In this document: positions 1-64,000 of the stretch, one piece after another
Layout: every line of letters begins with the position of its first letter
How positions within the stretch are numbered: position 1 is the first letter of the stretch
NCBI RefSeq assembly: GCF_000382285.1
Contig: NZ_KB907933.1
Location: forward strand, 1-64,000
Reading direction: 5' to 3'
Origin: Solimonas variicoloris DSM 15731
GTDB taxonomy: Bacteria > Pseudomonadota > Gammaproteobacteria > Nevskiales > Nevskiaceae
DNA length: 64,000 nt
Made by a program: the position numbers and the translations under genes
The notes under the pieces: generated by a model
The model's database searches: none
The model's input: the letters and a program-made list of their open reading frames with translations, nothing else
Told to the model about the DNA's origin: nothing

Positions 1-218
1 AGCCGGTCCTGCTCGGCCGTCGTCACGCCGGGCCGCAGCCCGTGGTCCCGCTCATGCCGGCGAACCCACAGCCGCAGCGTCTCGGCCTCGCAGCCGATCT
101 TCGCCGCAATCGACTGGATCGCCGCCCACTGCGATCCGTGCTCGCCACGGTGCTCGAATACCATCCGCACCGCGCGCTCCCTGACCTCCGGTGAATACCG
201 CGTCTGCTTCTTGCTCAT
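1..218 (-). CDS. IS3-family transposase OrfA, N-terminal part (cut by window edge)
   Basis: The reading frame starts at an ATG at 218 and runs off the window edge after 72 codons. It begins [20 protein letters not shown] and continues through an HTH_Tnp_1-type helix-turn-helix ([20 protein letters not shown]), the DNA-binding N-terminus of OrfA in IS3-family elements of the IS407/IS1222 type. In these elements OrfA is followed by OrfB, the DDE integrase, usually joined by a -1 frameshift; OrfB would lie outside the window. The expected terminal inverted repeat lies just upstream of the start. Confident in the family; whether the element is intact cannot be seen. Confidence 0.9.
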
Positions 219-240
219 AGCTCCATCCTCTCAAAGAGTG

Positions 241-268
241 GAGCCTCCGAGATAGTCGGGGCGGTTCA
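241..268. repeat. Terminal inverted repeat / outer end of the IS3-family element
   Basis: Read on the minus strand this stretch starts TGAACCGCCCCGACTATC and continues CGGAGGCTCC, matching the remembered TGAACCG..CCGGAGGCT ends of IS407-group IS3 elements. It lies 23 to 50 bases upstream of the OrfA start, where the left end is expected. The element boundary is therefore near 268, with host sequence beyond it. From 269 to 461 I see no gene. Confidence 0.65.
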
Positions 269-461
269 TTCCCGCACGCAAGCTCTTGTCGGTTTTATTC
301 CCGGACGGCCTGCTTAATCAGGGTGGGGCACGAACTCCCGCGCGCGAAATGGCCTCATGGCCGCGCGTCCTGAGGAAAATTCATCAACACACAGCAGCGT
401 TGACGATCAACGCTCTGCACAGGGCCGCGCAACAATTCCATCGCGCGGGGGCACCCCCTGC

Positions 462-1598
462 CTATAGCGTCAGCGCTTCCAGCCAGTTCGCGAGGCGCCG
501 GAACAGCTGCACGCGGGCCGGGAAGAGGAAGTGGCTGTGGCCGGTCTCGGGCAGCACTTGCAGCGTGACGTCGAAGGAGCCGGTGAACGCGGCCGGCACC
601 TGATGGACGGGGCCGACCATGTCGCGCTCGCCGACGCCGAGGAACACCGGCACGACGATGCCGGCCGCTTCCGGCGCGACGTTGCCGGGCACCATCGACA
701 GCATCGCCGGCACCGGCAGCATGCAGTCGGTCGCGGCCTTGAGCGCGGCGACGCCGCGCGGCTCGGCCTTCTTGCTGCCGAACAGTTCCGCGTTGCCGGC
801 GCGCGCGGCGTGAATCACCGGAAACGGGTTGTCGCCGAACATCTTGCGCGCCACGTCGACGAGCAGCGGACGCGCGGCGAGCGGATCGTCCAGCGCCTTG
901 AACGCGGGCGGCGCGTATTCCGGCAGGCCGCGCGTGGAGAAGCCGAGCAGCACCACGCCGACGTGCGGCGCGTGCGCGGCCTGCTGCAGGATCGTCATCA
1001 TCGCGCCCATCGAGTGACCGACGCCGACGCTGACGAGGTCCGGCAGCGCCGCGAGCTGCGGATGGGCGCGGCCGGCGCGCAGCTGCGCCATCAACGTCTC
1101 GTGGACCTGGCGGTTGATCGCGGTGAGCGTGTCCGGCGTGCAGCGCCAGCCATCGTCCGGCTTGCTGCTGTCGCCGAGGCCGAGGTAGTCGACGCTGGCG
1201 ACGACATAGCCCTGCGCGGCCATCGTCCGCGCGAAGCTGAAGCTGGTGTCGAGCGGACGCTCGCCCTCTCCCACCGCTCGCATCGCTAGCGCTTCCCCCT
1301 CTCCCGCCATGCGGGAGAGGGAACTCGAAGGGCTTGCTCGCCCGGATGAGGCTGGATCGCGCGCTGGCGCTTCGGCCCGCGGAATCAGATCGCCCGCGCC
1401 CGCTTCGACGGGCGGGATCAAGTCGTAGTAGCGGCGGTTCATGTTGCCGCCGGGCAGGCACCACAGCAGCGCGCGCGGCGTGACGCCGGCCGGCGGCGCG
1501 AACAGGTCGACGGCGATGCGCAGCGCGCCGTCGCCCGCCCGTTCGAGGCCGGCGTCGAGCTGCAGCGTGAGCGGTGCCGACGGCCGCGCCGCGTTCAC
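462..1598 (-). CDS. Alpha/beta hydrolase with an in-frame repeat insertion
   Basis: A 378-residue cytoplasmic alpha/beta-hydrolase starting at GTG 1598, five bases after the stop of the upstream thiolase-like gene, so probably co-transcribed with it. The nucleophile elbow GHSMG gives Ser196; Asp326 in GERD and His354 in ETGHSHF fit the rest of the triad. An oxyanion-type LPGG lies near residue 50. Residues about 64-116 (DNA about 1251-1409) interrupt the fold between strands; they are low-complexity and encoded by a palindromic intergenic-type repeat that kept the frame open. Typical family members run straight from the RRYYDL segment to the SFAR helix. Substrate unknown; a thioesterase or ester hydrolase in lipid/steroid catabolism is plausible from context. 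The insertion may alter or abolish activity. Confidence 0.82.
   Translation of the reverse strand: MNAARPSAPLTLQLDAGLERAGDGALRIAVDLFAPPAGVTPRALLWCLPGGNMNRRYYDLIPPVEAGAGDLIPRAEAPARDPASSGRASPSSSLSRMAGEGEALAMRAVGEGERPLDTSFSFARTMAAQGYVVASVDYLGLGDSSKPDDGWRCTPDTLTAINRQVHETLMAQLRAGRAHPQLAALPDLVSVGVGHSMGAMMTILQQAAHAPHVGVVLLGFSTRGLPEYAPPAFKALDDPLAARPLLVDVARKMFGDNPFPVIHAARAGNAELFGSKKAEPRGVAALKAATDCMLPVPAMLSMVPGNVAPEAAGIVVPVFLGVGERDMVGPVHQVPAAFTGSFDVTLQVLPETGHSHFLFPARVQLFRRLANWLEALTL
1297..1321. repeat. Palindromic repeat core inside the hydrolase gene
   Basis: Perfect 11-bp inverted repeat (CCCTCTCCCGC, loop CAT, then its complement). It is the core of a roughly 160-bp repeat-derived insertion (about 1251-1409) within the alpha/beta-hydrolase coding sequence. 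A related CCCTCTCCCC-type hairpin lies in intergenic DNA at 9243-9269, showing the same repeat class elsewhere in the window. Confidence 0.75.
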
Positions 1599-1602
1599 GC
1601 GC

Positions 1603-2778
1603 TCAGGCCTTTTCGAGCACCGCGCCGGCCATGCCGGACGAGATCAGCACGTGCTCGACGGTCCGGCGCGTGACCTGGTTGTACGAGCTGCCGCGGATCT
1701 GGCGCACACCCTCGATCATGCTGTTCATGCCGTGGATGTAGGCCTCGCCGGTCAGGCCGCCGTTGGTGTTGACCGGCAGCGCGCCGTCGATCGCCATGCC
1801 GCCGCCCTTGACGAAATCCTTGGCCTCGCCCGGCTTGCAGAAGCCGAATGCTTCGAGCTGCAGCAGGACGTGCGGCGTGAAGGCGTCGTACAGCGCCGCC
1901 ATCTGCATGTCGGAGGGCTTGAGGCCGGTCATCGCCCACAGGCGCTTGGCGACGCCCTTGGCCTCCGGCATTTCGGTGAGATCTTCGTGGTAGTAATTGG
2001 AGATCACTTCCACGTTGTACGGAATCGATTGCGTGGCGCCGACGATCTTCACCGGCGGCTGCTTGAGGTCGCGCGCGCGTTCGAGGCTGGTGACGAGGAT
2101 CGCCACGCCGCCGTCGCTTTCCTGGCAGCAGTCGAGCAGACGCAGCCACGGCTCCTGGATCCACTTCGAGTTCTGATGATCTTCGATCGTGATCGGCTTG
2201 CCGTAGAACCACGCCGCCGGATTCTTCGCCGCGTAGGCGCGCTGCTGCACGCTGACATAGGCGAGGTCGCGGTTGGTGACGCCGTAGGTGTGCATGTAGC
2301 GCGCCGCCTGCAGCGCGCCCCAGCTCGCCGGCGTCATCGCGCCGTACGGCACGCACCAGAGCAACGAGCCGGTGCCGTTGCCCGACTGGTACTGCATCTG
2401 CTGCTGTTGCGGGTTCTGGCCAAAGCGGTACTGGCTGCGCTCGTTCATCGCGCGCCAGATCAGCACGTTGTTGCACAGGCCGGCGTTGACCATGGCCATG
2501 GCCTGATAGATCGTCGCCGCCGCCGCCGCGCCGCCGCCCGGAATGCGCGTGGTGTACGCCAGATCCTTCACGCCGAGGCAGCGCGCGAGATTGACCTCGT
2601 CGCTGTTGTCGATCGTGAACGTGATCATGCCGTCGATGTCGTGCGGGCTGATGCCGGCGTCGTCGCAGGCGGCCTTGGCGCACTCGGCGGCGAGCTGCAG
2701 CTCGCTGCGCCCGGAGGCCTTGGAGAATTCGGTCTGGCCGATGCCGGCAATCGCGGCATCCGTGAACTTTCTGGTCAT
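1603..2778 (-). CDS. Ltp2-type lipid-transfer / thiolase-fold protein (probable retro-aldolase partner)
   Basis: 391 residues, thiolase fold of the SCP-x/Ltp2 type. In steroid degraders Ltp2-type proteins pair with a DUF35 partner and carry out retro-aldol cleavage of beta-hydroxy acyl-CoA side-chain intermediates, releasing a short acyl-CoA. The region where true thiolases have the nucleophilic Cys reads RIPGGGAAAAAT (residues 78-89), so that Cys is missing, as expected for an aldolase rather than a thiolase. The conserved C-terminal half includes TNGGLTGEAYIHGMN. The start MTRKFTDAAIAG at 2778 was chosen because the frame upstream is non-coding in character. The DUF35 gene ends 71 bases upstream in the same direction, the arrangement seen for Ltp2/ChsH2-DUF35 pairs. 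Exact substrate is not readable. Confidence 0.85.
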   Translation of the reverse strand: MTRKFTDAAIAGIGQTEFSKASGRSELQLAAECAKAACDDAGISPHDIDGMITFTIDNSDEVNLARCLGVKDLAYTTRIPGGGAAAAATIYQAMAMVNAGLCNNVLIWRAMNERSQYRFGQNPQQQQMQYQSGNGTGSLLWCVPYGAMTPASWGALQAARYMHTYGVTNRDLAYVSVQQRAYAAKNPAAWFYGKPITIEDHQNSKWIQEPWLRLLDCCQESDGGVAILVTSLERARDLKQPPVKIVGATQSIPYNVEVISNYYHEDLTEMPEAKGVAKRLWAMTGLKPSDMQMAALYDAFTPHVLLQLEAFGFCKPGEAKDFVKGGGMAIDGALPVNTNGGLTGEAYIHGMNSMIEGVRQIRGSSYNQVTRRTVEHVLISSGMAGAVLEKA

Positions 2779-2849
2779 GCTTTTTTCCGTTTCGCGCTGG
2801 CGCGCGTGAAGCAGTCGTCGTGAACGAAGCCGTGCGGCGGGCGGCGCGC

Positions 2850-3293
2850 CTACGCGCGCGGGCGGAACACCGGCACCTTGTGGTTGTTCATCGTCGGCTC
2901 GAACGCGACCTCGACCGGCATGTCGGCCTTGATCTCGTCGTAGCCGACGCCGACCACGTTCGACACCATGCGGATGCCTTCCTCGAGCTGGATCACCGCG
3001 ACGATCGGCGATTCCTTGAAGCCGAACGGCTGCGGGTGGCGCGGGATGGTCCAGCCGAGCACGGTGCCGCGGCCGGACAGCGGCACGATCTGGCGGTTGA
3101 GGCTGAAGCACTGCGGGCACATCGGCCGCGGCGGAAACGTGAACAGCCCGCAGTCGCAGCACTTCTGGCCGACGAACTGCTCCTGGTCGGCGGCGTCCCA
3201 GAAGAACTTCGCGTCGAGCGTGACGATCGGCGGAATGCGGGTCGGCTTGGGCGCGGCAGAGGCGGCCGGCGCCTGATCGGTCGGAGTGCTCAT
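2850..3293 (-). CDS. DUF35 OB-fold / Zn-ribbon acyl-CoA-associated protein
   Basis: 147 residues. An N-terminal rubredoxin-like Zn ribbon uses C45-x2-C48 and C59-x2-C62 (CCDCG and MCPQC). It is followed by an OB-fold (GRGTVLGWTIPRHP, then VVGVGYDEIKADMPVEVAFE). DUF35 proteins bind acyl-CoA and form complexes with thiolase-fold or MaoC-like partners; in mycobacterial steroid catabolism the DUF35 domain of ChsH2 activates Ltp2. The Ltp2-type gene directly downstream on the same strand fits that role. First gene of the operon 3293 to 462. A proline/alanine-rich N-terminal tail of about 20 residues precedes the ribbon. Confidence 0.88.
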   Translation of the reverse strand: MSTPTDQAPAASAAPKPTRIPPIVTLDAKFFWDAADQEQFVGQKCCDCGLFTFPPRPMCPQCFSLNRQIVPLSGRGTVLGWTIPRHPQPFGFKESPIVAVIQLEEGIRMVSNVVGVGYDEIKADMPVEVAFEPTMNNHKVPVFRPRA

Positions 3294-3642
3294 CGTTCGT
3301 CCTGAAAGCGTGGATGTTTTTTTGCCGCGCCGCGCCGGAAAGCCGGGGCAGCGACTGCGATGCTGCGTTCGACGATAGCCCGCACCGCGCGCCAGTGGCT
3401 TGATACAAACGGGTGATTTCCGCCGCGCTGCGGCTCGACTTGGCGGCCACGGGAGCGTATTCTCGCCGCCCTTCCCCAGCCGTCGGCGTGTTCCACGCCC
3501 CCAGCGGAGATCGTCCGCCGGCCCTCCGATCGCACGCGCCCTCGCGCCTCGTTCCCCGGACCCGCGCAGGCCGGCAGCTCGCCGGCATCCCGTCGGCGCA
3601 TCCGCTGCCGACGCCCGTCAACCGCACTGCGGAGCGATAGCG
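3294..3642. other. Intergenic region without a recognised gene
   Basis: 349 bases between the divergently placed DUF35 gene (minus) and a small plus-strand gene. It must hold the promoter of the minus-strand operon. I see no convincing ORF, hairpin-plus-T tract or operator here; the open frames crossing it are GC-driven. Confidence 0.5.
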
Positions 3643-3777
3643 ATGGCCAAGCCCAACTACGGTTTCGAGAAGCGTCAGCGCGAGCTGGCCAAGAAAAAGA
3701 AGAAGGACGAGAAGGAACAGCGCAAGGCCGCGACGCGCGCCGGCACGCCGCCGGCACCGGACGCCACCGAATCCTGA
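3643..3777 (+). CDS. Small lysine-rich conserved protein (44 aa)
   Basis: Encodes 44 residues beginning MAKPNYGFEKRQRELAKKKK, with a very basic centre and an acidic/proline tail (PPAPDATES). Similar tiny proteins with the MAKPNYxFEKRQREL start recur in gammaproteobacteria as far as I recall; function unknown, and RNA or ribosome binding can only be guessed from charge. The ATG at 3643 is preferred over longer in-frame starts because conservation of this family begins here. Precedes another small gene by 74 bases on the same strand. Confidence 0.7.
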   Translation: MAKPNYGFEKRQRELAKKKKKDEKEQRKAATRAGTPPAPDATES

Positions 3778-3851
3778 GCGCGGCGCCACGTGCGCCCAGC
3801 CTGCGATCCGGCGATGCATCGCCCCGCGCTTTTCCCCAACGGAGAACCTCC

Positions 3852-4097
3852 ATGGCCAAGTCCCTGTATCACATCCGCGTCATCAACAAGGGCCGCGAGA
3901 AGGACTATTTCGATTTCTGGCGCCGCCAGCTGCACGCCAACGCCGCCGGCGAGGAGCTGACCGCGGAGCTGGTCGGCTTCGAAGTCACGCAGAGCGGCCA
4001 CTCGCTCGAAGACGCGCTCGCCGCCGTACGCCGCAAGCACGCCGGCCTGCAGATCGACACGCAGAGCACGCGCGTCGAAGAAGCCGAAGTCGACTGA
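3852..4097 (+). CDS. Small hypothetical protein (81 aa)
   Basis: 81 residues starting MAKSLYHIRVINKGREKDYF, preceded by a GGAGA ribosome-binding site about nine bases upstream. Mixed alpha/beta composition, no signal peptide, no membrane segment, no motif I recognise. The repeated charged pattern and good codon bias support it being real. It lies between the 44-residue protein and the convergent sirtuin gene. Function unknown. Confidence 0.6.
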   Translation: MAKSLYHIRVINKGREKDYFDFWRRQLHANAAGEELTAELVGFEVTQSGHSLEDALAAVRRKHAGLQIDTQSTRVEEAEVD

Positions 4098-4114
4098 AAG
4101 ACCGCGCGACGCGC

Positions 4115-4951
4115 TCAGCCCGCCGCGGCGAGCGCGTCGCTGCCGAGCAGGAAGGCCAGCGCTTCGGCGCAGGGCGCGGCCACCTTCAGCGCCAGCAGAT
4201 CGTCGGCGCGCGTGCGGCCGAGGTTGACGGCGGCAATCGGCTTGCCGGCACGCGCCGCGGCCTGCGCGAAGCGATAGCCCGACCACACCATCAGCGACGA
4301 GCCGACGACCAGCATCGCGTCGGCCTCGTGCAGCGCCACCATCGCCGCGTCGACGCGCTCGCGCGGCACGTTCTCGCCGAAGAACACCACGTCCGGCTTG
4401 AGCAGGCCGCCGCACTGCGCGCAATCCGGCACGTCGAAGGCGGAGAAGTCACGGCCGTCGAGATCGGCGTCGCCGTCCGGCGCCTGACCGGCATCGAGCG
4501 CCGCCCACTGCGGATTGCGCTGCAACAGCTCGTGCTGGAAATCCGCACGCGCCAGGCCGTGTCCGCAGGCCATGCAGCGGACGCGGTCGATGCGGCCGTG
4601 CAGGTCGACGACCGCCTCGCTGCCAGCCGCCTGATGCAGACCATCGACGTTCTGCGTCAGCAGCAGACCGATGCCGCCACGCCGGCCGTGCGCGGCGAGC
4701 GCGCGATGCGCGCCGTTCGGCCGCGCCCGGCTCAGCCAGCGCCAGCCGACCAGGCTGCGCGCCCAGTAGCGCCGCCGCGTCAGCGGCTCGTGCACGAAAG
4801 CCTGATAGGTGACCGGCGGCGTGCGCTTCCACGCGCCGTCGGCGTCGCGGTAGTCGGGAATGCCGGAGCCGGTGCTGACGCCGGCGCCGGTCAGCACGAA
4901 CAGGCGCGGATGCGCGATGACGAATTCCTGCAGATCGGCCGGCAGCTTCAT
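4115..4951 (-). CDS. SIR2-family NAD-dependent protein deacylase (sirtuin)
   Basis: 278 residues, the usual length of a bacterial class II-type sirtuin. NAD-binding motif GAGVSTGSGIPDYR at residues 22-35; TQNVDGLHQAAGS at 99-111; catalytic His118 in DLHGR; Zn ligands C126/C129 and C177/C180; VVFFGENVP and VVGSSLMV further on. Expected reaction: NAD-dependent removal of acetyl or longer acyl groups from lysines, giving O-acyl-ADP-ribose and nicotinamide. In acyl-CoA-rich catabolic settings sirtuins often keep acyl-CoA synthetases active, which would suit this region (inference). The start at MKLPADLQEF is chosen because the frame upstream of it is low-quality sequence. Ends 17 bases from the convergent 81-residue gene. 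Confidence 0.93.
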   Translation of the reverse strand: MKLPADLQEFVIAHPRLFVLTGAGVSTGSGIPDYRDADGAWKRTPPVTYQAFVHEPLTRRRYWARSLVGWRWLSRARPNGAHRALAAHGRRGGIGLLLTQNVDGLHQAAGSEAVVDLHGRIDRVRCMACGHGLARADFQHELLQRNPQWAALDAGQAPDGDADLDGRDFSAFDVPDCAQCGGLLKPDVVFFGENVPRERVDAAMVALHEADAMLVVGSSLMVWSGYRFAQAAARAGKPIAAVNLGRTRADDLLALKVAAPCAEALAFLLGSDALAAAG

Positions 4952-5006
4952 GCCGCGAGCATAGAGCAGCGCGCGCCGGCGCGGCGCGCACGCCGGGCCC
5001 TTGCGA

Positions 5007-6341
5007 TCAGGGCCCTTCGTAGAGCCGCAGCGCGATGCGCGAGGTCGTGACGCCCGCCGCGCCGCCGCCCGAGTCGTCGCTGTCGCTGGCGTCCCAGACG
5101 AAGGCGATGCCGCCGCCGGCATCCGTCGCCACGTCCGGATACTCGATCAGTCCGAGCGGATCGCGCGCCGCGACCGTGAAGCCGCCATCGAGCGCCGCGC
5201 CGCCGGTCGCGTAGCGCCGCGCGCGAATCGCCGCGCCGTCCTCCCAGACCACCACGTAGTTGCCGACGGCGTCGCTGGCCACCGCGGGCCAGCGCGGGTA
5301 GCCGCCGTCGTCGGCATTGACGCGCGCCTCGAAGCTGCCGAGGCCGAGGTCGGCCGGGTAGCGGCGGGTATGGAGGCCGACGTCGTAGTCGCCCCAGCCG
5401 CGCGCGCTGCGCCGGTAGGCGACGACATACGCGCCGGCCGCGTCCATCGCCACGGCCGGCGTCGCCTGATCGCGCTGCAGCGAAACCAGACGCTTGCCTT
5501 CGGGACGGCCGGCGGCGTCGTAGCGGCGCGCGTAGACGCCGGACAGCACCGCCAGCGATTCGCCGATGCGGTTCCAGGCGACGACGAAACGGCCGTCCGG
5601 CGCCATCGACGCGCCGACGCGATCCTCGCCGCTGCCGGCCGCCAGCGGCAGCACCAGCAGGCTGATCTCGGCGCTGCCGGTGGCATCGACCGTCTGCAGC
5701 GCCGGCGCGGCGCCGGAATCGCCGCCGGGGTAACGGCGCAGGCGCACCGAGTAGCCGCCGATGCGCGCGCACAGACCGATGCCGTAACCGCAGCCGTACC
5801 AGTTGCCGCGCTCGACGTAGCGCCCCTGCGCCCAGGCGACGACGAAAGCACCGGCGGCGTTCATCGCGATCGCCGGGCTCTGGATCGCTGTCTCGCCGAC
5901 GCGCGCGTCGAAGGGGTCGCTGACCCGCTCCGCATCGCCGAGCGGCGTGGCGTCGGCGGCGTAGCGACGCAGGTAGATGCCGCGCGCGGCCGCGCCGAGA
6001 TCCGACCAGGCGACGACGAAACGCCCGACGCCGTCGATGGCGACATCCGGCAGGCCGACGTCGCCGTTCGCAACCAGGAAGTCCGGCCCCTTCGGCGTGC
6101 CGCCGGCGGACAGCAGGCGGCCGCGCACGCCGCCATGACTGCGCCAGACGACGACCAGATCGCCGCTGCCGCTGCGCGCGACGGCGCTCTGGTAGTAGGT
6201 ATCGTCGGTGCTCGACGCCACCGTGAGCGGCGGCCCGAGCGGCTCGCCCGGCGCCGCGCGCACGCCCTCGCTCAACGTCAGCGCCAGCAGCGCCACTCCG
6301 ACCGCGCGCCAGCTTCCCTGCCGCCGTTCGCAAATCCGCAT
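5007..6341 (-). CDS. Secreted repeat protein, probable beta-propeller
   Basis: 444 residues with a Sec signal peptide (hydrophobic WRAVGVALLALTLSEGVRA, cleavage after about residue 29). The mature part consists of recurring units with the core FVVAWxxxG (for example DLVVVWRS, RFVVAWSD, AFVVAWAQ, RFVVAWNR, NYVVVWED), spaced about 50-60 residues, which suggests a beta-propeller. I recognise no catalytic motif. Likely periplasmic or extracellular. Neighbours (sirtuin upstream in coordinates, CoA-transferase beyond) give no clue to function. Confidence 0.75.
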   Translation of the reverse strand: MRICERRQGSWRAVGVALLALTLSEGVRAAPGEPLGPPLTVASSTDDTYYQSAVARSGSGDLVVVWRSHGGVRGRLLSAGGTPKGPDFLVANGDVGLPDVAIDGVGRFVVAWSDLGAAARGIYLRRYAADATPLGDAERVSDPFDARVGETAIQSPAIAMNAAGAFVVAWAQGRYVERGNWYGCGYGIGLCARIGGYSVRLRRYPGGDSGAAPALQTVDATGSAEISLLVLPLAAGSGEDRVGASMAPDGRFVVAWNRIGESLAVLSGVYARRYDAAGRPEGKRLVSLQRDQATPAVAMDAAGAYVVAYRRSARGWGDYDVGLHTRRYPADLGLGSFEARVNADDGGYPRWPAVASDAVGNYVVVWEDGAAIRARRYATGGAALDGGFTVAARDPLGLIEYPDVATDAGGGIAFVWDASDSDDSGGGAAGVTTSRIALRLYEGP

Positions 6342-6494
6342 GGCCTGTCTCCCCCTCGTTGTTCCGGCGCTCGCCGCCGTGCGGCCGCAGCGGCGGCGCG
6401 AGCGATCATCGACGGGGCCGGCGGCGCGGCGTGAGGGCGAATCGCCGACGCGGCTTGTCGGCGCGACGGAGCGCCGACGGTGCGATGGCGCCCA

Positions 6495-6531
6495 CGAAAA
6501 AGCCCCCGCCGGCGAAAAAGCCGGCGGGGGC
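6495..6531 (-). terminator. Rho-independent terminator after the CoA-transferase gene
   Basis: On the minus strand a perfect 12-bp stem (GCCCCCGCCGGC with its complement) has a six-base loop and is followed by TTTTTCG. It lies 26 bases beyond the stop codon of the CoA-transferase gene, in the right orientation. Confidence 0.88.
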
Positions 6532-6556
6532 CCGGGTGCCGCGCAGCGCTACGCGT

Positions 6557-9103
6557 CTACTGCTTGGCTTCCTTCTCCAGCAGGCTCGCCATGCCGGGCT
6601 TCGGCGCCTGCGGCGTCGCGCTCGGTGCGGGCCGCGGTGGCATGCGCGGCATGCCGGCGAAGCCGATCGCGAACTGCTCTTCCATGGTCTTGATCTCGTC
6701 TTCGCCGTAGCCCATGCCGGCGAGGATTTCCTTGGTGTGCTCGCCGACCAGCAGCGGACGCCCCTGGATCACGCCGGGCGTGTCGGACAGCGAGAACAGC
6801 AGGCCGATCTGGTCGAGCTTGCCGACCACCGGGTGCGGGTAGCTGACCACCATCTTCGCCTTCTGGAATGCCGGCACGTCGTGCAGCTTGCGCGAGAACT
6901 CGGCATCGACGATCTCGACCGGCACGCCGGCCTGGTCGAGCGCGGCGAACGCGTCCTGCGCGGTCTGCGCCTTGATCCTGGCCGCGAGCGTCGTGGCCAG
7001 CGCCGCATCGTCGGCAGCGGCGTCGGCGATGCCGTAGGTTTCGAGCAGCGCCGCGCGCTGCGAACCGCGCGTGGCGGCGACGCAGATCCAGCCGTCGGCC
7101 GCCTCATAGAGGCGATGCGTCGCCGAGTAGCCGAGCTGCAGCGCGCCGATGCGCGGCCGCGCGAAGCCCTCGCCGTTCGGCTTGGCGACCGCGTAGCTGG
7201 TGTTGAGCAGCGCCGCGTTGATGATCGACGTGTCGACAAACTGGCCCTCGCCGGTGCGGTCGCGATGGTAGATCGCATTGCAGATGGCGATCGCCGAGAG
7301 GAAGCCGTTGCCGGTGTCGCCGAAGCTGGTGAAGCTCCACAGCGGCCGGCCCTCGACGCCGTTCTCCGTGCGCGCCATGCCGCCATCCTCGAACTGGATG
7401 CCGGACAGGCAGGCGCCGGTCTGGTCGTTGCCGGGCAGACCCGCGCGCACGCCGCGCTCGAAGCCGCGCGTGTGGCAGTAGATCAGCGTCGGATTGATCT
7501 TCTTCAGCGATTCGTAATCGATCTTCAGGCGCTCGGCGGCGTCGTAGCGCATGTTGTGCTGCACGACGTCGGCCTTGGCGACGAGATCGAGCAGGATCTT
7601 CATCGCGCGCGGATCTTTCAGGTTCAGCGTGATCGACTTCTTGCCGCGGTTCGCCATGTAGGCGATGTGCACGCGATGCCAGAAGAGATCAAACAGACCA
7701 TTGATCTTGATGACCGTCGCGCCGAGATCGGACAGCAGCTGCGTGCCGAACGGACCGGCGATGGCCAGGCCCAGGTCGAGCACGACGATGCCGTCGAGCG
7801 GCGCCTTCAGCTCACCCTTCTTCGCCGCCGCGGTCGCGGCCTTGGCTTCCTTGATGATCTTTGCCGCTTCGGCCTTCACTTCGTCGGTGTTGGCGCCCGG
7901 CGGCACGGCCGGCGCGCCCGGCTTGCCCTGCGTGACGCTCATGTTGAAGGCGTTGCCGACGGTGCGGATCGTGCCGAGCACCGGGTCACGCGTCTCGGTG
8001 ACGCAGCCGTCTTCGAGGAAGGCCGGATCGGCGAGCGATTCCTCGACGCTGCGCACCGGCTGCATCGTCATCTCGGCGGTCGCCGCCGCGTCGACCCAGT
8101 CCTTGACCGGGAACTTGGCGACCGCCTCGGCGAGGATCGGCTGGTAGTGCGACATCACCAGGATTTCTTCCGGGCCGGTGCCGAAGCGGTCCGGATCGTT
8201 CTGCACGGTGAGGTCGGGCGAGGCGTTGAGCGTGTCGCCCTGCGCGGCCTGCAGGATGAAGCGCGGATTCGGCACCCAGTTGTGCAGCCATTTGCCGTCG
8301 CGGGCCTTGAAGTGGCCCTTCGGCGACTTGCTGTTGAGGATCCAGGTGTCGAATCCCGGCGCGTCGATCTTCTCGGCACGCTGCCAGACGCCGGCGGCGC
8401 CGGCCATCGCGCCCTGCAGCAGCGAGGTCTCGACCCACTGGCCACGGCCGGTGATCTCGCGCGCGCGCAGCGCCGCGGCGATGCCGAGCGAGGCATTGAA
8501 GAACGCGCCGAGGCTCGGCCACTGCGAGGCGACGAACAGCGGGCCCGGACGCGGCGCGCCCTGCACCCAGTCCTGCGGGATTTCCAGATCCGGGAACGGA
8601 TCGGGTTCGCCGTTCATGTGGTTGAGCGCGCCTTCCGGCCAGCCGCGCTGCTCGAACATCAGGCCGGTGCGGGCCTGCACCAGCGCGTCGATCGCCGGGC
8701 GCTGGCTCAGCTCGTTGTCGCGGCCGTAGCCGGTGATCGAGCAGTAGACCAGGCGCGGGTTGAGCTGCGACAGCGTCGCGTAGTCAATGCCGAGCTTGGC
8801 GGTTTCACCGGGCGCGAACGATTCGACCAGGATGTCGGCGGTTTTCGCCAGCGCCAGCAGCACGTCCTTGTCTTCAGCCTTCGTCAGATCGAGGAAGGCG
8901 CTCTTCTTGCCGCGCTGCCAGACGGTGTAGCCGAGGCGCTGCGGACCGTCCTCGAAGCGCGCCGGATCGCCGCCGGGCGGCTCGATCTTGATGACCTCGG
9001 CGCCGTTGTCGCCGAGCAGCATCGCCGTCATCGGTCCGGCCACGCCGGACGTCAGATCGAGCACTTTCAGATTCGCGAGAACACCTGTTGCCGGGGCAGC
9101 CAT
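6557..9103 (-). CDS. Tandem (fused) family III CoA-transferase, CaiB/BaiF type
   Basis: 848 residues, about twice the usual 400 for CaiB/BaiF CoA-transferases. The first domain opens LKVLDLTSGVAGPMTAMLLG near residue 10 with RPAIDALVQARTG as the conserved Asp region; the second begins near residue 430 (GIVVLDLGLAIAGPFGTQLL) with GNDQTGACLSGIQ. Such enzymes move CoA between acyl-CoA and a free acid and could activate steroid side-chain or ring-degradation acids. The ATG at 9103 has a strong GAAGGAA site seven bases upstream; a GTG at 9172 is possible but less likely. A clear terminator follows. The amidohydrolase gene lies upstream on the same strand, 271 bases away across a REP-like hairpin. 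Confidence 0.9.
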   Translation of the reverse strand: MAAPATGVLANLKVLDLTSGVAGPMTAMLLGDNGAEVIKIEPPGGDPARFEDGPQRLGYTVWQRGKKSAFLDLTKAEDKDVLLALAKTADILVESFAPGETAKLGIDYATLSQLNPRLVYCSITGYGRDNELSQRPAIDALVQARTGLMFEQRGWPEGALNHMNGEPDPFPDLEIPQDWVQGAPRPGPLFVASQWPSLGAFFNASLGIAAALRAREITGRGQWVETSLLQGAMAGAAGVWQRAEKIDAPGFDTWILNSKSPKGHFKARDGKWLHNWVPNPRFILQAAQGDTLNASPDLTVQNDPDRFGTGPEEILVMSHYQPILAEAVAKFPVKDWVDAAATAEMTMQPVRSVEESLADPAFLEDGCVTETRDPVLGTIRTVGNAFNMSVTQGKPGAPAVPPGANTDEVKAEAAKIIKEAKAATAAAKKGELKAPLDGIVVLDLGLAIAGPFGTQLLSDLGATVIKINGLFDLFWHRVHIAYMANRGKKSITLNLKDPRAMKILLDLVAKADVVQHNMRYDAAERLKIDYESLKKINPTLIYCHTRGFERGVRAGLPGNDQTGACLSGIQFEDGGMARTENGVEGRPLWSFTSFGDTGNGFLSAIAICNAIYHRDRTGEGQFVDTSIINAALLNTSYAVAKPNGEGFARPRIGALQLGYSATHRLYEAADGWICVAATRGSQRAALLETYGIADAAADDAALATTLAARIKAQTAQDAFAALDQAGVPVEIVDAEFSRKLHDVPAFQKAKMVVSYPHPVVGKLDQIGLLFSLSDTPGVIQGRPLLVGEHTKEILAGMGYGEDEIKTMEEQFAIGFAGMPRMPPRPAPSATPQAPKPGMASLLEKEAKQ

Positions 9104-9242
9104 CGTGATTTCCTTCAACAATTCCAGATCATCGACGAGCTTACCCAGCGCCTTTGCGAAAGCGTCGTTCACTTGGACGAGGCCTGGGAATCACCGTCAT
9201 TTTCGCGTAAGGAGGAATGAACTGGCCTGAACGCGGACCGCT

Positions 9243-9269
9243 CCCTCTCCCCTCTGAGAGGGGAGAGGG
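9243..9269. repeat. REP-like palindrome (CCCTCTCCCCTC hairpin)
   Basis: Perfect 12-bp inverted repeat with a TGA loop, followed by GTCGGGGTCAGGGG, the common layout of intergenic palindromic repeats in high-GC proteobacteria. It separates the amidohydrolase and CoA-transferase genes and may act as a mild terminator or mRNA stabiliser. The same class of repeat is inserted in the coding sequence near 1297. Confidence 0.75.
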
Positions 9270-9374
9270 TCGGGGTCAGGGGCCGCTTGAGAGTACCGCG
9301 ATCCGCGACCGCACCCCGGCCCGCAGGCCGGCGGGCGTTCGCAGGCTCGCGGCTACGCTGCTCGAAAGCCCTGC

Positions 9375-10475
9375 TCAGCCCAGCCCGAAGGTCTTCAGCG
9401 CGTTGCCGGACGTGATCTTGATGCGGTCGGCTTCCGGAATGCCGGCTTCCTTGAACTGGCTGACGACCTGCGCGCGCGAGTTCGGCCAGCAGGTCGCCGG
9501 ATGCGGGAAGTCGGTCGACCAGTACAGGCAGTCCGGGCCGAAATACTTGTAGCACTCGGTCAGGCCGCGCGGCTCGTACATGAAGGTCGCGCCGCACTGC
9601 TGGCGGAAGGTCTCCGACGGCGGCCGCTTCACGCCCGGGAAGGTGTAGTGCTGGTGCATGCGCGGATCGAGCAGCGACTCGAAGAACCACGGCAGCCAGC
9701 CCAGACCCGGCTCGACGAACAGCACCTTCATCTTCGGATACTTCTCCAGCGTGCCGGTGAGGATCCACATGCAGATCGTCTCGGCGAGCGGCGCCCAGGC
9801 CAGGCCGGTGAAGATGCCCTTCTGCGGCGTCGGGTCGCGGCGGAACACGTCCCACAGCGAGGCGCGCAGATCGAGGTGATTGAGGATCGTCAGCCCCGAT
9901 TCCTCGATCAGCGACCACAGCGGCTCGTAGCGCTTGTCGTAGAAATCCGGCAGGCCGAGATCGGACGGGAACGGTGTCAGCTGCACGCAGCGCGCCTTGC
10001 GGTCGCGCACCAGACGCTCGACTTCCTTGCACGCGAAGTCGATGTCGTACAGCGGCAGCTGGTAAGCCGTCATCAGGCGCACCGGATCGTGCGCCGCGAA
10101 ATCGGCCATCGCGTTGTTGTAGCCTTGGAAGACTTCCTTCCAGTTGTCGCCCATCAGGAACGGATTGGCGATCTTGGCGCCGGCGAGTTCCGGGAAGATC
10201 ACCTCGGCGTAGACGCCGTCGCGATCCATCGCCTTGAGCTTGCCTTCCGGATTGAAGTGGCCCGGGTCCTTGGCCGCTTCCGGGTCGACGAAGTCCTCCA
10301 GCTCGAGCTGCCTCTGGCCGCCGCGCAGCACCTTGGCGGCGTATTCCTCGGCCTTCTTGTTGGCTTCGTCCCAGACCGCGTGCAGTTCCTTGCGCAGGCG
10401 CGCCTTCACCCAGTCGTCGGTGAAGTGCACGTGCGAATCCACCGAAACCAGTTTCTCGGTTGCCAGTTCACTCAT
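9375..10475 (-). CDS. Amidohydrolase-family metal-dependent hydrolase (ACMSD-like)
   Basis: 366 residues of the amidohydrolase_2 family (TIM barrel). The metal-binding VDSHVHF lies at residues 11-17 (HxH); NHLDLR, FVEPGLGWLPWF and YWSTDFPHPA provide the later conserved His/Asp region (Asp in STDFPH). The family includes decarboxylases and C-C hydrolases such as ACMSD; many copies in degradation clusters have no assigned reaction. ATG 10475 with GAGGAG nine bases upstream. Sits upstream of the fused CoA-transferase on the same strand. Substrate unknown; an acyl-CoA-pathway C-C cleavage or decarboxylation is a reasonable guess. Confidence 0.85.
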   Translation of the reverse strand: MSELATEKLVSVDSHVHFTDDWVKARLRKELHAVWDEANKKAEEYAAKVLRGGQRQLELEDFVDPEAAKDPGHFNPEGKLKAMDRDGVYAEVIFPELAGAKIANPFLMGDNWKEVFQGYNNAMADFAAHDPVRLMTAYQLPLYDIDFACKEVERLVRDRKARCVQLTPFPSDLGLPDFYDKRYEPLWSLIEESGLTILNHLDLRASLWDVFRRDPTPQKGIFTGLAWAPLAETICMWILTGTLEKYPKMKVLFVEPGLGWLPWFFESLLDPRMHQHYTFPGVKRPPSETFRQQCGATFMYEPRGLTECYKYFGPDCLYWSTDFPHPATCWPNSRAQVVSQFKEAGIPEADRIKITSGNALKTFGLG

Positions 10476-10616
10476 GATGCGTCTCCTCGTGCTCGCAGCC
10501 TGTTGCCGGCTCGCTGAAATGAAGGCGCCCGGCGCGAGGCCGGGATCGGAGACGAGTCTAGGCAGGCGCGCACGGGCAACCCATAGCAAAAAGTGACAAG
10601 GTGCGCGAATCGTCGT

Positions 10617-10651
10617 GTCGTAGGGTGGGCAAAGCGTAGCGTGCCCACGCG
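10617..10651 (+). repeat. Left REP of the RAYT unit
   Basis: Contains GTAG followed by a hairpin with stem GTGGGCA and loop AAGCGTAGCG. Matches the right REP in inverted orientation at 34 of 35 positions. Confidence 0.85.
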
Positions 10652-10672
10652 GGCAATCGCACAATCGGTCCC

Positions 10673-11212
10673 ATGTCCCGTTACCGCCGCAGCTCTTCAC
10701 GAGGCGCTACGTACTTCTTCACCGTGGCGCTCGCTGACCGATCCAGCGCATTACTCACCGAGCACATCGGATGGCTCCGCTCGGCCTACAGCGCCGCACG
10801 AATGGCACAACCCTTCCGCACGGTCGCGATCTGCGTGATGCCCGAGCACCTGCATGCCATCTGGGAATTACCGCCGGACGACGCCGACTTCTCGATGCGA
10901 TGGAGCCGCATCAAGGGCGGCTTTTCGCGCCACTTCGCCGCGGCGCCAGCGCGGAGCATGAGCAAACGACAGAAGCGCGAGAAAGGCCTGTGGCAGCGCC
11001 GCTTCTGGGAGCACCAGATACGTGACGAAGGCGACCTGGCGCGACACGTCGATTACATCCACTACAACCCCGTCAAACATGGCCTCGTATGTCGCGTCGC
11101 GGACTGGCCGTATTCGAGCTTCCATCGCTACGTCGAACGCGGTGCATTGCCAGTCCAGTGGGCCACCGACGTCGGCGATGCGCTGTCGCTGAAAGCCGGC
11201 GAACGACCATAA
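10673..11212 (+). CDS. REP-associated tyrosine transposase (RAYT, Y1_Tnp)
   Basis: 179 residues, normal for a RAYT. It has the single-strand DNA HUH-type fold: metal-binding His pair H59-x-H61 in VMPEHLHAIW, a candidate catalytic Tyr128 in the YIHYNPVKHGLV block, and the WQRRFWEHQIRDEGDL segment typical of the family. These enzymes bind and cleave REP hairpins and are thought to spread or maintain them. Starts at 10673, 22 bases after the left REP; no strong ribosome-binding site is visible. All family motifs are intact, so the protein is probably functional. Confidence 0.92.
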   Translation: MSRYRRSSSRGATYFFTVALADRSSALLTEHIGWLRSAYSAARMAQPFRTVAICVMPEHLHAIWELPPDDADFSMRWSRIKGGFSRHFAAAPARSMSKRQKREKGLWQRRFWEHQIRDEGDLARHVDYIHYNPVKHGLVCRVADWPYSSFHRYVERGALPVQWATDVGDALSLKAGERP

Positions 11213-11218
11213 TCCTTC

Positions 11219-11253
11219 GCGTGGGCACGCTGCGCTTTGCCCACCCTACGACT
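11219..11253 (-). repeat. Right REP of the RAYT unit
   Basis: Inverted copy of 10617-10651 with one substitution, starting six bases after the transposase stop codon. The hairpin stem is intact. Confidence 0.85.
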
Positions 11254-11451
11254 ACTGCCGAATTCGGTGTCGGTCAGTTCTCAGCCCGAGGGAACATTCC
11301 GCTGCGCGATACGGCATCATGAAGCGGGGATTGCTCGGCGTGCTTAGGCCGCTTCGCGGAGAAACGGGGTATGGGAATCAAATGCTGAGTTGGATTTTCC
11401 ACCACGCGCCGCGGGATGAATAGGCCGACCCCGGCATCCGCTTATTAACTG

Positions 11452-12292
11452 TTGGGCATCACAAAGAGACATTGAGGTGCGTTCATGAGTTGGCTTCCAG
11501 ACGCTGGGACCGTAACAAAAATTCACGAAGAGCTGACCCGCATCTTCTTGGAGGAAGAAGACCCAATCTCTCCGCCGGGGATCAAATCTCCCGCGTTGCT
11601 GGACAGCGCGTGCAATCGGCCTCATACGGGCGCAGGCACAGTCGATAAGTACAAGACGCTTGAGCAGAAGACGGCCGCGCTGGTTCATTCTCTGACAAAA
11701 AACCATGCCTTCCACAATGGCAACAAGCGCACAGCCCTCGTGACGCTACTTACCGTTCTGGAGCGAAACGATCGTCGCTTTGTCGGAGAGGTCACAGATG
11801 ACGTTCTCTACAACATGATTGTTGCCGTAACGGCTGACGAGTTCCCAACGGCCAACAACGGCATGTCGGTTGACGCTGTCGTTAGTGAGCTTGCGTCGTG
11901 GATTCGTCGTAACTCCGAACCAATATCGGTAAAGCCCAGCGGCATGAAGACGAATGAGTTCTTGGAGTTGTGTGAGAAGGCTGGGGCAAAGGTTAAGGAG
12001 TCGGGGGGCTCTCACGTAATTTCGCATGGCCAGCGCCGCATCACGATCGGAAACGACACGCGCCAGCTGGATGGGGCTGTAGTAAAGCGATACCTAAAGA
12101 ACCTTGATCTGAGCGAGCAGTCTGGCATCGGGCTGGATGACTTCCAAAAAGGAGCGGTCGTTTCCAGGGTCCAGATTCAGCGCTTTATGGCGTCGCTTCG
12201 CCGGCTGGCAAAGACGTGATGCCCAACCATCGCATGCACCCGACGTATTTGCCTTCGCTTCGCTACGGCAAATCCGCGGCTGAAGCGGAGCG
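11452..12292 (+). mobile_element. Solitary integron-type gene cassette
   Basis: Left boundary G|TTGGGC at 11451-11457; the gene starts 28 bases downstream; the stop codon is followed one base later by GCCCAAC, the R'' core of an attC site that ends G|TTGAAC at 12292-12298. In the excised circle, the attC G joined to TTGGGC gives GTTGGGC, the exact complement of GCCCAAC, which is the signature of an integrated cassette. The DNA is visibly lower in GC than its surroundings. No integron integrase is in the window and I see no second attC. Confidence 0.82.
11485..12219 (+). CDS. Doc/Fic-family toxin fused to a HicA-like domain
   Basis: 244 residues. Residues about 1-140 form a death-on-curing (Doc) type Fic domain with the full active-site motif HAFHNGNKRTA (74-84; His74, Asn78, Lys81, Arg82). 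Fic/Doc enzymes AMPylate or phosphorylate targets; Doc phosphorylates EF-Tu. Residues about 154-210 look like HicA, a small double-stranded-RNA-binding-fold mRNA interferase: MKTNEFLELCEKAGAKVKES, the GGSH motif (174-177, catalytic-type His177) and a KRYLKNLDL end. A tail of about 35 residues follows. No Phd, HicB or other antitoxin gene is visible on either side, although the cassette is complete. ATG at 11485 with GAGG upstream. The fusion is read directly from one uninterrupted frame; activity of either half is inference. Confidence 0.82.
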   Translation: MSWLPDAGTVTKIHEELTRIFLEEEDPISPPGIKSPALLDSACNRPHTGAGTVDKYKTLEQKTAALVHSLTKNHAFHNGNKRTALVTLLTVLERNDRRFVGEVTDDVLYNMIVAVTADEFPTANNGMSVDAVVSELASWIRRNSEPISVKPSGMKTNEFLELCEKAGAKVKESGGSHVISHGQRRITIGNDTRQLDGAVVKRYLKNLDLSEQSGIGLDDFQKGAVVSRVQIQRFMASLRRLAKT

Positions 12293-12298
12293 TTGAAC
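12221..12298 (+). other. attC recombination site of the gene cassette
   Basis: 78 bp. R'' core GCCCAAC (12221-12227), an L''-like CACCCGACG, a central stem ATTTGCC with GGCAAAT around a TTCGCTTCGCTAC loop, an L'-like GCGGCTGAAGCGGAGC and R' core GTTGAAC (12292-12298). This is the folded single-strand architecture used by IntI integrases. The first core lies one base after the TGA stop codon, typical of cassettes. Confidence 0.82.
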
Positions 12299-12384
12299 GA
12301 TCGCTTCTGGCACATAGCGGTCAGCCGGAAATGTTGCGACGCTCGCGCAGCGCCGCTCAGATGGAGCTGATGGTCGGCGCATGA

Positions 12385-12516
12385 AGCGCCGGCCTTCTTC
12401 ATCGCGATACCTATCAGGCTTCGACGAGCCGCATCCTGCCACTGGTGATGTTCACGCCGACCGAGGCGATTCCGGTGTTCAAGGAATCCGACGCGACCCG
12501 CATCCGTCAGCGCTGA
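12385..12516 (+). pseudogene. C-terminal gene remnant after the cassette
   Basis: An open stretch without a plausible start reads HRDTYQASTSRILPLVMFTP and then 18 more residues ending ATRIRQR before a TGA at 12514-12516. The pattern resembles the C-terminus of a nitroreductase/deazaflavin-dependent (DUF385-like) protein, but this is a weak resemblance. It may be what is left of a gene interrupted when the cassette or RAYT unit inserted. Confidence 0.3.
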
Positions 12517-12526
12517 ACCCCCGCCC

Positions 12527-13573
12527 TCAGCGCAGGCGCACCAGTTCCGGCGCACGCAGCGCAGGTTCGGCGCCGCGACGGACGTCGAGCGGCGACAGGC
12601 CGGTCCAGGTCTTCAGCGCGCGCGTCAGGCCGTTGGGCTCGGCGAAGCCGGCACGCAGCGAGACCTCGCCGATCGGCAGCTCGCCGGCGTGCAGCCATTT
12701 CATCGCCAGCTCGCAGCGCACTTCCTCCTTGACCAGGCGATAGCTCGAACACTCGGCCTGCAGGCGCCGGCGCAGGGTCTGGCTGCTCAGGTGCAGCGCG
12801 CCGGCGGCGTCCTCGATCGACGGCAGCGTCTGCAGCGCTTCGAGCTGGGCCTTGAGCCGCGCCTTGAGCTGCGACTTGAACGACAGGTGGCCGCCGTACA
12901 GCGCCGCGCGGTCGAGATCCTTCGGCGCCATGAAGCCGTTGAGATCGGCGCGGCTGCGCACGACCGGCCGATCGAGGTAGCGCAGCGGCAGCAGCAGGCG
13001 CGGCTGCACCTGCGAGAAGCGGCACAGGCCGCTGAGCATCTCCGAGTATTCCTCCGGGCTGCCGACGCGCGCGTGCGCGAAGTCGGCGGCGACCACCGGA
13101 ATCTCCTCGCCGATCAGCCAGCCGGCGAGATGCGTCCACAGCATGAACCACCACTCGTTGAGGAAGCCCTGCGGATCGAGCCGCGGCTGCGCGATGTGCA
13201 TCTCGATCGCCGCCAGCTCGCCATGCGGCTGCAGCTCGAAACGGATGTCCGGCGTCTGGCTCGCGTAGAAGGCGAAGGCGCGCTGCAGCGTCGCGCCGAG
13301 CGCACCGCCGGTGACCGTACCCTCGCACATCATCTCGAAGGTGCCGAGCGGGCACGGCGAGCGCGTGAAGCCGCAGAACTCGTCGGCCATCAGCAACTTG
13401 AGGTTGCGCGACACGCGGAAGAAGGTCTGCACGTCGATCGGCTCACGCTCGTCGCGCAGCAGCGCCGGCGCGATCGGGATCGCCTCGCAGATCGTGCGCT
13501 CGCCGTAGCCGCGGCGCGCCGCGCTGCGGATCAGCGTGCGCGCATAACGGTTGATCAGGCCCGGTGCTGGCAT
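12527..13573 (-). CDS. AraC-family transcriptional regulator (arabinose-binding-domain type)
   Basis: 348 residues. The N-terminal 200 residues are the effector domain found in OruR/ArgR-type AraC regulators (FCGFTRSPCPLGTFEMMC is its conserved patch). The C-terminal 100 hold the AraC double HTH: SIEDAAGALHLSSQTLRRRL and IGEVSLRAGFAEPNGLTRAL. The start MPAPGLINRYARTL at 13573 is chosen as the first Met before family-like sequence. It lies next to the MFS gene on the same strand and probably controls the neighbouring transport/envelope genes; the ligand is unknown. Confidence 0.9.
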   Translation of the reverse strand: MPAPGLINRYARTLIRSAARRGYGERTICEAIPIAPALLRDEREPIDVQTFFRVSRNLKLLMADEFCGFTRSPCPLGTFEMMCEGTVTGGALGATLQRAFAFYASQTPDIRFELQPHGELAAIEMHIAQPRLDPQGFLNEWWFMLWTHLAGWLIGEEIPVVAADFAHARVGSPEEYSEMLSGLCRFSQVQPRLLLPLRYLDRPVVRSRADLNGFMAPKDLDRAALYGGHLSFKSQLKARLKAQLEALQTLPSIEDAAGALHLSSQTLRRRLQAECSSYRLVKEEVRCELAMKWLHAGELPIGEVSLRAGFAEPNGLTRALKTWTGLSPLDVRRGAEPALRAPELVRLR

Positions 13574-13620
13574 GGCGGAACGGGACGGCGGACGTCGGGA
13601 GCGAACGCCGGAGCAGCCTA

Positions 13621-13643
13621 GGCGGCGCCTGCGTGGCGCCGCC
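13621..13643. terminator. GC-rich hairpin between MFS and AraC genes
   Basis: Perfect 9-bp inverted repeat GGCGGCGCC around TGCGT, 43 bases downstream of the MFS stop codon on the minus strand. There is no T tract, so termination is plausible but unproven. A second hairpin (GCCGGCG) lies at about 13664-13687. Confidence 0.4.
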
Positions 13644-13685
13644 TGCTGCAAACGGATGATGGCCGGCGTTCCGGCAAGCGCCGGC

Positions 13686-14951
13686 TCAGGCCGGATCGCC
13701 TAGCGCCGCGCGCGGCGGCGCGCGGCGCGGGATCAGCAGCACCAGCAGCGCCGCCAGCAGCATCGCGCCGATGAAGACCTGGAACGCCAGCGTGTAATCG
13801 CCGCGCGCGTCGAAGGCCTGGCCGACGAAGCGCACGGCGAGCAGCGTGACCAGCATGTTGAGCGGATTCATCAGGCCGAGCACGCCGCCGAAGGAGCGCG
13901 CGCCGAAGCGTTCGGCGACCAGCGCCGCCCACAGCGGCAGCTCGCCGCCGGTGGCGATGCCGGCGAGGCAGCACAGCACCAGCAGCAGCGGGAACGGCGG
14001 CTGCGCGATCAGCGCCAGCAGCAGCACGATCATGCAGGCGGCGACCACCAGCAGCAGCCAGCGCTTGTCGACGCGGTCGGCAAGCGCGCCGAACAGCAGC
14101 TTGCCGAGCACCGAGCAGAACGCCATCGCCGACATCAGCAGCGTCGCCTGCGCCAGGCCAATGCCGGCGTCGGTCGCGTACGGCACCAGCGACACCAGCA
14201 GCGCCTGATTGGTCGCGAACACCAGCGCAACCGACAGGCCGATGCACCAGAAGCTGCGCTCGGCGAGCAGCGCGCGCGTGGTCCACAGCGGCCCGTCGAG
14301 CGCGGCGCCGGCAACGGCCGCGGCGTCGCCGTCCGGATGCAGGCCGCGCTCCTGCGGGCGGTCGCGGATCACCAGCCAGGCGAGCAGCGGCATCAGCGCC
14401 GCGATCAGCGCCGCCTGCACCAGCAGCGCCGCGCGCCAGCCGTGCGCGGCGAGCACGAAGGCCATCAGCGGCACGATCACGCTGCCGCCGATCGAGGTCG
14501 CCACCGCGGCGACGCCGAGCGCCTTGCCGCGATGGCGCACGAACCAGCGCGTCGCCAGGGTGTTGGCGACCAGCGGGCCGATCGCCACCGAGCCCGGCGC
14601 GATCAGCAGCGCGATCGCCAGCGCGATCACGACGATCGAGTTGCTGCTGGCGACGATCAGCATGCCGGCCGCCATCGCCAGCGCGCCGGCGATCATCAGG
14701 CGGCGGAGCGAATGGCGGTCCATCCAGCGCCCGAGCAGCGGCGCCGACAGACCCATGCCGACGTAGAACAGCAGCATGCCGTTGTTGGCACTCGCGCGGC
14801 TGATGCCGAAGACCTCGCAGATCGGCTTCACGAACAGGCCGAAGGCGTAGATCGTGCTGCCGATCGCCAGCATCTCGCCGACGAAGGCGGCGGCCAGCAC
14901 CCACCAGCCGGCGAAGATCCGCGTGCCGCGCGGCCCTGCGTTCGCATGCAT
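13686..14951 (-). CDS. MFS transporter
   Basis: 421 residues with 12 predicted membrane segments. It shows the MFS loop motif after TM2 (GRWMDRHSLRRLM) and its repeat in the second half (GALADRVDKRWLL). Closest in style to the OFA/oxalate-formate and monocarboxylate-like MFS branch (SRASANNGMLLFYVGMGLSAP). Inner membrane. The DUF1329 gene lies 77 bases upstream on the same strand, with a strong hairpin in the gap, so it is probably in the same transcription unit as DUF1302/DUF1329 but at a different level. Likely moves a carboxylate or steroid-like acid (inference). Confidence 0.88.
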   Translation of the reverse strand: MHANAGPRGTRIFAGWWVLAAAFVGEMLAIGSTIYAFGLFVKPICEVFGISRASANNGMLLFYVGMGLSAPLLGRWMDRHSLRRLMIAGALAMAAGMLIVASSNSIVVIALAIALLIAPGSVAIGPLVANTLATRWFVRHRGKALGVAAVATSIGGSVIVPLMAFVLAAHGWRAALLVQAALIAALMPLLAWLVIRDRPQERGLHPDGDAAAVAGAALDGPLWTTRALLAERSFWCIGLSVALVFATNQALLVSLVPYATDAGIGLAQATLLMSAMAFCSVLGKLLFGALADRVDKRWLLLVVAACMIVLLLALIAQPPFPLLLVLCCLAGIATGGELPLWAALVAERFGARSFGGVLGLMNPLNMLVTLLAVRFVGQAFDARGDYTLAFQVFIGAMLLAALLVLLIPRRAPPRAALGDPA

Positions 14952-14977
14952 CGCTGTCGCTCCCGTGTGTCCGGGAC

Positions 14978-15014
14978 GGACGGCGCCGGCGCGCATCTCG
15001 TGCCGGCGCCGTCC
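14978..15014. promoter_or_regulatory. Strong intercistronic hairpin between DUF1329 and MFS genes
   Basis: Perfect 13-bp inverted repeat (GGACGGCGCCGGC and its complement) with an 11-base loop, 14 bases after the DUF1329 stop on the minus strand. Without a T tract it may stabilise the upstream mRNA or lower MFS expression rather than terminate. Confidence 0.55.
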
Positions 15015-15028
15015 GCGCGGAAGACCGC

Positions 15029-16399
15029 TCAGGTGCCGCCGCGGCGCACGCCGTCGGTGGTGAACTCGCCCGGCCGCGGCTCGCGGCGGTTGAAGCGCGA
15101 CGAGCTCGGTTCCTCGCTGGTGATGTTCTCGGCGCTGTACGAGCCGGCGAACAGGTCCTGATAGATGCTGGCGTTGAGGTAGTAGAACTTGCCGTCGTAG
15201 GCGTAGGTCGGGCAGTTCATCGCCGCGCGCCAGAGCTGGCCGCGCGTGTCGTAGTTGTCGGCCAGCAGCATGTGCCAGCTGTCCTCGTCGATGTACATGC
15301 GGCGCTTGCCGTAGACGTGGCGCGTGCCCGGCTTGAGCGTGCCTTCGATGACCCAGACGCGGTGCAGCTCGTAGCGGATCTGCTCCGGGTTCGGATGTCC
15401 GCGCGTCGAGATCAGGTCGGCGTACTTCATCGCCGGATCTTCGAGCCGGTTGGTGTGGTACGGCACGTAGACCTCGCGCTTGCCGATCAGCTTCCAGCTG
15501 AAGCGCTCCGGCGAGCCGTTGAAGCCGTTCTGCTCGTCGACCACGCGCGGGCCCGAATCCATCGGGTAGTCGTAGCCGACGTCCGGCGACTTGCGCAGGC
15601 GCCGCGAGCCCGGATCGTACTGCCAGGCCTGGCGCGGAAAGCCGATGAAGTCGAACGAGTTGACGGTGAAGGTGATCTTGCCGGCGTCGCGCGGCGGCGC
15701 CTTCTGCGTGCTGATGCTCGTCGAGTAGACGCCGTCGTCCCAGTTGGCGCGATCGTCGCCCTTGATGTAGCGGTTGTAGGCGACCAGCTCGGTGCGCGAC
15801 CAGGCGACGCTGCCGTTCGGCTGCACGTAGGCACCGACGTTCGGCGCCTCGTACATCCAGCCGGAGACCACCGACATGACGTTGTAGAGCACCTCGCTGC
15901 CGTCCTTCGGGATCGGGAACGCCGGCCCGCCGTAGGCGCCCTTGAGCGTCAGCCCGTCGTTGCTCAGCTGGGCGCTGGTCGCGTTGAGCTTGACGTTCTC
16001 GTAGACGCGGTCCTCGTAGCGGAAGTCGCGATGGGTCGGATAGACGTTCATCTTGTACGTCTGCGGATACTTCGCGAACAGCGCTTTCTGGCCCTCGCTG
16101 AGCTTGTCGGCGTACTGCGCGAGGTTCTGCGCGGTGATCGTGAACAGCGCTTTCTCGCCCGGATACGGATCGGCGTTGCGCTTGCCGTCGTACTGCACCT
16201 GCGGCGGCACGCCGAGCCACTTGCCGGACCAGGCCGGGATGCTGCCGTCGGCATTGCCGGCCTTCTCGGCACCGAGTGGCGTGAGCGTGGTGCCGAGGGC
16301 CTTGGCCTCGTCGGCGGAGACCGCCGCGTGCGCGGCGAGGCTGAACGCGAGCGGGATCGCCGCAGCGAGGGCGCGCGCGCAGGGGATGCGAATCGTCAT
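15029..16399 (-). CDS. DUF1329 outer-membrane lipoprotein-sorting-like protein
   Basis: 456 residues with a Sec signal peptide (MTIRIPCARALAAAIPLAFS, cleavage after AHA near residue 25). Typical DUF1329 features are present: VSADEAKALGTTLTPLGAEK, the WSGKW segment, RNADPYPGEKALFTIT and the YVPYHTNRLEDP...RYELHRVWVIEG core. DUF1329 proteins have a LolA/LolB-like fold, are periplasmic, and almost always accompany DUF1302 proteins in clusters for hydrophobic substrates, so they are thought to help move lipids or steroids across the envelope. Follows the DUF1302 gene by 11 bases on the minus strand: same operon. Confidence 0.93.
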   Translation of the reverse strand: MTIRIPCARALAAAIPLAFSLAAHAAVSADEAKALGTTLTPLGAEKAGNADGSIPAWSGKWLGVPPQVQYDGKRNADPYPGEKALFTITAQNLAQYADKLSEGQKALFAKYPQTYKMNVYPTHRDFRYEDRVYENVKLNATSAQLSNDGLTLKGAYGGPAFPIPKDGSEVLYNVMSVVSGWMYEAPNVGAYVQPNGSVAWSRTELVAYNRYIKGDDRANWDDGVYSTSISTQKAPPRDAGKITFTVNSFDFIGFPRQAWQYDPGSRRLRKSPDVGYDYPMDSGPRVVDEQNGFNGSPERFSWKLIGKREVYVPYHTNRLEDPAMKYADLISTRGHPNPEQIRYELHRVWVIEGTLKPGTRHVYGKRRMYIDEDSWHMLLADNYDTRGQLWRAAMNCPTYAYDGKFYYLNASIYQDLFAGSYSAENITSEEPSSSRFNRREPRPGEFTTDGVRRGGT

Positions 16400-16410
16400 G
16401 GTGCGTCTCC

Positions 16411-18057
16411 TCAGAAGCTGTACTTGGCGTTGAACGCGGCGTAGCTGCGGTCGGCGAGCGTGCGGTTTTCGAGGCTCGCGCCGCCGGCATAGCCGTTGTA
16501 GGTCAGGCCGAGTTCGAGGTTGTTGAGATACTTGAGCGTGCCGCCGACCGCGTAGCGAATGTCGCCCTTGCCGGTGTAGCTGCCGAGCGCGCCGCCGATC
16601 GCCGACTTGCCGGCAATGTCGTAGCCGTTGACCAGGCTCAGCGTGAAGTCCCAGCCGGCGAAGACCTGCTTGTAGCCAGCCTGGGCGAGGAACTGGATGG
16701 CGGTGGCGTCGCGCGTGTTGCTGATCTGCTCGAAGCGCATGCTGCCGCCCATGCCGTCCGGCACGACGATGGCGTCAACGTCCTGCACGTGCACGTAGCC
16801 GACTTCGCCGAGCAGCGTCAGGCTGTCCCACAGCGCCGTCGGCAGCAGCAGCTTGGTGACGTTGAGGTTGCCCTGCCAGACGTCGCCGCGCGTCGGCACC
16901 GGCGACGTGCCGACGTTGACGTTGAGGCCGGCGTCCTGACGCAGGCTCACCTCGGCGCCGATCGCCGCGCCGAACACTTCGCTCGACAGCGCCAGCGCCG
17001 ACATCTTGATGTCGTCGGTGTAGACGATCTGGTACTGGCTCGGGATCGCCAGCGTGCCGACGCCGGGAATCGTCACCGCCGTGGTCGTGGTCGTCGCACC
17101 GACCGGATTCTTGTCGTGATAGCGGATGTGGTAGGCCGAGACTTCGGTCGCCTCGCCGAACAGATAGCGCAGGCCGGCGCCCCACTGGCCGCTGTCGTCC
17201 GGTTCGAGGTCGCGGCCGCGCGGCACCTTGCTCGACAGGCCGAACAGGGCCAGCACCGGATCGAGCGGTTCGAGCTGCGGCACGCGCAGGAACGTGGCGC
17301 CGGGGCCGGTGACGTCGCTGGTGCTGAAGTAGCCGCCGACCGGATTGAGCTCGGTGCCCTTCCATTCCCACTGCCAGTAGCCCATCGCGCTGAAGCGGTC
17401 GGTGAGGCCCCACTGCGCGTAGATCTGGCCGGTCGGCAGCAGGATCTCCTTGACCTCGGTGCCCGGCACGTTGGACTTGGTCGCGTCGGCCGGCGCCTGC
17501 GCGCCGCTCATGTTCGGGAAGAACAGGCTCTCGCCCCACGACACCACCTGATTGCCGACGCGCACGTCGAGCGCGGTCGAGCCGATCGAGAAGTTGCCGT
17601 AGGCGTAGGCGTCGAGCAGGCGCGCGCGCTTGCCGAGGTAGTCGCGCGCCGAGCCGGTGAACTGGTCGTAGTCACCGGTGCGGTTGATGGTGGCCGGCGA
17701 GTCGTTGTCGTTCTTGTGGAAGTAGACGTCGTCGTAGAACGCGCTGCCGCGCACGAACACGCCGTAGCGGCGATAGCGGAAATTGGTTTCGGCAAGCAGC
17801 GCCAGGCGGTTGTTGATCAGCGCGCCCTTGTCGTAGTTGCGGTCGCCGTCGTCGCCGTTGACGTTCGAGATCAGCTTGGCGTCCGGATCGTCGACGCGCA
17901 CCGCCAGGCTGTAGGTCAGGTTCGCCAGGTAGTCGAGCGTGAAGCCCGAGCCGAGGTCGACGCTGCCGGCCCAGGCCGGCGCCGCCGCCAGCGCGGCGAC
18001 GATGCCCACGCCGACGCCCGCGCCCCGGCCGGCGCGCTTGTGCCTTCTCACTGCCAT
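16411..18057 (-). CDS. DUF1302 outer-membrane beta-barrel protein
   Basis: 548 residues with a signal peptide ending AWA near residue 30. Barrel character throughout: alternating aromatic/hydrophobic strands, YGVFVRGSAFYDDVYFHKND, LDVRVGNQVVSWGESLFFPN, and a C-terminal strand ending in Phe (AAFNAKYSF), the usual outer-membrane insertion signal. The family is tied to uptake of hydrophobic compounds. ATG 18057 has GGAGGAG upstream. It is the first gene of the DUF1302-DUF1329-(MFS) unit and is divergent from an AraC regulator, 288 bases apart, which probably controls it. Confidence 0.93.
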   Translation of the reverse strand: MAVRRHKRAGRGAGVGVGIVAALAAAPAWAGSVDLGSGFTLDYLANLTYSLAVRVDDPDAKLISNVNGDDGDRNYDKGALINNRLALLAETNFRYRRYGVFVRGSAFYDDVYFHKNDNDSPATINRTGDYDQFTGSARDYLGKRARLLDAYAYGNFSIGSTALDVRVGNQVVSWGESLFFPNMSGAQAPADATKSNVPGTEVKEILLPTGQIYAQWGLTDRFSAMGYWQWEWKGTELNPVGGYFSTSDVTGPGATFLRVPQLEPLDPVLALFGLSSKVPRGRDLEPDDSGQWGAGLRYLFGEATEVSAYHIRYHDKNPVGATTTTTAVTIPGVGTLAIPSQYQIVYTDDIKMSALALSSEVFGAAIGAEVSLRQDAGLNVNVGTSPVPTRGDVWQGNLNVTKLLLPTALWDSLTLLGEVGYVHVQDVDAIVVPDGMGGSMRFEQISNTRDATAIQFLAQAGYKQVFAGWDFTLSLVNGYDIAGKSAIGGALGSYTGKGDIRYAVGGTLKYLNNLELGLTYNGYAGGASLENRTLADRSYAAFNAKYSF

Positions 18058-18345
18058 GTTCTCTCCTCCGCACGTTCGCGTTGCTTGTGCCGCGGTCTGC
18101 GCCGCGGGTCGTCTTCGATGCAGCGCACCATCGGCGCGGCGTGGACGACCTGCCGAGCGTGCGCGTTCGGGGCCGCCGATTTCTTGGTGAATCCGTCGCG
18201 ACTTGTCGTTTTTTTCGTGCTGTCAGCTACCGCACGGCGGAGCGTCATCACCGCTCGTCCGGCCCGCCGATCTACGCTATCCGGATGACATCGGCCGACC
18301 CGGGCCGCGCTAGGCTCGTGCGCATTCCCGTGTGGAGGTTCGCCG

Positions 18346-19218
18346 ATGACGATGCCGGCCATCCCGAGCAGCGCGGTTTCACCGTCCTTCCATACCGTCG
18401 CCACCGTCGTCGCGGCCGGCGATCCGCGCCGCTGCGGCGCGCGCGGCTCGGTGATCGAGCTGCGCGATTCCGAGGTCGACTACTCCACCGCGCCCGCGCA
18501 TCTGTGCTTCTGGGTGCCGCTGTCCGGCGGCATCACCGTTTCGCCGCGCAAGGGTCAGGCCTACGGCGTCGCCGGCGAACGCCTGACCATCAGCCCGCCC
18601 GGCTCGGTCTGGCGCGGCGCGTGGCGCGGCCGCATGAGCACGATGATGCTGGAGATCCATCCGGCGGTGCTCGACGAGCTGGCGCCGGGCCGCGTCGTCT
18701 ATCCGAACCGCGGCGAGCTGCTGATCGCCGAGGACGCGACGCTGCGCCACAGCATCCTCGCGCTGCAGCACAGCCTGGCGCTGTCGACGCCGGACGACGG
18801 CCTGTTCGCCGGCCACATCGCACGCGCCGTCGCCTGGCACTATCTGCGCCGCTACTGCAGCACGCGCGTCGCCGACGACGACCGCCGCAAACTGACGCCG
18901 GCGCAGCTCAAGCGCGCGCTGGAACTGATCGACGCGCGGCTCGCCGACAAGCTCGCGCTCGACGAGCTGGCCGAACTGCTCGATCTCAGCGTCGCCACCT
19001 TCTGCCGCCGCTTCAAGCACAGCGTCGGCCTGCCGCCGTACCAGTACGTGCTGCGCACGCGCATCGAGCGCGCCAAGGCCCAGCTGGCGCGCCACGAGCG
19101 CTCGCTGTCGGAGATCGCGCAGGCGCTCGGCTTCTACGATCAGAGCCAGTTCAGCAACGCGTTCCGGCGCATCGTCGGCATCAGCCCGCGCGAATATCGC
19201 CGGCGGCTGCAGTCCTGA
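18346..19218 (+). CDS. AraC-family transcriptional regulator
   Basis: 290 residues. N-terminal cupin-like sensing domain (AraC-binding-like; HLCFWVPLSGGITVSPRKGQ). C-terminal double HTH at about 188-288: LDELAELLDLSVATFCRRF and LSEIAQALGFYDQSQFSNAF, then the ISPREYRRRL end. GGAGG lies seven bases before the ATG. Divergent from the DUF1302 gene; the shared 288-base intergenic region should contain its operators. Its own effector is unknown. Confidence 0.92.
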   Translation: MTMPAIPSSAVSPSFHTVATVVAAGDPRRCGARGSVIELRDSEVDYSTAPAHLCFWVPLSGGITVSPRKGQAYGVAGERLTISPPGSVWRGAWRGRMSTMMLEIHPAVLDELAPGRVVYPNRGELLIAEDATLRHSILALQHSLALSTPDDGLFAGHIARAVAWHYLRRYCSTRVADDDRRKLTPAQLKRALELIDARLADKLALDELAELLDLSVATFCRRFKHSVGLPPYQYVLRTRIERAKAQLARHERSLSEIAQALGFYDQSQFSNAFRRIVGISPREYRRRLQS

Positions 19219-19233
19219 AGAGGCGGCGCGCCC

Positions 19234-19989
19234 TCAGCGCCCGCCGACCATGCCGAGCAGCGCCTGCTTGATGCGCTGCAGGTGGCGATCGACGTGGCGC
19301 AGCTTGCGCTCGAAGACGTGCTCGACCGACAGTCCGGTGAGGAAGCAGTGCACGAAGGTCATCGCCTCGCGCAACTGCACGTCGTCGAGCGTCGAGTCGC
19401 TGAAGATCTCGCGCATCAGCTTCTGGTGGGCGCGGATGTGGCGCTCCTCGGCGCGGCTCGGCCGGGCGCGCTGGAAGCCGCGCATCGCCAGCAGGATTTC
19501 CAGCGCGACCAGATAAAGGTCGTCCTGGTAGTGCACCCACATCAGCTCGACGAAGCGGTCGACGCGGCCGGCCAGCGCGCCGCCGCGCAGCGCCGGATCG
19601 CTCATCCGCGCCGAGAACTGCCGGTGCGACATTTCCAGGATCGCGTCGAGGATGTCTTCCTTGGCGCCGAAGTGATGCTGGGCGGCGCCCCAGGTCATGC
19701 CGGCGCGCGCGGCGATGCGGCTGGCGGTGGCGTTGGCGAAGCCGCCTTCCTTGATCAGCGCGATGACGGCGCCGATGATCCTGTCGCGCGCCAGTTGCGC
19801 TTTCTGCGCCTGGCGGCCGAGCGGGGCATCGCCGGCCGCGGTGGCGCGGGGCGCCGCCGCCCGGGTCGCAGTCTTGCGAACCGCGGCTTTCTTCGCGGGC
19901 GGTTTGGGCGCGGTCTTGCGAACCGCGGTCTGCTGCTGGGGCGAGGCGGTCTTCGCGCGCGGACGCGCGCCGGGGGCAGGCTTGGCCAT
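19234..19989 (-). CDS. TetR-family repressor with a basic histone-H1-like N-terminal tail
   Basis: 251 residues. Residues 1-57 are an unusual Lys/Ala/Pro-rich tail (for example AVRKTAPKPPAKKAAVRKTA), like an H1-type DNA-contact tail. The TetR HTH follows at about 68-115 (ARDRIIGAVIALIKEGGF, then ASRIAARAGMTWGAAQHHFG), with a helical ligand domain to the end. It starts two bases after the KstD-like stop and is the last gene of the 28.5-19.2 kb operon, so it probably autoregulates it. TetR repressors of steroid genes (KstR/KstR2 in actinobacteria) respond to steroid-CoA intermediates; a comparable role is inferred. A candidate site is the TTGCAA pair upstream of the Rieske gene. Confidence 0.9.
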   Translation of the reverse strand: MAKPAPGARPRAKTASPQQQTAVRKTAPKPPAKKAAVRKTATRAAAPRATAAGDAPLGRQAQKAQLARDRIIGAVIALIKEGGFANATASRIAARAGMTWGAAQHHFGAKEDILDAILEMSHRQFSARMSDPALRGGALAGRVDRFVELMWVHYQDDLYLVALEILLAMRGFQRARPSRAEERHIRAHQKLMREIFSDSTLDDVQLREAMTFVHCFLTGLSVEHVFERKLRHVDRHLQRIKQALLGMVGGR

Positions 19990-19991
19990 CT

Positions 19992-21716
19992 TCAGGCGGG
20001 GGACGTGATGCGCTCGGAATCGGGGGCGCGATTGTCCACCAGATCGGCGCAGGCGTGCTCGGCGGCGAGAAAGCCGAAGGTCATCGCCGGCCCCAGCGTC
20101 GCGCCGGCGCCCGGATACCAGCGGCCGGTGACCGAGGCGGCGACGTTGCCGACCGCGTACAGGCCGGCGATCGGCCGGCCCTGCGTGTCGAGCACGCGCG
20201 CCTGCGCGTCGGTCGCCAGCCCGCCCTTGGTGCCGATGTCGCCGGGATGGATCTGCAGCGCGTGGTACGGCGCCTCCGTCAGCGGCGCCAGACAGGGATT
20301 CGGCTGCACGCGCACGTCGCCGTAGAGCCGGTCGTAGGGATTCTCGCCGCGCTGGAAATCCTCGTCGCGGCCGGCCGCCGCGAAGCCGTTGAAGCGCGCG
20401 ACCGTGGCGGCAAGACCGTCGCCGTCGATGCCGAGCCGGCCGGCCAGTTCGCGCAGCGTCGCGGCGCGCGTCAGCAACCCGCGGCGGATGCGCCGCGGCT
20501 GCAGCCAGTTCAGATGCATGCCGCCGGGCAGCAGCGGGCCGAACGGATACTCGCGGGCATAGCGCGCGTCGAAGATCAGCCAGGCCGGCAGGTTGCCGGC
20601 GCCGTACATCGCCTGCACCGCGGTCGTGTAGGCGACCGATTCGTTGAAGAAGCGCCGCCCCTGCGCGTTGACGACGATCGCGCCCGGCATCGAGCGCTCG
20701 GTGAACAGCATGCGCGCGCGATCCTCGCCGGCGATGTGCATCGTCGGCCCCCACCAGGCTTCGTCGAGCAGGCGCGTGCCGGCGCCGATCGCCTGCGCCG
20801 CGAGCAGCAGATCGCCGGTGTTGTGCGGGCTCGCCGCCGACCAGCGCGCATCGGTCGGCTGCGGCAGGTAGCGCTCGCGCAGCGCCTGGTTGTGCTCGAA
20901 CCCGCCGCTGCCGAGGATCACGCCGCGCCGCGCGCGAATCGTCTCGCAGCGGCCGCCGCGCTCGATCTCGACGCCGGTGACGGCGCCGTGCGCGTCGGTC
21001 AGCAGGCGCGTGACTGGCGCGCGCAGCCAGATCGGCACGCCGAGATCGAGCAGCGAGCGGCGCAGACGGCCGATCAGCGCGTTGCCCATCGTCAGGCGCC
21101 GCGAGCGTCGCGAGCGCAGCCGCCACGGCAGGTCGAGGGCGTAGACGGCGACCAGCTTCAGCAGCAGCCGCCACCAGCCGGGCGACTTGCTGAGCAGGAT
21201 CGCGCCCTCGGTGTTGCTGTAGCCGATCAGGCCGAGCACGCGCGTCTGCCGGTGCGGCTCCTGCAGATCGAGAAAGTCCGCGCCGAGCGCGCGCGCGTCG
21301 TACGGCAGCGGATCGACCGAGCGGCCGCCGCTCTTGGCGCCGGGCAGATGCTGGTAGTAATCGGCGTAGTAGGCCATCGCCTGATAGGCGACGCGGCTGT
21401 GCGCGCACAGCCAGCGCAGCATGCGCCGGCCGTGACGCACGAAGGCGCGCACGTTGGCGTCCGGCACGGTGTCACCGAGCAGCTGCCGCAGGTACTGCAG
21501 CGCCTCGTCCTCGCTGTCGTCGATGCCGCAGTCGGCCATCAGGTGATTGGCCGGAATCCACAGGCCGCCGCCGGAAGTCGCCGAGGTGCCGCCGTACTGC
21601 GCGGCCTTCTCGACGATCAGCACCCGGGCGCCGGCGTGCGCGGCGCGCAGTGCCGCGGTCAGCGCGCCGGCGCCGGAGCCGACGACGACGAGATCGGTTT
21701 CATGCTGTGCATCCAT
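19992..21716 (-). CDS. 3-ketosteroid dehydrogenase-like FAD flavoprotein (KstD family)
   Basis: 574 residues from MDAQHETD, which has GGAG six bases upstream; an ATG at 21737 overlapping the preceding stop is an alternative. FAD-binding DLVVVGSGAGALTAALRAA begins at residue 8 and GGTSATSGGGLWIPAN follows. The C-terminal motif YPGAGATLGPAMTFG (Tyr534, Gly538) matches the YPGxGxTxGPxMTF signature of 3-ketosteroid delta-1-dehydrogenase, whose active site uses that Tyr and the Gly four residues later. Expected reaction: 1,2- or 4,5-dehydrogenation of a 3-ketosteroid with electrons passed to the respiratory chain. No signal peptide, so cytoplasmic. The TetR gene follows by two bases. Confidence 0.87.
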   Translation of the reverse strand: MDAQHETDLVVVGSGAGALTAALRAAHAGARVLIVEKAAQYGGTSATSGGGLWIPANHLMADCGIDDSEDEALQYLRQLLGDTVPDANVRAFVRHGRRMLRWLCAHSRVAYQAMAYYADYYQHLPGAKSGGRSVDPLPYDARALGADFLDLQEPHRQTRVLGLIGYSNTEGAILLSKSPGWWRLLLKLVAVYALDLPWRLRSRRSRRLTMGNALIGRLRRSLLDLGVPIWLRAPVTRLLTDAHGAVTGVEIERGGRCETIRARRGVILGSGGFEHNQALRERYLPQPTDARWSAASPHNTGDLLLAAQAIGAGTRLLDEAWWGPTMHIAGEDRARMLFTERSMPGAIVVNAQGRRFFNESVAYTTAVQAMYGAGNLPAWLIFDARYAREYPFGPLLPGGMHLNWLQPRRIRRGLLTRAATLRELAGRLGIDGDGLAATVARFNGFAAAGRDEDFQRGENPYDRLYGDVRVQPNPCLAPLTEAPYHALQIHPGDIGTKGGLATDAQARVLDTQGRPIAGLYAVGNVAASVTGRWYPGAGATLGPAMTFGFLAAEHACADLVDNRAPDSERITSPA

Positions 21717-21733
21717 CGGCGGCTCCGCGCGCG

Positions 21734-23659
21734 TCATCGTCCGTCCAGCGTGTAGGCGACGACCGCGTCGCCGACTTCGGTGCCGAGTGCGCCATGGCCG
21801 CCGGCCGCGATCACCAGATACTGCGGGCCGCCGGCACGCACGCGATAGCTGATCGGCACTGCGGTGCCGGCGTAGGGCAGCACGTCGCGCCACAGCTCGC
21901 GGCCGTCGGCGGCGTCGAAGGCGCGCAGGTAGCGGTCCATCGTCGCGGCGACGAAGACCAGGCCGCCGGCGGTCTGCATCGAGCCGCCCGAGTTCGGCGT
22001 GCCGGTCTCGAAGCGGTCGCCGAACGGCGCCATGCCGTGCAGATTGCCGAGCGGCCGCTCCCAGAGCCGTTCGCCGCTGTCGAGGTCGATCGCCACCAGC
22101 CTGCCCCACGGTGGCGGCACGCACGGCGTCTTCAGCGGCGACAGGAACGGCGCGCGCTCGACCACGTACGGCGTGCCTTCCTGCGGATTGACGCCGACCA
22201 GATCGCTGCCGTCGCCGGCGCCGCGGTACTGCGCGCGCGGCACCAGTCGGATCACGAACGGCGCGACCTGCAGGTTGACGATCATGCGCCGCCGCACCGG
22301 ATCGACCGACACCGAACCCCAGTTGATGCCGCCGCCGAGGCCCGGATATTCGAGCGTGCCCTGCAGCGACGGCGGCGTGAACACGCCGCGATAGTCGAGC
22401 GCGTCGAACGCGGCCTGACACTTGCCCTTGTCCCAGAAGGTCAGACCCCAGAGCGCGTCGCGCTGCAGGTGCAGCGGATGCAGCGGCGCCGGCCGGGTCG
22501 GAAACGGCTGCGTCGGCGAGACGTACTCGCCCGGCACCGTCGACGCCGGCACCGGCCGCTCCTCGACCGGGAACAGCGGCCGGCCGCTGAGACGGTCGAG
22601 CAGGAACACGAAGCCGAGCTTGGTCGCGGCGATCAGCGCCGGCGTGCGGCCGCGGTGCAGATAGGTGACCGGCTGCGCGGCGAGATCGTAGTCCCACAGA
22701 TCGTGGTGCACGGTCTGGAAGTGCCAGGCCGACTGGCCGCTGCGCGCATCGAGCGCGACGACCGACTCGCCGTAGTAGTCGAGATCGCGGCGCTCGGCGC
22801 CGCCGTAGTGGTCCGGCGCGGCGCTGCCGGTCGGCACGAAGATCAGGTGATGCTCCGGATCGGACGACAGCAGCGCCCAGGCGTTCGGCGTGCCCGGCGT
22901 CAGCGTCGCGCCGCGCGCGATGTCGGCGGCCGTCACCGCCTTCATCGTCGGCGGCACCGAGTCCCAGACCCAGCGCAGCGCGCCGCTGCGCGCGTCCCAG
23001 GCGCGGATGCCGCCGCCCGGCGCGTTCGTGCGCTGGCCGTCCTTGACGAAGGCGCCGGTGACGACCAGATCGTCGATCAGCAGCGGCGCCGAGGTCGCGT
23101 AGTACTCGGCCTCGCGCAGCGCGCCGAGTCCCAGCCTGAGATCGACGCCGCCGTCGCGGCCGAAGCCGGCGCAGGGTTTGCCGCTGCGCGCGTCAACGGC
23201 GAGCAGACGCGCGTCAAGCGTCGCCTCGTAAATGCGCTCGGCGCAGGCCGCGCCGGCCGCCGCGGAGGCGTCGCGCCAGTAGGCGACGCCGCGGCAGACC
23301 GGCGCGTAGACGCCGCGGAGATCGACTTTCGGATCGTGCGTCCAGCGCTCGCGGCCGGTCTCGGCGTCGAGCGCGACGATGCGGTTGTACGGCGTGCAGA
23401 AATACAGCGTGCCGTCGATCATCAGCGGCGTCGCCTCGAACGCGGTCGCGCCGTGCACGGCATTGCCCTTCGAGAAATCGCCGTGCCGGTAGGTCCACTT
23501 CGGCTTGAGCCGGCGCACGTTGTCGGCGCGGATGTCGGCGAGCGGCGAATAGCGCTGGCCGCCCGGCGTGTTGCCGATCTGCGGCCACTGCGCCGTTTCC
23601 TCGCCACGGGCGCCGGCGGCGACGCAGAGCAGCGCGAGTGCGGCGAGCAGGCGCCTCAT
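21734..23659 (-). CDS. PQQ-dependent dehydrogenase (quinoprotein, periplasmic)
   Basis: 641 residues with a short signal peptide (MRRLLAALALLCVAAGARG). It has the eight-bladed PQQ propeller pattern: QIGNTPGGQRYSPLADI at the mature start, repeated LDAETGRERW-type W motifs, WHFQTVHHDLWDYDLAAQP and GGxFVAATMDRYLRAFDAADG near the end, as in the glucose/quinate dehydrogenase branch but without its N-terminal membrane domain. Likely oxidises an alcohol group, possibly a sterol hydroxyl, in the periplasm. Its ATG overlaps the stop of the dehydrogenase gene upstream by four bases, so it is translationally coupled. No PQQ biosynthesis genes are in the window. Confidence 0.88.
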   Translation of the reverse strand: MRRLLAALALLCVAAGARGEETAQWPQIGNTPGGQRYSPLADIRADNVRRLKPKWTYRHGDFSKGNAVHGATAFEATPLMIDGTLYFCTPYNRIVALDAETGRERWTHDPKVDLRGVYAPVCRGVAYWRDASAAAGAACAERIYEATLDARLLAVDARSGKPCAGFGRDGGVDLRLGLGALREAEYYATSAPLLIDDLVVTGAFVKDGQRTNAPGGGIRAWDARSGALRWVWDSVPPTMKAVTAADIARGATLTPGTPNAWALLSSDPEHHLIFVPTGSAAPDHYGGAERRDLDYYGESVVALDARSGQSAWHFQTVHHDLWDYDLAAQPVTYLHRGRTPALIAATKLGFVFLLDRLSGRPLFPVEERPVPASTVPGEYVSPTQPFPTRPAPLHPLHLQRDALWGLTFWDKGKCQAAFDALDYRGVFTPPSLQGTLEYPGLGGGINWGSVSVDPVRRRMIVNLQVAPFVIRLVPRAQYRGAGDGSDLVGVNPQEGTPYVVERAPFLSPLKTPCVPPPWGRLVAIDLDSGERLWERPLGNLHGMAPFGDRFETGTPNSGGSMQTAGGLVFVAATMDRYLRAFDAADGRELWRDVLPYAGTAVPISYRVRAGGPQYLVIAAGGHGALGTEVGDAVVAYTLDGR

Positions 23660-24498
23660 GTCGCGTCGCCGGCGAACACGCGCTCGATCAGCGTGCGCAG
23701 CCGCGCCGTCGCCGGCAGCTCGACGCCGAGCGCCACCGCGCTCTGCAGCGCCGCGTCGAGGTCCTTGGCGGCGAGTGCCGCGAACGGCCCGAAGGCTTGG
23801 CGCCGCGCGTCGCCGCCGCGTGCCGCGAGCGCCTCGCGATTGCCGTGGAAGGCTTCCATCTGCGGCGTGACCACGCCGTTGGCGCGGCCGACCTCGATCA
23901 GCAGCCGCGGATCGAGACCGGCGGCGCGCGCCAGACGCGTGCCCTCGTCGAGCGCCGCGAACGCGGCGTAGCTCATCAGGTTGTTGCAGAGCTTGAGGGC
24001 GATGCCGCAGCCGAGCGGCCCGGCGTGCACGATCTTGCCCGCCCAGGCCGACAGCACCGGCCGCAGCCGTTCGAGCAGCCGGTCGCTGCCGCCGACCATC
24101 GCGCACAGCGTCGCCGCCTCGGCGCCGGCGGCACCGCCGGTGATCGGCGCGTCGACGACGTGAACGCGCCGCGCCTCGGCCTCGCCCGCCCAGCGCAGCA
24201 GCGCCGCCTGCGTCACCGTGCTGTGCACGGCGACGATCGCGTCGGGACGCAAATGCTCGAGCAGGCCGTCGGCGCCGTACAGCAGCGCCTCGACGTCGTC
24301 ATCGTCGCGCACGCACAGGCCGACGATGCGGCACTGCGCAGCCAGCTCGCGCGGCGGCGCCGCCTGCGCGCCGAGCGCGACCAGCTCGGCGAGCGGCGCC
24401 GGCGCCAGATCGTGCACGTACAGCGGCTCGCCGAGCTTGAGCAGGTGCCGCGCCATCGGCTTGCCGATGTTGCCGAGACCGATGAAGCCGATACCCAT
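23656..24498 (-). CDS. 3-hydroxyisobutyrate dehydrogenase-family oxidoreductase
   Basis: 280 residues. N-terminal Rossmann motif GFIGLGNIGKPMA, the VDAPITGGAAGAEAATL substrate-binding motif and a catalytic Lys in GCGIALKLCNNLM; all-alpha C-terminal domain. Reaction class: NAD(P)-dependent oxidation of a beta-hydroxyacid or reduction of the semialdehyde. Within the steroid operon the substrate is probably not hydroxyisobutyrate. Overlaps the PQQ gene by four bases and lies 20 bases after the SDR. Confidence 0.88.
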   Translation of the reverse strand: MGIGFIGLGNIGKPMARHLLKLGEPLYVHDLAPAPLAELVALGAQAAPPRELAAQCRIVGLCVRDDDDVEALLYGADGLLEHLRPDAIVAVHSTVTQAALLRWAGEAEARRVHVVDAPITGGAAGAEAATLCAMVGGSDRLLERLRPVLSAWAGKIVHAGPLGCGIALKLCNNLMSYAAFAALDEGTRLARAAGLDPRLLIEVGRANGVVTPQMEAFHGNREALAARGGDARRQAFGPFAALAAKDLDAALQSAVALGVELPATARLRTLIERVFAGDAT

Positions 24499-24518
24499 CG
24501 CGATGCTCCGATCCGGCT

Positions 24519-25325
24519 TCAGCCGGCGACCTGTTCCGGCTTCCAGTCGCTTTCGAGCAGCTTCGGCGTCGGCACGTTCGGCCGCAGCTCGATGAACTCG
24601 ATGGCGACGCCCGGCGGCAGCTCGAAGCAGTTGGCGATCGCCTCGCCGACCACGTCCGGCTGTACCGCGCCGTCGAACTGCGGACCCTTCTCGAGCCAGG
24701 CCGCCATCGCTTCCGGCAGCGCCGCCGGATCGAAGTTGGCGACGCTGCCGGTCGCCACCGCGCCGGGGCTGAACAGCGTGACCATGATGCCGTCGCGCTT
24801 GACCTCGCCGCGCAGCTCGCGCGTGAACTGGTCGAGCGCCGCCTTGGCCGCCGAGTACAGCGCCATGTGCGCGAACTCGTTGTCGTGGCGCACGCTGGCC
24901 GACGACAGATTGACAATGCGGCCGCCGCCGGCCGCGCGCAGCGGCGCGATCGCCAGCTGGCAGGCGAACACGGCGCTGAGGAAATTGAGGTCGACGAGCT
25001 TGCGCACCTCGTCCTCCGGCATCTGCTCGATGCGGCGCGCGAACTGGAAGCCGACGTTGTTGACCAGACCGTCGAGCCGGCCCCAGCGCGCGACGACGGC
25101 GGCGAAGGCGCCGGCCAGCGCGGCGCGGTCGCTGACGTCGACGGCGAGCGCCAGCGCGCGGTCCGGATCGAAGCCGGCCAGCGCTTCCTGCAACGCCGCC
25201 TCACCGCGCGCGAGCAGCGCGACGCGGGCGCCGCGCGCGGCGAGCGCGCGGGCGGTCGCCAGGCCGATGCCCTTGGACGCGCCGGTGACGACGATGACCT
25301 GGTCCTGCACGCGCGATGCGTTCAT
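24519..25325 (-). CDS. Short-chain dehydrogenase/reductase (SDR)
   Basis: 268 residues, classical SDR. Cofactor motif TGASKGIGLATA (residues about 14-25), NNVGFQ, Ser in NLSSASVRH, and the YSAAK catalytic pair. GGAGAA site seven bases before ATG 25325. Likely a hydroxysteroid or hydroxyacyl-CoA dehydrogenase given its neighbours; the sequence alone does not fix the substrate. Starts 24 bases downstream of the second SDR's stop codon in the same operon. Confidence 0.9.
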   Translation of the reverse strand: MNASRVQDQVIVVTGASKGIGLATARALAARGARVALLARGEAALQEALAGFDPDRALALAVDVSDRAALAGAFAAVVARWGRLDGLVNNVGFQFARRIEQMPEDEVRKLVDLNFLSAVFACQLAIAPLRAAGGGRIVNLSSASVRHDNEFAHMALYSAAKAALDQFTRELRGEVKRDGIMVTLFSPGAVATGSVANFDPAALPEAMAAWLEKGPQFDGAVQPDVVGEAIANCFELPPGVAIEFIELRPNVPTPKLLESDWKPEQVAG

Positions 25326-25348
25326 GTCTTCGTTCTCCGTGGCGCGCG

Positions 25349-26092
25349 TCAGGCGCGCATCAGCTGGCCGCCGTCGACGTTCATGACCAGACCGGTGACC
25401 CAGTCGGCGTCGTCGGACAGCAGGAACAGCAGCGCCTTGAGCAGATCGTCCGGCGTGCCGAGCCGGCCGAGCGGCATCTGCGCCACCATCGCGTCGAGAT
25501 ACGGCTGCGGCACCTTGTCGCGCAGCGCCTGCGTGTCGGTCGGCCCGGGCGCGATGGCGTTGACGCGTATGCCCTTGTGCCCGAGCTCGCGCGCCAGCAC
25601 GCAGGTGATGCCGTTCACCGCGAGCTTGGTGATCGAGTAGTAGTCGATGTTCATCCAGGCCGCGGTCGAGGACTGGTTGACGATCGCCGCGCCGCGTTTC
25701 AGATACGGCGCGACGGCGCGCGTCATCACCACCGCGCCGAGCATGTTCACGGCGATCACCTTGTTCAGGTAGCCGAGATCGACGCTCATCAGCGGGTTGA
25801 ACTCCAGCGAGCCGAACAGCGCGGCGTTGTTGACCAGATAGTCGATGCCACCGAACGCGTCGACCGCCTGCCGCGCGAGGGCCTGCGCCGAGGCCTCGCT
25901 GGACACGTCGACGGCGGCGAACAGCGCCTTGCCGCCGGCCTGGCCGATCGCCTCAGCGACGCGCCGGCCCTGCGCCGCGTTGATGTCGGCGACGACGACC
26001 GCGCAGCCGAGCCCGGCCAGGCCGCGCGCATAGCCCTCGCCGATGCCCTGGCCGGCGCCGGTGACGATGACCACCTTGTCCTTGAAGTCCAT
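25349..26092 (-). CDS. Short-chain dehydrogenase/reductase (SDR)
   Basis: 247 residues, classical SDR. TGAGQGIGEGYA at the N-terminus, NNAALFG, Ser in VNQSSTAAW, YYSITK catalytic Tyr/Lys, and the PGPTDT and NVDGGQLM end typical of family members acting on 3- or 17-hydroxysteroids and cyclic alcohols. GAGGAA precedes the ATG. Operon neighbour of the ferredoxin (60 bases upstream) and the other SDR; a ring hydroxyl dehydrogenase is likely (inference). Confidence 0.9.
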   Translation of the reverse strand: MDFKDKVVIVTGAGQGIGEGYARGLAGLGCAVVVADINAAQGRRVAEAIGQAGGKALFAAVDVSSEASAQALARQAVDAFGGIDYLVNNAALFGSLEFNPLMSVDLGYLNKVIAVNMLGAVVMTRAVAPYLKRGAAIVNQSSTAAWMNIDYYSITKLAVNGITCVLARELGHKGIRVNAIAPGPTDTQALRDKVPQPYLDAMVAQMPLGRLGTPDDLLKALLFLLSDDADWVTGLVMNVDGGQLMRA

Positions 26093-26152
26093 GCGTCGCG
26101 TTTCCTCGTTGCGGTATCCGTCGTGTCGTCTTGTCAGAAGGCTGCGGCTGGC

Positions 26153-26479
26153 TCAGCCGGCGTTGCCGTCGGCAGGCAAGCCGACTTCGAGGCCGTCCAT
26201 CGCGGCGCTGATCGCGATCTGGCAGCCAAGCCGGCTGTTCGACCGGCGCAGCGCCAGACCGTCGAGGATCTGCCGCTCGCCGTCGGCCGGCGGCGGCAGA
26301 CGCTCGATCCACTCCGCCGGCAGGTAGCAGTGGCAGGTCGCGCAGGAGCAGATGCCGCCGCACATGCCGACGACGCCCGGCACCATGTTCAGCGTCGCGC
26401 CTTCCATCAGGTTCATCTGTGGATCGACGTCGACCGTGTGGCGCGTGCCGTCGTGCTCGATATAGGTGATCGCAACCAT
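26153..26479 (-). CDS. Adrenodoxin-type 2Fe-2S ferredoxin
   Basis: 108 residues. Cluster ligands C40-x5-C46-x2-C49 and C86 (GMCGGICSCATCHCYLP and RLGCQI) in the vertebrate-type ferredoxin spacing used by bacterial class I P450 systems. An extra Cys44 and Cys51 lie within the loop. It probably feeds electrons to the P450s at 47.7-50.5 kb or the Rieske oxygenase; no dedicated ferredoxin reductase is in the window. Operon member between the aldehyde dehydrogenase and an SDR. Confidence 0.93.
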   Translation of the reverse strand: MVAITYIEHDGTRHTVDVDPQMNLMEGATLNMVPGVVGMCGGICSCATCHCYLPAEWIERLPPPADGERQILDGLALRRSNSRLGCQIAISAAMDGLEVGLPADGNAG

Positions 26480-26522
26480 CGCTTCGTCTCTCTCCGATGC
26501 CTGTGTGCGCTGCGGCCGAAAC

Positions 26523-28025
26523 TCAGGCCGGCACCGCCACGGTCTTGATCTGCAGGTATTCCTCGAAGCCCTGCACGCCCATCTCGCGGCCGATGCCGCT
26601 CTGCTTGTAGCCGCCGAACGGCGCGTCGGGCGCGAAGAAGTTCGCGCCGTTGACGTTCAGCGTGCCGGTGCGGATGCGCCGCGCCAGCCGCAGCGCGCGC
26701 CCGGCATCGGCGGAGACGATCGCGCCCGACAGGCCGTAGATCGAGTCGTTGGCGATGCGCACCGCGTCGTCGTCGTCGTCATAGGGGATCGCCACCAGCA
26801 CCGGGCCGAAGATTTCCTCCTGCGCGATGCGCATGTCGTTGCGCACGTCGGCGAACAGCGTCGGCTCGACCCAGTAGCCGCGCGTCAGGCCGGCCGGCAC
26901 GCCGCCGCCGCAGACCAGGCGCGCGCCCTCGCGCCGGCCGGTCTCGATGTAGTCGAGCACGCGGCGCCGCTGCCGCTCGCTGACCAGCGGCCCCATGATC
27001 TGCTGCGGCGCGTACTGGTCGCCCGGCCGCACGTACGCGAACATCGCCTTGAGCGTTTCGATGCCTTCTTCGTAGCGCGACTTCGGCAGCAGAATGCGCG
27101 TCGGCAGCGCGCAACCCTGGCCAGCGTGGTAGCAGACGCCGAGCCCGGACAGCAGCGCCGTCGAAAAATCGGCGTCGTCGAGAATGATGTTCGCCGACTT
27201 GCCGCCGAGTTCGAGGAAGACTTTCTTCACGGTTTCGGCGGCGGCGGCCATGATGCGGCGGCCGGTCGGCGTCGAGCCGGTGAACGAGATCATGTCGATG
27301 CGCGGATCGCGGCACAGCTTCTCGCCGATCGCGGCCGGATCGGACGAGGTCAGCACGTTGAACACGCCGGCCGGGATGTCGGTCTGCTCGGCGACGAGCT
27401 TGCCGAGCAGCGTCGCCGTCCACGGCGTCTCGGGCGCCGACTTGAGCACCACCGTGCAGCCGGCGGCCAGCGCCGGCACGACCTTCGCCATGTTGATCTG
27501 GAACGGGAAGTTCCACGGCGAGATCGCGGCGACCACGCCGGCCGGCTCGCGCCAGACGAGGCGCCGGCTCGGCACGCCCATGTTGGCGGTGACCGGCAGC
27601 TCGCTGTCCCAGGCGTAGCGCGCCATCAGCTCGATCACGTAATCGAGGATGCCGATCGGGCCGTCGCCCTGCGGGCCGTTCTCGGTGATCGCCATCGGCG
27701 CGCCGGTTTCGGCGACGACCTGCGCGCGCAGCGCGGGCGCGCTGGCGCGCAGCGCGTCGCGCAGCTGCATCAGACAGCGCCGGCGCAGCGCGCGGTCGGC
27801 GGCCCAGACGCCGGCGTCGAAGGCGCGGCGCGCGGCGGCGATCGCCAGCTCGGCATCGTCGAGCCCGGCGTCGGCGACCTCGCCGATCACGGCCTCGGTG
27901 GCCGGATCGACGTTGGCGTAACGCCTGCCGGAGCGCGCCGCGACGAGGCGGCCGTCGATCAGCAGGCGCGCTTCGCCGGCGGTGGCGGACGCCGCGGCCG
28001 GCGCGGCGGTGGGGTCCAGGTTCAT
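26523..28025 (-). CDS. Aldehyde dehydrogenase (NAD(P)-dependent)
   Basis: 500 residues, normal length. PWNFP near residue 170, cofactor-site SFTGSTPTGRRI near 247, general base Glu272 in LELGGKS, nucleophile Cys305 in AGQGCALPTR, and EEIFGPV near the C-terminus. Oxidises an aldehyde to the acid; with P450s in the cluster, a steroid side-chain C26/C27 aldehyde is a natural candidate. GGAG upstream of ATG 28025. The EXPERA-like gene lies 28 bases upstream. Confidence 0.94.
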   Translation of the reverse strand: MNLDPTAAPAAASATAGEARLLIDGRLVAARSGRRYANVDPATEAVIGEVADAGLDDAELAIAAARRAFDAGVWAADRALRRRCLMQLRDALRASAPALRAQVVAETGAPMAITENGPQGDGPIGILDYVIELMARYAWDSELPVTANMGVPSRRLVWREPAGVVAAISPWNFPFQINMAKVVPALAAGCTVVLKSAPETPWTATLLGKLVAEQTDIPAGVFNVLTSSDPAAIGEKLCRDPRIDMISFTGSTPTGRRIMAAAAETVKKVFLELGGKSANIILDDADFSTALLSGLGVCYHAGQGCALPTRILLPKSRYEEGIETLKAMFAYVRPGDQYAPQQIMGPLVSERQRRRVLDYIETGRREGARLVCGGGVPAGLTRGYWVEPTLFADVRNDMRIAQEEIFGPVLVAIPYDDDDDAVRIANDSIYGLSGAIVSADAGRALRLARRIRTGTLNVNGANFFAPDAPFGGYKQSGIGREMGVQGFEEYLQIKTVAVPA

Positions 28026-28053
28026 GGCGGGAACTCCGGAGGCGGTGGACGGA

Positions 28054-28548
28054 TCAGGCGGCGCGCGGCCGCAGCAGGTGCAGGCGCAGCATCAGCAGGC
28101 CGAAGATGACCAGCCACAGGCCGTTGAAGATCACCACCGGCACGATCTGCGCGCCGGTCTGGCGATACGTCAGCAGCTCCCAGATCAGATAGAAGCCGAT
28201 CGCGTACGTCATCATCCCGGCCATGAAGGTCGCGAGGCCGCGATACCAGCGGCGATCCTGACGTCCGGCGGCGAAGACGATCAGCGACAGCACGTAGAAC
28301 CACGAGAAGAAGAACATGTCGAGCTCGTTGACGAGGCGCAGCCACAGCGGCGCGTCGACGTAGATCGGCTCGACCTGCACGTAGCCGAGCCAGGCGCGGC
28401 CGATCCAGCTCGCGCCGCAAGGCCCATCGATGCCGAGCTTCAGGCCGTCCCAGCCGCAGCCGAACACGAACAGCGGCGCGTAGACCAGCGACATGAAGCT
28501 GGTGAACAGGAACAGCATGATCAGCAGTCGGTCCAGCCAGCGTGACAT
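28054..28548 (-). CDS. EXPERA-domain-like four-helix membrane protein (emopamil-binding-protein type)
   Basis: 164 residues with four predicted membrane helices. The arrangement resembles the EXPERA family: acidic residues in helix 2 (LVNELDMFFF), an aromatic/acid helix 3 (AIGFYLIWELLTY) and a final helix with IFNGLWLVIFGLL, comparable with the NALWLV helix of human EBP, the delta-8 to delta-7 sterol isomerase. First gene of the nine-gene minus-strand steroid operon; GGGAGAA precedes the ATG. A sterol double-bond isomerase or a sterol-binding membrane protein is plausible. The family call rests on pattern, not on a search. Confidence 0.6.
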   Translation of the reverse strand: MSRWLDRLLIMLFLFTSFMSLVYAPLFVFGCGWDGLKLGIDGPCGASWIGRAWLGYVQVEPIYVDAPLWLRLVNELDMFFFSWFYVLSLIVFAAGRQDRRWYRGLATFMAGMMTYAIGFYLIWELLTYRQTGAQIVPVVIFNGLWLVIFGLLMLRLHLLRPRAA

Positions 28549-28588
28549 GCGGCGCTTCTCCCTGTTCCTGTAAACCCCAATGAAGGCC

Positions 28589-28664
28589 CGTCATTGCGAG
28601 CGCAGCGAAGCCATCCAGTCCGCAGCCAGATCCGGCACGTCGCCTGCGGCGCCTCGCGATGACG
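28589..28664. repeat. Dispersed palindromic repeat, copy A (short)
   Basis: Bounded by CGTCATTGCGAG and CTCGCGATGACG, which are near-perfect inverted ends. Internal sequence is shared with the copies at 30182, 30326 and 32553 (CGTCGCCTGCGGCGCCTCGC). Lies between the divergent EXPERA-like and Rieske genes. Confidence 0.75.
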
Positions 28665-28721
28665 TCGGCCGAAGATTCACGCCGACGCCGATACGCATTC
28701 ATCCCCCGTTTGGAGGACGAG

Positions 28722-28742
28722 TTGCAAACCATGCGCTTGCAA
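28722..28742 (+). promoter_or_regulatory. Candidate operator upstream of the Rieske oxygenase gene
   Basis: Two TTGCAA hexamers (28722-28727 and 28737-28742) nine bases apart. The right part, ATGCGCTTGCAA, is identical to 12 bases upstream of the second P450 gene in the same orientation relative to the gene. It lies about 54 bases before the Rieske start codon and between divergent operons, so it could control both. Confidence 0.5.
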
Positions 28743-28795
28743 TGTTTTGTGCGACATCCGGCGGCCACGCGGCCACCGTGCAGACGGAGACGAAG

Positions 28796-29980
28796 ATGGA
28801 AGGCAATCGGCATGGCGGCGATCTGAACTACGCCGCGGATACCCTGAAGCAGTCGTCGGCCTCGACCGTGCAGCGCAACCTGCAGACCATCCCGCGCCTC
28901 GCCGACGGCGCGCCGCGCTATGCGCGCGGCTGGCACATGGTCGGCTGGAGCGACGAGTTCCCGCAGGGCCAGGTGGTGCCGCGCGACTACTTCGGCATGC
29001 GCCTGGCGTTCTATCGCGGCGACGACGGCCGGGTTCGCTGCCTCGATGCGTTCTGTCCGCATCTCGGCGCCGATCTGTCGGCCGGCAAGGTCATCGGCAA
29101 CGCGCTGCAGTGCCCGTTCCACAACTGGCAGTACGACGGCGGCGGCCAGTGCGTGAAGATTCCGTACTGCGACAAGATCCCGGGCCGGGCGAAGACGCGC
29201 GCGTTCGAAACGCGCGAGATGAACGACACGGTGCTGATCTGGTTCGATCCCGAACTCGGCCCGCCGGACTACGAGATCCCGCCGCTCGCCGATTACTCGC
29301 CGGCCGATGCAGTCGATTCGAAAGGCTGGACGCGCGGCTGGCGGCGCTTCCGCATCACCATCAAGACGCATCCGCGCGAGGTGATCGAGAACACCGTCGA
29401 CAAAGGCCATCTGCTGCCGATCCACGGCTACGATGTCGACCGCTGGCTGCCGATCTGGAACGGCCACATGACCGGCGAGCTGATGTGGGGCACGCACACG
29501 CGTCTGGCCGCCGACGTCCGGGACGACAAGCTCTACGTGCGCTCTGTGACCTACGGCCCCGCGTACCAGTACACCTGGCAGACGCAGGACTCGCGGCTGT
29601 TCGACTCGGCGATCCTCACCGCCTGGTGCCCGGTCGACGAGAACACGCTGGAATACTGGTTCGGCGTCATCGTCAAAGCCAACGCCGCCGAGTTTCCGCC
29701 GGAAGCGCTCGAAACCGCGGCGCAGGGCTACTGCGAGGCCTCGTACGACGCCTTCATGGAAGACGTCTACATCTGGGAGCGCAAGCTCTACCGTCCGGAG
29801 CCGACGCTGTGCGCGAACGACGGGCCGATCGCCAAGCTGCGGCGCTGGTACGCGCAGTTCTACACCGACCGCAAGGATCTGCCGGCACCGTTTCGCAACA
29901 ACAACCACCACTGGACCGTGCACGACCTGCGCGACCGCCGCGCCGAGGTCGTCGCCGCCCAGGACGAGGCGCTGGCCTGA
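28796..29980 (+). CDS. Rieske non-heme iron oxygenase, KshA/SdmA-like
   Basis: 394 residues. Rieske 2Fe-2S ligands C87-x-H89 and C106-x2-H109 (FCPHLGAD and LQCPFHNW); mononuclear iron ligands D202-x2-H205-x4-H210 (VDKGHLLPIH), the spacing of 3-ketosteroid 9-alpha-hydroxylase KshA and related steroid oxygenases. KshA with KstD opens ring B; the sterol C-4 demethylase SdmA belongs to the same broad group and is a real alternative given the sterol-isomerase-like neighbours. The ATG at 28796 has GGAG six bases upstream. A rubredoxin follows by 21 bases; no KshB-type reductase is in the window. Confidence 0.85.
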   Translation: MEGNRHGGDLNYAADTLKQSSASTVQRNLQTIPRLADGAPRYARGWHMVGWSDEFPQGQVVPRDYFGMRLAFYRGDDGRVRCLDAFCPHLGADLSAGKVIGNALQCPFHNWQYDGGGQCVKIPYCDKIPGRAKTRAFETREMNDTVLIWFDPELGPPDYEIPPLADYSPADAVDSKGWTRGWRRFRITIKTHPREVIENTVDKGHLLPIHGYDVDRWLPIWNGHMTGELMWGTHTRLAADVRDDKLYVRSVTYGPAYQYTWQTQDSRLFDSAILTAWCPVDENTLEYWFGVIVKANAAEFPPEALETAAQGYCEASYDAFMEDVYIWERKLYRPEPTLCANDGPIAKLRRWYAQFYTDRKDLPAPFRNNNHHWTVHDLRDRRAEVVAAQDEALA

Positions 29981-30001
29981 CCCTGCGAAAGGACGAAGCC
30001 G

Positions 30002-30163
30002 ATGGCGAAGTGGGAGTGCACGATCTGCGGCGATGTCTACGACGAAGCCGCAGGAGACCCGGAGCGCGGGATCGCGCCCGGCACGCGCTGGGAAGACGTG
30101 CCGGAGGACTGGGTCTGCCCGGATTGCGGCGCGGCCAAGGACAGCTTCGAACGGATCGCCTAG
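30002..30163 (+). CDS. Rubredoxin
   Basis: 53 residues starting [20 protein letters not shown]. Two iron-binding CxxCG loops, CTICG and CPDCG, with the family [15 protein letters not shown] block. Soluble one-electron carrier; here directly after the Rieske oxygenase, so it may replace or supplement its reductase chain. Its TAG stop codon is followed immediately by GGAAGGTCTG, the end of a MITE-like repeat, so insertion of the repeat may have supplied or kept the stop. Confidence 0.95.
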
Positions 30164-30305
30164 GGAAGGTCTGCAGAACGCCGTCATCGCGAGGCTGCGC
30201 CGGCCGCGGCGATCCAGACGCATCGCTTGCGCAGGGCATTGCTGGATGGCTTCGTCGCCTGCGGCGCCTCGCCAAGACGGAGCAGGGCTTATTCAGACCT
30301 TCCCC
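30161..30305 (+). mobile_element. MITE-like repeat, copy B
   Basis: About 145 bp. Outer ends GGGAAGGTCTG and CAGACCTTCCC are inverted repeats; inside lie CGTCATCGCGAGG and GCGCCTCGCCAAGACG (30182-30279). No coding capacity. The left edge abuts the rubredoxin stop codon. The internal sequence TGGATGGCTTCGTCGCCTGC is shared with copies C and D. Confidence 0.8.
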
Positions 30306-30317
30306 GGGGAAGGTCTG
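30294..30317. repeat. 24-bp perfect palindrome at the junction of two MITE-like copies
   Basis: CAGACCTTCCCC followed by its exact complement. It is formed by the right end of copy B meeting the left end of copy C head to tail, and would make a very stable cruciform or RNA hairpin. Confidence 0.85.
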
Positions 30318-30430
30318 CAGAACGCCGTCATCGCGAGGCCGCGCAGCGGCCGTGGCGATCCAGGGACGCCACCGGCGTCGTGCGCGGCTGGATGGCTTCG
30401 TCGCCTGCGGCGCCTCGCCATGACGATGGA
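30306..30430 (+). mobile_element. MITE-like repeat, copy C
   Basis: Starts GGGGAAGGTCTG and carries the internal inverted repeat from CGTCATCGCGAGG to GCCATGACG (30326-30425). Same internal sequence as copy B, with a different central spacer. The right outer end is degraded compared with copy B. Confidence 0.75.
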
Positions 30431-30549
30431 TCTTTTCAGTGCTTCCCGAGTGCCGTGCGCGCAGTGGCGCGCCTGCGCCGATCCCGTGGTACGCGGCCGC
30501 GCCGGCAGGCCCGAGCCGATCCTTCAGAACCCTCATCGCCGGAGCGCGC

Positions 30550-32115
30550 ATGAACGACCCCTCCCCTGCCCCTGACGCGCCGCGCCGTGCCTTCCTGCGC
30601 CGCCTGGCGCTGGCTTCGGCCGGCGCGGCGGCCGGCGCCGCGAGCTTCGATCTCGCCGCCGCCGCGCCGGTGCCGCGCCGCGAAACGCGGCACTGGGACG
30701 CGAGCACCGACGTGCTCGTGGTCGGCTCCGGCGCCGGCGGCATCGCCGCGGCGATCGACGCGCGCCGCGCCGGCGCCGAGGTGCTGGTGCTCGAAAAGTT
30801 CCAGGTACCCGGCGGCTCGTCGAGCATTTCCGGCGGCGTCTGTTACCTCGGCGGCGGCACCGCGCTGCAGAAGGCGCTCGGCTTCGAGGACAGCGTCGAG
30901 GCGATGCACGACTACATCATCGCCGCCAGCGGCCTGCACGCCTCGCCGGAAAAAGTGCAGCGCTACTGCGAGGGCAGCGTCGAGCATTTCGACTGGCTGG
31001 TCGGCAACGGCGTGGTCTACGCGCAGAAGTTCTCCGACGAAAAGGAGATCTCGATTCCGGACGGCTCGCTGTACTACTCGGGCAGCGAGCGCGTCTGGCC
31101 GTTCCGCGAGCGCATCCGCCCGGCGCCGCGCGGCCACGTGCCGCCGTCGCCGCACCTGATCGGCGGCCGCGATCTGATGCACGCGCTGCTCGACGCCGCG
31201 CAGCGCGCCGGCGCGCAGCTGCGCACGCGCCATTCTGCCGAGCGCCTGATCGTCGAAGCCGACGGCAGCATCGCCGGCGCGATGGTCGTCGACGAGCGCG
31301 TGCCGGGCAGCCCGAAGACGCTGGCGATCCGCGCGCGCCGCGGCGTGGTGCTCGCCGCCGGCGGCTTCATCCACAACCGCGAGATGGTGCAGCGCTTCGC
31401 GCCCGAGCTGTACGCGTGTTCCGCGCCGTGGGGGCGCGGCGGCGACCTCGGCATCGGCATCCTGATGGGCATGGCGGTCGGCGGCGCCGTACAGCGCATG
31501 CATCACGGCTTCGTCGTCATTCCGATCTACCCGCCCGAGGACATCGTCAAGGGCATCATCGTCAACGCGCGCGGCCAGCGCTTCGTGCCGGAGGACGGCT
31601 ACTACGGCCTGCTCGGCCACGAGATCGCCTTCCACCAGGACGGCCGCGCCTGGCTGATCGCCGACGATGCGATCGCCTACAAGTGGGACGACTTCCGCCT
31701 GCCGGTCGCGGCCACCGCGCCGAGCATCGCCGAGCTCGAAACGCGCCTCGACATGCCTCCGGGCGCGCTGGTGCAGAGCGTCGACTACTACAACGCACAC
31801 GCGCGCGACGGCGCGGACCCGCTGCTGCACAAGGCGGCGAAGTTCGTCGCGCCGCTGGGCCGCGCGCCGTACACCGCCTACGACCTCTCGGTGCAGAACG
31901 TGTTCGCGCCGGTGCATACCTTCGGCGGCCTGCAGACCGACGTCGACGCGCGCGTCATCGGCGCCTTCGGCGATCCGATTCCCGGCCTCTACGCCGCCGG
32001 CCGCACGGCGGCGAGCATCCCGGTCGCCCCGTACATCGGCAGCGGCATCTCGGTCGGCGACGCCAGCTTCTTCGGCCGCCGCGCCGGCCGCCACGCCGCA
32101 CAGCGCAAGGCCTGA
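30550..32115 (+). CDS. Tat-exported FAD flavoprotein (periplasmic KstD/fumarate-reductase-like)
   Basis: 521 residues. A twin-arginine signal (PRRAFLRRLALASAGAAAGA, from residue 11) implies export of a folded flavoprotein. FAD motif VLVVGSGAGGIAAAIDARRA, then PGGSSSISGGVCYLGGG. The C-terminal APYIGSGISVGDASFFGRRA keeps the Tyr (495) and Gly (499) spacing of the KstD active site but replaces the YPG motif with YIG. GGAG five bases before ATG 30550. A class I cytochrome c gene starts five bases after the stop, so the two likely form a periplasmic steroid dehydrogenase with its electron acceptor. Other candidates are a fumarate-reductase-like or flavocytochrome-c-like enzyme. Confidence 0.85.
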   Translation: MNDPSPAPDAPRRAFLRRLALASAGAAAGAASFDLAAAAPVPRRETRHWDASTDVLVVGSGAGGIAAAIDARRAGAEVLVLEKFQVPGGSSSISGGVCYLGGGTALQKALGFEDSVEAMHDYIIAASGLHASPEKVQRYCEGSVEHFDWLVGNGVVYAQKFSDEKEISIPDGSLYYSGSERVWPFRERIRPAPRGHVPPSPHLIGGRDLMHALLDAAQRAGAQLRTRHSAERLIVEADGSIAGAMVVDERVPGSPKTLAIRARRGVVLAAGGFIHNREMVQRFAPELYACSAPWGRGGDLGIGILMGMAVGGAVQRMHHGFVVIPIYPPEDIVKGIIVNARGQRFVPEDGYYGLLGHEIAFHQDGRAWLIADDAIAYKWDDFRLPVAATAPSIAELETRLDMPPGALVQSVDYYNAHARDGADPLLHKAAKFVAPLGRAPYTAYDLSVQNVFAPVHTFGGLQTDVDARVIGAFGDPIPGLYAAGRTAASIPVAPYIGSGISVGDASFFGRRAGRHAAQRKA

Positions 32116-32120
32116 AGCCC

Positions 32121-32534
32121 ATGAACCATCCGCTCGTGAAAACGCTCCTGCTCGCCGCCACGCTCGGCGCCGCGCTGCCGGCCACGGCCGCCTCCGCCGG
32201 CGCGCCGGATGACGGCGCCGTCGCCGGCGACGCGGCGCGCGGCCGCAAGGTCTTCTTCCAGTGCCGCACCTGCCACTATCCGGAGAAGGCCTACGGCAAC
32301 CACAACGGCCCGAACCTCTACGCCATCTTCGGCCGCAAAGCCGGCACGCGCGAAGGCTATGCGTACTACTCGGAGACGATGAAGAACGCCGGCTTCGTGT
32401 GGACGCCGCAGCTGCTCGACTTCTGGCTCGCCAACCCGAAGACCTTCCTGCCCGACAGCACGATGGTCGTCTTCGCGACCACGCCGCAGGAGCGCGCCGA
32501 CCTCATCGCCTATCTGCAGCAGTTCCACGATTAA
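32121..32534 (+). CDS. Class I cytochrome c (periplasmic)
   Basis: 137 residues: signal peptide (LLLAATLGAALPATAASA), heme site C48RTCH52, NGPNLYAIFGRKAGT as in mitochondrial-type cytochromes c, and axial Met115 in DSTMVV. Five bases after the Tat flavoprotein, so a two-gene electron-transfer module is likely. Its TAA stop is followed at once by GGAAGCTCTG, the end of MITE-like copy D, repeating the pattern seen at the rubredoxin stop. Confidence 0.94.
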   Translation: MNHPLVKTLLLAATLGAALPATAASAGAPDDGAVAGDAARGRKVFFQCRTCHYPEKAYGNHNGPNLYAIFGRKAGTREGYAYYSETMKNAGFVWTPQLLDFWLANPKTFLPDSTMVVFATTPQERADLIAYLQQFHD

Positions 32535-32674
32535 GGAAGCTCTGAATCCATCCGTCATCGCGAGGTAGCGCAGGCCGCGGCGATCCGGATACTGCGCCGG
32601 CGCAGGGCGCTGCTGGATGGCTTCGTCGCCCGCGGCGCCTCGCGATGACGGCATAGGGACTTGCTCAGACCTGC
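32535..32674 (+). mobile_element. MITE-like repeat, copy D
   Basis: About 140 bp. Outer ends GGAAGCTCTGA and TCAGACCTGCC are imperfect inverted repeats; the inner inverted repeat runs from CGTCATCGCGAGG to CCTCGCGATGACG (32553-32648). Directly adjoins the cytochrome c stop codon. It lies in the short space between the convergent cytochrome c and membrane-protein genes and may act as their shared terminator. Confidence 0.78.
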
Positions 32675-32688
32675 CCTGGCCGCCGCGC

Positions 32689-33330
32689 TCACGGCAGCGC
32701 GTAGAAGTGCCGCAGCAGCAGATGCGCCGGCAGGTACAGCAGCAGCGGAAAGCCGATGAGCGCGATCAGCAGCCAGGCCCAGGCCGGCATCCAGCGCTGC
32801 GGCGCGTCGTCGGAAAGGCCGTAGACGTAGTTGATGTTGATCGGCGCCAGGCCGCGCCGCGTCGACGGTGGCGACGGCGTTGGCATGAAGAAATAGCAGA
32901 CCAGCACCAGCACGGTGGCGATCGCGGTCCAGACCGGCAGCGCGCGCGGATCGTAGCCGGTGCGCGTCAGCAGCCACAGCAGCAGCAGCGGCAGCCAGCC
33001 GTGGAACAGCGACAGGCCACGCAGGAAACGCGAGCGCTGGCGGTCGAACATGTAGTCGGTCATCCCGCTCAGGCGTCCGCCGGCCAGGCGCACCGCGAAA
33101 TCGAGCAGCCAGAACATCTGCGGCAGCAGGATGCCGACCGTCGGGATCGACAGCAGCAGCGCGTTCTCCGTCCACACGCCGGCCAGCGTGAACAGCAGCG
33201 CGACGTCGCAGAAATAGAGGAAGTTGGTCGGCCCGTAGCGGCGCAGGTAGACCGGCAGCAGCACCGCCATGAAGGCGGTGTAGCCGAGCTTGAGCAGCAA
33301 CGGGATCGGCGCGTGCGCGGCGAGGTCCAT
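32689..33330 (-). CDS. Polytopic membrane protein of unknown function
   Basis: 213 residues, five to six predicted membrane helices with conserved-looking polar points (NFLYFCDVALLF, PQMFWLLDFAVR, GMTDYMFD, LFHGWLPLLLLWLL, NINYVYGL). I do not recognise the family with certainty. The start at 33330 (MDLAAHAPIPLL) is a choice; a longer form from 33363 is possible, and neither has a strong ribosome-binding site. It sits in the steroid region next to the cytochrome c and could be an enzyme of lipid metabolism or a sensor; nothing in the sequence decides. Confidence 0.7.
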   Translation of the reverse strand: MDLAAHAPIPLLLKLGYTAFMAVLLPVYLRRYGPTNFLYFCDVALLFTLAGVWTENALLLSIPTVGILLPQMFWLLDFAVRLAGGRLSGMTDYMFDRQRSRFLRGLSLFHGWLPLLLLWLLTRTGYDPRALPVWTAIATVLVLVCYFFMPTPSPPSTRRGLAPININYVYGLSDDAPQRWMPAWAWLLIALIGFPLLLYLPAHLLLRHFYALP

Positions 33331-33446
33331 GGGCGTTCGAAAGGAGCGAGGCCGGCCGACCATAGCAAGCCGCGCCGGCGCGCGGCCACCGGACGGGCGC
33401 CGGGCAGCGGCCGCGCGGGCAACGCGGCGCAACGCGCCGACCTGTC

Positions 33447-34100
33447 TCAGTCGCGGTCCGGCGCGCCGAGCGGAAAGTACGAGCGGTAAGGCCGCGCCTC
33501 ATCGACGCAGCGCGCGAACGACGGCCGTGCCAGCAGGCGCCGGCGATAGGCGATCACGTTGGCGAACTTCGAATCGATCGCGTGCGTCCAGTCGGCGTAA
33601 AACAGCGACGGCGCCGCCGCGCAGTCGGCGAGGCTGAAGGTCTCGCCCGCCGCCCAGGTGCGCTTCGCCATCACGCCGTCGAGCCAGGCGTACGAGGTTT
33701 CGAGCATCCGCCGCGCCTCGTCGACGCCGTACGGATCGCGATGGGCCTCGGGGCGCAGCGCGTTGTAGACGACGCGCCCCTGCGGCGTCATGACGTAGTT
33801 GTCGAAGAAGCGATCCATCATCCGCACGTCGAGCGCCGCCTGCGGGTCGTCCGGGATCAGCGGCACCGGTCCCGGATGAAAGCGCTGCAGGTGCTCGATG
33901 ATGATCGTCGATTCGAGCACCGCCCGGCCGTCGTCGACCAGCAGCGGAAAGCGCTTGATCGGCCACAGCGCCGCCAGTTCGGCGTCGATGGCCGGCGTGC
34001 CGACCTGGCGGTATTCGAACGGCGTGCCGTTCTCGTAAAGGGCGATCAGCGCCTTGTGGCAGTACGACGAGAACGGGTGTGCGTAAAGTTGGAGGGACAT
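33447..34100 (-). CDS. Glutathione S-transferase family protein
   Basis: 217 residues. N-terminal thioredoxin-like domain (LYAHPFSSYCHKALIALYE; the SSYC segment is where the catalytic Ser/Cys lies), cis-Pro and glutathione-binding KRFPLLVDDGRAVLESTII, and an all-helical C-terminal domain (FSLADCAAAPSLFYADW). Likely a glutathione-dependent detoxification or isomerisation enzyme. ATG 34100 fits an AAGGA site seven bases upstream. A VOC-family gene lies 14 bases upstream on the same strand, so co-expression is likely. Confidence 0.9.
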   Translation of the reverse strand: MSLQLYAHPFSSYCHKALIALYENGTPFEYRQVGTPAIDAELAALWPIKRFPLLVDDGRAVLESTIIIEHLQRFHPGPVPLIPDDPQAALDVRMMDRFFDNYVMTPQGRVVYNALRPEAHRDPYGVDEARRMLETSYAWLDGVMAKRTWAAGETFSLADCAAAPSLFYADWTHAIDSKFANVIAYRRRLLARPSFARCVDEARPYRSYFPLGAPDRD

Positions 34101-34114
34101 CGGCATTCCTTTCC

Positions 34115-34606
34115 TCAGCCAGCGTAGGCGCGGCGCAGCGCCGCGAGATCGAGCTTCTGCATCGGCATCAGCGCCGCCATCACGCGCTCGGCCGCGGCCG
34201 GCGTGCCGGTAATCCATTTCAGCAACTCGGCCGGCACCACCTGCCAGGACACGCCGTAGCGATCCTTCAGCCAGCCGCACTGCCCCGCGCTGCCGCCATG
34301 CGCCGCCAGCGCCTGCCAATAGCGGTCGATCTCGTCCTGCGAGACACATTCGATCTGGAACGAGATCGCTTCATTGAAATGGAACTGCGGGCCGCCGTCG
34401 AGCGCGGTGAAATGCTGGCCGTCGAGTTCGAATTCGACCGTCAGCACCGAGCCGGGCGCGTGGCCGTGAATCTCGCGGCCGGCCTCGGTGTAATACGACG
34501 TCGCAGTAACACGCGAGTTCGGGAAGATGCCGGTATAGAAGCTCGCGGCAGCCTCGGCCTGCCCGTCGAACCACAGGCAAGGGGCAATGCGGCATTTCAC
34601 GCTCAT
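34115..34606 (-). CDS. VOC-family protein (PhnB/3-demethylubiquinone-like)
   Basis: 163 residues from MSVKCRIAPCLWFDGQAEAA; AGGAG precedes this ATG by eight bases. Typical features: PNSRVT, GSVLTVEFELDGQHFTALDG, CGWLKDRYGVSWQVVP and the PMQKLDLAAL end. The family adopts a paired beta-alpha-beta fold; many members have no known reaction and the UbiG-related name is historical. Probably in a two-gene unit with the GST. Ordinary metabolic accessory gene. Confidence 0.9.
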   Translation of the reverse strand: MSVKCRIAPCLWFDGQAEAAASFYTGIFPNSRVTATSYYTEAGREIHGHAPGSVLTVEFELDGQHFTALDGGPQFHFNEAISFQIECVSQDEIDRYWQALAAHGGSAGQCGWLKDRYGVSWQVVPAELLKWITGTPAAAERVMAALMPMQKLDLAALRRAYAG

Positions 34607-35152
34607 CCTGGTCTCTCCTGACCCCGGCTGACCGGCCGGTACGGGCATGACCATGCGCCACGCCCTGATACGTCGAACGAGCCGGGCCGAAATCGACATC
34701 AGGGCTGCGGCATGGGCGTCGATCAGGTCAAAGGCAGCGTCGGCAATGAAAAGTGCGGCCTGGGCAAAGTGCCCGTCGGGCCGTTGGCTCAAGGGCTGCT
34801 CGGCGCCAGAATCGGCCGGCAGCGTTTCGGCAGCTAACGGCTGCAGCCGCACCAAAGTAGTCTTCGGAGGATTACGAAAGGTTGGCAGACTCAGTGCTCA
34901 CAAATCCGTGTAGCCCACGTCACCGGAGGTCTCGATAGCAGAGATTCTCGTACGGCACATTGAGAAGTAGGGCGTGAATGGGCTTGTGCTTGGAGCCTGC
35001 ACGCCATCACACCATGTCATGGATCGAAAAGGTCCACGTCTGGGTTGCTGGCCTGTCGACATTAATACGGAATGTGTGGCGTGTTGTCTTAAACAGATCG
35101 GGAGCAGGCTCTCAGCAGTTTGAATGCCAAACGCACTTAACTGGATCTGAGG
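34607..35152. other. Gene-free stretch at the edge of the low-GC island
   Basis: 546 bases with no ORF I can support. GC content drops from about 34860 onward, toward the large ATPase gene. Short open frames here lack ribosome-binding sites and family resemblance. The stretch probably holds the promoter of the VOC/GST pair and the left boundary of acquired DNA. Confidence 0.5.
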
Positions 35153-37813
35153 TTACGACTTTCGGATTTTGTTTCGAAGATCGATCATGAACTGCCTTTC
35201 CTTTTTGTTGAAGGCGTTGCGCCTAACCTCACACCCCTTCATGACCGTCTCAAGTTCATTGAGATCATTCTCGAAGTGTAGGGGGCTAGGCATTTCATAC
35301 TGTCCGGCGATCGGGCTGTCATGGCCCGCGATTACCTCGCTGGCCTTGCCGTAGACCGACACGATTTTGCGCCACTCGTCGATTTCAAAGCCAGCAATGG
35401 CGCCAACCTGGATGACCCGAACCTCGTCACTGAATGGATGAACGGTGTCGTTCAATACGACTTCACGAATGGCCCGCTCGATCATGCCGCGCATGTGCGC
35501 GTAAGCATCGCGCATAGCCTTCTTGTCATCATTGTTGGGATAGGGATTTTGGGTCGCCTTCATGAGCGCAGAGGTGGCCTTCAACTCCCTCATCTGATCG
35601 CCGTATGGCTTGCTCTCCCAAGCCAGTCCATCGAGGAGAGCGCCCGGGCTTCCCCCTTGCCATTCCACTGTCTGGATCTTTGCTGCGGCCTGCTGCTCGG
35701 CGATTTCTCCCAAGAGGGTAGTCAGGAAGACGGCGTCGTGCGTGAAGATCACCACAGGGCGCGTACTGGACAGATGGACCAGATGCTGGGCCATTTTTCG
35801 TCGGTGTAAGTGATCCAGTGAGGTGGACGGATCATCGAAAACAATGGTGGATTTATCCCCACGAAGCTTGGCTTCTGCCAGGAAGAAGGCGAGGGCGACG
35901 GCCCGCTGCTCACCTTCCGAGAGCACTTCATGTGTGCCGCGACCACAGCCCTCCAAGGCTAGGCCATACACATTCCGACCACCCTTGGTCTGGCTAGTGA
36001 GCACGGGCTTCACCCGGTGGCGGTAGCCCAAGGCTTCTAGCTCATCATTGAATGCCTTCGCCAGCGCGTCCGTGGCGTGAATTCTCGACAGGTTCGTTAT
36101 TTTTGTGGAGATGGACCTAGTGTTTAGTGCGTCGCGTGCTGCTTCCAGTGCGCTTCGGCGTTTGGCCGCGCTGATGTAGGTCCGCAGAGCTGGCAAATGC
36201 GCGCTTAGGTCGCGTCGCGATGTGAGCTCGGCCAGCTGGCTCGCGAGATTGTCGTGCTCCTTTTGATCTTTGGCCTTGCGGAGCTGGTCCGCGCGTTGGC
36301 GGAGGGATGCGGCCTTCGCAGAGAACCGCACTGACAACGAGTCGCCGTCGGGTAAGGGCGGGCGCGGATCGGTCCAGTGGGACAGCATGTAAGATTGGGC
36401 CATCCATTCACGGCGTGCCACCCACGCCGCTTGATGAGCACTGACTGCTTCAGCGAGGCCTTCGTCACTTTGCTTGATTTCAGCCAAAGTGGGCGCGTCT
36501 ACTGGGGCAAGGTTGGCGTCGTCGATCTTTTTGCGCGCCTCTGTGACAGCCCTACGGGCGCTCTCCAAGTTCTGTGCGGCATCGGCAGCCACGAACTTTC
36601 TAAAGCGGATCATGCGCGCTTGTGCGTCCTCTCCAAGAGATTGCTGGCAAAGGACGCACTGATCATTCGGGCCGCTGGCCGGGTGGTCCTCATGCTCGGA
36701 GTAGGCTTTGAGCGAAAATGCTTGGGCGGCCTTGAACAAGGCCTTCCATTCTTCTCCGCCGGTTTCAGGGAGCAGACCACCCGCGTGACCGTCGAGGGCG
36801 CCATCACCACGAAGAAGGCCTTGGGCGAGACGATCGGCGTCGATGGCAGCGTCTTCGGCAAGGGCGAAGCCGGCGAACTTGTCCATGGCGGCGTCGGAGA
36901 CGAAACGCTCGGCAATGGTTGCAAAGTTCTTAAGGAGGTCAATCCGTCGGGCTAGAAGCTCGTGCTTGATCGCTTCAGGTTCGACGTCCAAGCCCTTAAT
37001 GGCCGCCGACAGTTCCTTGATCTCCTCGGTTTCTTGCGGGGTTAGCTTCGCCAAAGCTTCGAAGGCCGCAATGTCGGTATTCGGGCCCAGTTTGGCCATG
37101 ATTTTTCCGACAGAGTGGGCGCCTTGCAGAGCGGCGAATTGGTCGCTTCGGAGATGGATAGCGCCGATCTCGCGATTGAGCTGCTCCTGGATCACTTGCT
37201 GGGCAGTTGCCAGCGCAGACAAGGCATGGAGTCCGTATGGAACAAAAATCGACGGGCCGTCTTTGCTGATGTAGTCCTGAGCGCAGTGGCTGTCATAAAC
37301 CGACACCATGGCCAAGTCAGCGTTGCTGGCGTTACCTTCGACCCAGATTGTCTTGTGGTTCTTGCCTCCGGATGCGTAGGCGAAAGTCGCTTCGGGCTGG
37401 GCGGGCATCCCCTTGGTAAAGGCATTTGCCAGAACCGGGGTTGAGTGCCGGGCCCGGCAGGCCCGCTTCATTACCCGGGCGTAGCCGGACTTGCCTGCGC
37501 CGTTCTCGCCAAAGATCACGGTGATCCCATTATCGGCTATATCAAGCCGGCGGCCGTTAGGGAAGCCGTTCACGTTGTTTAGGCCCGAGAGGCCCTGAAG
37601 AATCGTGGACGTGCCTGATCCCATCGTGGGGATATGGGCCTTGGTCAGCAGCTCCGGCTTGAGGGCGTCAGCAACCCCTGCGACCATGGCCCTGATCTCG
37701 ACCAGGTCCTCTTCGGTGAGCTGGCCATTGGCCGCAAAGATGCGCCGAAGGGCGTCGCGCTGCCAGTCAGGAAGGTCATTCGACCAAGCAAGGATGTCGT
37801 CTAGAAGGGCCAT
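35153..37813 (-). CDS. Large AAA/SMC-like ATPase with a zinc-hook CxxC (RloC/PrrC-like, probable defence protein)
   Basis: 886 residues, ABC-ATPase/Rad50-like. Walker A GENGAGKSG (102-110); a mid-protein helical region with a CVLC zinc-hook motif (Cys386, Cys389); ABC signature LSEGEQRAVA (631-640); Walker B TIVFDDPSTSLD with Asp660/Asp661 and D-loop; His-switch FTHD (His692). The roughly 180 C-terminal residues after the ATPase head (after about 710) are an extra domain, mostly helical (DAYAHMRGMIERAIREVV). This layout matches RloC, a phage-induced anticodon nuclease, and other AAA_13-type guard ATPases. The anticodon-nuclease Arg-Glu-His set cannot be assigned with confidence. The gene stands alone in lower-GC DNA with different codon use, suggesting horizontal transfer. 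Confidence 0.82.
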   Translation of the reverse strand: MALLDDILAWSNDLPDWQRDALRRIFAANGQLTEEDLVEIRAMVAGVADALKPELLTKAHIPTMGSGTSTILQGLSGLNNVNGFPNGRRLDIADNGITVIFGENGAGKSGYARVMKRACRARHSTPVLANAFTKGMPAQPEATFAYASGGKNHKTIWVEGNASNADLAMVSVYDSHCAQDYISKDGPSIFVPYGLHALSALATAQQVIQEQLNREIGAIHLRSDQFAALQGAHSVGKIMAKLGPNTDIAAFEALAKLTPQETEEIKELSAAIKGLDVEPEAIKHELLARRIDLLKNFATIAERFVSDAAMDKFAGFALAEDAAIDADRLAQGLLRGDGALDGHAGGLLPETGGEEWKALFKAAQAFSLKAYSEHEDHPASGPNDQCVLCQQSLGEDAQARMIRFRKFVAADAAQNLESARRAVTEARKKIDDANLAPVDAPTLAEIKQSDEGLAEAVSAHQAAWVARREWMAQSYMLSHWTDPRPPLPDGDSLSVRFSAKAASLRQRADQLRKAKDQKEHDNLASQLAELTSRRDLSAHLPALRTYISAAKRRSALEAARDALNTRSISTKITNLSRIHATDALAKAFNDELEALGYRHRVKPVLTSQTKGGRNVYGLALEGCGRGTHEVLSEGEQRAVALAFFLAEAKLRGDKSTIVFDDPSTSLDHLHRRKMAQHLVHLSSTRPVVIFTHDAVFLTTLLGEIAEQQAAAKIQTVEWQGGSPGALLDGLAWESKPYGDQMRELKATSALMKATQNPYPNNDDKKAMRDAYAHMRGMIERAIREVVLNDTVHPFSDEVRVIQVGAIAGFEIDEWRKIVSVYGKASEVIAGHDSPIAGQYEMPSPLHFENDLNELETVMKGCEVRRNAFNKKERQFMIDLRNKIRKS

Positions 37814-38109
37814 GGCGTTGAACGTGAAGGCGAGTTTTTTCAGTAGTGCTGTTCATCGGCTCTCCGGCGCATGATTGAGACTTTTACCCTCGTCCCCGGC
37901 TACGGGAGGGCTATGGCTGCCGGCCGGCGTCCCCTGATTCTGACTAGCACGACCGCTTAGCGTCCAATCGTCGCACCCCCGACATTAGTGATCGTCCGCT
38001 TCTGGTCTATCTACGCAGTTCGCCCCCAAATCCCGAAGGACCGCTTCGGGCTGAGAGCTGTCGATGGGCAGCGTCTCACCAACGCGTCCCGCCGAGCTTC
38101 CTCCCATCC

Positions 38110-38949
38110 TCAGGCAATCGGCCCGACGACCCAGGTAAACAGATCGAGCAGCAGCAGCACGATCATGCTGACCGCCGAGGCCTCGATCACCGTGCGGCCG
38201 ATCGTCCATGGCTGGGCGGCGTCCTCGTCTAGGCGGTAGACGTTGGGGAAGCTGACGATGAAGTACAGCGCGTAGCAGACGGAGCCGAGCGAGAGCATGC
38301 GCGGGATGTCGACGTACCAGACGTTGGCGCGTGAGAGGTCCGAGACGCCGACGTAGAAATACGTCTCCGCCCAGGCGAAGAAGTACGCGGCCACCGCGAC
38401 CGTCAGCGCCCACAGCAGCGCGCGCAGCCAGGCCGAGGCGGCGAGCGTCATCGTGCGCACGCGGCGCATCAGCACGACGGCGATGCTGTGGTAGACGATG
38501 AAGAACGCGATGGCGTTGAAGTACATGCCGACCGGCACCTTGCGGTAGCTCGCCAGCGCGGTCGCCTCGTCCGGGCCGAGCAGCGCCGAATCGAAGTACC
38601 AGCTCACCTTCGGGAATTGGTAGCGGATGCCGAGCACGTCGAAGAAATACTCGGTATGGAAGTACGTCGCGAAGAAGACGTACACGAACATGTAGACGTT
38701 GTACTTGAACCAGTAACTGCGCTGCCACGGTACGCCGCTGTGGCGGCGCAGCCAGGCCGGCAGCAGCACGCAGAACGGCAGCCACATCGCCAGGTTCTGC
38801 ATCAGGTGCCAGAAGTTGCCGACGTCGAGCAGGCCGGAGGCGAGGATCGCGTAGTTGTAGACGCAGAACACCGGCACGAAGGCGAGAAAGAACTTCTCGC
38901 CCCAGGCCTTGTCCGGATTCTTCGAGAACCAGTAGCCCGCCAACGCCAT
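38110..38949 (-). CDS. Cycloeucalenol-cycloisomerase-like (CPI1-like) membrane protein
   Basis: 279 residues, about six to seven membrane helices, nearly the length of plant CPI1. Blocks that recall Arabidopsis CPI1: NPDKAWGEKFFLAFVPVF near the N-terminus, YWFKYNVYMFVYVFFATYFHTEYFF followed by VLGIRYQFP, an AWAETYFY helix, CYALYFIVSFPNVYRLDED, and LLLLDLFTWVVGPIA at the end. CPI1 opens the 9-beta,19-cyclopropane ring of cyclosterols to give delta-8 sterols. GGGAGG lies seven bases before ATG 38949. A CMD-family gene lies 106 bases upstream on the same strand. The comparison is from memory, but the blocks occur in the same order along the whole protein. Confidence 0.75.
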   Translation of the reverse strand: MALAGYWFSKNPDKAWGEKFFLAFVPVFCVYNYAILASGLLDVGNFWHLMQNLAMWLPFCVLLPAWLRRHSGVPWQRSYWFKYNVYMFVYVFFATYFHTEYFFDVLGIRYQFPKVSWYFDSALLGPDEATALASYRKVPVGMYFNAIAFFIVYHSIAVVLMRRVRTMTLAASAWLRALLWALTVAVAAYFFAWAETYFYVGVSDLSRANVWYVDIPRMLSLGSVCYALYFIVSFPNVYRLDEDAAQPWTIGRTVIEASAVSMIVLLLLDLFTWVVGPIA

Positions 38950-39055
38950 CGCTGCGCCTCCCCGTCCGGTCACGCACCGGCGCCGCCATGCTCGCGGCGC
39001 GGCGGCCGGCGCAGCGGCCCTCATTTGGGGGAGACTTCGCGCGGCGCGGGCTCCG

Positions 39056-39412
39056 CTATGCGGCCTTCAGCTCGGTGACGATGCGGAACAGCTGCGAGCC
39101 GCGCGGGTAGCCGACGTACTGCGTCAGGAACATCGCCAGCGCGTCGAGCTGGTCGGCGCGCAGCTCGCCGCGCTTGAGCGCCGCGCGCAGCTGGATCTGC
39201 AGCGTGACCGGATCGCCGAGCGCGGTGATCGCGCCGATCAGCAGCAGGCGGCGGTCGCGGATGCTCAGCGTCTCGTCGGCCCACAACGTGCCGAACAGCG
39301 TCTCCAGCATGAAGTCGACGAACGGTCCGGCCGCACCTGCCGGCACCTGCACGTCGCCGGCGTAGACCTCCTCGAACAGCTCGACGCCGCGCGCCCGATC
39401 GTATTTGTTCAC
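39056..39412 (-). CDS. Carboxymuconolactone decarboxylase-family protein
   Basis: 118 residues starting at a GTG with GGAGAG six bases upstream. CMD/AhpD-like fold: SIRDRRLLLIGAITALGDP is the characteristic helix pair, but the CxxC redox motif of AhpD is absent, so it belongs to the decarboxylase-like branch. Such proteins occur often in steroid clusters without a proven reaction. Same strand as the CPI1-like gene, 106 bases apart; divergent from the second DUF1302 gene. Confidence 0.88.
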   Translation of the reverse strand: MNKYDRARGVELFEEVYAGDVQVPAGAAGPFVDFMLETLFGTLWADETLSIRDRRLLLIGAITALGDPVTLQIQLRAALKRGELRADQLDALAMFLTQYVGYPRGSQLFRIVTELKAA

Positions 39413-39583
39413 GTCGCTCTCCGGTTGCGCGGCGGATCGTAGGCGGGCGCCCGGCGGCGCGTCAAAAAACAATTCGATCATTATGTTTGTGCCGGACGCT
39501 CTACCCAGTTTGAGGGAGGATGCGGCGGCCGCGGCGGACCTAAGTTCGGCCGGTCGCCAAGAAGAGAACACGGGGGAGAGCCG

Positions 39584-41488
39584 ATGGGAACTCGCGACGG
39601 GCATCGCTGCGGCCGCGGCCGCATGGCGATCGCGGCGGCTTTGCTGGCCGCCGGCGCACCGGCGGCGCATGCGGATTCGTACGAGGCGTACGGCGTCGAG
39701 ATCGAAACCCAGCTCTCCGCCACCTACTCGGCGGCATGGCGCCTGCACGATCCGGACCGCCGGCTCATCGACGCGCCCGGCGCGGCGACGATCCCGGTGC
39801 CGGACTACTTCAAGGTGCCGGAATCGGCGAACTACGACGACGGCAATCGCAACTTCGCCAAGGGCGCGACGATCAACAACCGTCTGACGCTGCTCGGCGA
39901 GCTGATGCTGCGCAAGGACGATTACGGCTTCCAGCTGCGCGGCGATGCGTTCTATGACGACGTCTACCGCCGCCGCAACGACAACGATTCGCCGGAGACG
40001 ATCAGCAAGACCGACGGCGCCTACAACGAGTTCAGCCGCGACGCGCGCTACTACGACGGCGCCCGCGCGCGCCTGCTCGACGCCTACGCCTTCGGCTCCT
40101 GGTATCTGAGCGACACCACGGTGCTCAATCTGCGCGTCGGCCAGCACGTCGCCGCCTGGGGCGAGAGCCTGTTCTTCGACGGCATCGCCCTCTCGCAGGG
40201 GCCGGCCGACGCCACCAAGGCCAACCTGCCCGGTGTCGACGTCAAGAGCCTGCTGCTGCCGGTCAACCAGGTCTCGATGCAGCTCGCGCTCAACGAGGAC
40301 TGGACCGTGCTCGGCCAGTACAAGCTGGACTTCAAGCCGACCGAGCTCAACCCGGTCGGCGAGTATTTTTCGGTGACGGATGTGGTCGGCCCCGGCGCGG
40401 CATTCATCTACGGGCTGGAGAATCCGCTGTACCTGCCGAACTATTCCGACTTCAACCTGCTCTCCGACGACGCCGTCGAACTCGTCAATCTCGCGCTGTC
40501 CGCGCTGGCGCCGAACGCGCCGACCGGCACCGTCACGCAGGCGCTCGGCCGCATCCTCAACGCGCTCGATCCGATCCTCCCCGACGTGCCGCTGCCGGTC
40601 GGCCAGATCAGCCAGCCGGGCACGCCGCGCTACATCAACGTGCAGCGCCTCAAGGACACGCGGCCGAGCTGGGGCGGCCAGTACGGCATCGGCCTCAAGT
40701 ACCAGCTCACGCCGGTCACCAACATCGGCCTGTACTGGCTGCGCTACCACAGCACCACGCCGGCGCCGGTGCAGAACTACGGCTATGCGCCGCTGATCGG
40801 CGGCGTCGGCAGCGTGCCGCCGGTGCTGACCACGCAGATCCTCAACCTCGAGGTGCCGGTCACCTACAGCGTTCACTACTTCGACGGCATCCATCTCGCC
40901 GGCCTCAGCTTCTCGACCACGCTCGGCGGCGTCAACGTCGCCGGCGAAGCGCTCTATCGCGACGGCGCCGACGTGCTCGTCGATGTCGACGGCGGCCTGC
41001 TCGGCCCGGTGCCGACGCCGGTGCGCTCGAAGATCTGGCAGGGCCTGCTGTCCGGCCTGTACTCGTTCGGTCCCGGTCTGTTCTGGGATTCGCTGTCGCT
41101 GGTCGGCGAGACCGGCTTCATTCACGTCGCCGACAACGATGCGGGTTGCGGGCCGACCAGCTGCACCAGGGATCTCACCTACTCGCGCGACGCCGCGGGC
41201 CTGTCGACGCTGGCGATCATCGACCGCAAGAACGTCATCTCCGGCTGGGATCTCTCGGTGCCGGTCAGCTACGCGATGATGATCGCCGGCCAGAGCTCGC
41301 TGCTGTCCGGCTTCGGCGCGCTGATGGGGCCGCACGACAAGCGCTTCGGTATCGGCGCCTACATGACCTATCTGCAGCAGTTCACCGTCGGCGTGCAGTA
41401 CAGCGGCTTCTTCGGCAAGCCCGACCTGCGCGCCAACCCGTACGCGGATCGCGACAACATCGGCATCACGCTGAAGTACAACTTCTGA
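39584..41488 (+). CDS. DUF1302 outer-membrane beta-barrel protein (second copy)
   Basis: 634 residues; signal peptide ending AHA near residue 30. Same family landmarks as the copy at 16411-18057: AKGATINNRLTLLGELMLR, YGFQLRGDAFYDDVYRRRND, LNLRVGQHVAAWGESLFFDG and a terminal Phe after LKYN. About 90 residues longer than the first copy, mostly in a loop around PNYSDFNLLSDDAVELVN. Preceded by GGGGGAGAG. Divergent from the CMD/CPI1-like pair, so a shared regulatory region is likely; its DUF1329 partner may be the gene at 44718. Confidence 0.93.
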   Translation: MGTRDGHRCGRGRMAIAAALLAAGAPAAHADSYEAYGVEIETQLSATYSAAWRLHDPDRRLIDAPGAATIPVPDYFKVPESANYDDGNRNFAKGATINNRLTLLGELMLRKDDYGFQLRGDAFYDDVYRRRNDNDSPETISKTDGAYNEFSRDARYYDGARARLLDAYAFGSWYLSDTTVLNLRVGQHVAAWGESLFFDGIALSQGPADATKANLPGVDVKSLLLPVNQVSMQLALNEDWTVLGQYKLDFKPTELNPVGEYFSVTDVVGPGAAFIYGLENPLYLPNYSDFNLLSDDAVELVNLALSALAPNAPTGTVTQALGRILNALDPILPDVPLPVGQISQPGTPRYINVQRLKDTRPSWGGQYGIGLKYQLTPVTNIGLYWLRYHSTTPAPVQNYGYAPLIGGVGSVPPVLTTQILNLEVPVTYSVHYFDGIHLAGLSFSTTLGGVNVAGEALYRDGADVLVDVDGGLLGPVPTPVRSKIWQGLLSGLYSFGPGLFWDSLSLVGETGFIHVADNDAGCGPTSCTRDLTYSRDAAGLSTLAIIDRKNVISGWDLSVPVSYAMMIAGQSSLLSGFGALMGPHDKRFGIGAYMTYLQQFTVGVQYSGFFGKPDLRANPYADRDNIGITLKYNF

Positions 41489-41617
41489 GAACGGGTGCAG
41501 CGCGCGTGCCGCCGCGATCTGCGGCGCGCGATCAAGGGCGGCGCGGGAAGCGCACGCGCAGCGTCGGCACCGCGAATGCGCCGCTACGCGGCGCGCGCGG
41601 CGACATGCGCGTGGTCG

Positions 41618-41872
41618 CTATTGCGGGCTCGCGTCGGAGGGTTGGATCGCCTCATCGGTGATGCGCGCATGCGCGTCGGTCACGTGGACGCCGTGCGCCG
41701 CCAGATCGCGCAGGCAATCGTTCACGTCGACGCCGGGCATCGCCTCGCCCTGCCGCATCTCGACGCTCTTGAATGCGGTCCATGGCGCATACCGGGCGGG
41801 AAGATTCACCCCCGACGCTTGCGCGGTGAAGCCGAACACACGACCGGGACCTCTGAAAATGTGAACTTGCAT
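41618..41872 (-). CDS. Small conserved hypothetical protein (84 aa)
   Basis: 84 residues from MQVHIFRGPGRVFGFTAQAS, followed by GVNLPARYAPWTAFKSVEM and a C-terminal AAHGVHVTDAHARI. I recall small bacterial proteins with the same FGFTxxxxGxNLPxxxxPWxxFKSVE layout; function unknown. The Met at 41872 is chosen over longer in-frame starts, whose extra sequence looks non-coding. Ribosome-binding site weak. Confidence 0.55.
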   Translation of the reverse strand: MQVHIFRGPGRVFGFTAQASGVNLPARYAPWTAFKSVEMRQGEAMPGVDVNDCLRDLAAHGVHVTDAHARITDEAIQPSDASPQ

Positions 41873-42309
41873 ATCCGCACCCGTTGTTTGGAACATCAAG
41901 TCTGACCCCGGCATCGCTCGGCAAATTCCACCGAGGCCCGACACCGTTTCAGCTGCCGGAACACGCCCGTCGGCATCCCGCGCGGCCGGTTCCGCCGGTG
42001 CTGCCGAGTCGGCCGGAACGGCAAGCGATGCGGCTGCCGGCCGAGACGGCGCGCGCCGGGGCCGCCTGCCTTCCGTCTTCATTGAGCCGGATCAAGGCGC
42101 GCATCCGGCGCAACCGGCAGACTCGCGGCAAGCCTTCCTGTCGCAGCACCATGCCGCCTCAGAACCCGACGCCGCCTGCACGGATTCGTCCCGGTCGTCG
42201 GGCCAGCCCACGGCTGCCGATCACGTTCTTCCGGGCCCTTGCCGAGTTGCGCCTGCACGTCCCGAAGGCGCGCTCGCCGGGCGGGCCGCGTCCGCGCTAC
42301 CGCCGGCAC
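41873..42309. other. Stretch without an intact gene
   Basis: About 440 bases between the 84-residue protein and the pyruvate-kinase remnant. Open frames cross it but show no family resemblance and have a composition typical of antisense reading. The plus-strand frame is continuous with the remnant below, so part may be decayed pyruvate-kinase-like coding sequence. Confidence 0.4.
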
Positions 42310-42660
42310 GAACGCATCGCCTCGCAGCGCAAAGGTACCGCGCCGGCGATGAAGGCGCGGCGCGGCGGCGTTATGATGTCGCGCGGCGATCTTGCCGTCG
42401 AATGCGGGTCTGAACGTCTGGCCGAAGTGCAGGAGCCTCTCCTGTGGATTTGCGAATCGGCGCGCGTTGCGGTGATCAGGGCCTCCCAGGCTCTCGCAGC
42501 GCTGGACCGGGAAGGGGTTCCGCCCCGGACCGCAAACGCCGACGCCGCAATGGCCGACCGCGCCGAATGCGTCATGCTTAACAACGGTACCCCTGTCGTC
42601 GCGGCCTTTCGCGCGCTCGACGACGTCCTGCGCCAGCCGCAGGCGGCAGCCGCCGAAGAG
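42310..42660 (+). pseudogene. Remnant of a pyruvate-kinase-like gene
   Basis: The plus-strand frame reads GVMMSRGDLAVECGSERLAE, then VQEPLLWICESARVAVIRAS, ADAAMADRAECVMLNNG and FRALDDVLRQPQ. This is the C-terminal part of the TIM barrel of the long pyruvate-kinase-like family (compare GVMIARGDLAVEC...AECVMLNKGP). Only about 110 residues are recognisable; the substrate-binding and N-terminal parts are missing and the tail runs into unrelated sequence. Probably a decayed fragment left by a rearrangement. Confidence 0.7.
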
Positions 42661-42776
42661 CAGCGCCGCGCCTCTCGCCCCCGTCCTTCACCGTTCCCTC
42701 CGACCGAACCGTCCTGCCGGCGCCCGCGGCGCCACGGCGGCGGCGGCCGGGGAGCGTTACTCAGGAGTCCCAAGCC

Positions 42777-43079
42777 ATGTCCGCTTCCGTCCGTTTCTCC
42801 CATGCCCCGGCGCTCGACGCCGAACAGCACTTCGTGGTCTTTTCCGCGTTCTCGCACGGCCGCATGATTCCCTGCGCGATCAGCGCCCGCGCGCTGATGG
42901 AGCGCTTCGGCGCCGACGAGCCGCATCTGCTCGACGCCTTCGAGCGTCATCGCGGCGCCATCGAGAAGATTGCCGAAGCGCTGATCGAGGAGCACCGCGA
43001 ATCCGCTGACGGCTCCATCGTCGTCTACGCGCGCGACGTCGCCGCGCCGACGCCGGTGGCGCGGCACGCCGCAGCCTGA
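42777..43079 (+). CDS. DUF1488-like small protein
   Basis: 100 residues starting MSASVRFSHAPALDAEQHFV with AGGAG upstream. The arrangement (short beta region, FSHGRMIPCAISARALMERF, then FERHRGAIEKIAEALIEE and a final beta strand SIVVYARDV) fits the DUF1488 family of small proteins without known function. Lies just after the pyruvate-kinase remnant and convergent with the aldehyde dehydrogenase. Confidence 0.65.
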   Translation: MSASVRFSHAPALDAEQHFVVFSAFSHGRMIPCAISARALMERFGADEPHLLDAFERHRGAIEKIAEALIEEHRESADGSIVVYARDVAAPTPVARHAAA

Positions 43080-43118
43080 ACACGGAGCGCCGCGCCGCGC
43101 ATGGCGCGGCCCGGGCGC

Positions 43119-43151
43119 AAAAAAGGAGCGGCGCCCCCCCGGCACCGCTCC
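43119..43151 (-). terminator. Rho-independent terminator after the aldehyde dehydrogenase gene
   Basis: On the minus strand GGAGCGGTGCC pairs with GGCGCCGCTCC (one G-T pair) and is followed by TTTTTT. It is 26 bases beyond the stop codon and probably serves only the minus strand. Confidence 0.8.
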
Positions 43152-43177
43152 CGCTCCCCCTCCCCCGTGTTGCGGGT

Positions 43178-44677
43178 CTAGCGTTTGAAGACGCCGAGCA
43201 CGCGCACGACCTTGTCGATCAGCTTGACCATGCCCGCCGGCACCGGCTTGCCTTCGAGCAGCTGCGTCAGCTGTTTCTTGTACTTGTCGGTCAGCGGCGG
43301 AAACATCGTGCGCGGATCGACGACCGGCGCGCCTTCCTCGAACACGGTGCGCGCGTTCGAGCATTCGGCGAAGGTGTTGAAGCCGACCAGGCGGCCGATG
43401 CCGCTGTGGTTGACGCCACCGAACGGCAGGTACGGATTGGTGCCGGACTGCACGACGTTGTGGTTCAGCACCATGCTGCCGGACGTCGTGTTCTTCAGGA
43501 AGTATTCCCAGGCGCCGCGATCCTTGGCGAACACGTAGGACGCCAGCGGCTTGTCGTGCGCGCGGATGTAGGCGACCACGTCCTCGCGCTGCTGCCAAGG
43601 CATGACGACGATCACCGGCCCGAAGATTTCCTCCTGCATGATCTTCATGTCCGGCGTCGCGCCGGTGATGACGGTCGGCGCGATGTAGCGGTCCTCGGCG
43701 CGGAATTCGCCGCCCATGACGATCTTCGCGCCCTTGGCGCGCGCATCCTCGACCAGAGCCTTGATGCGCTCGAAATGGCGGGCGTTGATGACGCGCGGGT
43801 ACTCCGGATTCTTGTCGAAGCCCTCGCCGCGCGGGTTGTACATCGCGGTGATTTCCTTGACCAGCGCGTCGACGTAGCGCTGGAACACCGACTCGTGCGC
43901 GAACACGTAGTCCGGCGCGATGCAGGCCTGGCCGGCATTGCACATGCGGCCCCAGGCGGTCTTCAGCGCGGCGTCCTCGACGTCGGCGCTGGCGTCGACG
44001 ATCGACGGATTCTTGCCGCCCATCTCCAGCGTCACCGACGCGAAGTGCTCGGCGGCGGCGCGCATGATGATGCGGCCGACGGTGTTGTTGCCGATGTAGA
44101 AGATGTGGTTGAACGGGCACGCGAGCAGGCCCTGCGCCGCCTCGACGCCGCCTTCGACGATCACCACTTCGCCGTCCGGGAACGCCTCGCGCACGATATC
44201 GGCCATCACCTTCGACGAGTACGGCGCCAGCTCGGACGGCTTGATGATGACGGCGTTGCCGGCGGCGAGCGCGCCGAGCAGCGGCAGGAAGCCGATCACG
44301 TACGGCGCGTTCCAGCTCGGCAGCACCAGCACCATGCCCTTGGCTTCATAGTGCAGATAGCACTTCTTGCCGAGCGTCATCAGCGACGGAGGCGCCTCCT
44401 TGTCCGTCATCCAGTCGGCGAGGTGCTTCTCGATGTGGTCGGCCTCGAACTTGAGCATCACCAGCTCGCCGTCGACGTCCGGCGGCGTCAGGCCGCGCTC
44501 CTTCTTGACCGCTTCGTAGATCCGCGGCCGCGCCGCCAGCGTCACCTTCATCAGCCGCCGGATGCGCGCGATGCGCTGCTCGGCCGTGCTCTGGGCGAGC
44601 TGCGGCACGTGCGCAGCGACCCGATCGAAAGTCGCGCGGATGTCGTTGGCGACGGGCAGATTGATGACGGTGCTCAT
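43178..44677 (-). CDS. Aldehyde dehydrogenase, coniferyl-aldehyde-dehydrogenase-like
   Basis: 499 residues from MSTVINLPVANDIR. LPSWNAPY near residue 119, general base Glu218 in TLEMGGKNP, nucleophile Cys252 in NAGQACIAPDY, EEIFGPVIVV, and a hydrophobic basic C-terminal tail (MVKLIDKVVRVLGVFKR) as in membrane-associated ALDH3/CALDH types that act on long or aromatic aldehydes. The second ALDH of the window; with the DUF1329 gene 40 bases upstream it forms a minus-strand pair. Confidence 0.92.
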   Translation of the reverse strand: MSTVINLPVANDIRATFDRVAAHVPQLAQSTAEQRIARIRRLMKVTLAARPRIYEAVKKERGLTPPDVDGELVMLKFEADHIEKHLADWMTDKEAPPSLMTLGKKCYLHYEAKGMVLVLPSWNAPYVIGFLPLLGALAAGNAVIIKPSELAPYSSKVMADIVREAFPDGEVVIVEGGVEAAQGLLACPFNHIFYIGNNTVGRIIMRAAAEHFASVTLEMGGKNPSIVDASADVEDAALKTAWGRMCNAGQACIAPDYVFAHESVFQRYVDALVKEITAMYNPRGEGFDKNPEYPRVINARHFERIKALVEDARAKGAKIVMGGEFRAEDRYIAPTVITGATPDMKIMQEEIFGPVIVVMPWQQREDVVAYIRAHDKPLASYVFAKDRGAWEYFLKNTTSGSMVLNHNVVQSGTNPYLPFGGVNHSGIGRLVGFNTFAECSNARTVFEEGAPVVDPRTMFPPLTDKYKKQLTQLLEGKPVPAGMVKLIDKVVRVLGVFKR

Positions 44678-44717
44678 GGTGCGGTTCCGGATCGTGTGGC
44701 GGTATGAATGAACGGAT

Positions 44718-46085
44718 TCAGTGCCCGGCCCGGGCCGCCGCTTCCGGCGTGAACTGGGTCGGGGACATCGGCTGGTTGATGCGCCACCACTGCTTGCTCT
44801 CGTTGACCAGATAGCCGGCCTCGTAGGTGCCGGCCGACAGGTCGTGATAGATCGAGACGCCGCGGTGCCAGGCACCGCCTTCCTGCGAGTAGTGGTAGGT
44901 GATGACCGGCACGCGCCAGAGCTGGCCGCGCGCGTCGTAGTTGTCGGCCGTCGCCACGAGCCAGCTGTCCTCGTCGGCGTACAGCACGCGCTTGCTGTAG
45001 ATGTGGCGCACGCCGTCCTTGAGCGTGCCTTCGACGACCCAGACGCGATGCAGCTCGTAGCGCAGATAGTCCGGATTGACGGTGTCGGGCTTGATCAGCT
45101 CCGCGTACTTGAGCGCCGGATCGTTGATCCGGAAGTTGGCGTACGGGATGTAGATTTCCTTCTTGCCGACGAGCTTCCAGTTGTAGCGCTCGGGCGAGCC
45201 GTTGAAGCCGTAGTCGTCGTCGACGGTGCGAAAGCCCGCCGGCGGCACCGGATAGTCGAAGCCGACTTCGGGCGCCTGACGCACGCGCCGCGTACCCGGC
45301 AGGTATTGCCAGGACTGGGTCGCGGCGCTGGTGTAGTTGTTCGGCTGGAAGCCGACGGCGACGAAGCCGCGGTCGCGTTCCGGCAGCAGGTAGCCGGTGT
45401 AGAAATGCGCGGTGACGCGTTCCGCGTAGGTGCGCTCCTGCTTCGGATCGTTGTTCATCACCAGCACCATGAACTTCTGGCGCCCCCAGGCGACGCTGCC
45501 GCCGGCGTAGACGTCGGCGATGTCGCAGATCGCCTGCTCGGTGTAGACGCGGCCGGCGTTGCTGATGTTCCAGATCGCTTCGAGGCCGCTCTTGGCGATC
45601 GGGAACGGGATCGCGCCGGCGGTGCCCTTGAGGCCTTTGCCGTCGTCGATCACCTCGGCGCTGATCGCGTTCTTCCGGGTGCGGCGGCAGGTCTCGTCCG
45701 AGTCCGCGAAATCGCGATGGCTCGGATAGACGTTCATGCGATACGCGTCCGGGTATTTCTTGAACAGCGCCTTCTGGCCGTCGGTCAGGCGCTCCGCATA
45801 CTGCGCCATGTTGGCGGCGGTGATCGTGAACAGCGGCTTTTCGCCGGCGTACGGACCGGGCTCGTAGCCGGAAGGATTCTTCACGCCGGGCCAGGTGCCC
45901 TTGAACTTGCCGGTGTATTCGGCGACGCCGGACGGCGTGCCGGCCCGCTCGGCGCCGATGCAGCTGAGCTGCGGGCCGTCGAGCTGGGCGGCTTCCTCGG
46001 CGCTCACCTTGGCCCCGGCAGCGCCGGAGAGCGTGAACAGGCCGACGGCCAGCCACCCGTATGCGATCGCGCGCTTCGAATCCAT
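44718..46085 (-). CDS. DUF1329 outer-membrane lipoprotein-sorting-like protein (second copy)
   Basis: 455 residues, signal peptide ending AGA near residue 25. Same family landmarks as the copy at 15029: KVSAEEAAQLDG, PYAGEKPLFTIT, RMNVYPSHRDF, YGFNGSPERYNWKLVGKKE and YLRYELHRVWVVEGTLKDG. The start MDSKRAIAYGWL has GAGGAGG upstream. Divergent from the LuxR gene, with a 27-bp inverted repeat in the intergenic DNA. Confidence 0.93.
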   Translation of the reverse strand: MDSKRAIAYGWLAVGLFTLSGAAGAKVSAEEAAQLDGPQLSCIGAERAGTPSGVAEYTGKFKGTWPGVKNPSGYEPGPYAGEKPLFTITAANMAQYAERLTDGQKALFKKYPDAYRMNVYPSHRDFADSDETCRRTRKNAISAEVIDDGKGLKGTAGAIPFPIAKSGLEAIWNISNAGRVYTEQAICDIADVYAGGSVAWGRQKFMVLVMNNDPKQERTYAERVTAHFYTGYLLPERDRGFVAVGFQPNNYTSAATQSWQYLPGTRRVRQAPEVGFDYPVPPAGFRTVDDDYGFNGSPERYNWKLVGKKEIYIPYANFRINDPALKYAELIKPDTVNPDYLRYELHRVWVVEGTLKDGVRHIYSKRVLYADEDSWLVATADNYDARGQLWRVPVITYHYSQEGGAWHRGVSIYHDLSAGTYEAGYLVNESKQWWRINQPMSPTQFTPEAAARAGH

Positions 46086-46228
46086 CACGTCCTCCTCGCT
46101 GGATGGACGCACGCCGGCCTGACCGTCCGCCGGCACGCTGTCCAGGATTCTCTGACAAGGCGAAGCGTCAGACTCGCGCCGCTCGGCCGAGACTTGCGCT
46201 GTCGCCCCCGCCGGATGCAGATTACAAT

Positions 46229-46255
46229 GCGATCGCAATGTTTTTTTGCGATCGC
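46229..46255. promoter_or_regulatory. 27-bp perfect inverted repeat in the DUF1329/luxR divergent region
   Basis: GCGATCGCAA, a seven-base spacer TGTTTTT, then the exact complement. It lies 144 bases upstream of the DUF1329 start and 124 bases upstream of the LuxR start. Typical geometry for a dimeric regulator operator, most simply the LuxR-type protein encoded next to it; a regulator in the TetR class is an alternative. Confidence 0.6.
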
Positions 46256-46379
46256 CTGCTTCGGTCGGTGACCGATAGTCGGCAGTCAGCAGCGGCGGGC
46301 GCATCCTCCAAATCAGTGAGGTTTTGCGCGTGACCGCGGAGAGGCCGGTCCACGGCCCCGTTCGAGGAGGAGGAAAACG

Positions 46380-47588
46380 ATGTCGGCCAACGTCCGCTAC
46401 CTGCACAACGCCGCGCGGCCCGCGCGGCGCCCGCCGCCGGTCGATCCGGGGCACGTCGTCGCCGGCCTCGAGGGCCAGCGCCTCAATGCCCTGCTCGACG
46501 CGATCTACGAGGGGCCGGCGACGCGGCCGGCCTGGGACGAAGCCCTGCGCCAGCTGCAGCAGCGGCTCGACGCCTCGCACGTGGCGCTGATCGTGCGCCG
46601 CCCGGCGGACGAGCAGTTCGGCACGATGGCGCACGTCGGCGCCGAGGACGCGGTGGCGATGGAGTCGTACACCAAGCACCTGTTCGCGATCGATCCGTTC
46701 GTCGATCTGCAGGAAGGCGAGGTCGTCACGCCCGAGGAACTGATCGGCGAGGCCTGGCTCGACAGCGCGATCTACCGCGACTATCTGAAGCCGCTCGACG
46801 TGCGCCACCTGCTCGGCGCCGACCTGCGCACCGCCGACGGCATCGAGTGCCAGCTGCGCGCGACGCGCCCGCACGGCGCCGAGCCGTTCGGCGAGAGCGA
46901 GCGCAGCCTGCTGCGCTTCCTGCTGCCGCACCTCAAGCGCTCGATCCGCCAGCAGGTGCAGCTCGATGCCCTGGAATCCGAGCGCCAGCTGTTCGCCAGC
47001 ACCGTGAACCGCCTGTCGCTCGGCGTGATCCGCCTCGCCGCCAGCGGCAGCATTCTCGACATGAACGACGAGGCGCGCCGCATCCTCGCCGAGCGCGACG
47101 GCATCGCGCTGGGTCTCGGCGGCGGCCTGAGCACCGACAGCACCCAGGAGAAGCGCGAGCTGCAGCGCCTGATCGACAACGCGCTGGCGCGCAGCACCAA
47201 GCCCTCGCCCGGGCTCGCCGAGGCGATGCCGATCACGCGGCCGTCGGGGCGCGCGCGGCTCGGCGTGCTGGTCAAGCCGTTGCCGCCGGGTCCGTGGCCG
47301 GACAGCGGGCGGCGCCCGGCCGCCGTGCTCTACCTGCGCGATCCGGAAGCCAGCGTGCCGCAGGCCTCGCAGGAACTGGCGCGACGCCTGCTCGGCCTGA
47401 CCCGCGTCGAGACCCGGCTGGCGATGTTCCTCACCGACGGCCATTCGCTCGACGAGACGGCCGATCTCATGAACATCCGCCGCAACACCGCGCGCACGCA
47501 TCTGCGTTCGATCTTCAGCAAGACCGGCGTGACGCGACAGACGATGCTGGTGCGGCTGATGCTGAAGAGCGTGTTCACGCTGGCCTGA
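46380..47588 (+). CDS. LuxR-family transcriptional regulator
   Basis: 402 residues. The N-terminal 200 residues look like a GAF/PAS-type sensor (YTKHLFAIDPFVDLQEGEV is a common block in LuxR regulators of alkane and steroid clusters). A central helical/PAS region follows (LSLGVIRLAASGSILDMNDE). The C-terminal LuxR HTH at about 345-400 includes LTRVETRLAMFLTDGHSLDE and NIRRNTARTHLRSIFSKTG. Strong GAGGAGGAGG before the ATG. Divergent from the DUF1329 gene and convergent with the first P450; a likely activator of this section. Confidence 0.92.
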   Translation: MSANVRYLHNAARPARRPPPVDPGHVVAGLEGQRLNALLDAIYEGPATRPAWDEALRQLQQRLDASHVALIVRRPADEQFGTMAHVGAEDAVAMESYTKHLFAIDPFVDLQEGEVVTPEELIGEAWLDSAIYRDYLKPLDVRHLLGADLRTADGIECQLRATRPHGAEPFGESERSLLRFLLPHLKRSIRQQVQLDALESERQLFASTVNRLSLGVIRLAASGSILDMNDEARRILAERDGIALGLGGGLSTDSTQEKRELQRLIDNALARSTKPSPGLAEAMPITRPSGRARLGVLVKPLPPGPWPDSGRRPAAVLYLRDPEASVPQASQELARRLLGLTRVETRLAMFLTDGHSLDETADLMNIRRNTARTHLRSIFSKTGVTRQTMLVRLMLKSVFTLA

Positions 47589-47683
47589 GGCCTCGTCGCC
47601 ACGGCGGCGCGGCCGCGCCGCCGGCGGCCGGCCACGGGCGACGCTGCACGGACCGCCGCTCATCGCCGCCGCGAAGGAAGGAA

Positions 47684-49102
47684 TCAGGCCGCGGCCGGCG
47701 GCGCGATCGTCGGCTTGCGGCGACCCTTGACCTTGACCTTGAAGCTCATCGCCGGGCCCGGCGTCGGCGCGGTCTTGGTCTTCAGCACGTAGTCCGGCGA
47801 TTCGAGTTCGAGGTCGAAGTTGTAGAACACCTCGGCCATCGTCATCGCCAGCAGCACCTCGGCCAGGCTCTTGCCGAGACAGGTGTGGTGGCCGCGGCCG
47901 TACGGCGAGTAGGCGCCGATCTGCATGTGCTCGGCGCGCGGCTTGGCGTAGCGGTCGATGTCGAACTTGTCGGCGTCCGGATAGAACTCGTTCTGGAAGT
48001 GCGGCACCGAGGTGCCGAGATAGATCATCTCGCCCTCGCGGATCTGGCAGCCGCCGAACACGAAGTCCTTGTTCGCGGTGCGGATCTGCGCGACGGCGAT
48101 CGGATAGAGGCGCATGGTCTCCATGATCGCGCCGTTGAGCGCCGGCAGATCCTTCATGAATTCTTCTTCGTTGACCGGACGGCCCTTGGCGTACAGCGCG
48201 TCGACCTCGGCATGGATGCGCGCCAGCACGTCCGGATGCTTGAGCACGGTGTAGACGATCGCCGAGGTGGTGTTGGCGACGGTGTCGAGACCGGCGACGT
48301 AGGGACCGGTCATCAGCATCACCAGGTCGCCGGCCGGGATCAGATCCGGATCGCGCTGGTGGGCTTCCATGACGTCGTCGATCAGCGTCTTGAACTCGTC
48401 CGGCGTCGCACCGCCGGCGGCGATGCGGTCCTGATACTGCTTGATCATCTTGCGGCCGAGCTCGAACATGCGCGCCTTGGCGCGCTTGTAGGCCGGCATC
48501 TTCATCAGGAACTTCGGGCGCTGGCGCGTGACCAGCACGTTGAGGATGTAGAGGATCGTGGTGCGGATGTCCTGCACGTACTCGCGCGGCGTCTGGCCGG
48601 TCAGCACCATGCCGAGCTGCTCGACGACCAGATACTGCATCGCCTGCACGACCGGCACCTTGCTGCCGACCTTCCAGTCGCGCAGCAGCGCGGTGCGCGT
48701 GATGTCGAGCACTTCCTGGTAGCGGCCCTTGATCGATTCCTTCGAGAAGCCGCGCTTCATCACCGCGCGCAGCTGCTTGTGCAGCTCGCCGTCGACGGCG
48801 GTCAGCATCTTCGAGGCGCCGAATTCCTGGACCAGCGGCTCCCAGGCCTCCCTCGAGCGCAGCGAATCCTTGCCCTCGCGCGTGCCCATGAAGTTGGCGG
48901 CCTCGGCGCCGGCGATCACGGTCAGCTCGTTGCCGAACACGCGGACGCGGAACGCCGGACCGTAGTCGCGGTAGCAGCGCGCGAAGAAGCGCGCCGGGTT
49001 GGCCGCCATTTCCAGCGTGCTGCCGATCAGCGGCAGGCCGCGGACCATCGGCGGGCGCGGCGCGTTCGGATGTTCGTTGACGGCGACGCTAGCGGTATTC
49101 AT
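47684..49102 (-). CDS. Cytochrome P450 (CYP51-like sequence style, unassigned)
   Basis: 472 residues. I-helix AGLDT (270-274), ExxR E328-R331 (ETMR), heme-binding YGRGHHTCLG with Cys408; Tyr replaces the usual Phe at the start of the heme motif. No membrane anchor, so soluble. The N-terminal PPMVRGLPLIGSTLEMAANP resembles eukaryotic-type and CYP51-like P450s more than class I camphor-type ones. Likely hydroxylates a sterol or steroid; the partner ferredoxin at 26.2 kb is a candidate. It follows the second P450 by 164 bases on the same strand, and each gene has its own conserved upstream element. Confidence 0.92.
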   Translation of the reverse strand: MNTASVAVNEHPNAPRPPMVRGLPLIGSTLEMAANPARFFARCYRDYGPAFRVRVFGNELTVIAGAEAANFMGTREGKDSLRSREAWEPLVQEFGASKMLTAVDGELHKQLRAVMKRGFSKESIKGRYQEVLDITRTALLRDWKVGSKVPVVQAMQYLVVEQLGMVLTGQTPREYVQDIRTTILYILNVLVTRQRPKFLMKMPAYKRAKARMFELGRKMIKQYQDRIAAGGATPDEFKTLIDDVMEAHQRDPDLIPAGDLVMLMTGPYVAGLDTVANTTSAIVYTVLKHPDVLARIHAEVDALYAKGRPVNEEEFMKDLPALNGAIMETMRLYPIAVAQIRTANKDFVFGGCQIREGEMIYLGTSVPHFQNEFYPDADKFDIDRYAKPRAEHMQIGAYSPYGRGHHTCLGKSLAEVLLAMTMAEVFYNFDLELESPDYVLKTKTAPTPGPAMSFKVKVKGRRKPTIAPPAAA

Positions 49103-49151
49103 GGTGCTGCCTCACTGGGAATGCGGATGCGGCCGCGGCGGGCCGAGCCCG

Positions 49152-49182
49152 GAGTTTTGCAAGCGGCCTCTCGAAATTCCTC
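49152..49182 (-). promoter_or_regulatory. 31-bp conserved upstream element, P450 copy 1
   Basis: In gene orientation GAGGAATTTCGAGA, three variable bases, then CGCTTGCAAAACTC. Identical at 28 of 31 positions to the element before the second P450. It lies 50 bases from the start codon. Confidence 0.65.
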
Positions 49183-49266
49183 CCCCGCATGGATGACCTT
49201 GCGGCGGGAGGCTGGACGCGGCGGCGGCGGCGCGCCCGGCGCCGGCCTTGAGCCCGGCGCCGGCGC

Positions 49267-50547
49267 TCAGGCCGCCTTGCGCTGCGCGAGCGCGTTGGTC
49301 TTGACGATCAGGCGGTTGATGCGGCGCGCGTTGTGGTGGTTGTAGTCGTATTCGAGGTGACCGTCGCCGTCGAGCAGTTCGGCGTCCGGGAAGCGCTTCA
49401 TCAGCTCCTGGATCATCAGTCCGCCCTGCACGCGCACGAGATAGGTGCCGATGCAGAAATGCGCGCCGGCGCCGAACACGATGTTGCCGTCGAGGCGGCG
49501 CGTGATGTCGAGCTGGCGCGGGTTCTCCCACTTCTGCGGATCGACCCAGCCGGCGGTCAGGTTCAGCAGCACCGACTGGCCCTTGCGGAAATGCTGGCCG
49601 CGCCAGTCCAGATCCTCGCTGACGAAGCGGAACTGCGGCGTCTTGCCGAAGGCGCCGACGCGCAGCAGCTCGATGATGGCGTTCTCCATCAGCTCCGGGC
49701 GCTCGCGCAGCAGCGCGTACTGCTGCGGATTGCCGAGCAGGCCCTTGATCGCATAGGTGTGCAGGTCGGTCGCGGTATCCGAGCCGGCGACGATCACCGC
49801 CTGGATCACGGCAACGATCTGGTAATCGGTGAGGCGATCGCCGTTGTCGGAGGCCGAGATCAGGCTGCCGATGAAGTCGTCGCCCGGGTGCGGCAGCGCG
49901 CGGCGCTCGCGGATCAGGTCGAGGAAGTACTGGAAGCCGGCCAGCGATTCCTGCATCGACTGCTCGCGTTCCTTCTGCGGCAGGTTGATGCGCGTCGACT
50001 TGACGACGCTGACGGCGAAGTCGTGGAAGAAGTCCTCCATGTTGGTCGGCACGCCGACCATGCGCGCGATCGACCGCACCGGCAGCTTGGTGGCGATCAT
50101 GGCGTACGCGTCGAACTGCTCGGGCGTGCCGATCTCGTCGAAGCAGGTGACGACGAGATCGCGGATCTTGGCGTCGATCTTGCCCATCACCGGCTTGGAG
50201 AACGCCGGCATGGTCAGCTTGCGCAGGCGCAGATGCTCCTTCGGGTCGACCACGAACAGGCCGGCGTCGATCGCGCGCTCGAAGTGGTTCTGCTGCTCGA
50301 AGGGCTTGGCCGGCGGCGCGTGCTCCCAGTGCTTGTAGCTGGTCGAGAAGCGGTTGTCCTTGAGCATGTCGAGCAGCGCGTCGTGGCTGCTGACGACCCA
50401 CATCTGCAGGTCCTTGTGCCAGGCTACCGGATACTCCAGCGCCAGCTTCTCCCAGGTCGCCCACGGCGAGCGGATGAAGTCCTTCGAATACGGATTGAAC
50501 AGCTTGCCGTCGATCTCGATGCGGCCGGCTTCAGCGCTGACGGACAT
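49267..50547 (-). CDS. Cytochrome P450 (bacterial class I type)
   Basis: 426 residues from MSVSAEAGRIEIDG, with GAGGAG seven bases upstream. I-helix AGSDT (254-258), ExxR E293-R296 (ELLR), heme-binding FGAGAHFCIG with Cys365. Length and motifs are those of soluble bacterial P450s that use a ferredoxin/reductase pair, including side-chain hydroxylases of the CYP125/CYP142 type; the subfamily cannot be fixed by eye. Upstream DNA carries the shared 31-bp element and a 23-bp inverted repeat. Confidence 0.93.
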   Translation of the reverse strand: MSVSAEAGRIEIDGKLFNPYSKDFIRSPWATWEKLALEYPVAWHKDLQMWVVSSHDALLDMLKDNRFSTSYKHWEHAPPAKPFEQQNHFERAIDAGLFVVDPKEHLRLRKLTMPAFSKPVMGKIDAKIRDLVVTCFDEIGTPEQFDAYAMIATKLPVRSIARMVGVPTNMEDFFHDFAVSVVKSTRINLPQKEREQSMQESLAGFQYFLDLIRERRALPHPGDDFIGSLISASDNGDRLTDYQIVAVIQAVIVAGSDTATDLHTYAIKGLLGNPQQYALLRERPELMENAIIELLRVGAFGKTPQFRFVSEDLDWRGQHFRKGQSVLLNLTAGWVDPQKWENPRQLDITRRLDGNIVFGAGAHFCIGTYLVRVQGGLMIQELMKRFPDAELLDGDGHLEYDYNHHNARRINRLIVKTNALAQRKAA

Positions 50548-50604
50548 GGCGGAATCTCCTCGCGGGGGGGCCGTCGTCGCAGCCCCGTGTATGAGTGGCG
50601 TGCA

Positions 50605-50645
50605 GCTTGCAAACGAGTTTTGCAAGCGCATTCTCGAAATTCCTC
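50605..50645 (-). promoter_or_regulatory. Operator-like inverted repeat plus conserved element, P450 copy 2
   Basis: 50605-50627 is a perfect 9-bp inverted repeat, GCTTGCAAA and its complement, with a five-base spacer. It overlaps the 31-bp element (50615-50645) shared with the first P450. The 12 bases 50620-50631 recur upstream of the Rieske gene at 28731-28742. It lies 68 bases from the start codon. Confidence 0.65.
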
Positions 50646-50750
50646 ATCCGCGTGCAGTAGAAATCGCCGCCCGCGGCCGCGCGCGGCGGCGGCCTCGCAC
50701 GGCCCTGCCCGGCGCGACGGCATCCGATCCGGCGCCGGGCACGCCCGCTG

Positions 50751-52136
50751 CTACTCGTAGATCTCCGCGGACGCCAGCGGCAGCCGGCGCGGATCGGCGC
50801 CGCCGACGATCAGCAGCTTGCCGCTCGGCAGCGGCGTGACGGTGTGCAGGAAGCGGCGCGCGCCCAGCGCCGGGCCGTCGCGGCGCACGCCGTCGGCGCC
50901 GATACGTTCGCTGCGGTCGGTGACGCCGGTGCCGGCCGCGCTGGAATCGCCGCCGGCCAGCCACCAGCCGCCGTCGGCAAGCGGCGCGGCCGCGAACAGG
51001 ATGCGCGTCAGGCGCAAGGCGCCGCGCGTCGCGAAGCCCAGCGTCTGCGGATCGAAGCGCAGGATCGCGGCGTTCTGGGTGATGTCGGTGTCCTCGCCGC
51101 CGGCGATCCACACGGCGCCGTCGGCGCTGCGCACCGCGACATGGTTGCCACGCACCACGTCCTCGGCGGCCGGCAGCGTGGTGAAGCTCGCGGTCTGCGG
51201 ATCGAACAGCTCCGGCGGCGCCGGACGGCCGTCGCTGGTTAAGCCGCCGTAGAACAGCACGCGGCCGTCGCCCAGCACGCTGGCACTGTGCGCGTAGCGG
51301 CCGCGCGTCATCGTCGCCGGCAGGCGCGCGAAGCGCGCCGTCGCCGGATCGAACAGCTCGGCGCTCGGTTCGGCGCCGTTGCCGCCGAGGCCGCCGGCGA
51401 TCAGCACGCGGCCGTCGCCGAGCACGCTGGCGCTCGCGCCGTAGCGCGAGCCGGCCGGCGGATTGGCGGTCGCCACCGTGCTGCCGGTGTGCGGATCGAA
51501 CAGCTCGGCTTCCGGCGCCGCGGTCAGGGCGCGCAGCCCGCCGCTGACCAGCACGCGGCCGTCCGGCAGCGCCGCCGCCGTGAATCCGACACGGCCGCTG
51601 CTCAGCGCCCCGACGTCGGTGAAGCGCTCGGTCTGCGGATCGAAGCGATAGCAGCGGTCCGGCAGCGTGCGCTGGCCGGCGTCGCCGCCGACGATCAGCA
51701 CGCTGCCGTCGGCGAGCGGCACGGCGACGTGCTCGGCGCGCGCGAACGGCATCGGCACGGCGCGCAGGCGATCGCGATAGCGGACCTCGAGCGGCAGTTC
51801 GCGCGCGACGCTGCGCGTGCCGTCGCTGACGACCAGCCGGTAATGCGCGCCCGGCCGCAGCGCCTCGGTGCGCAGCGTCGCGCCGCTGGCGATCGGCAGA
51901 TCGCCGGGCTCGATGCGACCCTGGCCGTTGGCGTACTCGGCCGTCAGCACGGCGTGCTCGCCGACGTAGTAGGCGGCGCGGTCGGCGCCGAAGCGCCGGA
52001 TCGTCGGTCCGTCTTCATCGCCGGGCGCCGCGCCGCCACCACCGCAGGCGGCGAGCGCGAACAGCAGTCCGGCGGCCGCGCGCCGCGCCCAGGCGGCGCA
52101 TCCGCACCCGAAATCCGTCATCGCCAGCTGTCGCAT
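50751..52136 (-). CDS. Kelch/galactose-oxidase-like lipoprotein
   Basis: 461 residues. Lipobox LFALAACGG with Cys31 for lipid attachment. The mature part has a small N-terminal domain and then six or so kelch-type blades (GSVLIVGGDAGQ, GRVLVSGGL, GRVLIAGGLG, GRVLFYGGL, GAVWIAGGED, GKLLIVGGAD), a beta-propeller. Outer-membrane or periplasmic binding or structural protein; no catalytic residues recognised. Divergent from the large lipoprotein gene at 52360. Confidence 0.85.
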   Translation of the reverse strand: MRQLAMTDFGCGCAAWARRAAAGLLFALAACGGGGAAPGDEDGPTIRRFGADRAAYYVGEHAVLTAEYANGQGRIEPGDLPIASGATLRTEALRPGAHYRLVVSDGTRSVARELPLEVRYRDRLRAVPMPFARAEHVAVPLADGSVLIVGGDAGQRTLPDRCYRFDPQTERFTDVGALSSGRVGFTAAALPDGRVLVSGGLRALTAAPEAELFDPHTGSTVATANPPAGSRYGASASVLGDGRVLIAGGLGGNGAEPSAELFDPATARFARLPATMTRGRYAHSASVLGDGRVLFYGGLTSDGRPAPPELFDPQTASFTTLPAAEDVVRGNHVAVRSADGAVWIAGGEDTDITQNAAILRFDPQTLGFATRGALRLTRILFAAAPLADGGWWLAGGDSSAAGTGVTDRSERIGADGVRRDGPALGARRFLHTVTPLPSGKLLIVGGADPRRLPLASAEIYE

Positions 52137-52359
52137 CGCCGTATCCCGCAGGGTCCGAAACGGCGCAGTGTGGCCGCCGGCGCACGGCGACGCTGGACGG
52201 AATCACGACAGTTTTTCGCGCAGCGGCTGTCCGCGCCGACAGCCGCACGACATGCCGGCAACGGATTCGATCGCTGCGCGCCGGGCAGGCGCGCGCTGCA
52301 ACCGTTCTGACACGCGCGCCGACTACGGTGCGGCGCTTCCACTTCCGACCTCGACCCCG

Positions 52360-55155
52360 ATGAACGCCCCGCTCCGGCCGCAATGGCCCGCCCTGCTGCT
52401 CGCCAGCGCCACGCTGCTGCTGTCCGCCTGCCAGGACGACAACCACAAGCCCGACGCGCCGCCCGCCGAAACGCTGAGCCTGAGCCTCGCCTTCAGCGCG
52501 CCGGAGCAGGCGATCGATCTGTCGAACTACACGCGCGTCGCCCGCTATCCGCTGCCGACGCGCGCCGACAGCGCCAACAAGCTGGCCGCGGAAGCCTCGG
52601 CCGTCGCCTACGACCGCGACACCGACAGCCTCTACATCGTCGGCGACAGCGGCACCGCGGTCGTGCAGGTCAGCAAGACCGGCGAACTGATCGACGCGAT
52701 GACGCTGGCCGCCGACGCGAGCAAGCCGCAAGGCACTTATTTCTACGACACCGAAGGCCTCGCCTATGCGGGCAACGGCCAGTTCGTGCTGATCGAGGAG
52801 CGCTATCGCCAGGCGAATCTGTTCACCTATGCCGGCGGCGCGACGCTCGACGGCAGCGGCGCCAGGAGCGTCAAGCTCGGCACCACGATCGGCAACATCG
52901 GCCTCGAAGGCGTCTCCTACGATCCGCTCAGCGGCGGCTACATCTTCGTCAAGGAGAAGACCCCGATCGGCGTGTTCCAGACCACGATCGACTTCGATGC
53001 CGGCACCGCCTCGAACGGCGCCGCGGACGCCGCCAACTCGACCGATCTGTTCGACCCGACGACGCTCGGCGTCGCCGATCTCGCCGACGTGTTCGCGCTG
53101 TCGAACGTGGTCGCCGACGGCGACGGCGCGCGCGCCGATCTGCTGCTGCTGAGCCAGGAATCCGGCGTGGTGCTGCAGACCGATCGCAGCGGCGCGATCA
53201 AGGGCCGCCTCGACATCGGCCTGAGCGCGCAGAACGAAGGCCTGACCATGGACGGCGAGCACACGCTGTATCTCGTCAACGAACTCGGCGGCGGCGACGG
53301 CCACCCGCAGCTGTGGGTCTACAAGCCCACCGCCACGCGCGACGCGGTCGGCACCGGCAGCCGCCTGTACCTGACGTTCAGCGCCGCGGTCAGCGCCGGC
53401 AGCGGCTATCTGGTGCTCGACGACGGCGCCGGCGACGTGCGCGCGATCGCGGTCGGCGACAGCGACCAGGTCGTGATCGAGAACGGCACCGTCACGATCG
53501 ACCCGGAGCACGCGCTGCTCGCGAACCGCCACTACACGCTGACGGTGCCGGACGGCGCCTTCAAGGATGCCGACGGCCGCGCGATCGGCGACGTCGCCGC
53601 CCTCGCCGATCTGAGCTTCGACACGGTCAGCGACATCGAGCCGCCGGCGCTGGCCGGCAGCACCCCGGCCGACGACGCGATCGCCGTCAGCGCCAGCCGG
53701 CTGACGCTGACGTTCACCGAAGACGTGGTCGCCGGGGCCGGCAGCATCGTCCTGCAGGGCGACGACGGCGACACGCGCACGATCGCGATCGGCGACGCCA
53801 CGCAGGTGTCGTTCGCCGCCGCCACCGTCACCGTCACGCCGTCCGAAGCGCTGCACGCCGGCGTCACCTACACGGTGCAGATCGCCGCCGGCGTCATCGC
53901 CGACGCGGCCGGCAACGCCTATCCCGGCCTGACGTCGGCAACGGCGCTGAACTTCACGATGGCGGCGTCCGGCGCGCCGACCGTGCTCGCCGCCGGCGAT
54001 CTGCTGTTCGTCGCCGCCAACGCCGACAGCCCGGACGCGATCGCCTTCGTGCTGCTCAAGACCGTCGTCGCCGGCACGCAGATCGGCTTCACCGACAAGA
54101 ACTACGTCGCCGCCAACGCCACCTGGCCGAGCAACGAGGCCGCCTACACCTGGACCGCCGACGTCGACTATCCGGCCGGCACCTTCGTCACCATCCAGAC
54201 CGACACGCCGAGCGCCGACAAGGGCATCGTCGCCGGCGCGGGCGGCGGTGTCGGGGGCGGCGGCGAGACCTATTACGCGTTCCAGGGCACGATCGGCGAC
54301 GCCAACGCCGGCCAGATCAGCGTCGACCGCTTCCTCGCCGCGCTCAACATCGCCGGCAGCGCCGCCGGCGAGATCCCGGCCGCCGTCAGCGACGCCGGCG
54401 CCTATCTCTCGTTCGCCGAGAACAACGTGCGCTACGCCGGCTCGACCGACAGCACCGACCTCGCTGCGCTCGCCGCGCGCATCAGGAATCCGGACAACTG
54501 GGCCCGGCACGACAGCACGCCGTTCGCGCTGAGCAACGGTTCGCTGTTCCCGGACGCCGTCCCGGCGACGCCGACCGTGCTCGCCGCCGGCGATCTGCTG
54601 TTCGTCGCCGCCAACGCCGACGCCACCGACGCGATCGCCTTCGTGCTGCTCAAGGCGGTCAGCGCCGGCACGCAGATCGGTTTCACCGACAAGGACTACA
54701 GCGCCGCGAGCGCGACCTGGCCGAGCAACGAGGCCGCCTATACCTGGACCGCCGACGTCGACTATCCGGCCGGCACCTTCGTCACCATCCAGCCCGGCGC
54801 CACGCCGATCGGCGTCGACAAGGGTTCGGTCAGTGGCAGTGGCGGCGGTATCGGCGGCGGCGGCGAGACCTATTACGCGTTCCAGGGCACGATCACCAAT
54901 GCCGACGCCGGCCAGATCAGCGTCGACCGCTTCCTTGCCGCGCTCAACGTCGCCGGCGCCGCGGCCGGCGAAATCCCGCCCGCCGTCAGCGCCGCGAACG
55001 CCTATCTCTCGTTCCCCGAGAACAACGTCAAGTACACGGGCGCGACCGACGCCAGCGATCTCGCCGCACTCGCCGCCCGCATCCGCGACGGCGCCAACTG
55101 GACGCGCAACGATGCCAGCGCGTTCCCGCTGAGCGGCGGCTCGCTGTTTCCCTGA
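52360..55155 (+). CDS. Large surface lipoprotein: SdiA-regulated-like propeller, Ig-like domains and two tandem repeats
   Basis: 931 residues. Lipobox LLLSACQ with Cys24. Residues about 45-320 form an SdiA-regulated/phytase-like propeller (AEASAVAYDRDTDSLYIVGD, YDTEGLAYAGNGQFVLIEER). Two Big_5-like Ig modules follow, with the second beginning near 435 (STPADDAIAVSASRLTLTF). Two C-terminal repeats of about 195 residues start at 540 and 738 (PTVLAAGDLLFVAANAD). The ATG at 52360 is chosen for the signal peptide. A strong terminator follows. Function unknown; probably cell-surface. Confidence 0.85.
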   Translation: MNAPLRPQWPALLLASATLLLSACQDDNHKPDAPPAETLSLSLAFSAPEQAIDLSNYTRVARYPLPTRADSANKLAAEASAVAYDRDTDSLYIVGDSGTAVVQVSKTGELIDAMTLAADASKPQGTYFYDTEGLAYAGNGQFVLIEERYRQANLFTYAGGATLDGSGARSVKLGTTIGNIGLEGVSYDPLSGGYIFVKEKTPIGVFQTTIDFDAGTASNGAADAANSTDLFDPTTLGVADLADVFALSNVVADGDGARADLLLLSQESGVVLQTDRSGAIKGRLDIGLSAQNEGLTMDGEHTLYLVNELGGGDGHPQLWVYKPTATRDAVGTGSRLYLTFSAAVSAGSGYLVLDDGAGDVRAIAVGDSDQVVIENGTVTIDPEHALLANRHYTLTVPDGAFKDADGRAIGDVAALADLSFDTVSDIEPPALAGSTPADDAIAVSASRLTLTFTEDVVAGAGSIVLQGDDGDTRTIAIGDATQVSFAAATVTVTPSEALHAGVTYTVQIAAGVIADAAGNAYPGLTSATALNFTMAASGAPTVLAAGDLLFVAANADSPDAIAFVLLKTVVAGTQIGFTDKNYVAANATWPSNEAAYTWTADVDYPAGTFVTIQTDTPSADKGIVAGAGGGVGGGGETYYAFQGTIGDANAGQISVDRFLAALNIAGSAAGEIPAAVSDAGAYLSFAENNVRYAGSTDSTDLAALAARIRNPDNWARHDSTPFALSNGSLFPDAVPATPTVLAAGDLLFVAANADATDAIAFVLLKAVSAGTQIGFTDKDYSAASATWPSNEAAYTWTADVDYPAGTFVTIQPGATPIGVDKGSVSGSGGGIGGGGETYYAFQGTITNADAGQISVDRFLAALNVAGAAAGEIPPAVSAANAYLSFPENNVKYTGATDASDLAALAARIRDGANWTRNDASAFPLSGGSLFP
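53977..55152 (+). repeat. Two tandem 594-bp-period repeats within the lipoprotein gene
   Basis: Copy 1 begins at 53977 and copy 2 at 54571. Long stretches are identical at the DNA level, for example around CTATTACGCGTTCCAGGGCA. The similarity suggests recent duplication or ongoing gene conversion. Confidence 0.85.
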
Positions 55156-55195
55156 GCCTGACGCCGACGCGGCGACGCCGACCGTCGCCGCCGGA

Positions 55196-55226
55196 CCGCC
55201 GCTTCGCGAGAAGCGGCGGTTTTTTT
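55196..55226 (+). terminator. Rho-independent terminator after the lipoprotein gene
   Basis: Stem CCGCCGCTTC, loop GCGA, complementary GAAGCGGCGG, then TTTTTTT. Forty bases after the stop codon. Confidence 0.93.
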
Positions 55227-55302
55227 GTGAGCGCCGCCGCGATAATGCCGGCAGAAACGCCGGCGCCGACCGGCCACGCATTCATCAACCGAGGAGATGT
55301 CG

Positions 55303-56088
55303 ATGCCGTACGCCCGCGTCAATGGCCAGAACCTGTTCTATACCGACACCGGCGGCGACGGCCCGGCGATCGTGTTCTCGCACGGCCTGCTGATGGACCA
55401 CGAGATGTTCGCGCCGCAGATCGAGGCGCTGCGCGGCCGCTGGCGCTGCATCAGCTGGGACGAGCGCGGCCACGGCCGCAGCGCCGGCGACACGCTGGCG
55501 CCGTTCAGCTACTACGACTCGGCCGACGATCTCGCCGCGCTGCTCGGCTCGCTCGGCATCGAACGCGCCGTGCTCGCCGGCATGAGCCAGGGCGGCTATC
55601 TGTCGCTGCGCTGCGCGCTGACCCATCCGTCGCTGGTGCGCGCGCTGGTGCTGATCGACACGCAGGCGCAGACCGAGGATCCGGCGAAGACGCCGATGTA
55701 CAAGCAGCTGATCGAGGCCTGGATGCAGCACGGCCTGGCGCAGCCGATCGCCGACATGATCGCGCAGATCATCCTCGGCGCCGGCTGGCCCGGTACCGCC
55801 GCCTGGCAGGACAAGTGGCGGCAATGGCAGCCGCACAATCTGCTCGGCGTGTTCCAGACGCTGGTCGAGCGAGACGACATCAGCGACAAGCTGGCCGCGA
55901 TCCGCGTGCCGGCGCTGGTCGTGCACGGCGAGGCCGACGCCGCGATCAGCCTCGAGCGCGCGCGCGACATGGCGACGCGCCTGCACGCCGAGCTGTGCAC
56001 CGTGCCCGGCGCCGGTCACGCCGCCAACCTGACCCACCCGCAGCCGGTCAACGCGGCGATCGAGGACTTCCTCGCGCGCCTGCCCTGA
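55303..56088 (+). CDS. Alpha/beta hydrolase
   Basis: 261 residues. Ser95 in the AGMSQGGYL elbow; later VHGEADAAI gives the acid region and GAGHAANLTHP the His. Compact cap domain. Two ATGs are possible, 55297 and 55303; GAGGAG directly abuts the first, so the second, with normal spacing, is chosen. Similar to esterases and meta-cleavage-type C-C hydrolases in general layout; substrate unknown. Monocistronic between two terminators. Confidence 0.9.
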   Translation: MPYARVNGQNLFYTDTGGDGPAIVFSHGLLMDHEMFAPQIEALRGRWRCISWDERGHGRSAGDTLAPFSYYDSADDLAALLGSLGIERAVLAGMSQGGYLSLRCALTHPSLVRALVLIDTQAQTEDPAKTPMYKQLIEAWMQHGLAQPIADMIAQIILGAGWPGTAAWQDKWRQWQPHNLLGVFQTLVERDDISDKLAAIRVPALVVHGEADAAISLERARDMATRLHAELCTVPGAGHAANLTHPQPVNAAIEDFLARLP

Positions 56089-56111
56089 GCCCTTCGCAGC
56101 GGCGCCACGAA

Positions 56112-56144
56112 GAAGGGGCGCAGCCCGGCTGCGCCCCTTCTTTT
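56112..56144. terminator. Terminator between the hydrolase and RND genes
   Basis: GAAGGGGCGCAG, loop CCCGG, CTGCGCCCCTTC, then TTTT on the plus strand. It sits between two convergent genes and may stop both, but the T tract is better for the plus-strand hydrolase. Confidence 0.85.
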
Positions 56145-56163
56145 CGTCCGCCGTGAGGCTGTT

Positions 56164-58734
56164 CTAGATCGCGCGCGGCGCCACTTCCGGCGCGCCCGCG
56201 CGTTCGCGGAACAGCCAGGCGCCGAGCGCCGGCAGCAGGCAGATCGCGCCGAGCATGTTGACGAGGAACATGAAGCTCAGCAGCAGGCCCATGTCGGCCT
56301 GGAACTTGAGCGCCGACAGCGTCCAGGTGCCGACGCCGATCGCCATCGTGATCGCCGTGAACACGGCCGCGGTGCCACGCTGCAGCATCGCCTCGCGGAA
56401 CGCTTCGTGGAACGGCAGACCCTTGTCGAGGTCGTGCTGGATGCGCTCGAACAGATAGATGCCGTAGTCGACGCCGACGCCGACGCCGAGCGCGACCACC
56501 GGCAGGGTCGCGACCTTCAGGCCGATGTCGAGCGAGGCCATCAGCGCGTTGCAGAAGATCGACACCATGGTCAGCGGCACCAGCACGCACAGCGTCGCGC
56601 GCCACGAGCGGAAGGTCAGCAGGCACAGCAGCGCCAGCGCGCCGAAGATCGCCAGCAGCATCTTCGCCTCGGCCGACTCGACCGCCTCGTTGGTCGCCGC
56701 CATCACGCCGATGTTGCCGCTGGCCAGGCGCATGGTCACGCCGTCGACCGGATTGGCGTCGATGAAGCGCTTGGCTTCGCTGACCACGTGGTGGACGGTC
56801 GCGCCTTCGTGGTCCTTGGTGAAGACCAGCACCTGGATCGCCTTGCAGCCCTCGGTGTTGAGGCCGAGGTTCGGATCGAAGGCGCGCGAGCCGGTCGAAA
56901 GACCCACTTCCGAGCGCGGCAGCGCGCGCCAGCGCGGGCTGCCCTCGTTGAACGCCGAGATCACCAGCTTGCCGATGCCGGCGACGCCGGTCACCGAACG
57001 CACGCCGTCGACGCCGCGCATGTACAGCTCGAAGCGGTCGATCAGGTTGACGACCGGATAGTGCAGGCAGGAGTCGCCCTCGAAGTTCTTGGCCTCGACG
57101 ATCACGCTGAGCACGTCGGTGCCGATGTTGTACGAGCCGGCGATGGCGCGGTTGTCGTGGTTGTAGCGCGAGTCCTGGCGCAGTTCCGGCGCGCCGGTGC
57201 CGGAATCGCCGACCACCATGCTGCGCGACATCTGCGTCGTCACCGCCAGCAGCGCGAGGCAGACCGCGAACACGCCGAGCGCGTACCGGGGTTCCGCGCA
57301 CTTGGCCATCTGCCGCCAGATCGCCATCTGCAGCGTGCCCGGCGGCTTCAGCGAGTTGCGGCGGCTGCTCGCCTCGAGGCGCACGTGCGAGAGGATGATC
57401 GGCAGGATCATCTTGTTGGTGACGATCATCAGCAGCACGCCGAGGCAGGCGGTGATGCCGAGCTCGTGCACGATCGGGATGTCGATCAGCATGATGACGG
57501 CGAAGCCGAGCGCGTTGGTCAGCAGCGCCACCGCGCCGGGAATGAACAGCTTGCGGAACGCCGCGCGCGAGGCGTCGACCGAGCTGGCGCCGGCGACCAC
57601 TTCGTTGCGCCAGGCGTTGGTCATCTGCACCGCATGGCTGACGCCGATCGAGAAGATCAGGAACGGCACCAGGATCGACATCGGGTCGATGCCGAAGCCG
57701 ATCAGCGGCAGCGTGCCGATCAGCCACAGCACCGGCAGCAGCGCGACGACCAGCGCGACCAGCGTCAGACGCACCGAGCGCGAGTACAGGAACAGCAGCA
57801 GCAGCGTGATGCCGAAGGCCAGCGCGAAGAACACGAACACGCCGACCAGGCCGCCGATGACGTCGGCGAGCAGCTGCGCGAAGCCGATGATGTTGACCTC
57901 GACGTTCGGGTTGTAGTCCGGGTTGGCGACGGTCTCGACCTTGACCAGCCCGCCCTGGACCGGCACCGACTCGCCGCCGCCCGGCGGCACCGCGAAGAAG
58001 GTCTGGTACGGCAGCATCCAGCCGTAATCGACGTAGCCCTCGTCGATCACGTCGCCGGCCTTGAACGGCGGCAGATCCTTTTCGAGGACGTAGCGGTACT
58101 GGGTCTTGCTCTCGAAGCGGCCGCGGATGTCGCCGAGGCGGTTCATCACCTGGCGGTAGAAGACTTCCGCCTTGGCCGGATCGCCGGTGTCGACTTCCTG
58201 CAGGTCGGCACGGATCAGCGCCGCCTTGAAGTCGTTGGCCACCAGCAGGCCGATCTGTCCGGACAGCGAGACGTTGTGGCGCACGCGGTCGAGCTGCTCG
58301 GGCGTCGCCGAGAAGCGCGCCGGCACCACCGGCTCGCCCTTGAAGCCGTCCTCGGTGATCTCGATGTAATAGGTGTTCGGCGTGAAGATCGACGACACGT
58401 GCGTGCGGTCGATGCCCGGGATCAGGAACACGTCGTCGGTCGCCTTGCGCATGGCGTCGAGGAACGTGGCGTTGTAGATGTCGCCCTCGCCCTTCCAGCG
58501 CAGGTTCACCAGCAGGGTGTTGGCGCCCGAGAAGTTCTTCATGTAATCCATCATCGTGCGCATGTACTCATGCTTGATGGGGATCATCTTGAGGAAGCCC
58601 GGGTCGAGCTGGACCTTGGTCGCGCTCCAGCCGAAGAACACGGTGATCGCCAGGAACAGCACCGACAGCAGGTGGCGCCAGGCGAGCAGGAAGTTGGAGA
58701 TGCCGTCGACGCAATGGCGCATGAAGCTCTTCAC
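56164..58734 (-). CDS. MMPL/RND-superfamily transporter
   Basis: 856 residues with 12 membrane helices in two halves, each preceded by a large periplasmic loop. GIDPMSILVPFLIFSIGVSHAV and GVGVGVDYGIYLFERIQHDL are the paired TM4-type motifs. The family includes MmpL and HpnN-type hydrophobic-molecule exporters and importers and is regularly found beside DUF1302/DUF1329 genes. A GTG start at 58734 with AAGGAG eight bases upstream overlaps the stop of the YCF48-like gene, so the two are translationally coupled. Likely moves a steroid or lipid across the inner membrane with its YCF48 partner. Confidence 0.92.
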   Translation of the reverse strand: MKSFMRHCVDGISNFLLAWRHLLSVLFLAITVFFGWSATKVQLDPGFLKMIPIKHEYMRTMMDYMKNFSGANTLLVNLRWKGEGDIYNATFLDAMRKATDDVFLIPGIDRTHVSSIFTPNTYYIEITEDGFKGEPVVPARFSATPEQLDRVRHNVSLSGQIGLLVANDFKAALIRADLQEVDTGDPAKAEVFYRQVMNRLGDIRGRFESKTQYRYVLEKDLPPFKAGDVIDEGYVDYGWMLPYQTFFAVPPGGGESVPVQGGLVKVETVANPDYNPNVEVNIIGFAQLLADVIGGLVGVFVFFALAFGITLLLLFLYSRSVRLTLVALVVALLPVLWLIGTLPLIGFGIDPMSILVPFLIFSIGVSHAVQMTNAWRNEVVAGASSVDASRAAFRKLFIPGAVALLTNALGFAVIMLIDIPIVHELGITACLGVLLMIVTNKMILPIILSHVRLEASSRRNSLKPPGTLQMAIWRQMAKCAEPRYALGVFAVCLALLAVTTQMSRSMVVGDSGTGAPELRQDSRYNHDNRAIAGSYNIGTDVLSVIVEAKNFEGDSCLHYPVVNLIDRFELYMRGVDGVRSVTGVAGIGKLVISAFNEGSPRWRALPRSEVGLSTGSRAFDPNLGLNTEGCKAIQVLVFTKDHEGATVHHVVSEAKRFIDANPVDGVTMRLASGNIGVMAATNEAVESAEAKMLLAIFGALALLCLLTFRSWRATLCVLVPLTMVSIFCNALMASLDIGLKVATLPVVALGVGVGVDYGIYLFERIQHDLDKGLPFHEAFREAMLQRGTAAVFTAITMAIGVGTWTLSALKFQADMGLLLSFMFLVNMLGAICLLPALGAWLFRERAGAPEVAPRAI

Positions 58735-59888
58735 GGCTGCGCTCCTTCGGCCACGCCGCCGATCTGGGTGAGTTCGAGGCCGCCGTCGCCGGCGGTCAGC
58801 AGGTTGCTGGAAGTCAGCGGCAGCACCGCGGCGAGATCGTGCGGATTGCCGGGCAGCGGCTGCGTGAAGCTGCGGCCGTCGTCGTTCGAGACCAGGATCA
58901 CGCTGCCGGCGCCGACCAGCACGATCTCGCCGCGCGGGCTGACATTGCCGCCGAACAGCGAGCTGCTGACCGGCGTCGTGCTCTTCTGCCAGGTCTTGCC
59001 GTCGTCGTCGCTGCGGTAGACGTTGCCGCGCATGCCGTAGGCGAGCAGGGCCTTGGACGGCAGCACCAGCGCGCCGAAGAACGAGCCGTCGTAGACCGAC
59101 GGCAGCTTGCTCCAGCTCTGGCCGTCGTCGCCGGAGCGCGCCATCAGGCCGCGCTCGCCGACCACGATCAGCGAGCGGTCGGTGGCGCGCACGATGCCGT
59201 ACAGGTGATGGTCGCTGATCGCCTCGGCGCTGACGCGCTGCCAGCTCTGGCCGGCGTCGGTCGAGCTCAGCATCAGACCGAAGCCGCCGTACGCGAACAG
59301 GCGCCCGTCGAAGGGTCCGGCGATGCCGAGCAGCGGATCGGGTTGCAGCGGCGGCGGCGTCCAGGCGCTTGCGGCCGGCGCGGCGCCGGCGTCGTCGGCG
59401 GGCGGCTCGACGCTGAAGCCGGCGTCGGCCGGCGGCGCCAGACCGGCGTCGGCCGCGGCGTCCGGCTTCGGCGACTCGATGAAGAAGGTTTCGTTCCAGC
59501 TCTCGCCGCCGTCGCTGCTGCGCAGGATCCAGCCGTCGTGGCCGACCGCGATCGCGGTCTTGTCGTCGATGAACTTCACCTGCGTCAGCGTCGAGCCGCG
59601 CTGCGGCTCGACCGTGGCCTCGTGCCACGGACCGCGCGCGTCATCGGCGACGAGGATGCGGCCCTGCTCGCCGACCGCGAGCAGGCGCGTGCCGCTGCGC
59701 GCCAGACCGGTCACCAGCAGACCATCCGGATGCACGGCGGTCGGCGCGAACGGCGGCGTCGGCCGCGGCGAGAACGCGTAGGCGGCGGCCACCGCGACGA
59801 TCACGGTGAAGGCCAGCGCCGGCCAGCGGCCGGCCGACGCTGCGCTTGCGGTGCGGCCCTGGACCGCCGTGGCTGCCGTTGCGCTCAT
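58731..59888 (-). CDS. YCF48/BNR-repeat periplasmic protein
   Basis: 385 residues. One N-terminal membrane anchor (WPALAFTVIVAVAAAYAFS), then a YCF48-like seven-bladed propeller with repeated SSDGGESWNE, SSTDAGQSWQ, SGDDGQSWSK, SDDDGKTWQK Asp-box motifs. A Pro/Ala linker interrupts the first blades (about residues 140-180). Genes of this kind almost always precede an MMPL/RND gene; the propeller probably docks on the transporter. GTGA overlap with the RND gene. Confidence 0.92.
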   Translation of the reverse strand: MSATAATAVQGRTASAASAGRWPALAFTVIVAVAAAYAFSPRPTPPFAPTAVHPDGLLVTGLARSGTRLLAVGEQGRILVADDARGPWHEATVEPQRGSTLTQVKFIDDKTAIAVGHDGWILRSSDGGESWNETFFIESPKPDAAADAGLAPPADAGFSVEPPADDAGAAPAASAWTPPPLQPDPLLGIAGPFDGRLFAYGGFGLMLSSTDAGQSWQRVSAEAISDHHLYGIVRATDRSLIVVGERGLMARSGDDGQSWSKLPSVYDGSFFGALVLPSKALLAYGMRGNVYRSDDDGKTWQKSTTPVSSSLFGGNVSPRGEIVLVGAGSVILVSNDDGRSFTQPLPGNPHDLAAVLPLTSSNLLTAGDGGLELTQIGGVAEGAQP

Positions 59889-59986
59889 TTCATCTCCTCC
59901 TCGCTTCGAGTGGCGCGCCGCCGATGCGGCGCGTCCGCTCGTTATCGTTATCGTCCACGCGGCGCCGGGCGCCGCCAGCGGCCGCC

Positions 59987-61192
<1,206 letters not shown>

Positions 61193-61280
61193 GGTGTGCA
61201 TCCTGCACAAGCACGCGGCGTCCCTGCCGCGCTTTTCAAAACAAGCAGCGCATTGCGAATGGCGAGCATCGTCGATCTCT

Positions 61281-61739
61281 TCAGAAGTAGTAGCGCGAAA
61301 TGGTGTCGGCGATGCAGGCCGGCTTGTCCTGGCCTTCGATCTCGACGGTGACGCGGATCGTCGCCTGCACGGCGCCGTCCTTGGTCTTCTCGGCGGCGAT
61401 CAGCTCGCCGCGGCCGCGGACGCGGCTGCCGACGCGGACCGGCATCGGGAAGCGCACCTTGTCGAGGCCGTAGTTGACGCCCATGCGGATCTTCACGTCG
61501 AGGATCTCCGGCAGGAAGCGCGCCGCCAGCGACAGCGTCAGGTAGCCGTGCGCGATCGGCGCGCCGAACGGGCCGGCCTTGGCGCGCTCGACGTCGACGT
61601 GGATCCACTGCTGGTCGTCGGTGGCGTCGGCGAAGGTGTTGACGCGCTGCTGCGTGATCGTCAGCCATTCGCCGGTGCCGAGCGGCTGGCCGACGGCGGC
61701 GAGGATTTCTTCGGCGTTGTGGAAAACGGGTTTGCTCAT
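61281..61739 (-). CDS. MaoC-family enoyl-CoA hydratase
   Basis: 152 residues, hot-dog fold. The catalytic loop reads [16 protein letters not shown] near residue 40 (the hydratase Asp and His), followed by [13 protein letters not shown]. Single-domain MaoC proteins add water to trans-enoyl-CoA, and bulky steroid-CoA substrates are known for this family. Lies 88 bases upstream of the thiolase and 18 bases after the SDR. Confidence 0.92.
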
Positions 61740-61757
61740 GTTTCGTTCTCGTTGCGC

Positions 61758-62549
61758 TCAGGCGCGCTGGCTCGACGCCGAGATCGTCTCGCCGACCAGA
61801 TACGAGGCGTAGTCCGAGGCGAGGAAGACCATGACGTTGGCGATCTCCCAGGCCTCGGCGCCGCGGCCGAAGGCCTCGCGGCTGGCCAGCTCGTTGAGCA
61901 GCGCTTCCGGCGCGCTCTTGCGCAGGTGCTCGTGGAAGACGATCGACGGCGACACGGCGTTGATGCGAATGCCGTACTCGGCGGCTTCGAGCCCGCTGCA
62001 GCGCGTCAGCGCCATCACGCCGGCCTTGGCCGCCGCGTAATGCGCCTGTTCCTGCTGCGCGCGCCAGCCGAGCACCGAGGCGTTGTTGACGATGGCGCCG
62101 CGGCGGCGCGGCTGCATCTTGCGCAGCATCGCCCGCGTCATGCGGAACGTCCCGGTCAACGTCACGTCGAGCACCTTGTGCCACTCCTCGTCCGTCATGT
62201 CGACGACGCGCTTGCTGCCGCCGAGACCGGCGTTGTTGATCAGCACGTCGACGCCGCCGAGGCGCTCCTCGGCCTCGTCGACCAGGGCCTGCACGTCGGC
62301 CTCGACGGCAACGTTGGCGAGCCGGCCATGCACCTCGCAACCGGCATGCTGTGCCTTCAGCGCCGCCACCGCCTCGTCCAGACGGCGGGGGTGGATGTCG
62401 GAGATGAGCAGCGCCCGCGCACCCTCCTCGGCGCAGCGGCTGGCGGCGGCGAAGCCGATGCCGCCGCCGGCGGCGGCGGTGACGAGGACGCTGCGGCCGC
62501 GCAGCAGGCCGTGCGCGGGCACGTAGGGCGGTGGCGGGACGGTGATCAT
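61758..62549 (-). CDS. Short-chain dehydrogenase/reductase in the beta-oxidation operon
   Basis: 263 residues. Cofactor motif TAAAGGGIGFAAA (more glycine-rich than usual), NNAGLGG, Ser in NNASVLGW, YAAAK catalytic pair. Probably the 3-hydroxyacyl-CoA dehydrogenase of the pathway, sitting between acyl-CoA dehydrogenase and MaoC genes. The Pro-rich N-terminus (PPPPYVPAHGLL) is common in SDRs of this type. Seven bases from the upstream gene. Confidence 0.9.
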   Translation of the reverse strand: MITVPPPPYVPAHGLLRGRSVLVTAAAGGGIGFAAASRCAEEGARALLISDIHPRRLDEAVAALKAQHAGCEVHGRLANVAVEADVQALVDEAEERLGGVDVLINNAGLGGSKRVVDMTDEEWHKVLDVTLTGTFRMTRAMLRKMQPRRRGAIVNNASVLGWRAQQEQAHYAAAKAGVMALTRCSGLEAAEYGIRINAVSPSIVFHEHLRKSAPEALLNELASREAFGRGAEAWEIANVMVFLASDYASYLVGETISASSQRA

Positions 62550-62556
62550 TCGGGTT

Positions 62557-64000
62557 TCAGCTCGCAGGCCGCGGCTCGCGCGGCAGGTTGAGGCCGCGCT
62601 CGGCGATGAGGTTGAGTTGGATCTCGTTGGTGCCGGCGTAGAGGGTGTCGGCGCGCGAGAAGAAGAACAGCTGCTGCAGCGGGCGGATCGCCGGATCGTC
62701 GGAGATCACGTCGGCCTGCGCGCCGAGCACGTCGGCGGCGAGCTTGCCGAGCTCGCGGTGCCAGTTCGACCAGTAGTACTTGTAGATCAGCGCCTCGCGC
62801 TTGAGGCCGAGCGCGGCGCCGTCGCCGAGCATGCGCATGGCGTTGTAGCGCATCACGCGCAGCCCGCTCCAGGCCTGCGCGAGGCGCTGGCGGATCTGCG
62901 CGTCGGCGAGGCGGCCGTTGCGCTGCGCCGCCTGCACGACCAGCGCCAGCTCGTGCGCGAAGTGCATCTGCTGGCCGAGCGTCGACACGCCGCGCTCGGC
63001 TTCGAGCAGGCCCATCGCCACCTTCCAGCCCTCGCCGGGCGCGCCGACGACGTGCTCGGCGGCGGCGACCGCCTGGTCGAAGAACACCTCGTTGAACTCG
63101 GCGCCGCCGCCCATCTGGCGGATCGGGCGGATCTCGATGCCGGGCTGGGCGAGCGGCAGCAGCAGGAACACCAGCCCCTTGCTGCCCTTGCTGCCCGGCT
63201 CGCAGCGCGCCAGCACGAAGATCCAGTCCGACTCGTGGGCCAGCGACGTCCAGATCTTCTGCCCGGACACGCGCCACGAACCGTCGGCCTGGCGCTCGGC
63301 GCGCGTCTGCACGTTGGCGAGATCGGAGCCGGCGTTCGGCTCGGAATAGCCCTGCGCCCAGAACTCCTCGCCGGCGACGATCTTGGGCAGGAAACGGCGC
63401 TGCTGCGCCTGGCTGCCGAACTGGATCAGCGTCGGCCCGATCAGGCCCTCGCCGATGTGCCCCATGCGGCCGGGGCCGCCGGCGCGCGCGTATTCCTCGT
63501 GGAAGATCACCTGTTGCGCGATCGTCAGGCCACGGCCGCCGGCCTCGCGCGGCCAGCCGACGCAGGTCCAGCCGCCGGCGGCGAGCTCGCGCTCCCATGC
63601 CTTGCGCAGCGCCGGATCGGCTTCCTCGTCGCCGGGCCCGCCGCGATGCCGCAGGCTCGCGTAGCGGCCCGTCAGGTGCTCGCGCATCCAGCCGGCGACC
63701 TCGGCGCGGAAGCGCGCGGCGTCGGCGTCGGCATCGGCGGCCGCCTGCTCGGTCTTGCCGAGCTGCGTCGCGGCGATTTCCTCGCGCAGCGCGTCGGCGG
63801 TGCCGAGCCAGTGGCTGGCCGCCTGCGCGCGCTTGAAGTAGAGCTGCGGATCGTATTCCCAGGTGAAGCCGACGCCGCCGTGCAGCTGCACCGCTTCCTG
63901 CGCGCACCAGAACAGCGTATCGGCCGACAGCTGGCGCGCCGCGGCGCATTCGCCGGCGAGCGTGCCGGCATCGGCGCCGGCGGCGGCGGCCGCGGCGGCG
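62557..64000 (-). CDS. Fused acyl-CoA dehydrogenase, second domain and tail of the first (5' end outside window)
   Basis: The frame is open from the window edge. About the first 70 visible residues (LSADTLFWCAQEAVQLHGGV and FTWEYDPQLYFKRAQ) are the C-terminal helix region of one acyl-CoA dehydrogenase. After a linker rich in Ala/Asp (TEQAAADADADAARFRAEVA) comes a second complete enzyme: YSEPNAGSDLANVQT for FAD binding, SGQKIWTSLAHESDW, and a C-terminal YAGTNEIQLNLIAERGL. In medium-chain acyl-CoA dehydrogenase the matching YEGT carries the catalytic Glu; here it is Ala. Steroid acyl-CoA dehydrogenases are usually made of two different subunits (such as FadE28/FadE29); here both appear on one chain. 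First step of the beta-oxidation operon. Confidence 0.88.
   Translation of the reverse strand, partial: AAAAAAAGADAGTLAGECAAARQLSADTLFWCAQEAVQLHGGVGFTWEYDPQLYFKRAQAASHWLGTADALREEIAATQLGKTEQAAADADADAARFRAEVAGWMREHLTGRYASLRHRGGPGDEEADPALRKAWERELAAGGWTCVGWPREAGGRGLTIAQQVIFHEEYARAGGPGRMGHIGEGLIGPTLIQFGSQAQQRRFLPKIVAGEEFWAQGYSEPNAGSDLANVQTRAERQADGSWRVSGQKIWTSLAHESDWIFVLARCEPGSKGSKGLVFLLLPLAQPGIEIRPIRQMGGGAEFNEVFFDQAVAAAEHVVGAPGEGWKVAMGLLEAERGVSTLGQQMHFAHELALVVQAAQRNGRLADAQIRQRLAQAWSGLRVMRYNAMRMLGDGAALGLKREALIYKYYWSNWHRELGKLAADVLGAQADVISDDPAIRPLQQLFFFSRADTLYAGTNEIQLNLIAERGLNLPREPRPAS

What the first reader, a model, noticed from the sequence alone, without database searches (positions are those of the whole stretch)
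28054..38949. Two sterol-isomerase-like membrane proteins (CPI1-like and EXPERA-like) inside a steroid catabolic region
The protein at 38110-38949 shows, in order, the sequence blocks I associate with plant cycloeucalenol cycloisomerase (NPxKxWGExFF, YWxKxN, YFxTxYFFxVLGxxYxFP, an internal Glu helix, YAIYFIVSFP followed by DE, and a C-terminal LLDL..GPI). The protein at 28054-28548 has the four-helix EXPERA pattern of EBP-type delta-8 sterol isomerases. They sit among a Rieske oxygenase, KstD-like enzymes, SDRs and P450s. If both assignments hold, the organism may open the cyclopropane ring of cyclosterols and move the nuclear double bond before degradation, a pathway I do not know to be described in bacterial catabolism. 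A sterol-modifying or biosynthetic role is the alternative.
Basis: partly seen in the sequence, partly recalled or inferred. Interest (0 to 1): 0.78.

Follow-up and report, generated by a model that had tools for sequence, protein, structure and literature searches.

The report
Bacterial cyclosterol-opening enzyme, probably catabolic
A bacterium that seems unable to build sterols, but carries steroid-breakdown genes, has a relative of the plant enzyme that opens the three-membered ring of plant sterols, suggesting an undescribed bacterial route for eating these molecules.

Summary
Both proteins are real, on the minus strand. In 76 related loci, the sterol 14-demethylase CYP51 lies within 6 kb on the same strand in 35, and CYP51 or an 8,14-sterol-reductase (Bsr) homologue in 39. 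Most carriers look like degraders: KshA_C in 64 of 67 carriers tested; an oxidosqualene-cyclase motif in 5 of 67, all lanosterol-type by a recalled rule. The window's genome has KshA_C and no cyclase match. The 28054-28548 protein is EXPERA-like by weak profile and fold evidence, but EBP's essential His and Glu are absent; a delta-8 isomerase is not supported. Unlike many relatives, the window's genome has no CYP51 or strong Bsr match, so its substrate is open. The searches made found no bacterial CPI in print. Best reading: opening of imported 9,19-cyclosterols before ring degradation.

The parts
38110..38949 (-). CPI-type cyclopropylsterol isomerase homologue (open frame extends to 39024; start at 38949 favoured)
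28054..28548 (-). EXPERA-like membrane protein (P0002), four long helices in the model; EBP catalytic His/Glu absent
26523..28025 (-). aldehyde dehydrogenase, best NCBIfam model TIGR04284 (Rv0768; 680.6 bits, below its cut-off of 775), 28 bases from P0002
26153..26479 (-). 2Fe-2S ferredoxin
25349..26092 (-). SDR, PRK07774 type (over the NCBIfam cut-off)
24519..25325 (-). SDR
28797..29980 (+). KshA-type Rieske oxygenase, divergent from P0002 (open frame from 28580; its first part holds a repeat-like stretch, so a start near 28797 is my preference)
30439..32115 (+). FAD_binding_2 flavoprotein (PRK07121 family, over the NCBIfam cut-off)
19992..21713 (-). KstD-like flavoprotein (residues 329 onward of the open frame 19992-22697; best NCBIfam model is a 3-ketosteroid-delta-1-dehydrogenase, below its cut-off)
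21734..24106 (-). PQQ-dependent dehydrogenase
39584..41488 (+). DUF1302 protein, next to the CPI gene and divergent from it
43178..44875 (-). aldehyde dehydrogenase superfamily protein
44718..47663 (-). open frame whose C-terminal third is a DUF1329 domain
47684..49102 (-). P450 'a': nearest solved relatives are CYP51s but the CYP51 I-helix signature is absent; its 78% identical relative lies beside the CPI gene in Hydrocarboniphaga (G018)
49267..50631 (-). P450 'b': its 79-83% identical relatives lie near the CPI gene in Solimonas fluminis (G017) and three more genomes of that genus
56164..59628 (-). MMPL transporter
59987..63891 (-). thiolase, MaoC, SDR and acyl-CoA dehydrogenase genes (beta-oxidation type)

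Best explanation
The 38110-38949 protein is a bacterial member of the cyclopropylsterol (cycloeucalenol) isomerase family, used in catabolism. It would open the 9,19-cyclopropane ring of cyclosterols taken up from plants or algae by protonating C19 and removing the C8 hydrogen, giving a normal C10 methyl and a delta-8 bond. The 9,10-seco steroid pathway, which needs a free C9 position for KshA, could then go on. In about half of the related loci the gene lies with CYP51 (14-demethylation) or an 8,14-sterol reductase, often with SdmB-like 3beta-hydroxysteroid dehydrogenases, together a pre-treatment of 4,4,14-methylated cyclosterols. In the window's lineage no CYP51 or strong reductase homologue was found, and the gene co-occurs with a KshA-type Rieske protein and an EXPERA-like protein that may bind a sterol or move its nuclear double bond. 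Shown: homology, gene context, co-occurrence, no cyclase match. Inferred: substrate, order of steps, and function of the EXPERA-like protein.
For: Full-length homology to CPI1 (recalled sequence), E 1.8e-33, profile 179 bits versus 12.7 for the best of 200 shuffles; 26 of 32 invariant residues shared, among them E43, K107, H179, E220, D266, E267. 76 related loci: CYP51 within 6 kb on the same strand in 35, Bsr in 27, SdmB-like in 24, CYP51 or Bsr in 39, any of the three in 49. One CYP51-ferredoxin fusion of a relative matches M. capsulatus CYP51 at E 1.1e-184; it and five others inspected carry AGHHTS. The six pocket residues published for 8,14-Bsr occur at their exact spacing in 22 of 28 Bsr hits; among 2612 ORFs of 130-330 aa in the loci 20 match, the same number as the exact Bsr hits in that length range. 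KshA_C in 18 of 18 and 46 of 49 carriers; VSDCTAE cyclase motif in 5 of 67 carriers; no cyclase match in the window's genome. P0002 relatives occur in 12 of 12 related genomes with a clade-1 CPI and in 2 of the other 88. Counterparts of the window's SDR-Fdx-ALDH cassette stand in line with CYP51-SdmB-like-Bsr-CPI in Spongiibacter pelagi.
Against: No biochemical evidence. 0 of 11 clade-1 genomes of the window's family have a CYP51 at E <= 1e-60 or a strong Bsr match, although 17 of 21 other clade-1 genomes have a CYP51 match (16 at 40% identity or more). 27 of 76 loci have none of CYP51, Bsr or SdmB-like within 6 kb. The five carriers with the cyclase motif are lanosterol-type, so own-made cycloartenol does not explain the enzyme there. 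KshA counts have no control of non-carriers; the one non-carrier searched, G029, has KshA_C too. E125, invariant in bacteria, is His in the recalled plant sequence. In the window the CPI gene is 9.5 kb from the EXPERA/Rieske genes. The Spongiibacter locus has no EXPERA-like hit. No Pfam or NCBIfam model matched and no solved fold resembles the model.
Confidence: 0.62

Rival explanations
1. The bacterial family is a sterol nuclear double-bond isomerase (for example moving the delta-8 or delta-8(14) bond left by CYP51 and 8,14-Bsr) rather than a cyclopropane opener.
For: Bsr lies within 6 kb in 27 of 76 loci; carriers with an oxidosqualene-cyclase motif are lanosterol-type; degraders of 8(14)-sterols would need to shift that bond (inference).
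Against: The residues kept are largely those shared with plant CPI1 (26 of 32), whose known reaction is ring opening (established knowledge; need for CPI in plants: PMC8172173, passages). The window's lineage keeps the protein without a CYP51 or strong Bsr match.
Confidence: 0.2
2. A sterol-making or sterol-remodelling role: the organism makes its own sterols or refits imported ones for its membrane.
For: CYP51, 8,14-Bsr and SdmAB are biosynthetic in methanotrophs (PMC13277303, parts 1-2 of 7 and passages); 5 of 49 wider carriers, four of them titled Myxococcota groups and one 'uncultured bacterium', also have a cyclase with the DCTAE motif.
Against: No cyclase match in the window's genome; the 3 of 19 related genomes with one have DLDDTA, the hopene type. 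The window's genome and 46 of 49 wider carriers hold KshA_C-type oxygenases.
Confidence: 0.1
3. In the window's lineage the gene has been re-used: after loss of CYP51 the protein acts on another cyclopropane- or delta-8-containing steroid, one without the 14-methyl group, or on a C19 intermediate.
For: CYP51 found in 0 of 11 clade-1 genomes of the window's family against 17 of 21 other clade-1 genomes; other partners, a KshA-type Rieske gene and P450 'b', near the gene in several relatives.
Against: The family's invariant residues are kept in the window's protein; an unrecognised 14-demethylase (for instance P450 'a') is possible.
Confidence: 0.3
4. The EXPERA-like protein is a non-catalytic sterol-binding or scaffold protein of the TMEM97/sigma-2 kind and not an isomerase.
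Against: Best profile hit and best Foldseek hit are EBP; Asn193 and Trp196 equivalents are kept; model confidence is modest (pLDDT 72.8 on 4 sequences).
Confidence: 0.5

Closest known systems
Plant cyclopropylsterol isomerase CPI1 (cycloeucalenol cycloisomerase)
   Same: Order of sequence blocks, 26 of 32 invariant residues, polytopic membrane protein; plant sequence recalled
   Different: Bacterial; mostly in genomes with KshA_C and without an oxidosqualene-cyclase match; linked to CYP51/Bsr or near a KshA-type Rieske gene; E125 in place of His
Methanotroph sterol set: CYP51-ferredoxin, 8,14-Bsr, SdmAB (Lee, Giner, Welander 2026, PMC13277303)
   Same: Relatives' loci hold CYP51-ferredoxin fusions, Bsr homologues with the same pocket residues, and SdmB-like dehydrogenases
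   Different: CPI added; most carriers have no oxidosqualene-cyclase match; 'cycloartenol' occurs in that paper once, in the reference list, and no CPI is named in the parts and passages I saw
Mycobacterial cyp51 neighbourhood (Rv0763c-Rv0769; gene names and order recalled)
   Same: Ferredoxin, Rv0768-like aldehyde dehydrogenase and PRK07774-type SDR also form the window's cassette
   Different: No actinobacterium is named in the titles of the 76 CPI loci; no CYP51 match in the window's genome
Human EBP and TMEM97 (EXPERA proteins)
   Same: Helix arrangement in the model, with short helices between the first and second long ones; Asn193/Trp196 equivalents
   Different: EBP His76 and Glu80 missing; no Pfam EBP match

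Membership tests
Cyclopropylsterol isomerase (CPI1) | Full-length sequence homology to plant CPI1 | tested here: met
   29% over 285 columns, E 1.8e-33; profile 179 bits.
Cyclopropylsterol isomerase (CPI1) | Conserved residues of the family | tested here: met
   26 of 32 bacterial invariants shared with the recalled plant sequence
Cyclopropylsterol isomerase (CPI1) | Polytopic membrane protein | tested here: met
   Hydropathy peaks; model pLDDT 89.3 with seven helices of 18 residues or more
Cyclopropylsterol isomerase (CPI1) | Match to a curated family model | tested here: inconclusive
   No match in Pfam or NCBIfam; I do not know of a CPI model in either
Cyclopropylsterol isomerase (CPI1) | Opens the 9,19-cyclopropane ring | not testable with these tools
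   needs expression and GC-MS
EXPERA superfamily | EXPERA fold | tested here: met
EBP delta-8 sterol isomerase | Pfam EBP (PF05241) above its cut-off | tested here: not met
   no match
EBP delta-8 sterol isomerase | His76 and Glu80, both essential (PMC6549186) | tested here: not met
   Ser20 and Ala24 in the window protein by the profile alignment
EBP delta-8 sterol isomerase | Asn193 and Trp196 | tested here: met
   N142 in 17 of 17, W145 in 16 of 17
CYP51 (for P450 'a') | I-helix signature GxHTS and CYP51-level similarity | tested here: not met
   GLDTV in its place; best CYP51 structure E 2.8e-39 against E 1.1e-184 for a relative's CYP51
8,14-sterol reductase (for relatives' NTF2-type protein) | Pocket residues Y37, Y43, Y78, Y80, D133, D136 at their spacing | tested here: met
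   22 of 28 hits; no match in the window's genome
Aerobic 9,10-seco steroid degrader | KshA and KstD present | tested here: met
   three KshA_C matches; KstD-like proteins, below NCBIfam cut-offs
Aerobic 9,10-seco steroid degrader | HsaC/TesB and later ring genes | not tested
   a CoA-transferase pair and an acyl-CoA-dehydrogenase-like gene were seen on the same contig
Sterol producer | Oxidosqualene cyclase | tested here: not met
   no PF13249 match in the window's genome, 99% complete

The most novel reading that the evidence does not exclude
Bacteria of several phyla hold an undescribed catabolic route for cycloartenol-type triterpenoid sterols: CPI-type ring opening, CYP51 and 8,14-Bsr 14-demethylation, and 4-demethylation by SdmB-like and fatty-acid-hydroxylase-type proteins, feeding KshA/KstD ring cleavage. 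The sterol 'biosynthesis' enzymes CYP51, Bsr and CPI would then serve mainly for breakdown in these bacteria, and plant-type CPI1 may have bacterial roots.
Probability: 0.5. Interest if true: 0.85.

Novelty: new variant of a known kind. Interest (0 to 1): 0.72.

Why it matters
Cyclosterols are the first sterols of plants and many algae, and how bacteria recycle them has, to my knowledge, no gene assigned. A family placing CPI beside CYP51 and 8,14-Bsr in genomes mostly without an oxidosqualene-cyclase match suggests that sterol-demethylating enzymes of bacteria, perhaps including the mycobacterial CYP51 neighbourhood, may serve breakdown of methylated sterols. It gives a testable gene set, bacterial CPI proteins for structure work (no solved fold resembles the model), and a caution for using CYP51 or CPI genes as signs of sterol synthesis.

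Tried and rejected

Literature: searches. No listing showed a bacterial CPI or genes for cyclosterol breakdown; the library lacks most subscription papers. Seen: PMC13277303 parts 1-2 of 7 plus passages; passages of PMC12004948, PMC8172173, PMC6549186, PMC10714780, PMC10202945; PMC4919349 a term search with no hits; all others only as listings. The Mycobacterium paper on cycloartenol (J Nat Prod 1991, 54:178) was seen only as a reference-list entry.

Full report
OBSERVATION. The two proteins are there, both on the minus strand: 38110-39024:- (304 aa, P0001) and 28054-28548:- (164 aa, P0002). Codon-position GC supports both as genes. The assembly is listed in the same genus as G007, whose 99% identical protein sits on a contig of the same length (115,416) as the Solimonas flava DSM 18980 contig; so the organism is probably a Solimonas. 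Gaps within the P0002 cassette are 23, 60, 43 and 28 bases.

THE CPI PROTEIN. Pfam and NCBIfam have no match. Of 32 residues invariant in 65 bacterial sequences (the window's included), 26 are the same in that plant sequence, among them E43, K107, H179, E220, D266 and E267; E125 is His in the plant. The AlphaFold2 model is confident (pLDDT 89.3, pTM 0.86, 65 sequences), and no solved structure resembles it.

DISTRIBUTION. 18 of 100 related genomes (the window's included) carry a match, one of them in fragments; an even sample of 369 genomes of the class gave only the window's own. A scan of one genome per species with the alignment gave 76 loci, in Nevskiaceae, Halieaceae, Spongiibacteraceae, Zavarzinia, sphingomonads, Ketobacter, Myxococcota and other deltaproteobacterial MAGs, two Chloroflexi MAGs and others. 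A tree of 69 of these loci, the window and the recalled plant sequence splits into clade 1 (33 loci and the window) and clade 2 (36 loci, with the plant sequence on a very long branch); it is rooted at the midpoint for drawing only.

GENE CONTEXT. In the 76 loci, CYP51 (phmmer E <= 1e-60) lies within 6 kb on the same strand in 35, Bsr in 27, an SdmB-like dehydrogenase in 24, CYP51 or Bsr in 39, any of the three in 49; 27 have none, some of them on short contigs. In the tree, a CYP51 is on the locus in 30 of 36 clade-2 loci and 6 of 33 clade-1 loci. No formal chance control was run for this closeness; genomes searched show one or two CYP51 matches each at this threshold, so closeness by chance should be rare. 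The CYP51 label is sound: one clade-2 fusion matches Methylococcus CYP51-ferredoxin at E 1.1e-184, with its ferredoxin part, and it and five others inspected all carry AGHHTS. The Bsr label rests on the published pocket residues of the methanotroph 8,14-sterol reductase: their exact spacing is found in 22 of 28 hits. Examples: L118, Bsr-CYP51-SdmB-like-CPI in a row; Stenotrophobium (L161), aldehyde-dehydrogenase-like, fatty-acid-hydroxylase type, 3beta-HSD type, CYP51, SdmB-like, Bsr, CPI on one strand; Spongiibacter pelagi (L138), counterparts of the window's ALDH, SDR, Fdx and SDR genes, then a CMD-type gene, then CYP51-SdmB-like-Bsr-CPI. The last example ties the P0002 cassette to the CPI set, though it has no EXPERA-like hit itself.

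MAKER OR EATER. PF13249 (squalene/oxidosqualene cyclase) matches 3 of the 19 related genomes given (18 CPI carriers and the non-carrier G029), none being the window's; all three have DLDDTA, the hopene type. In 49 further carriers it matches 13 at E <= 0.001 (11 over the cut-off): five with DxDD[TS]A, five with VSDCTAE, three with neither motif. V before SDCTA is, by a rule I recall, the lanosterol type. KshA_C is found in 19 of 19 and 46 of 49; non-carriers were not tested as a control, save G029, which has it. The window's contig also holds a second KshA gene, a KstD-like gene, an acyl-CoA-dehydrogenase-like gene and a CoA-transferase pair between 76 and 102 kb. So the window's organism looks like a steroid degrader without sterol synthesis.

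THE ODD POINT. The 11 clade-1 genomes of the window's family with an intact gene, the window's included, have no CYP51 at E <= 1e-60 (best match of the window's genome is P450 'a', 24%, E 8e-33) and no strong Bsr, though 17 of 21 other clade-1 genomes have a CYP51 match, 16 at 40% identity or more (two of these partial) and one at 31%. P450 'a' lacks the CYP51 signature. In this lineage the CPI gene lies close to a KshA-type Rieske gene in several genomes and next to P450 'a' in Hydrocarboniphaga. Either an unrecognised enzyme removes the 14-methyl group, or the substrate lacks it, or the methyl group is tolerated. This is the chief gap in the reading.

MECHANISM. CPI would protonate C19 of the cyclopropane and take the C8 hydrogen, giving a delta-8 sterol with a normal methyl at C10 (known plant chemistry, recalled; here inferred). 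The cyclopropane sits on C9, the carbon KshA hydroxylates, so opening it is a sensible first step of breakdown. A delta-8 bond would still block C9; a shift to delta-7 would free it. P0002 could do that, but its missing catalytic residues speak against a copy of EBP's chemistry.

VERDICT. I found no account of a bacterial CPI or of genes for cyclosterol breakdown in the searches, within an open-licence library. That microbes transform cycloartenol is known from a 1991 title (reference list).

Noticed in passing
window 28590-28616: A 27-base stretch GTCATTGCGAGCGCAGCGAAGCCATCC, which I recall as a dispersed bacterial repeat, lies inside the called N-terminus of the Rieske open frame; one copy in the window.
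   Followed up: partly
window 35153-37813: A large AAA_13/SMC-like ATPase gene with third-position GC 0.69, against 0.93 of the CPI gene, lies between the P0002 cassette and the CPI gene; it may be an insertion that parted them.
   Followed up: no
window 10673-12219: An IS200-type transposase-like and a Fic-type open frame with low third-position GC (0.76, 0.65) near the cluster.
   Followed up: no
L053:10806-11570: In G009, which has CPI and CYP51 but no Bsr match, the gene after CPI codes for a 254 aa membrane-like protein without an NCBIfam match; a candidate replacement of the 14-reductase.
   Followed up: no
L132, L139: Two Chloroflexi MAG contigs carry a CPI gene without CYP51, Bsr or SdmB-like hits; their genomes (G127, G133) have no KshA_C match.
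   Followed up: no
L105: A contig titled Klebsiella pneumoniae (MAG) carries a CPI whose protein is nearly identical to that of an uncultured gammaproteobacterium (L104); the title looks wrong.
   Followed up: no
L115, L116, L119, L120: A sphingomonad/Myxococcota sub-branch of clade 1 has CPI but no CYP51 match at E <= 1e-60 (its fifth member, L151, only a 31% match), a second apparent loss besides Nevskiaceae.
   Followed up: partly
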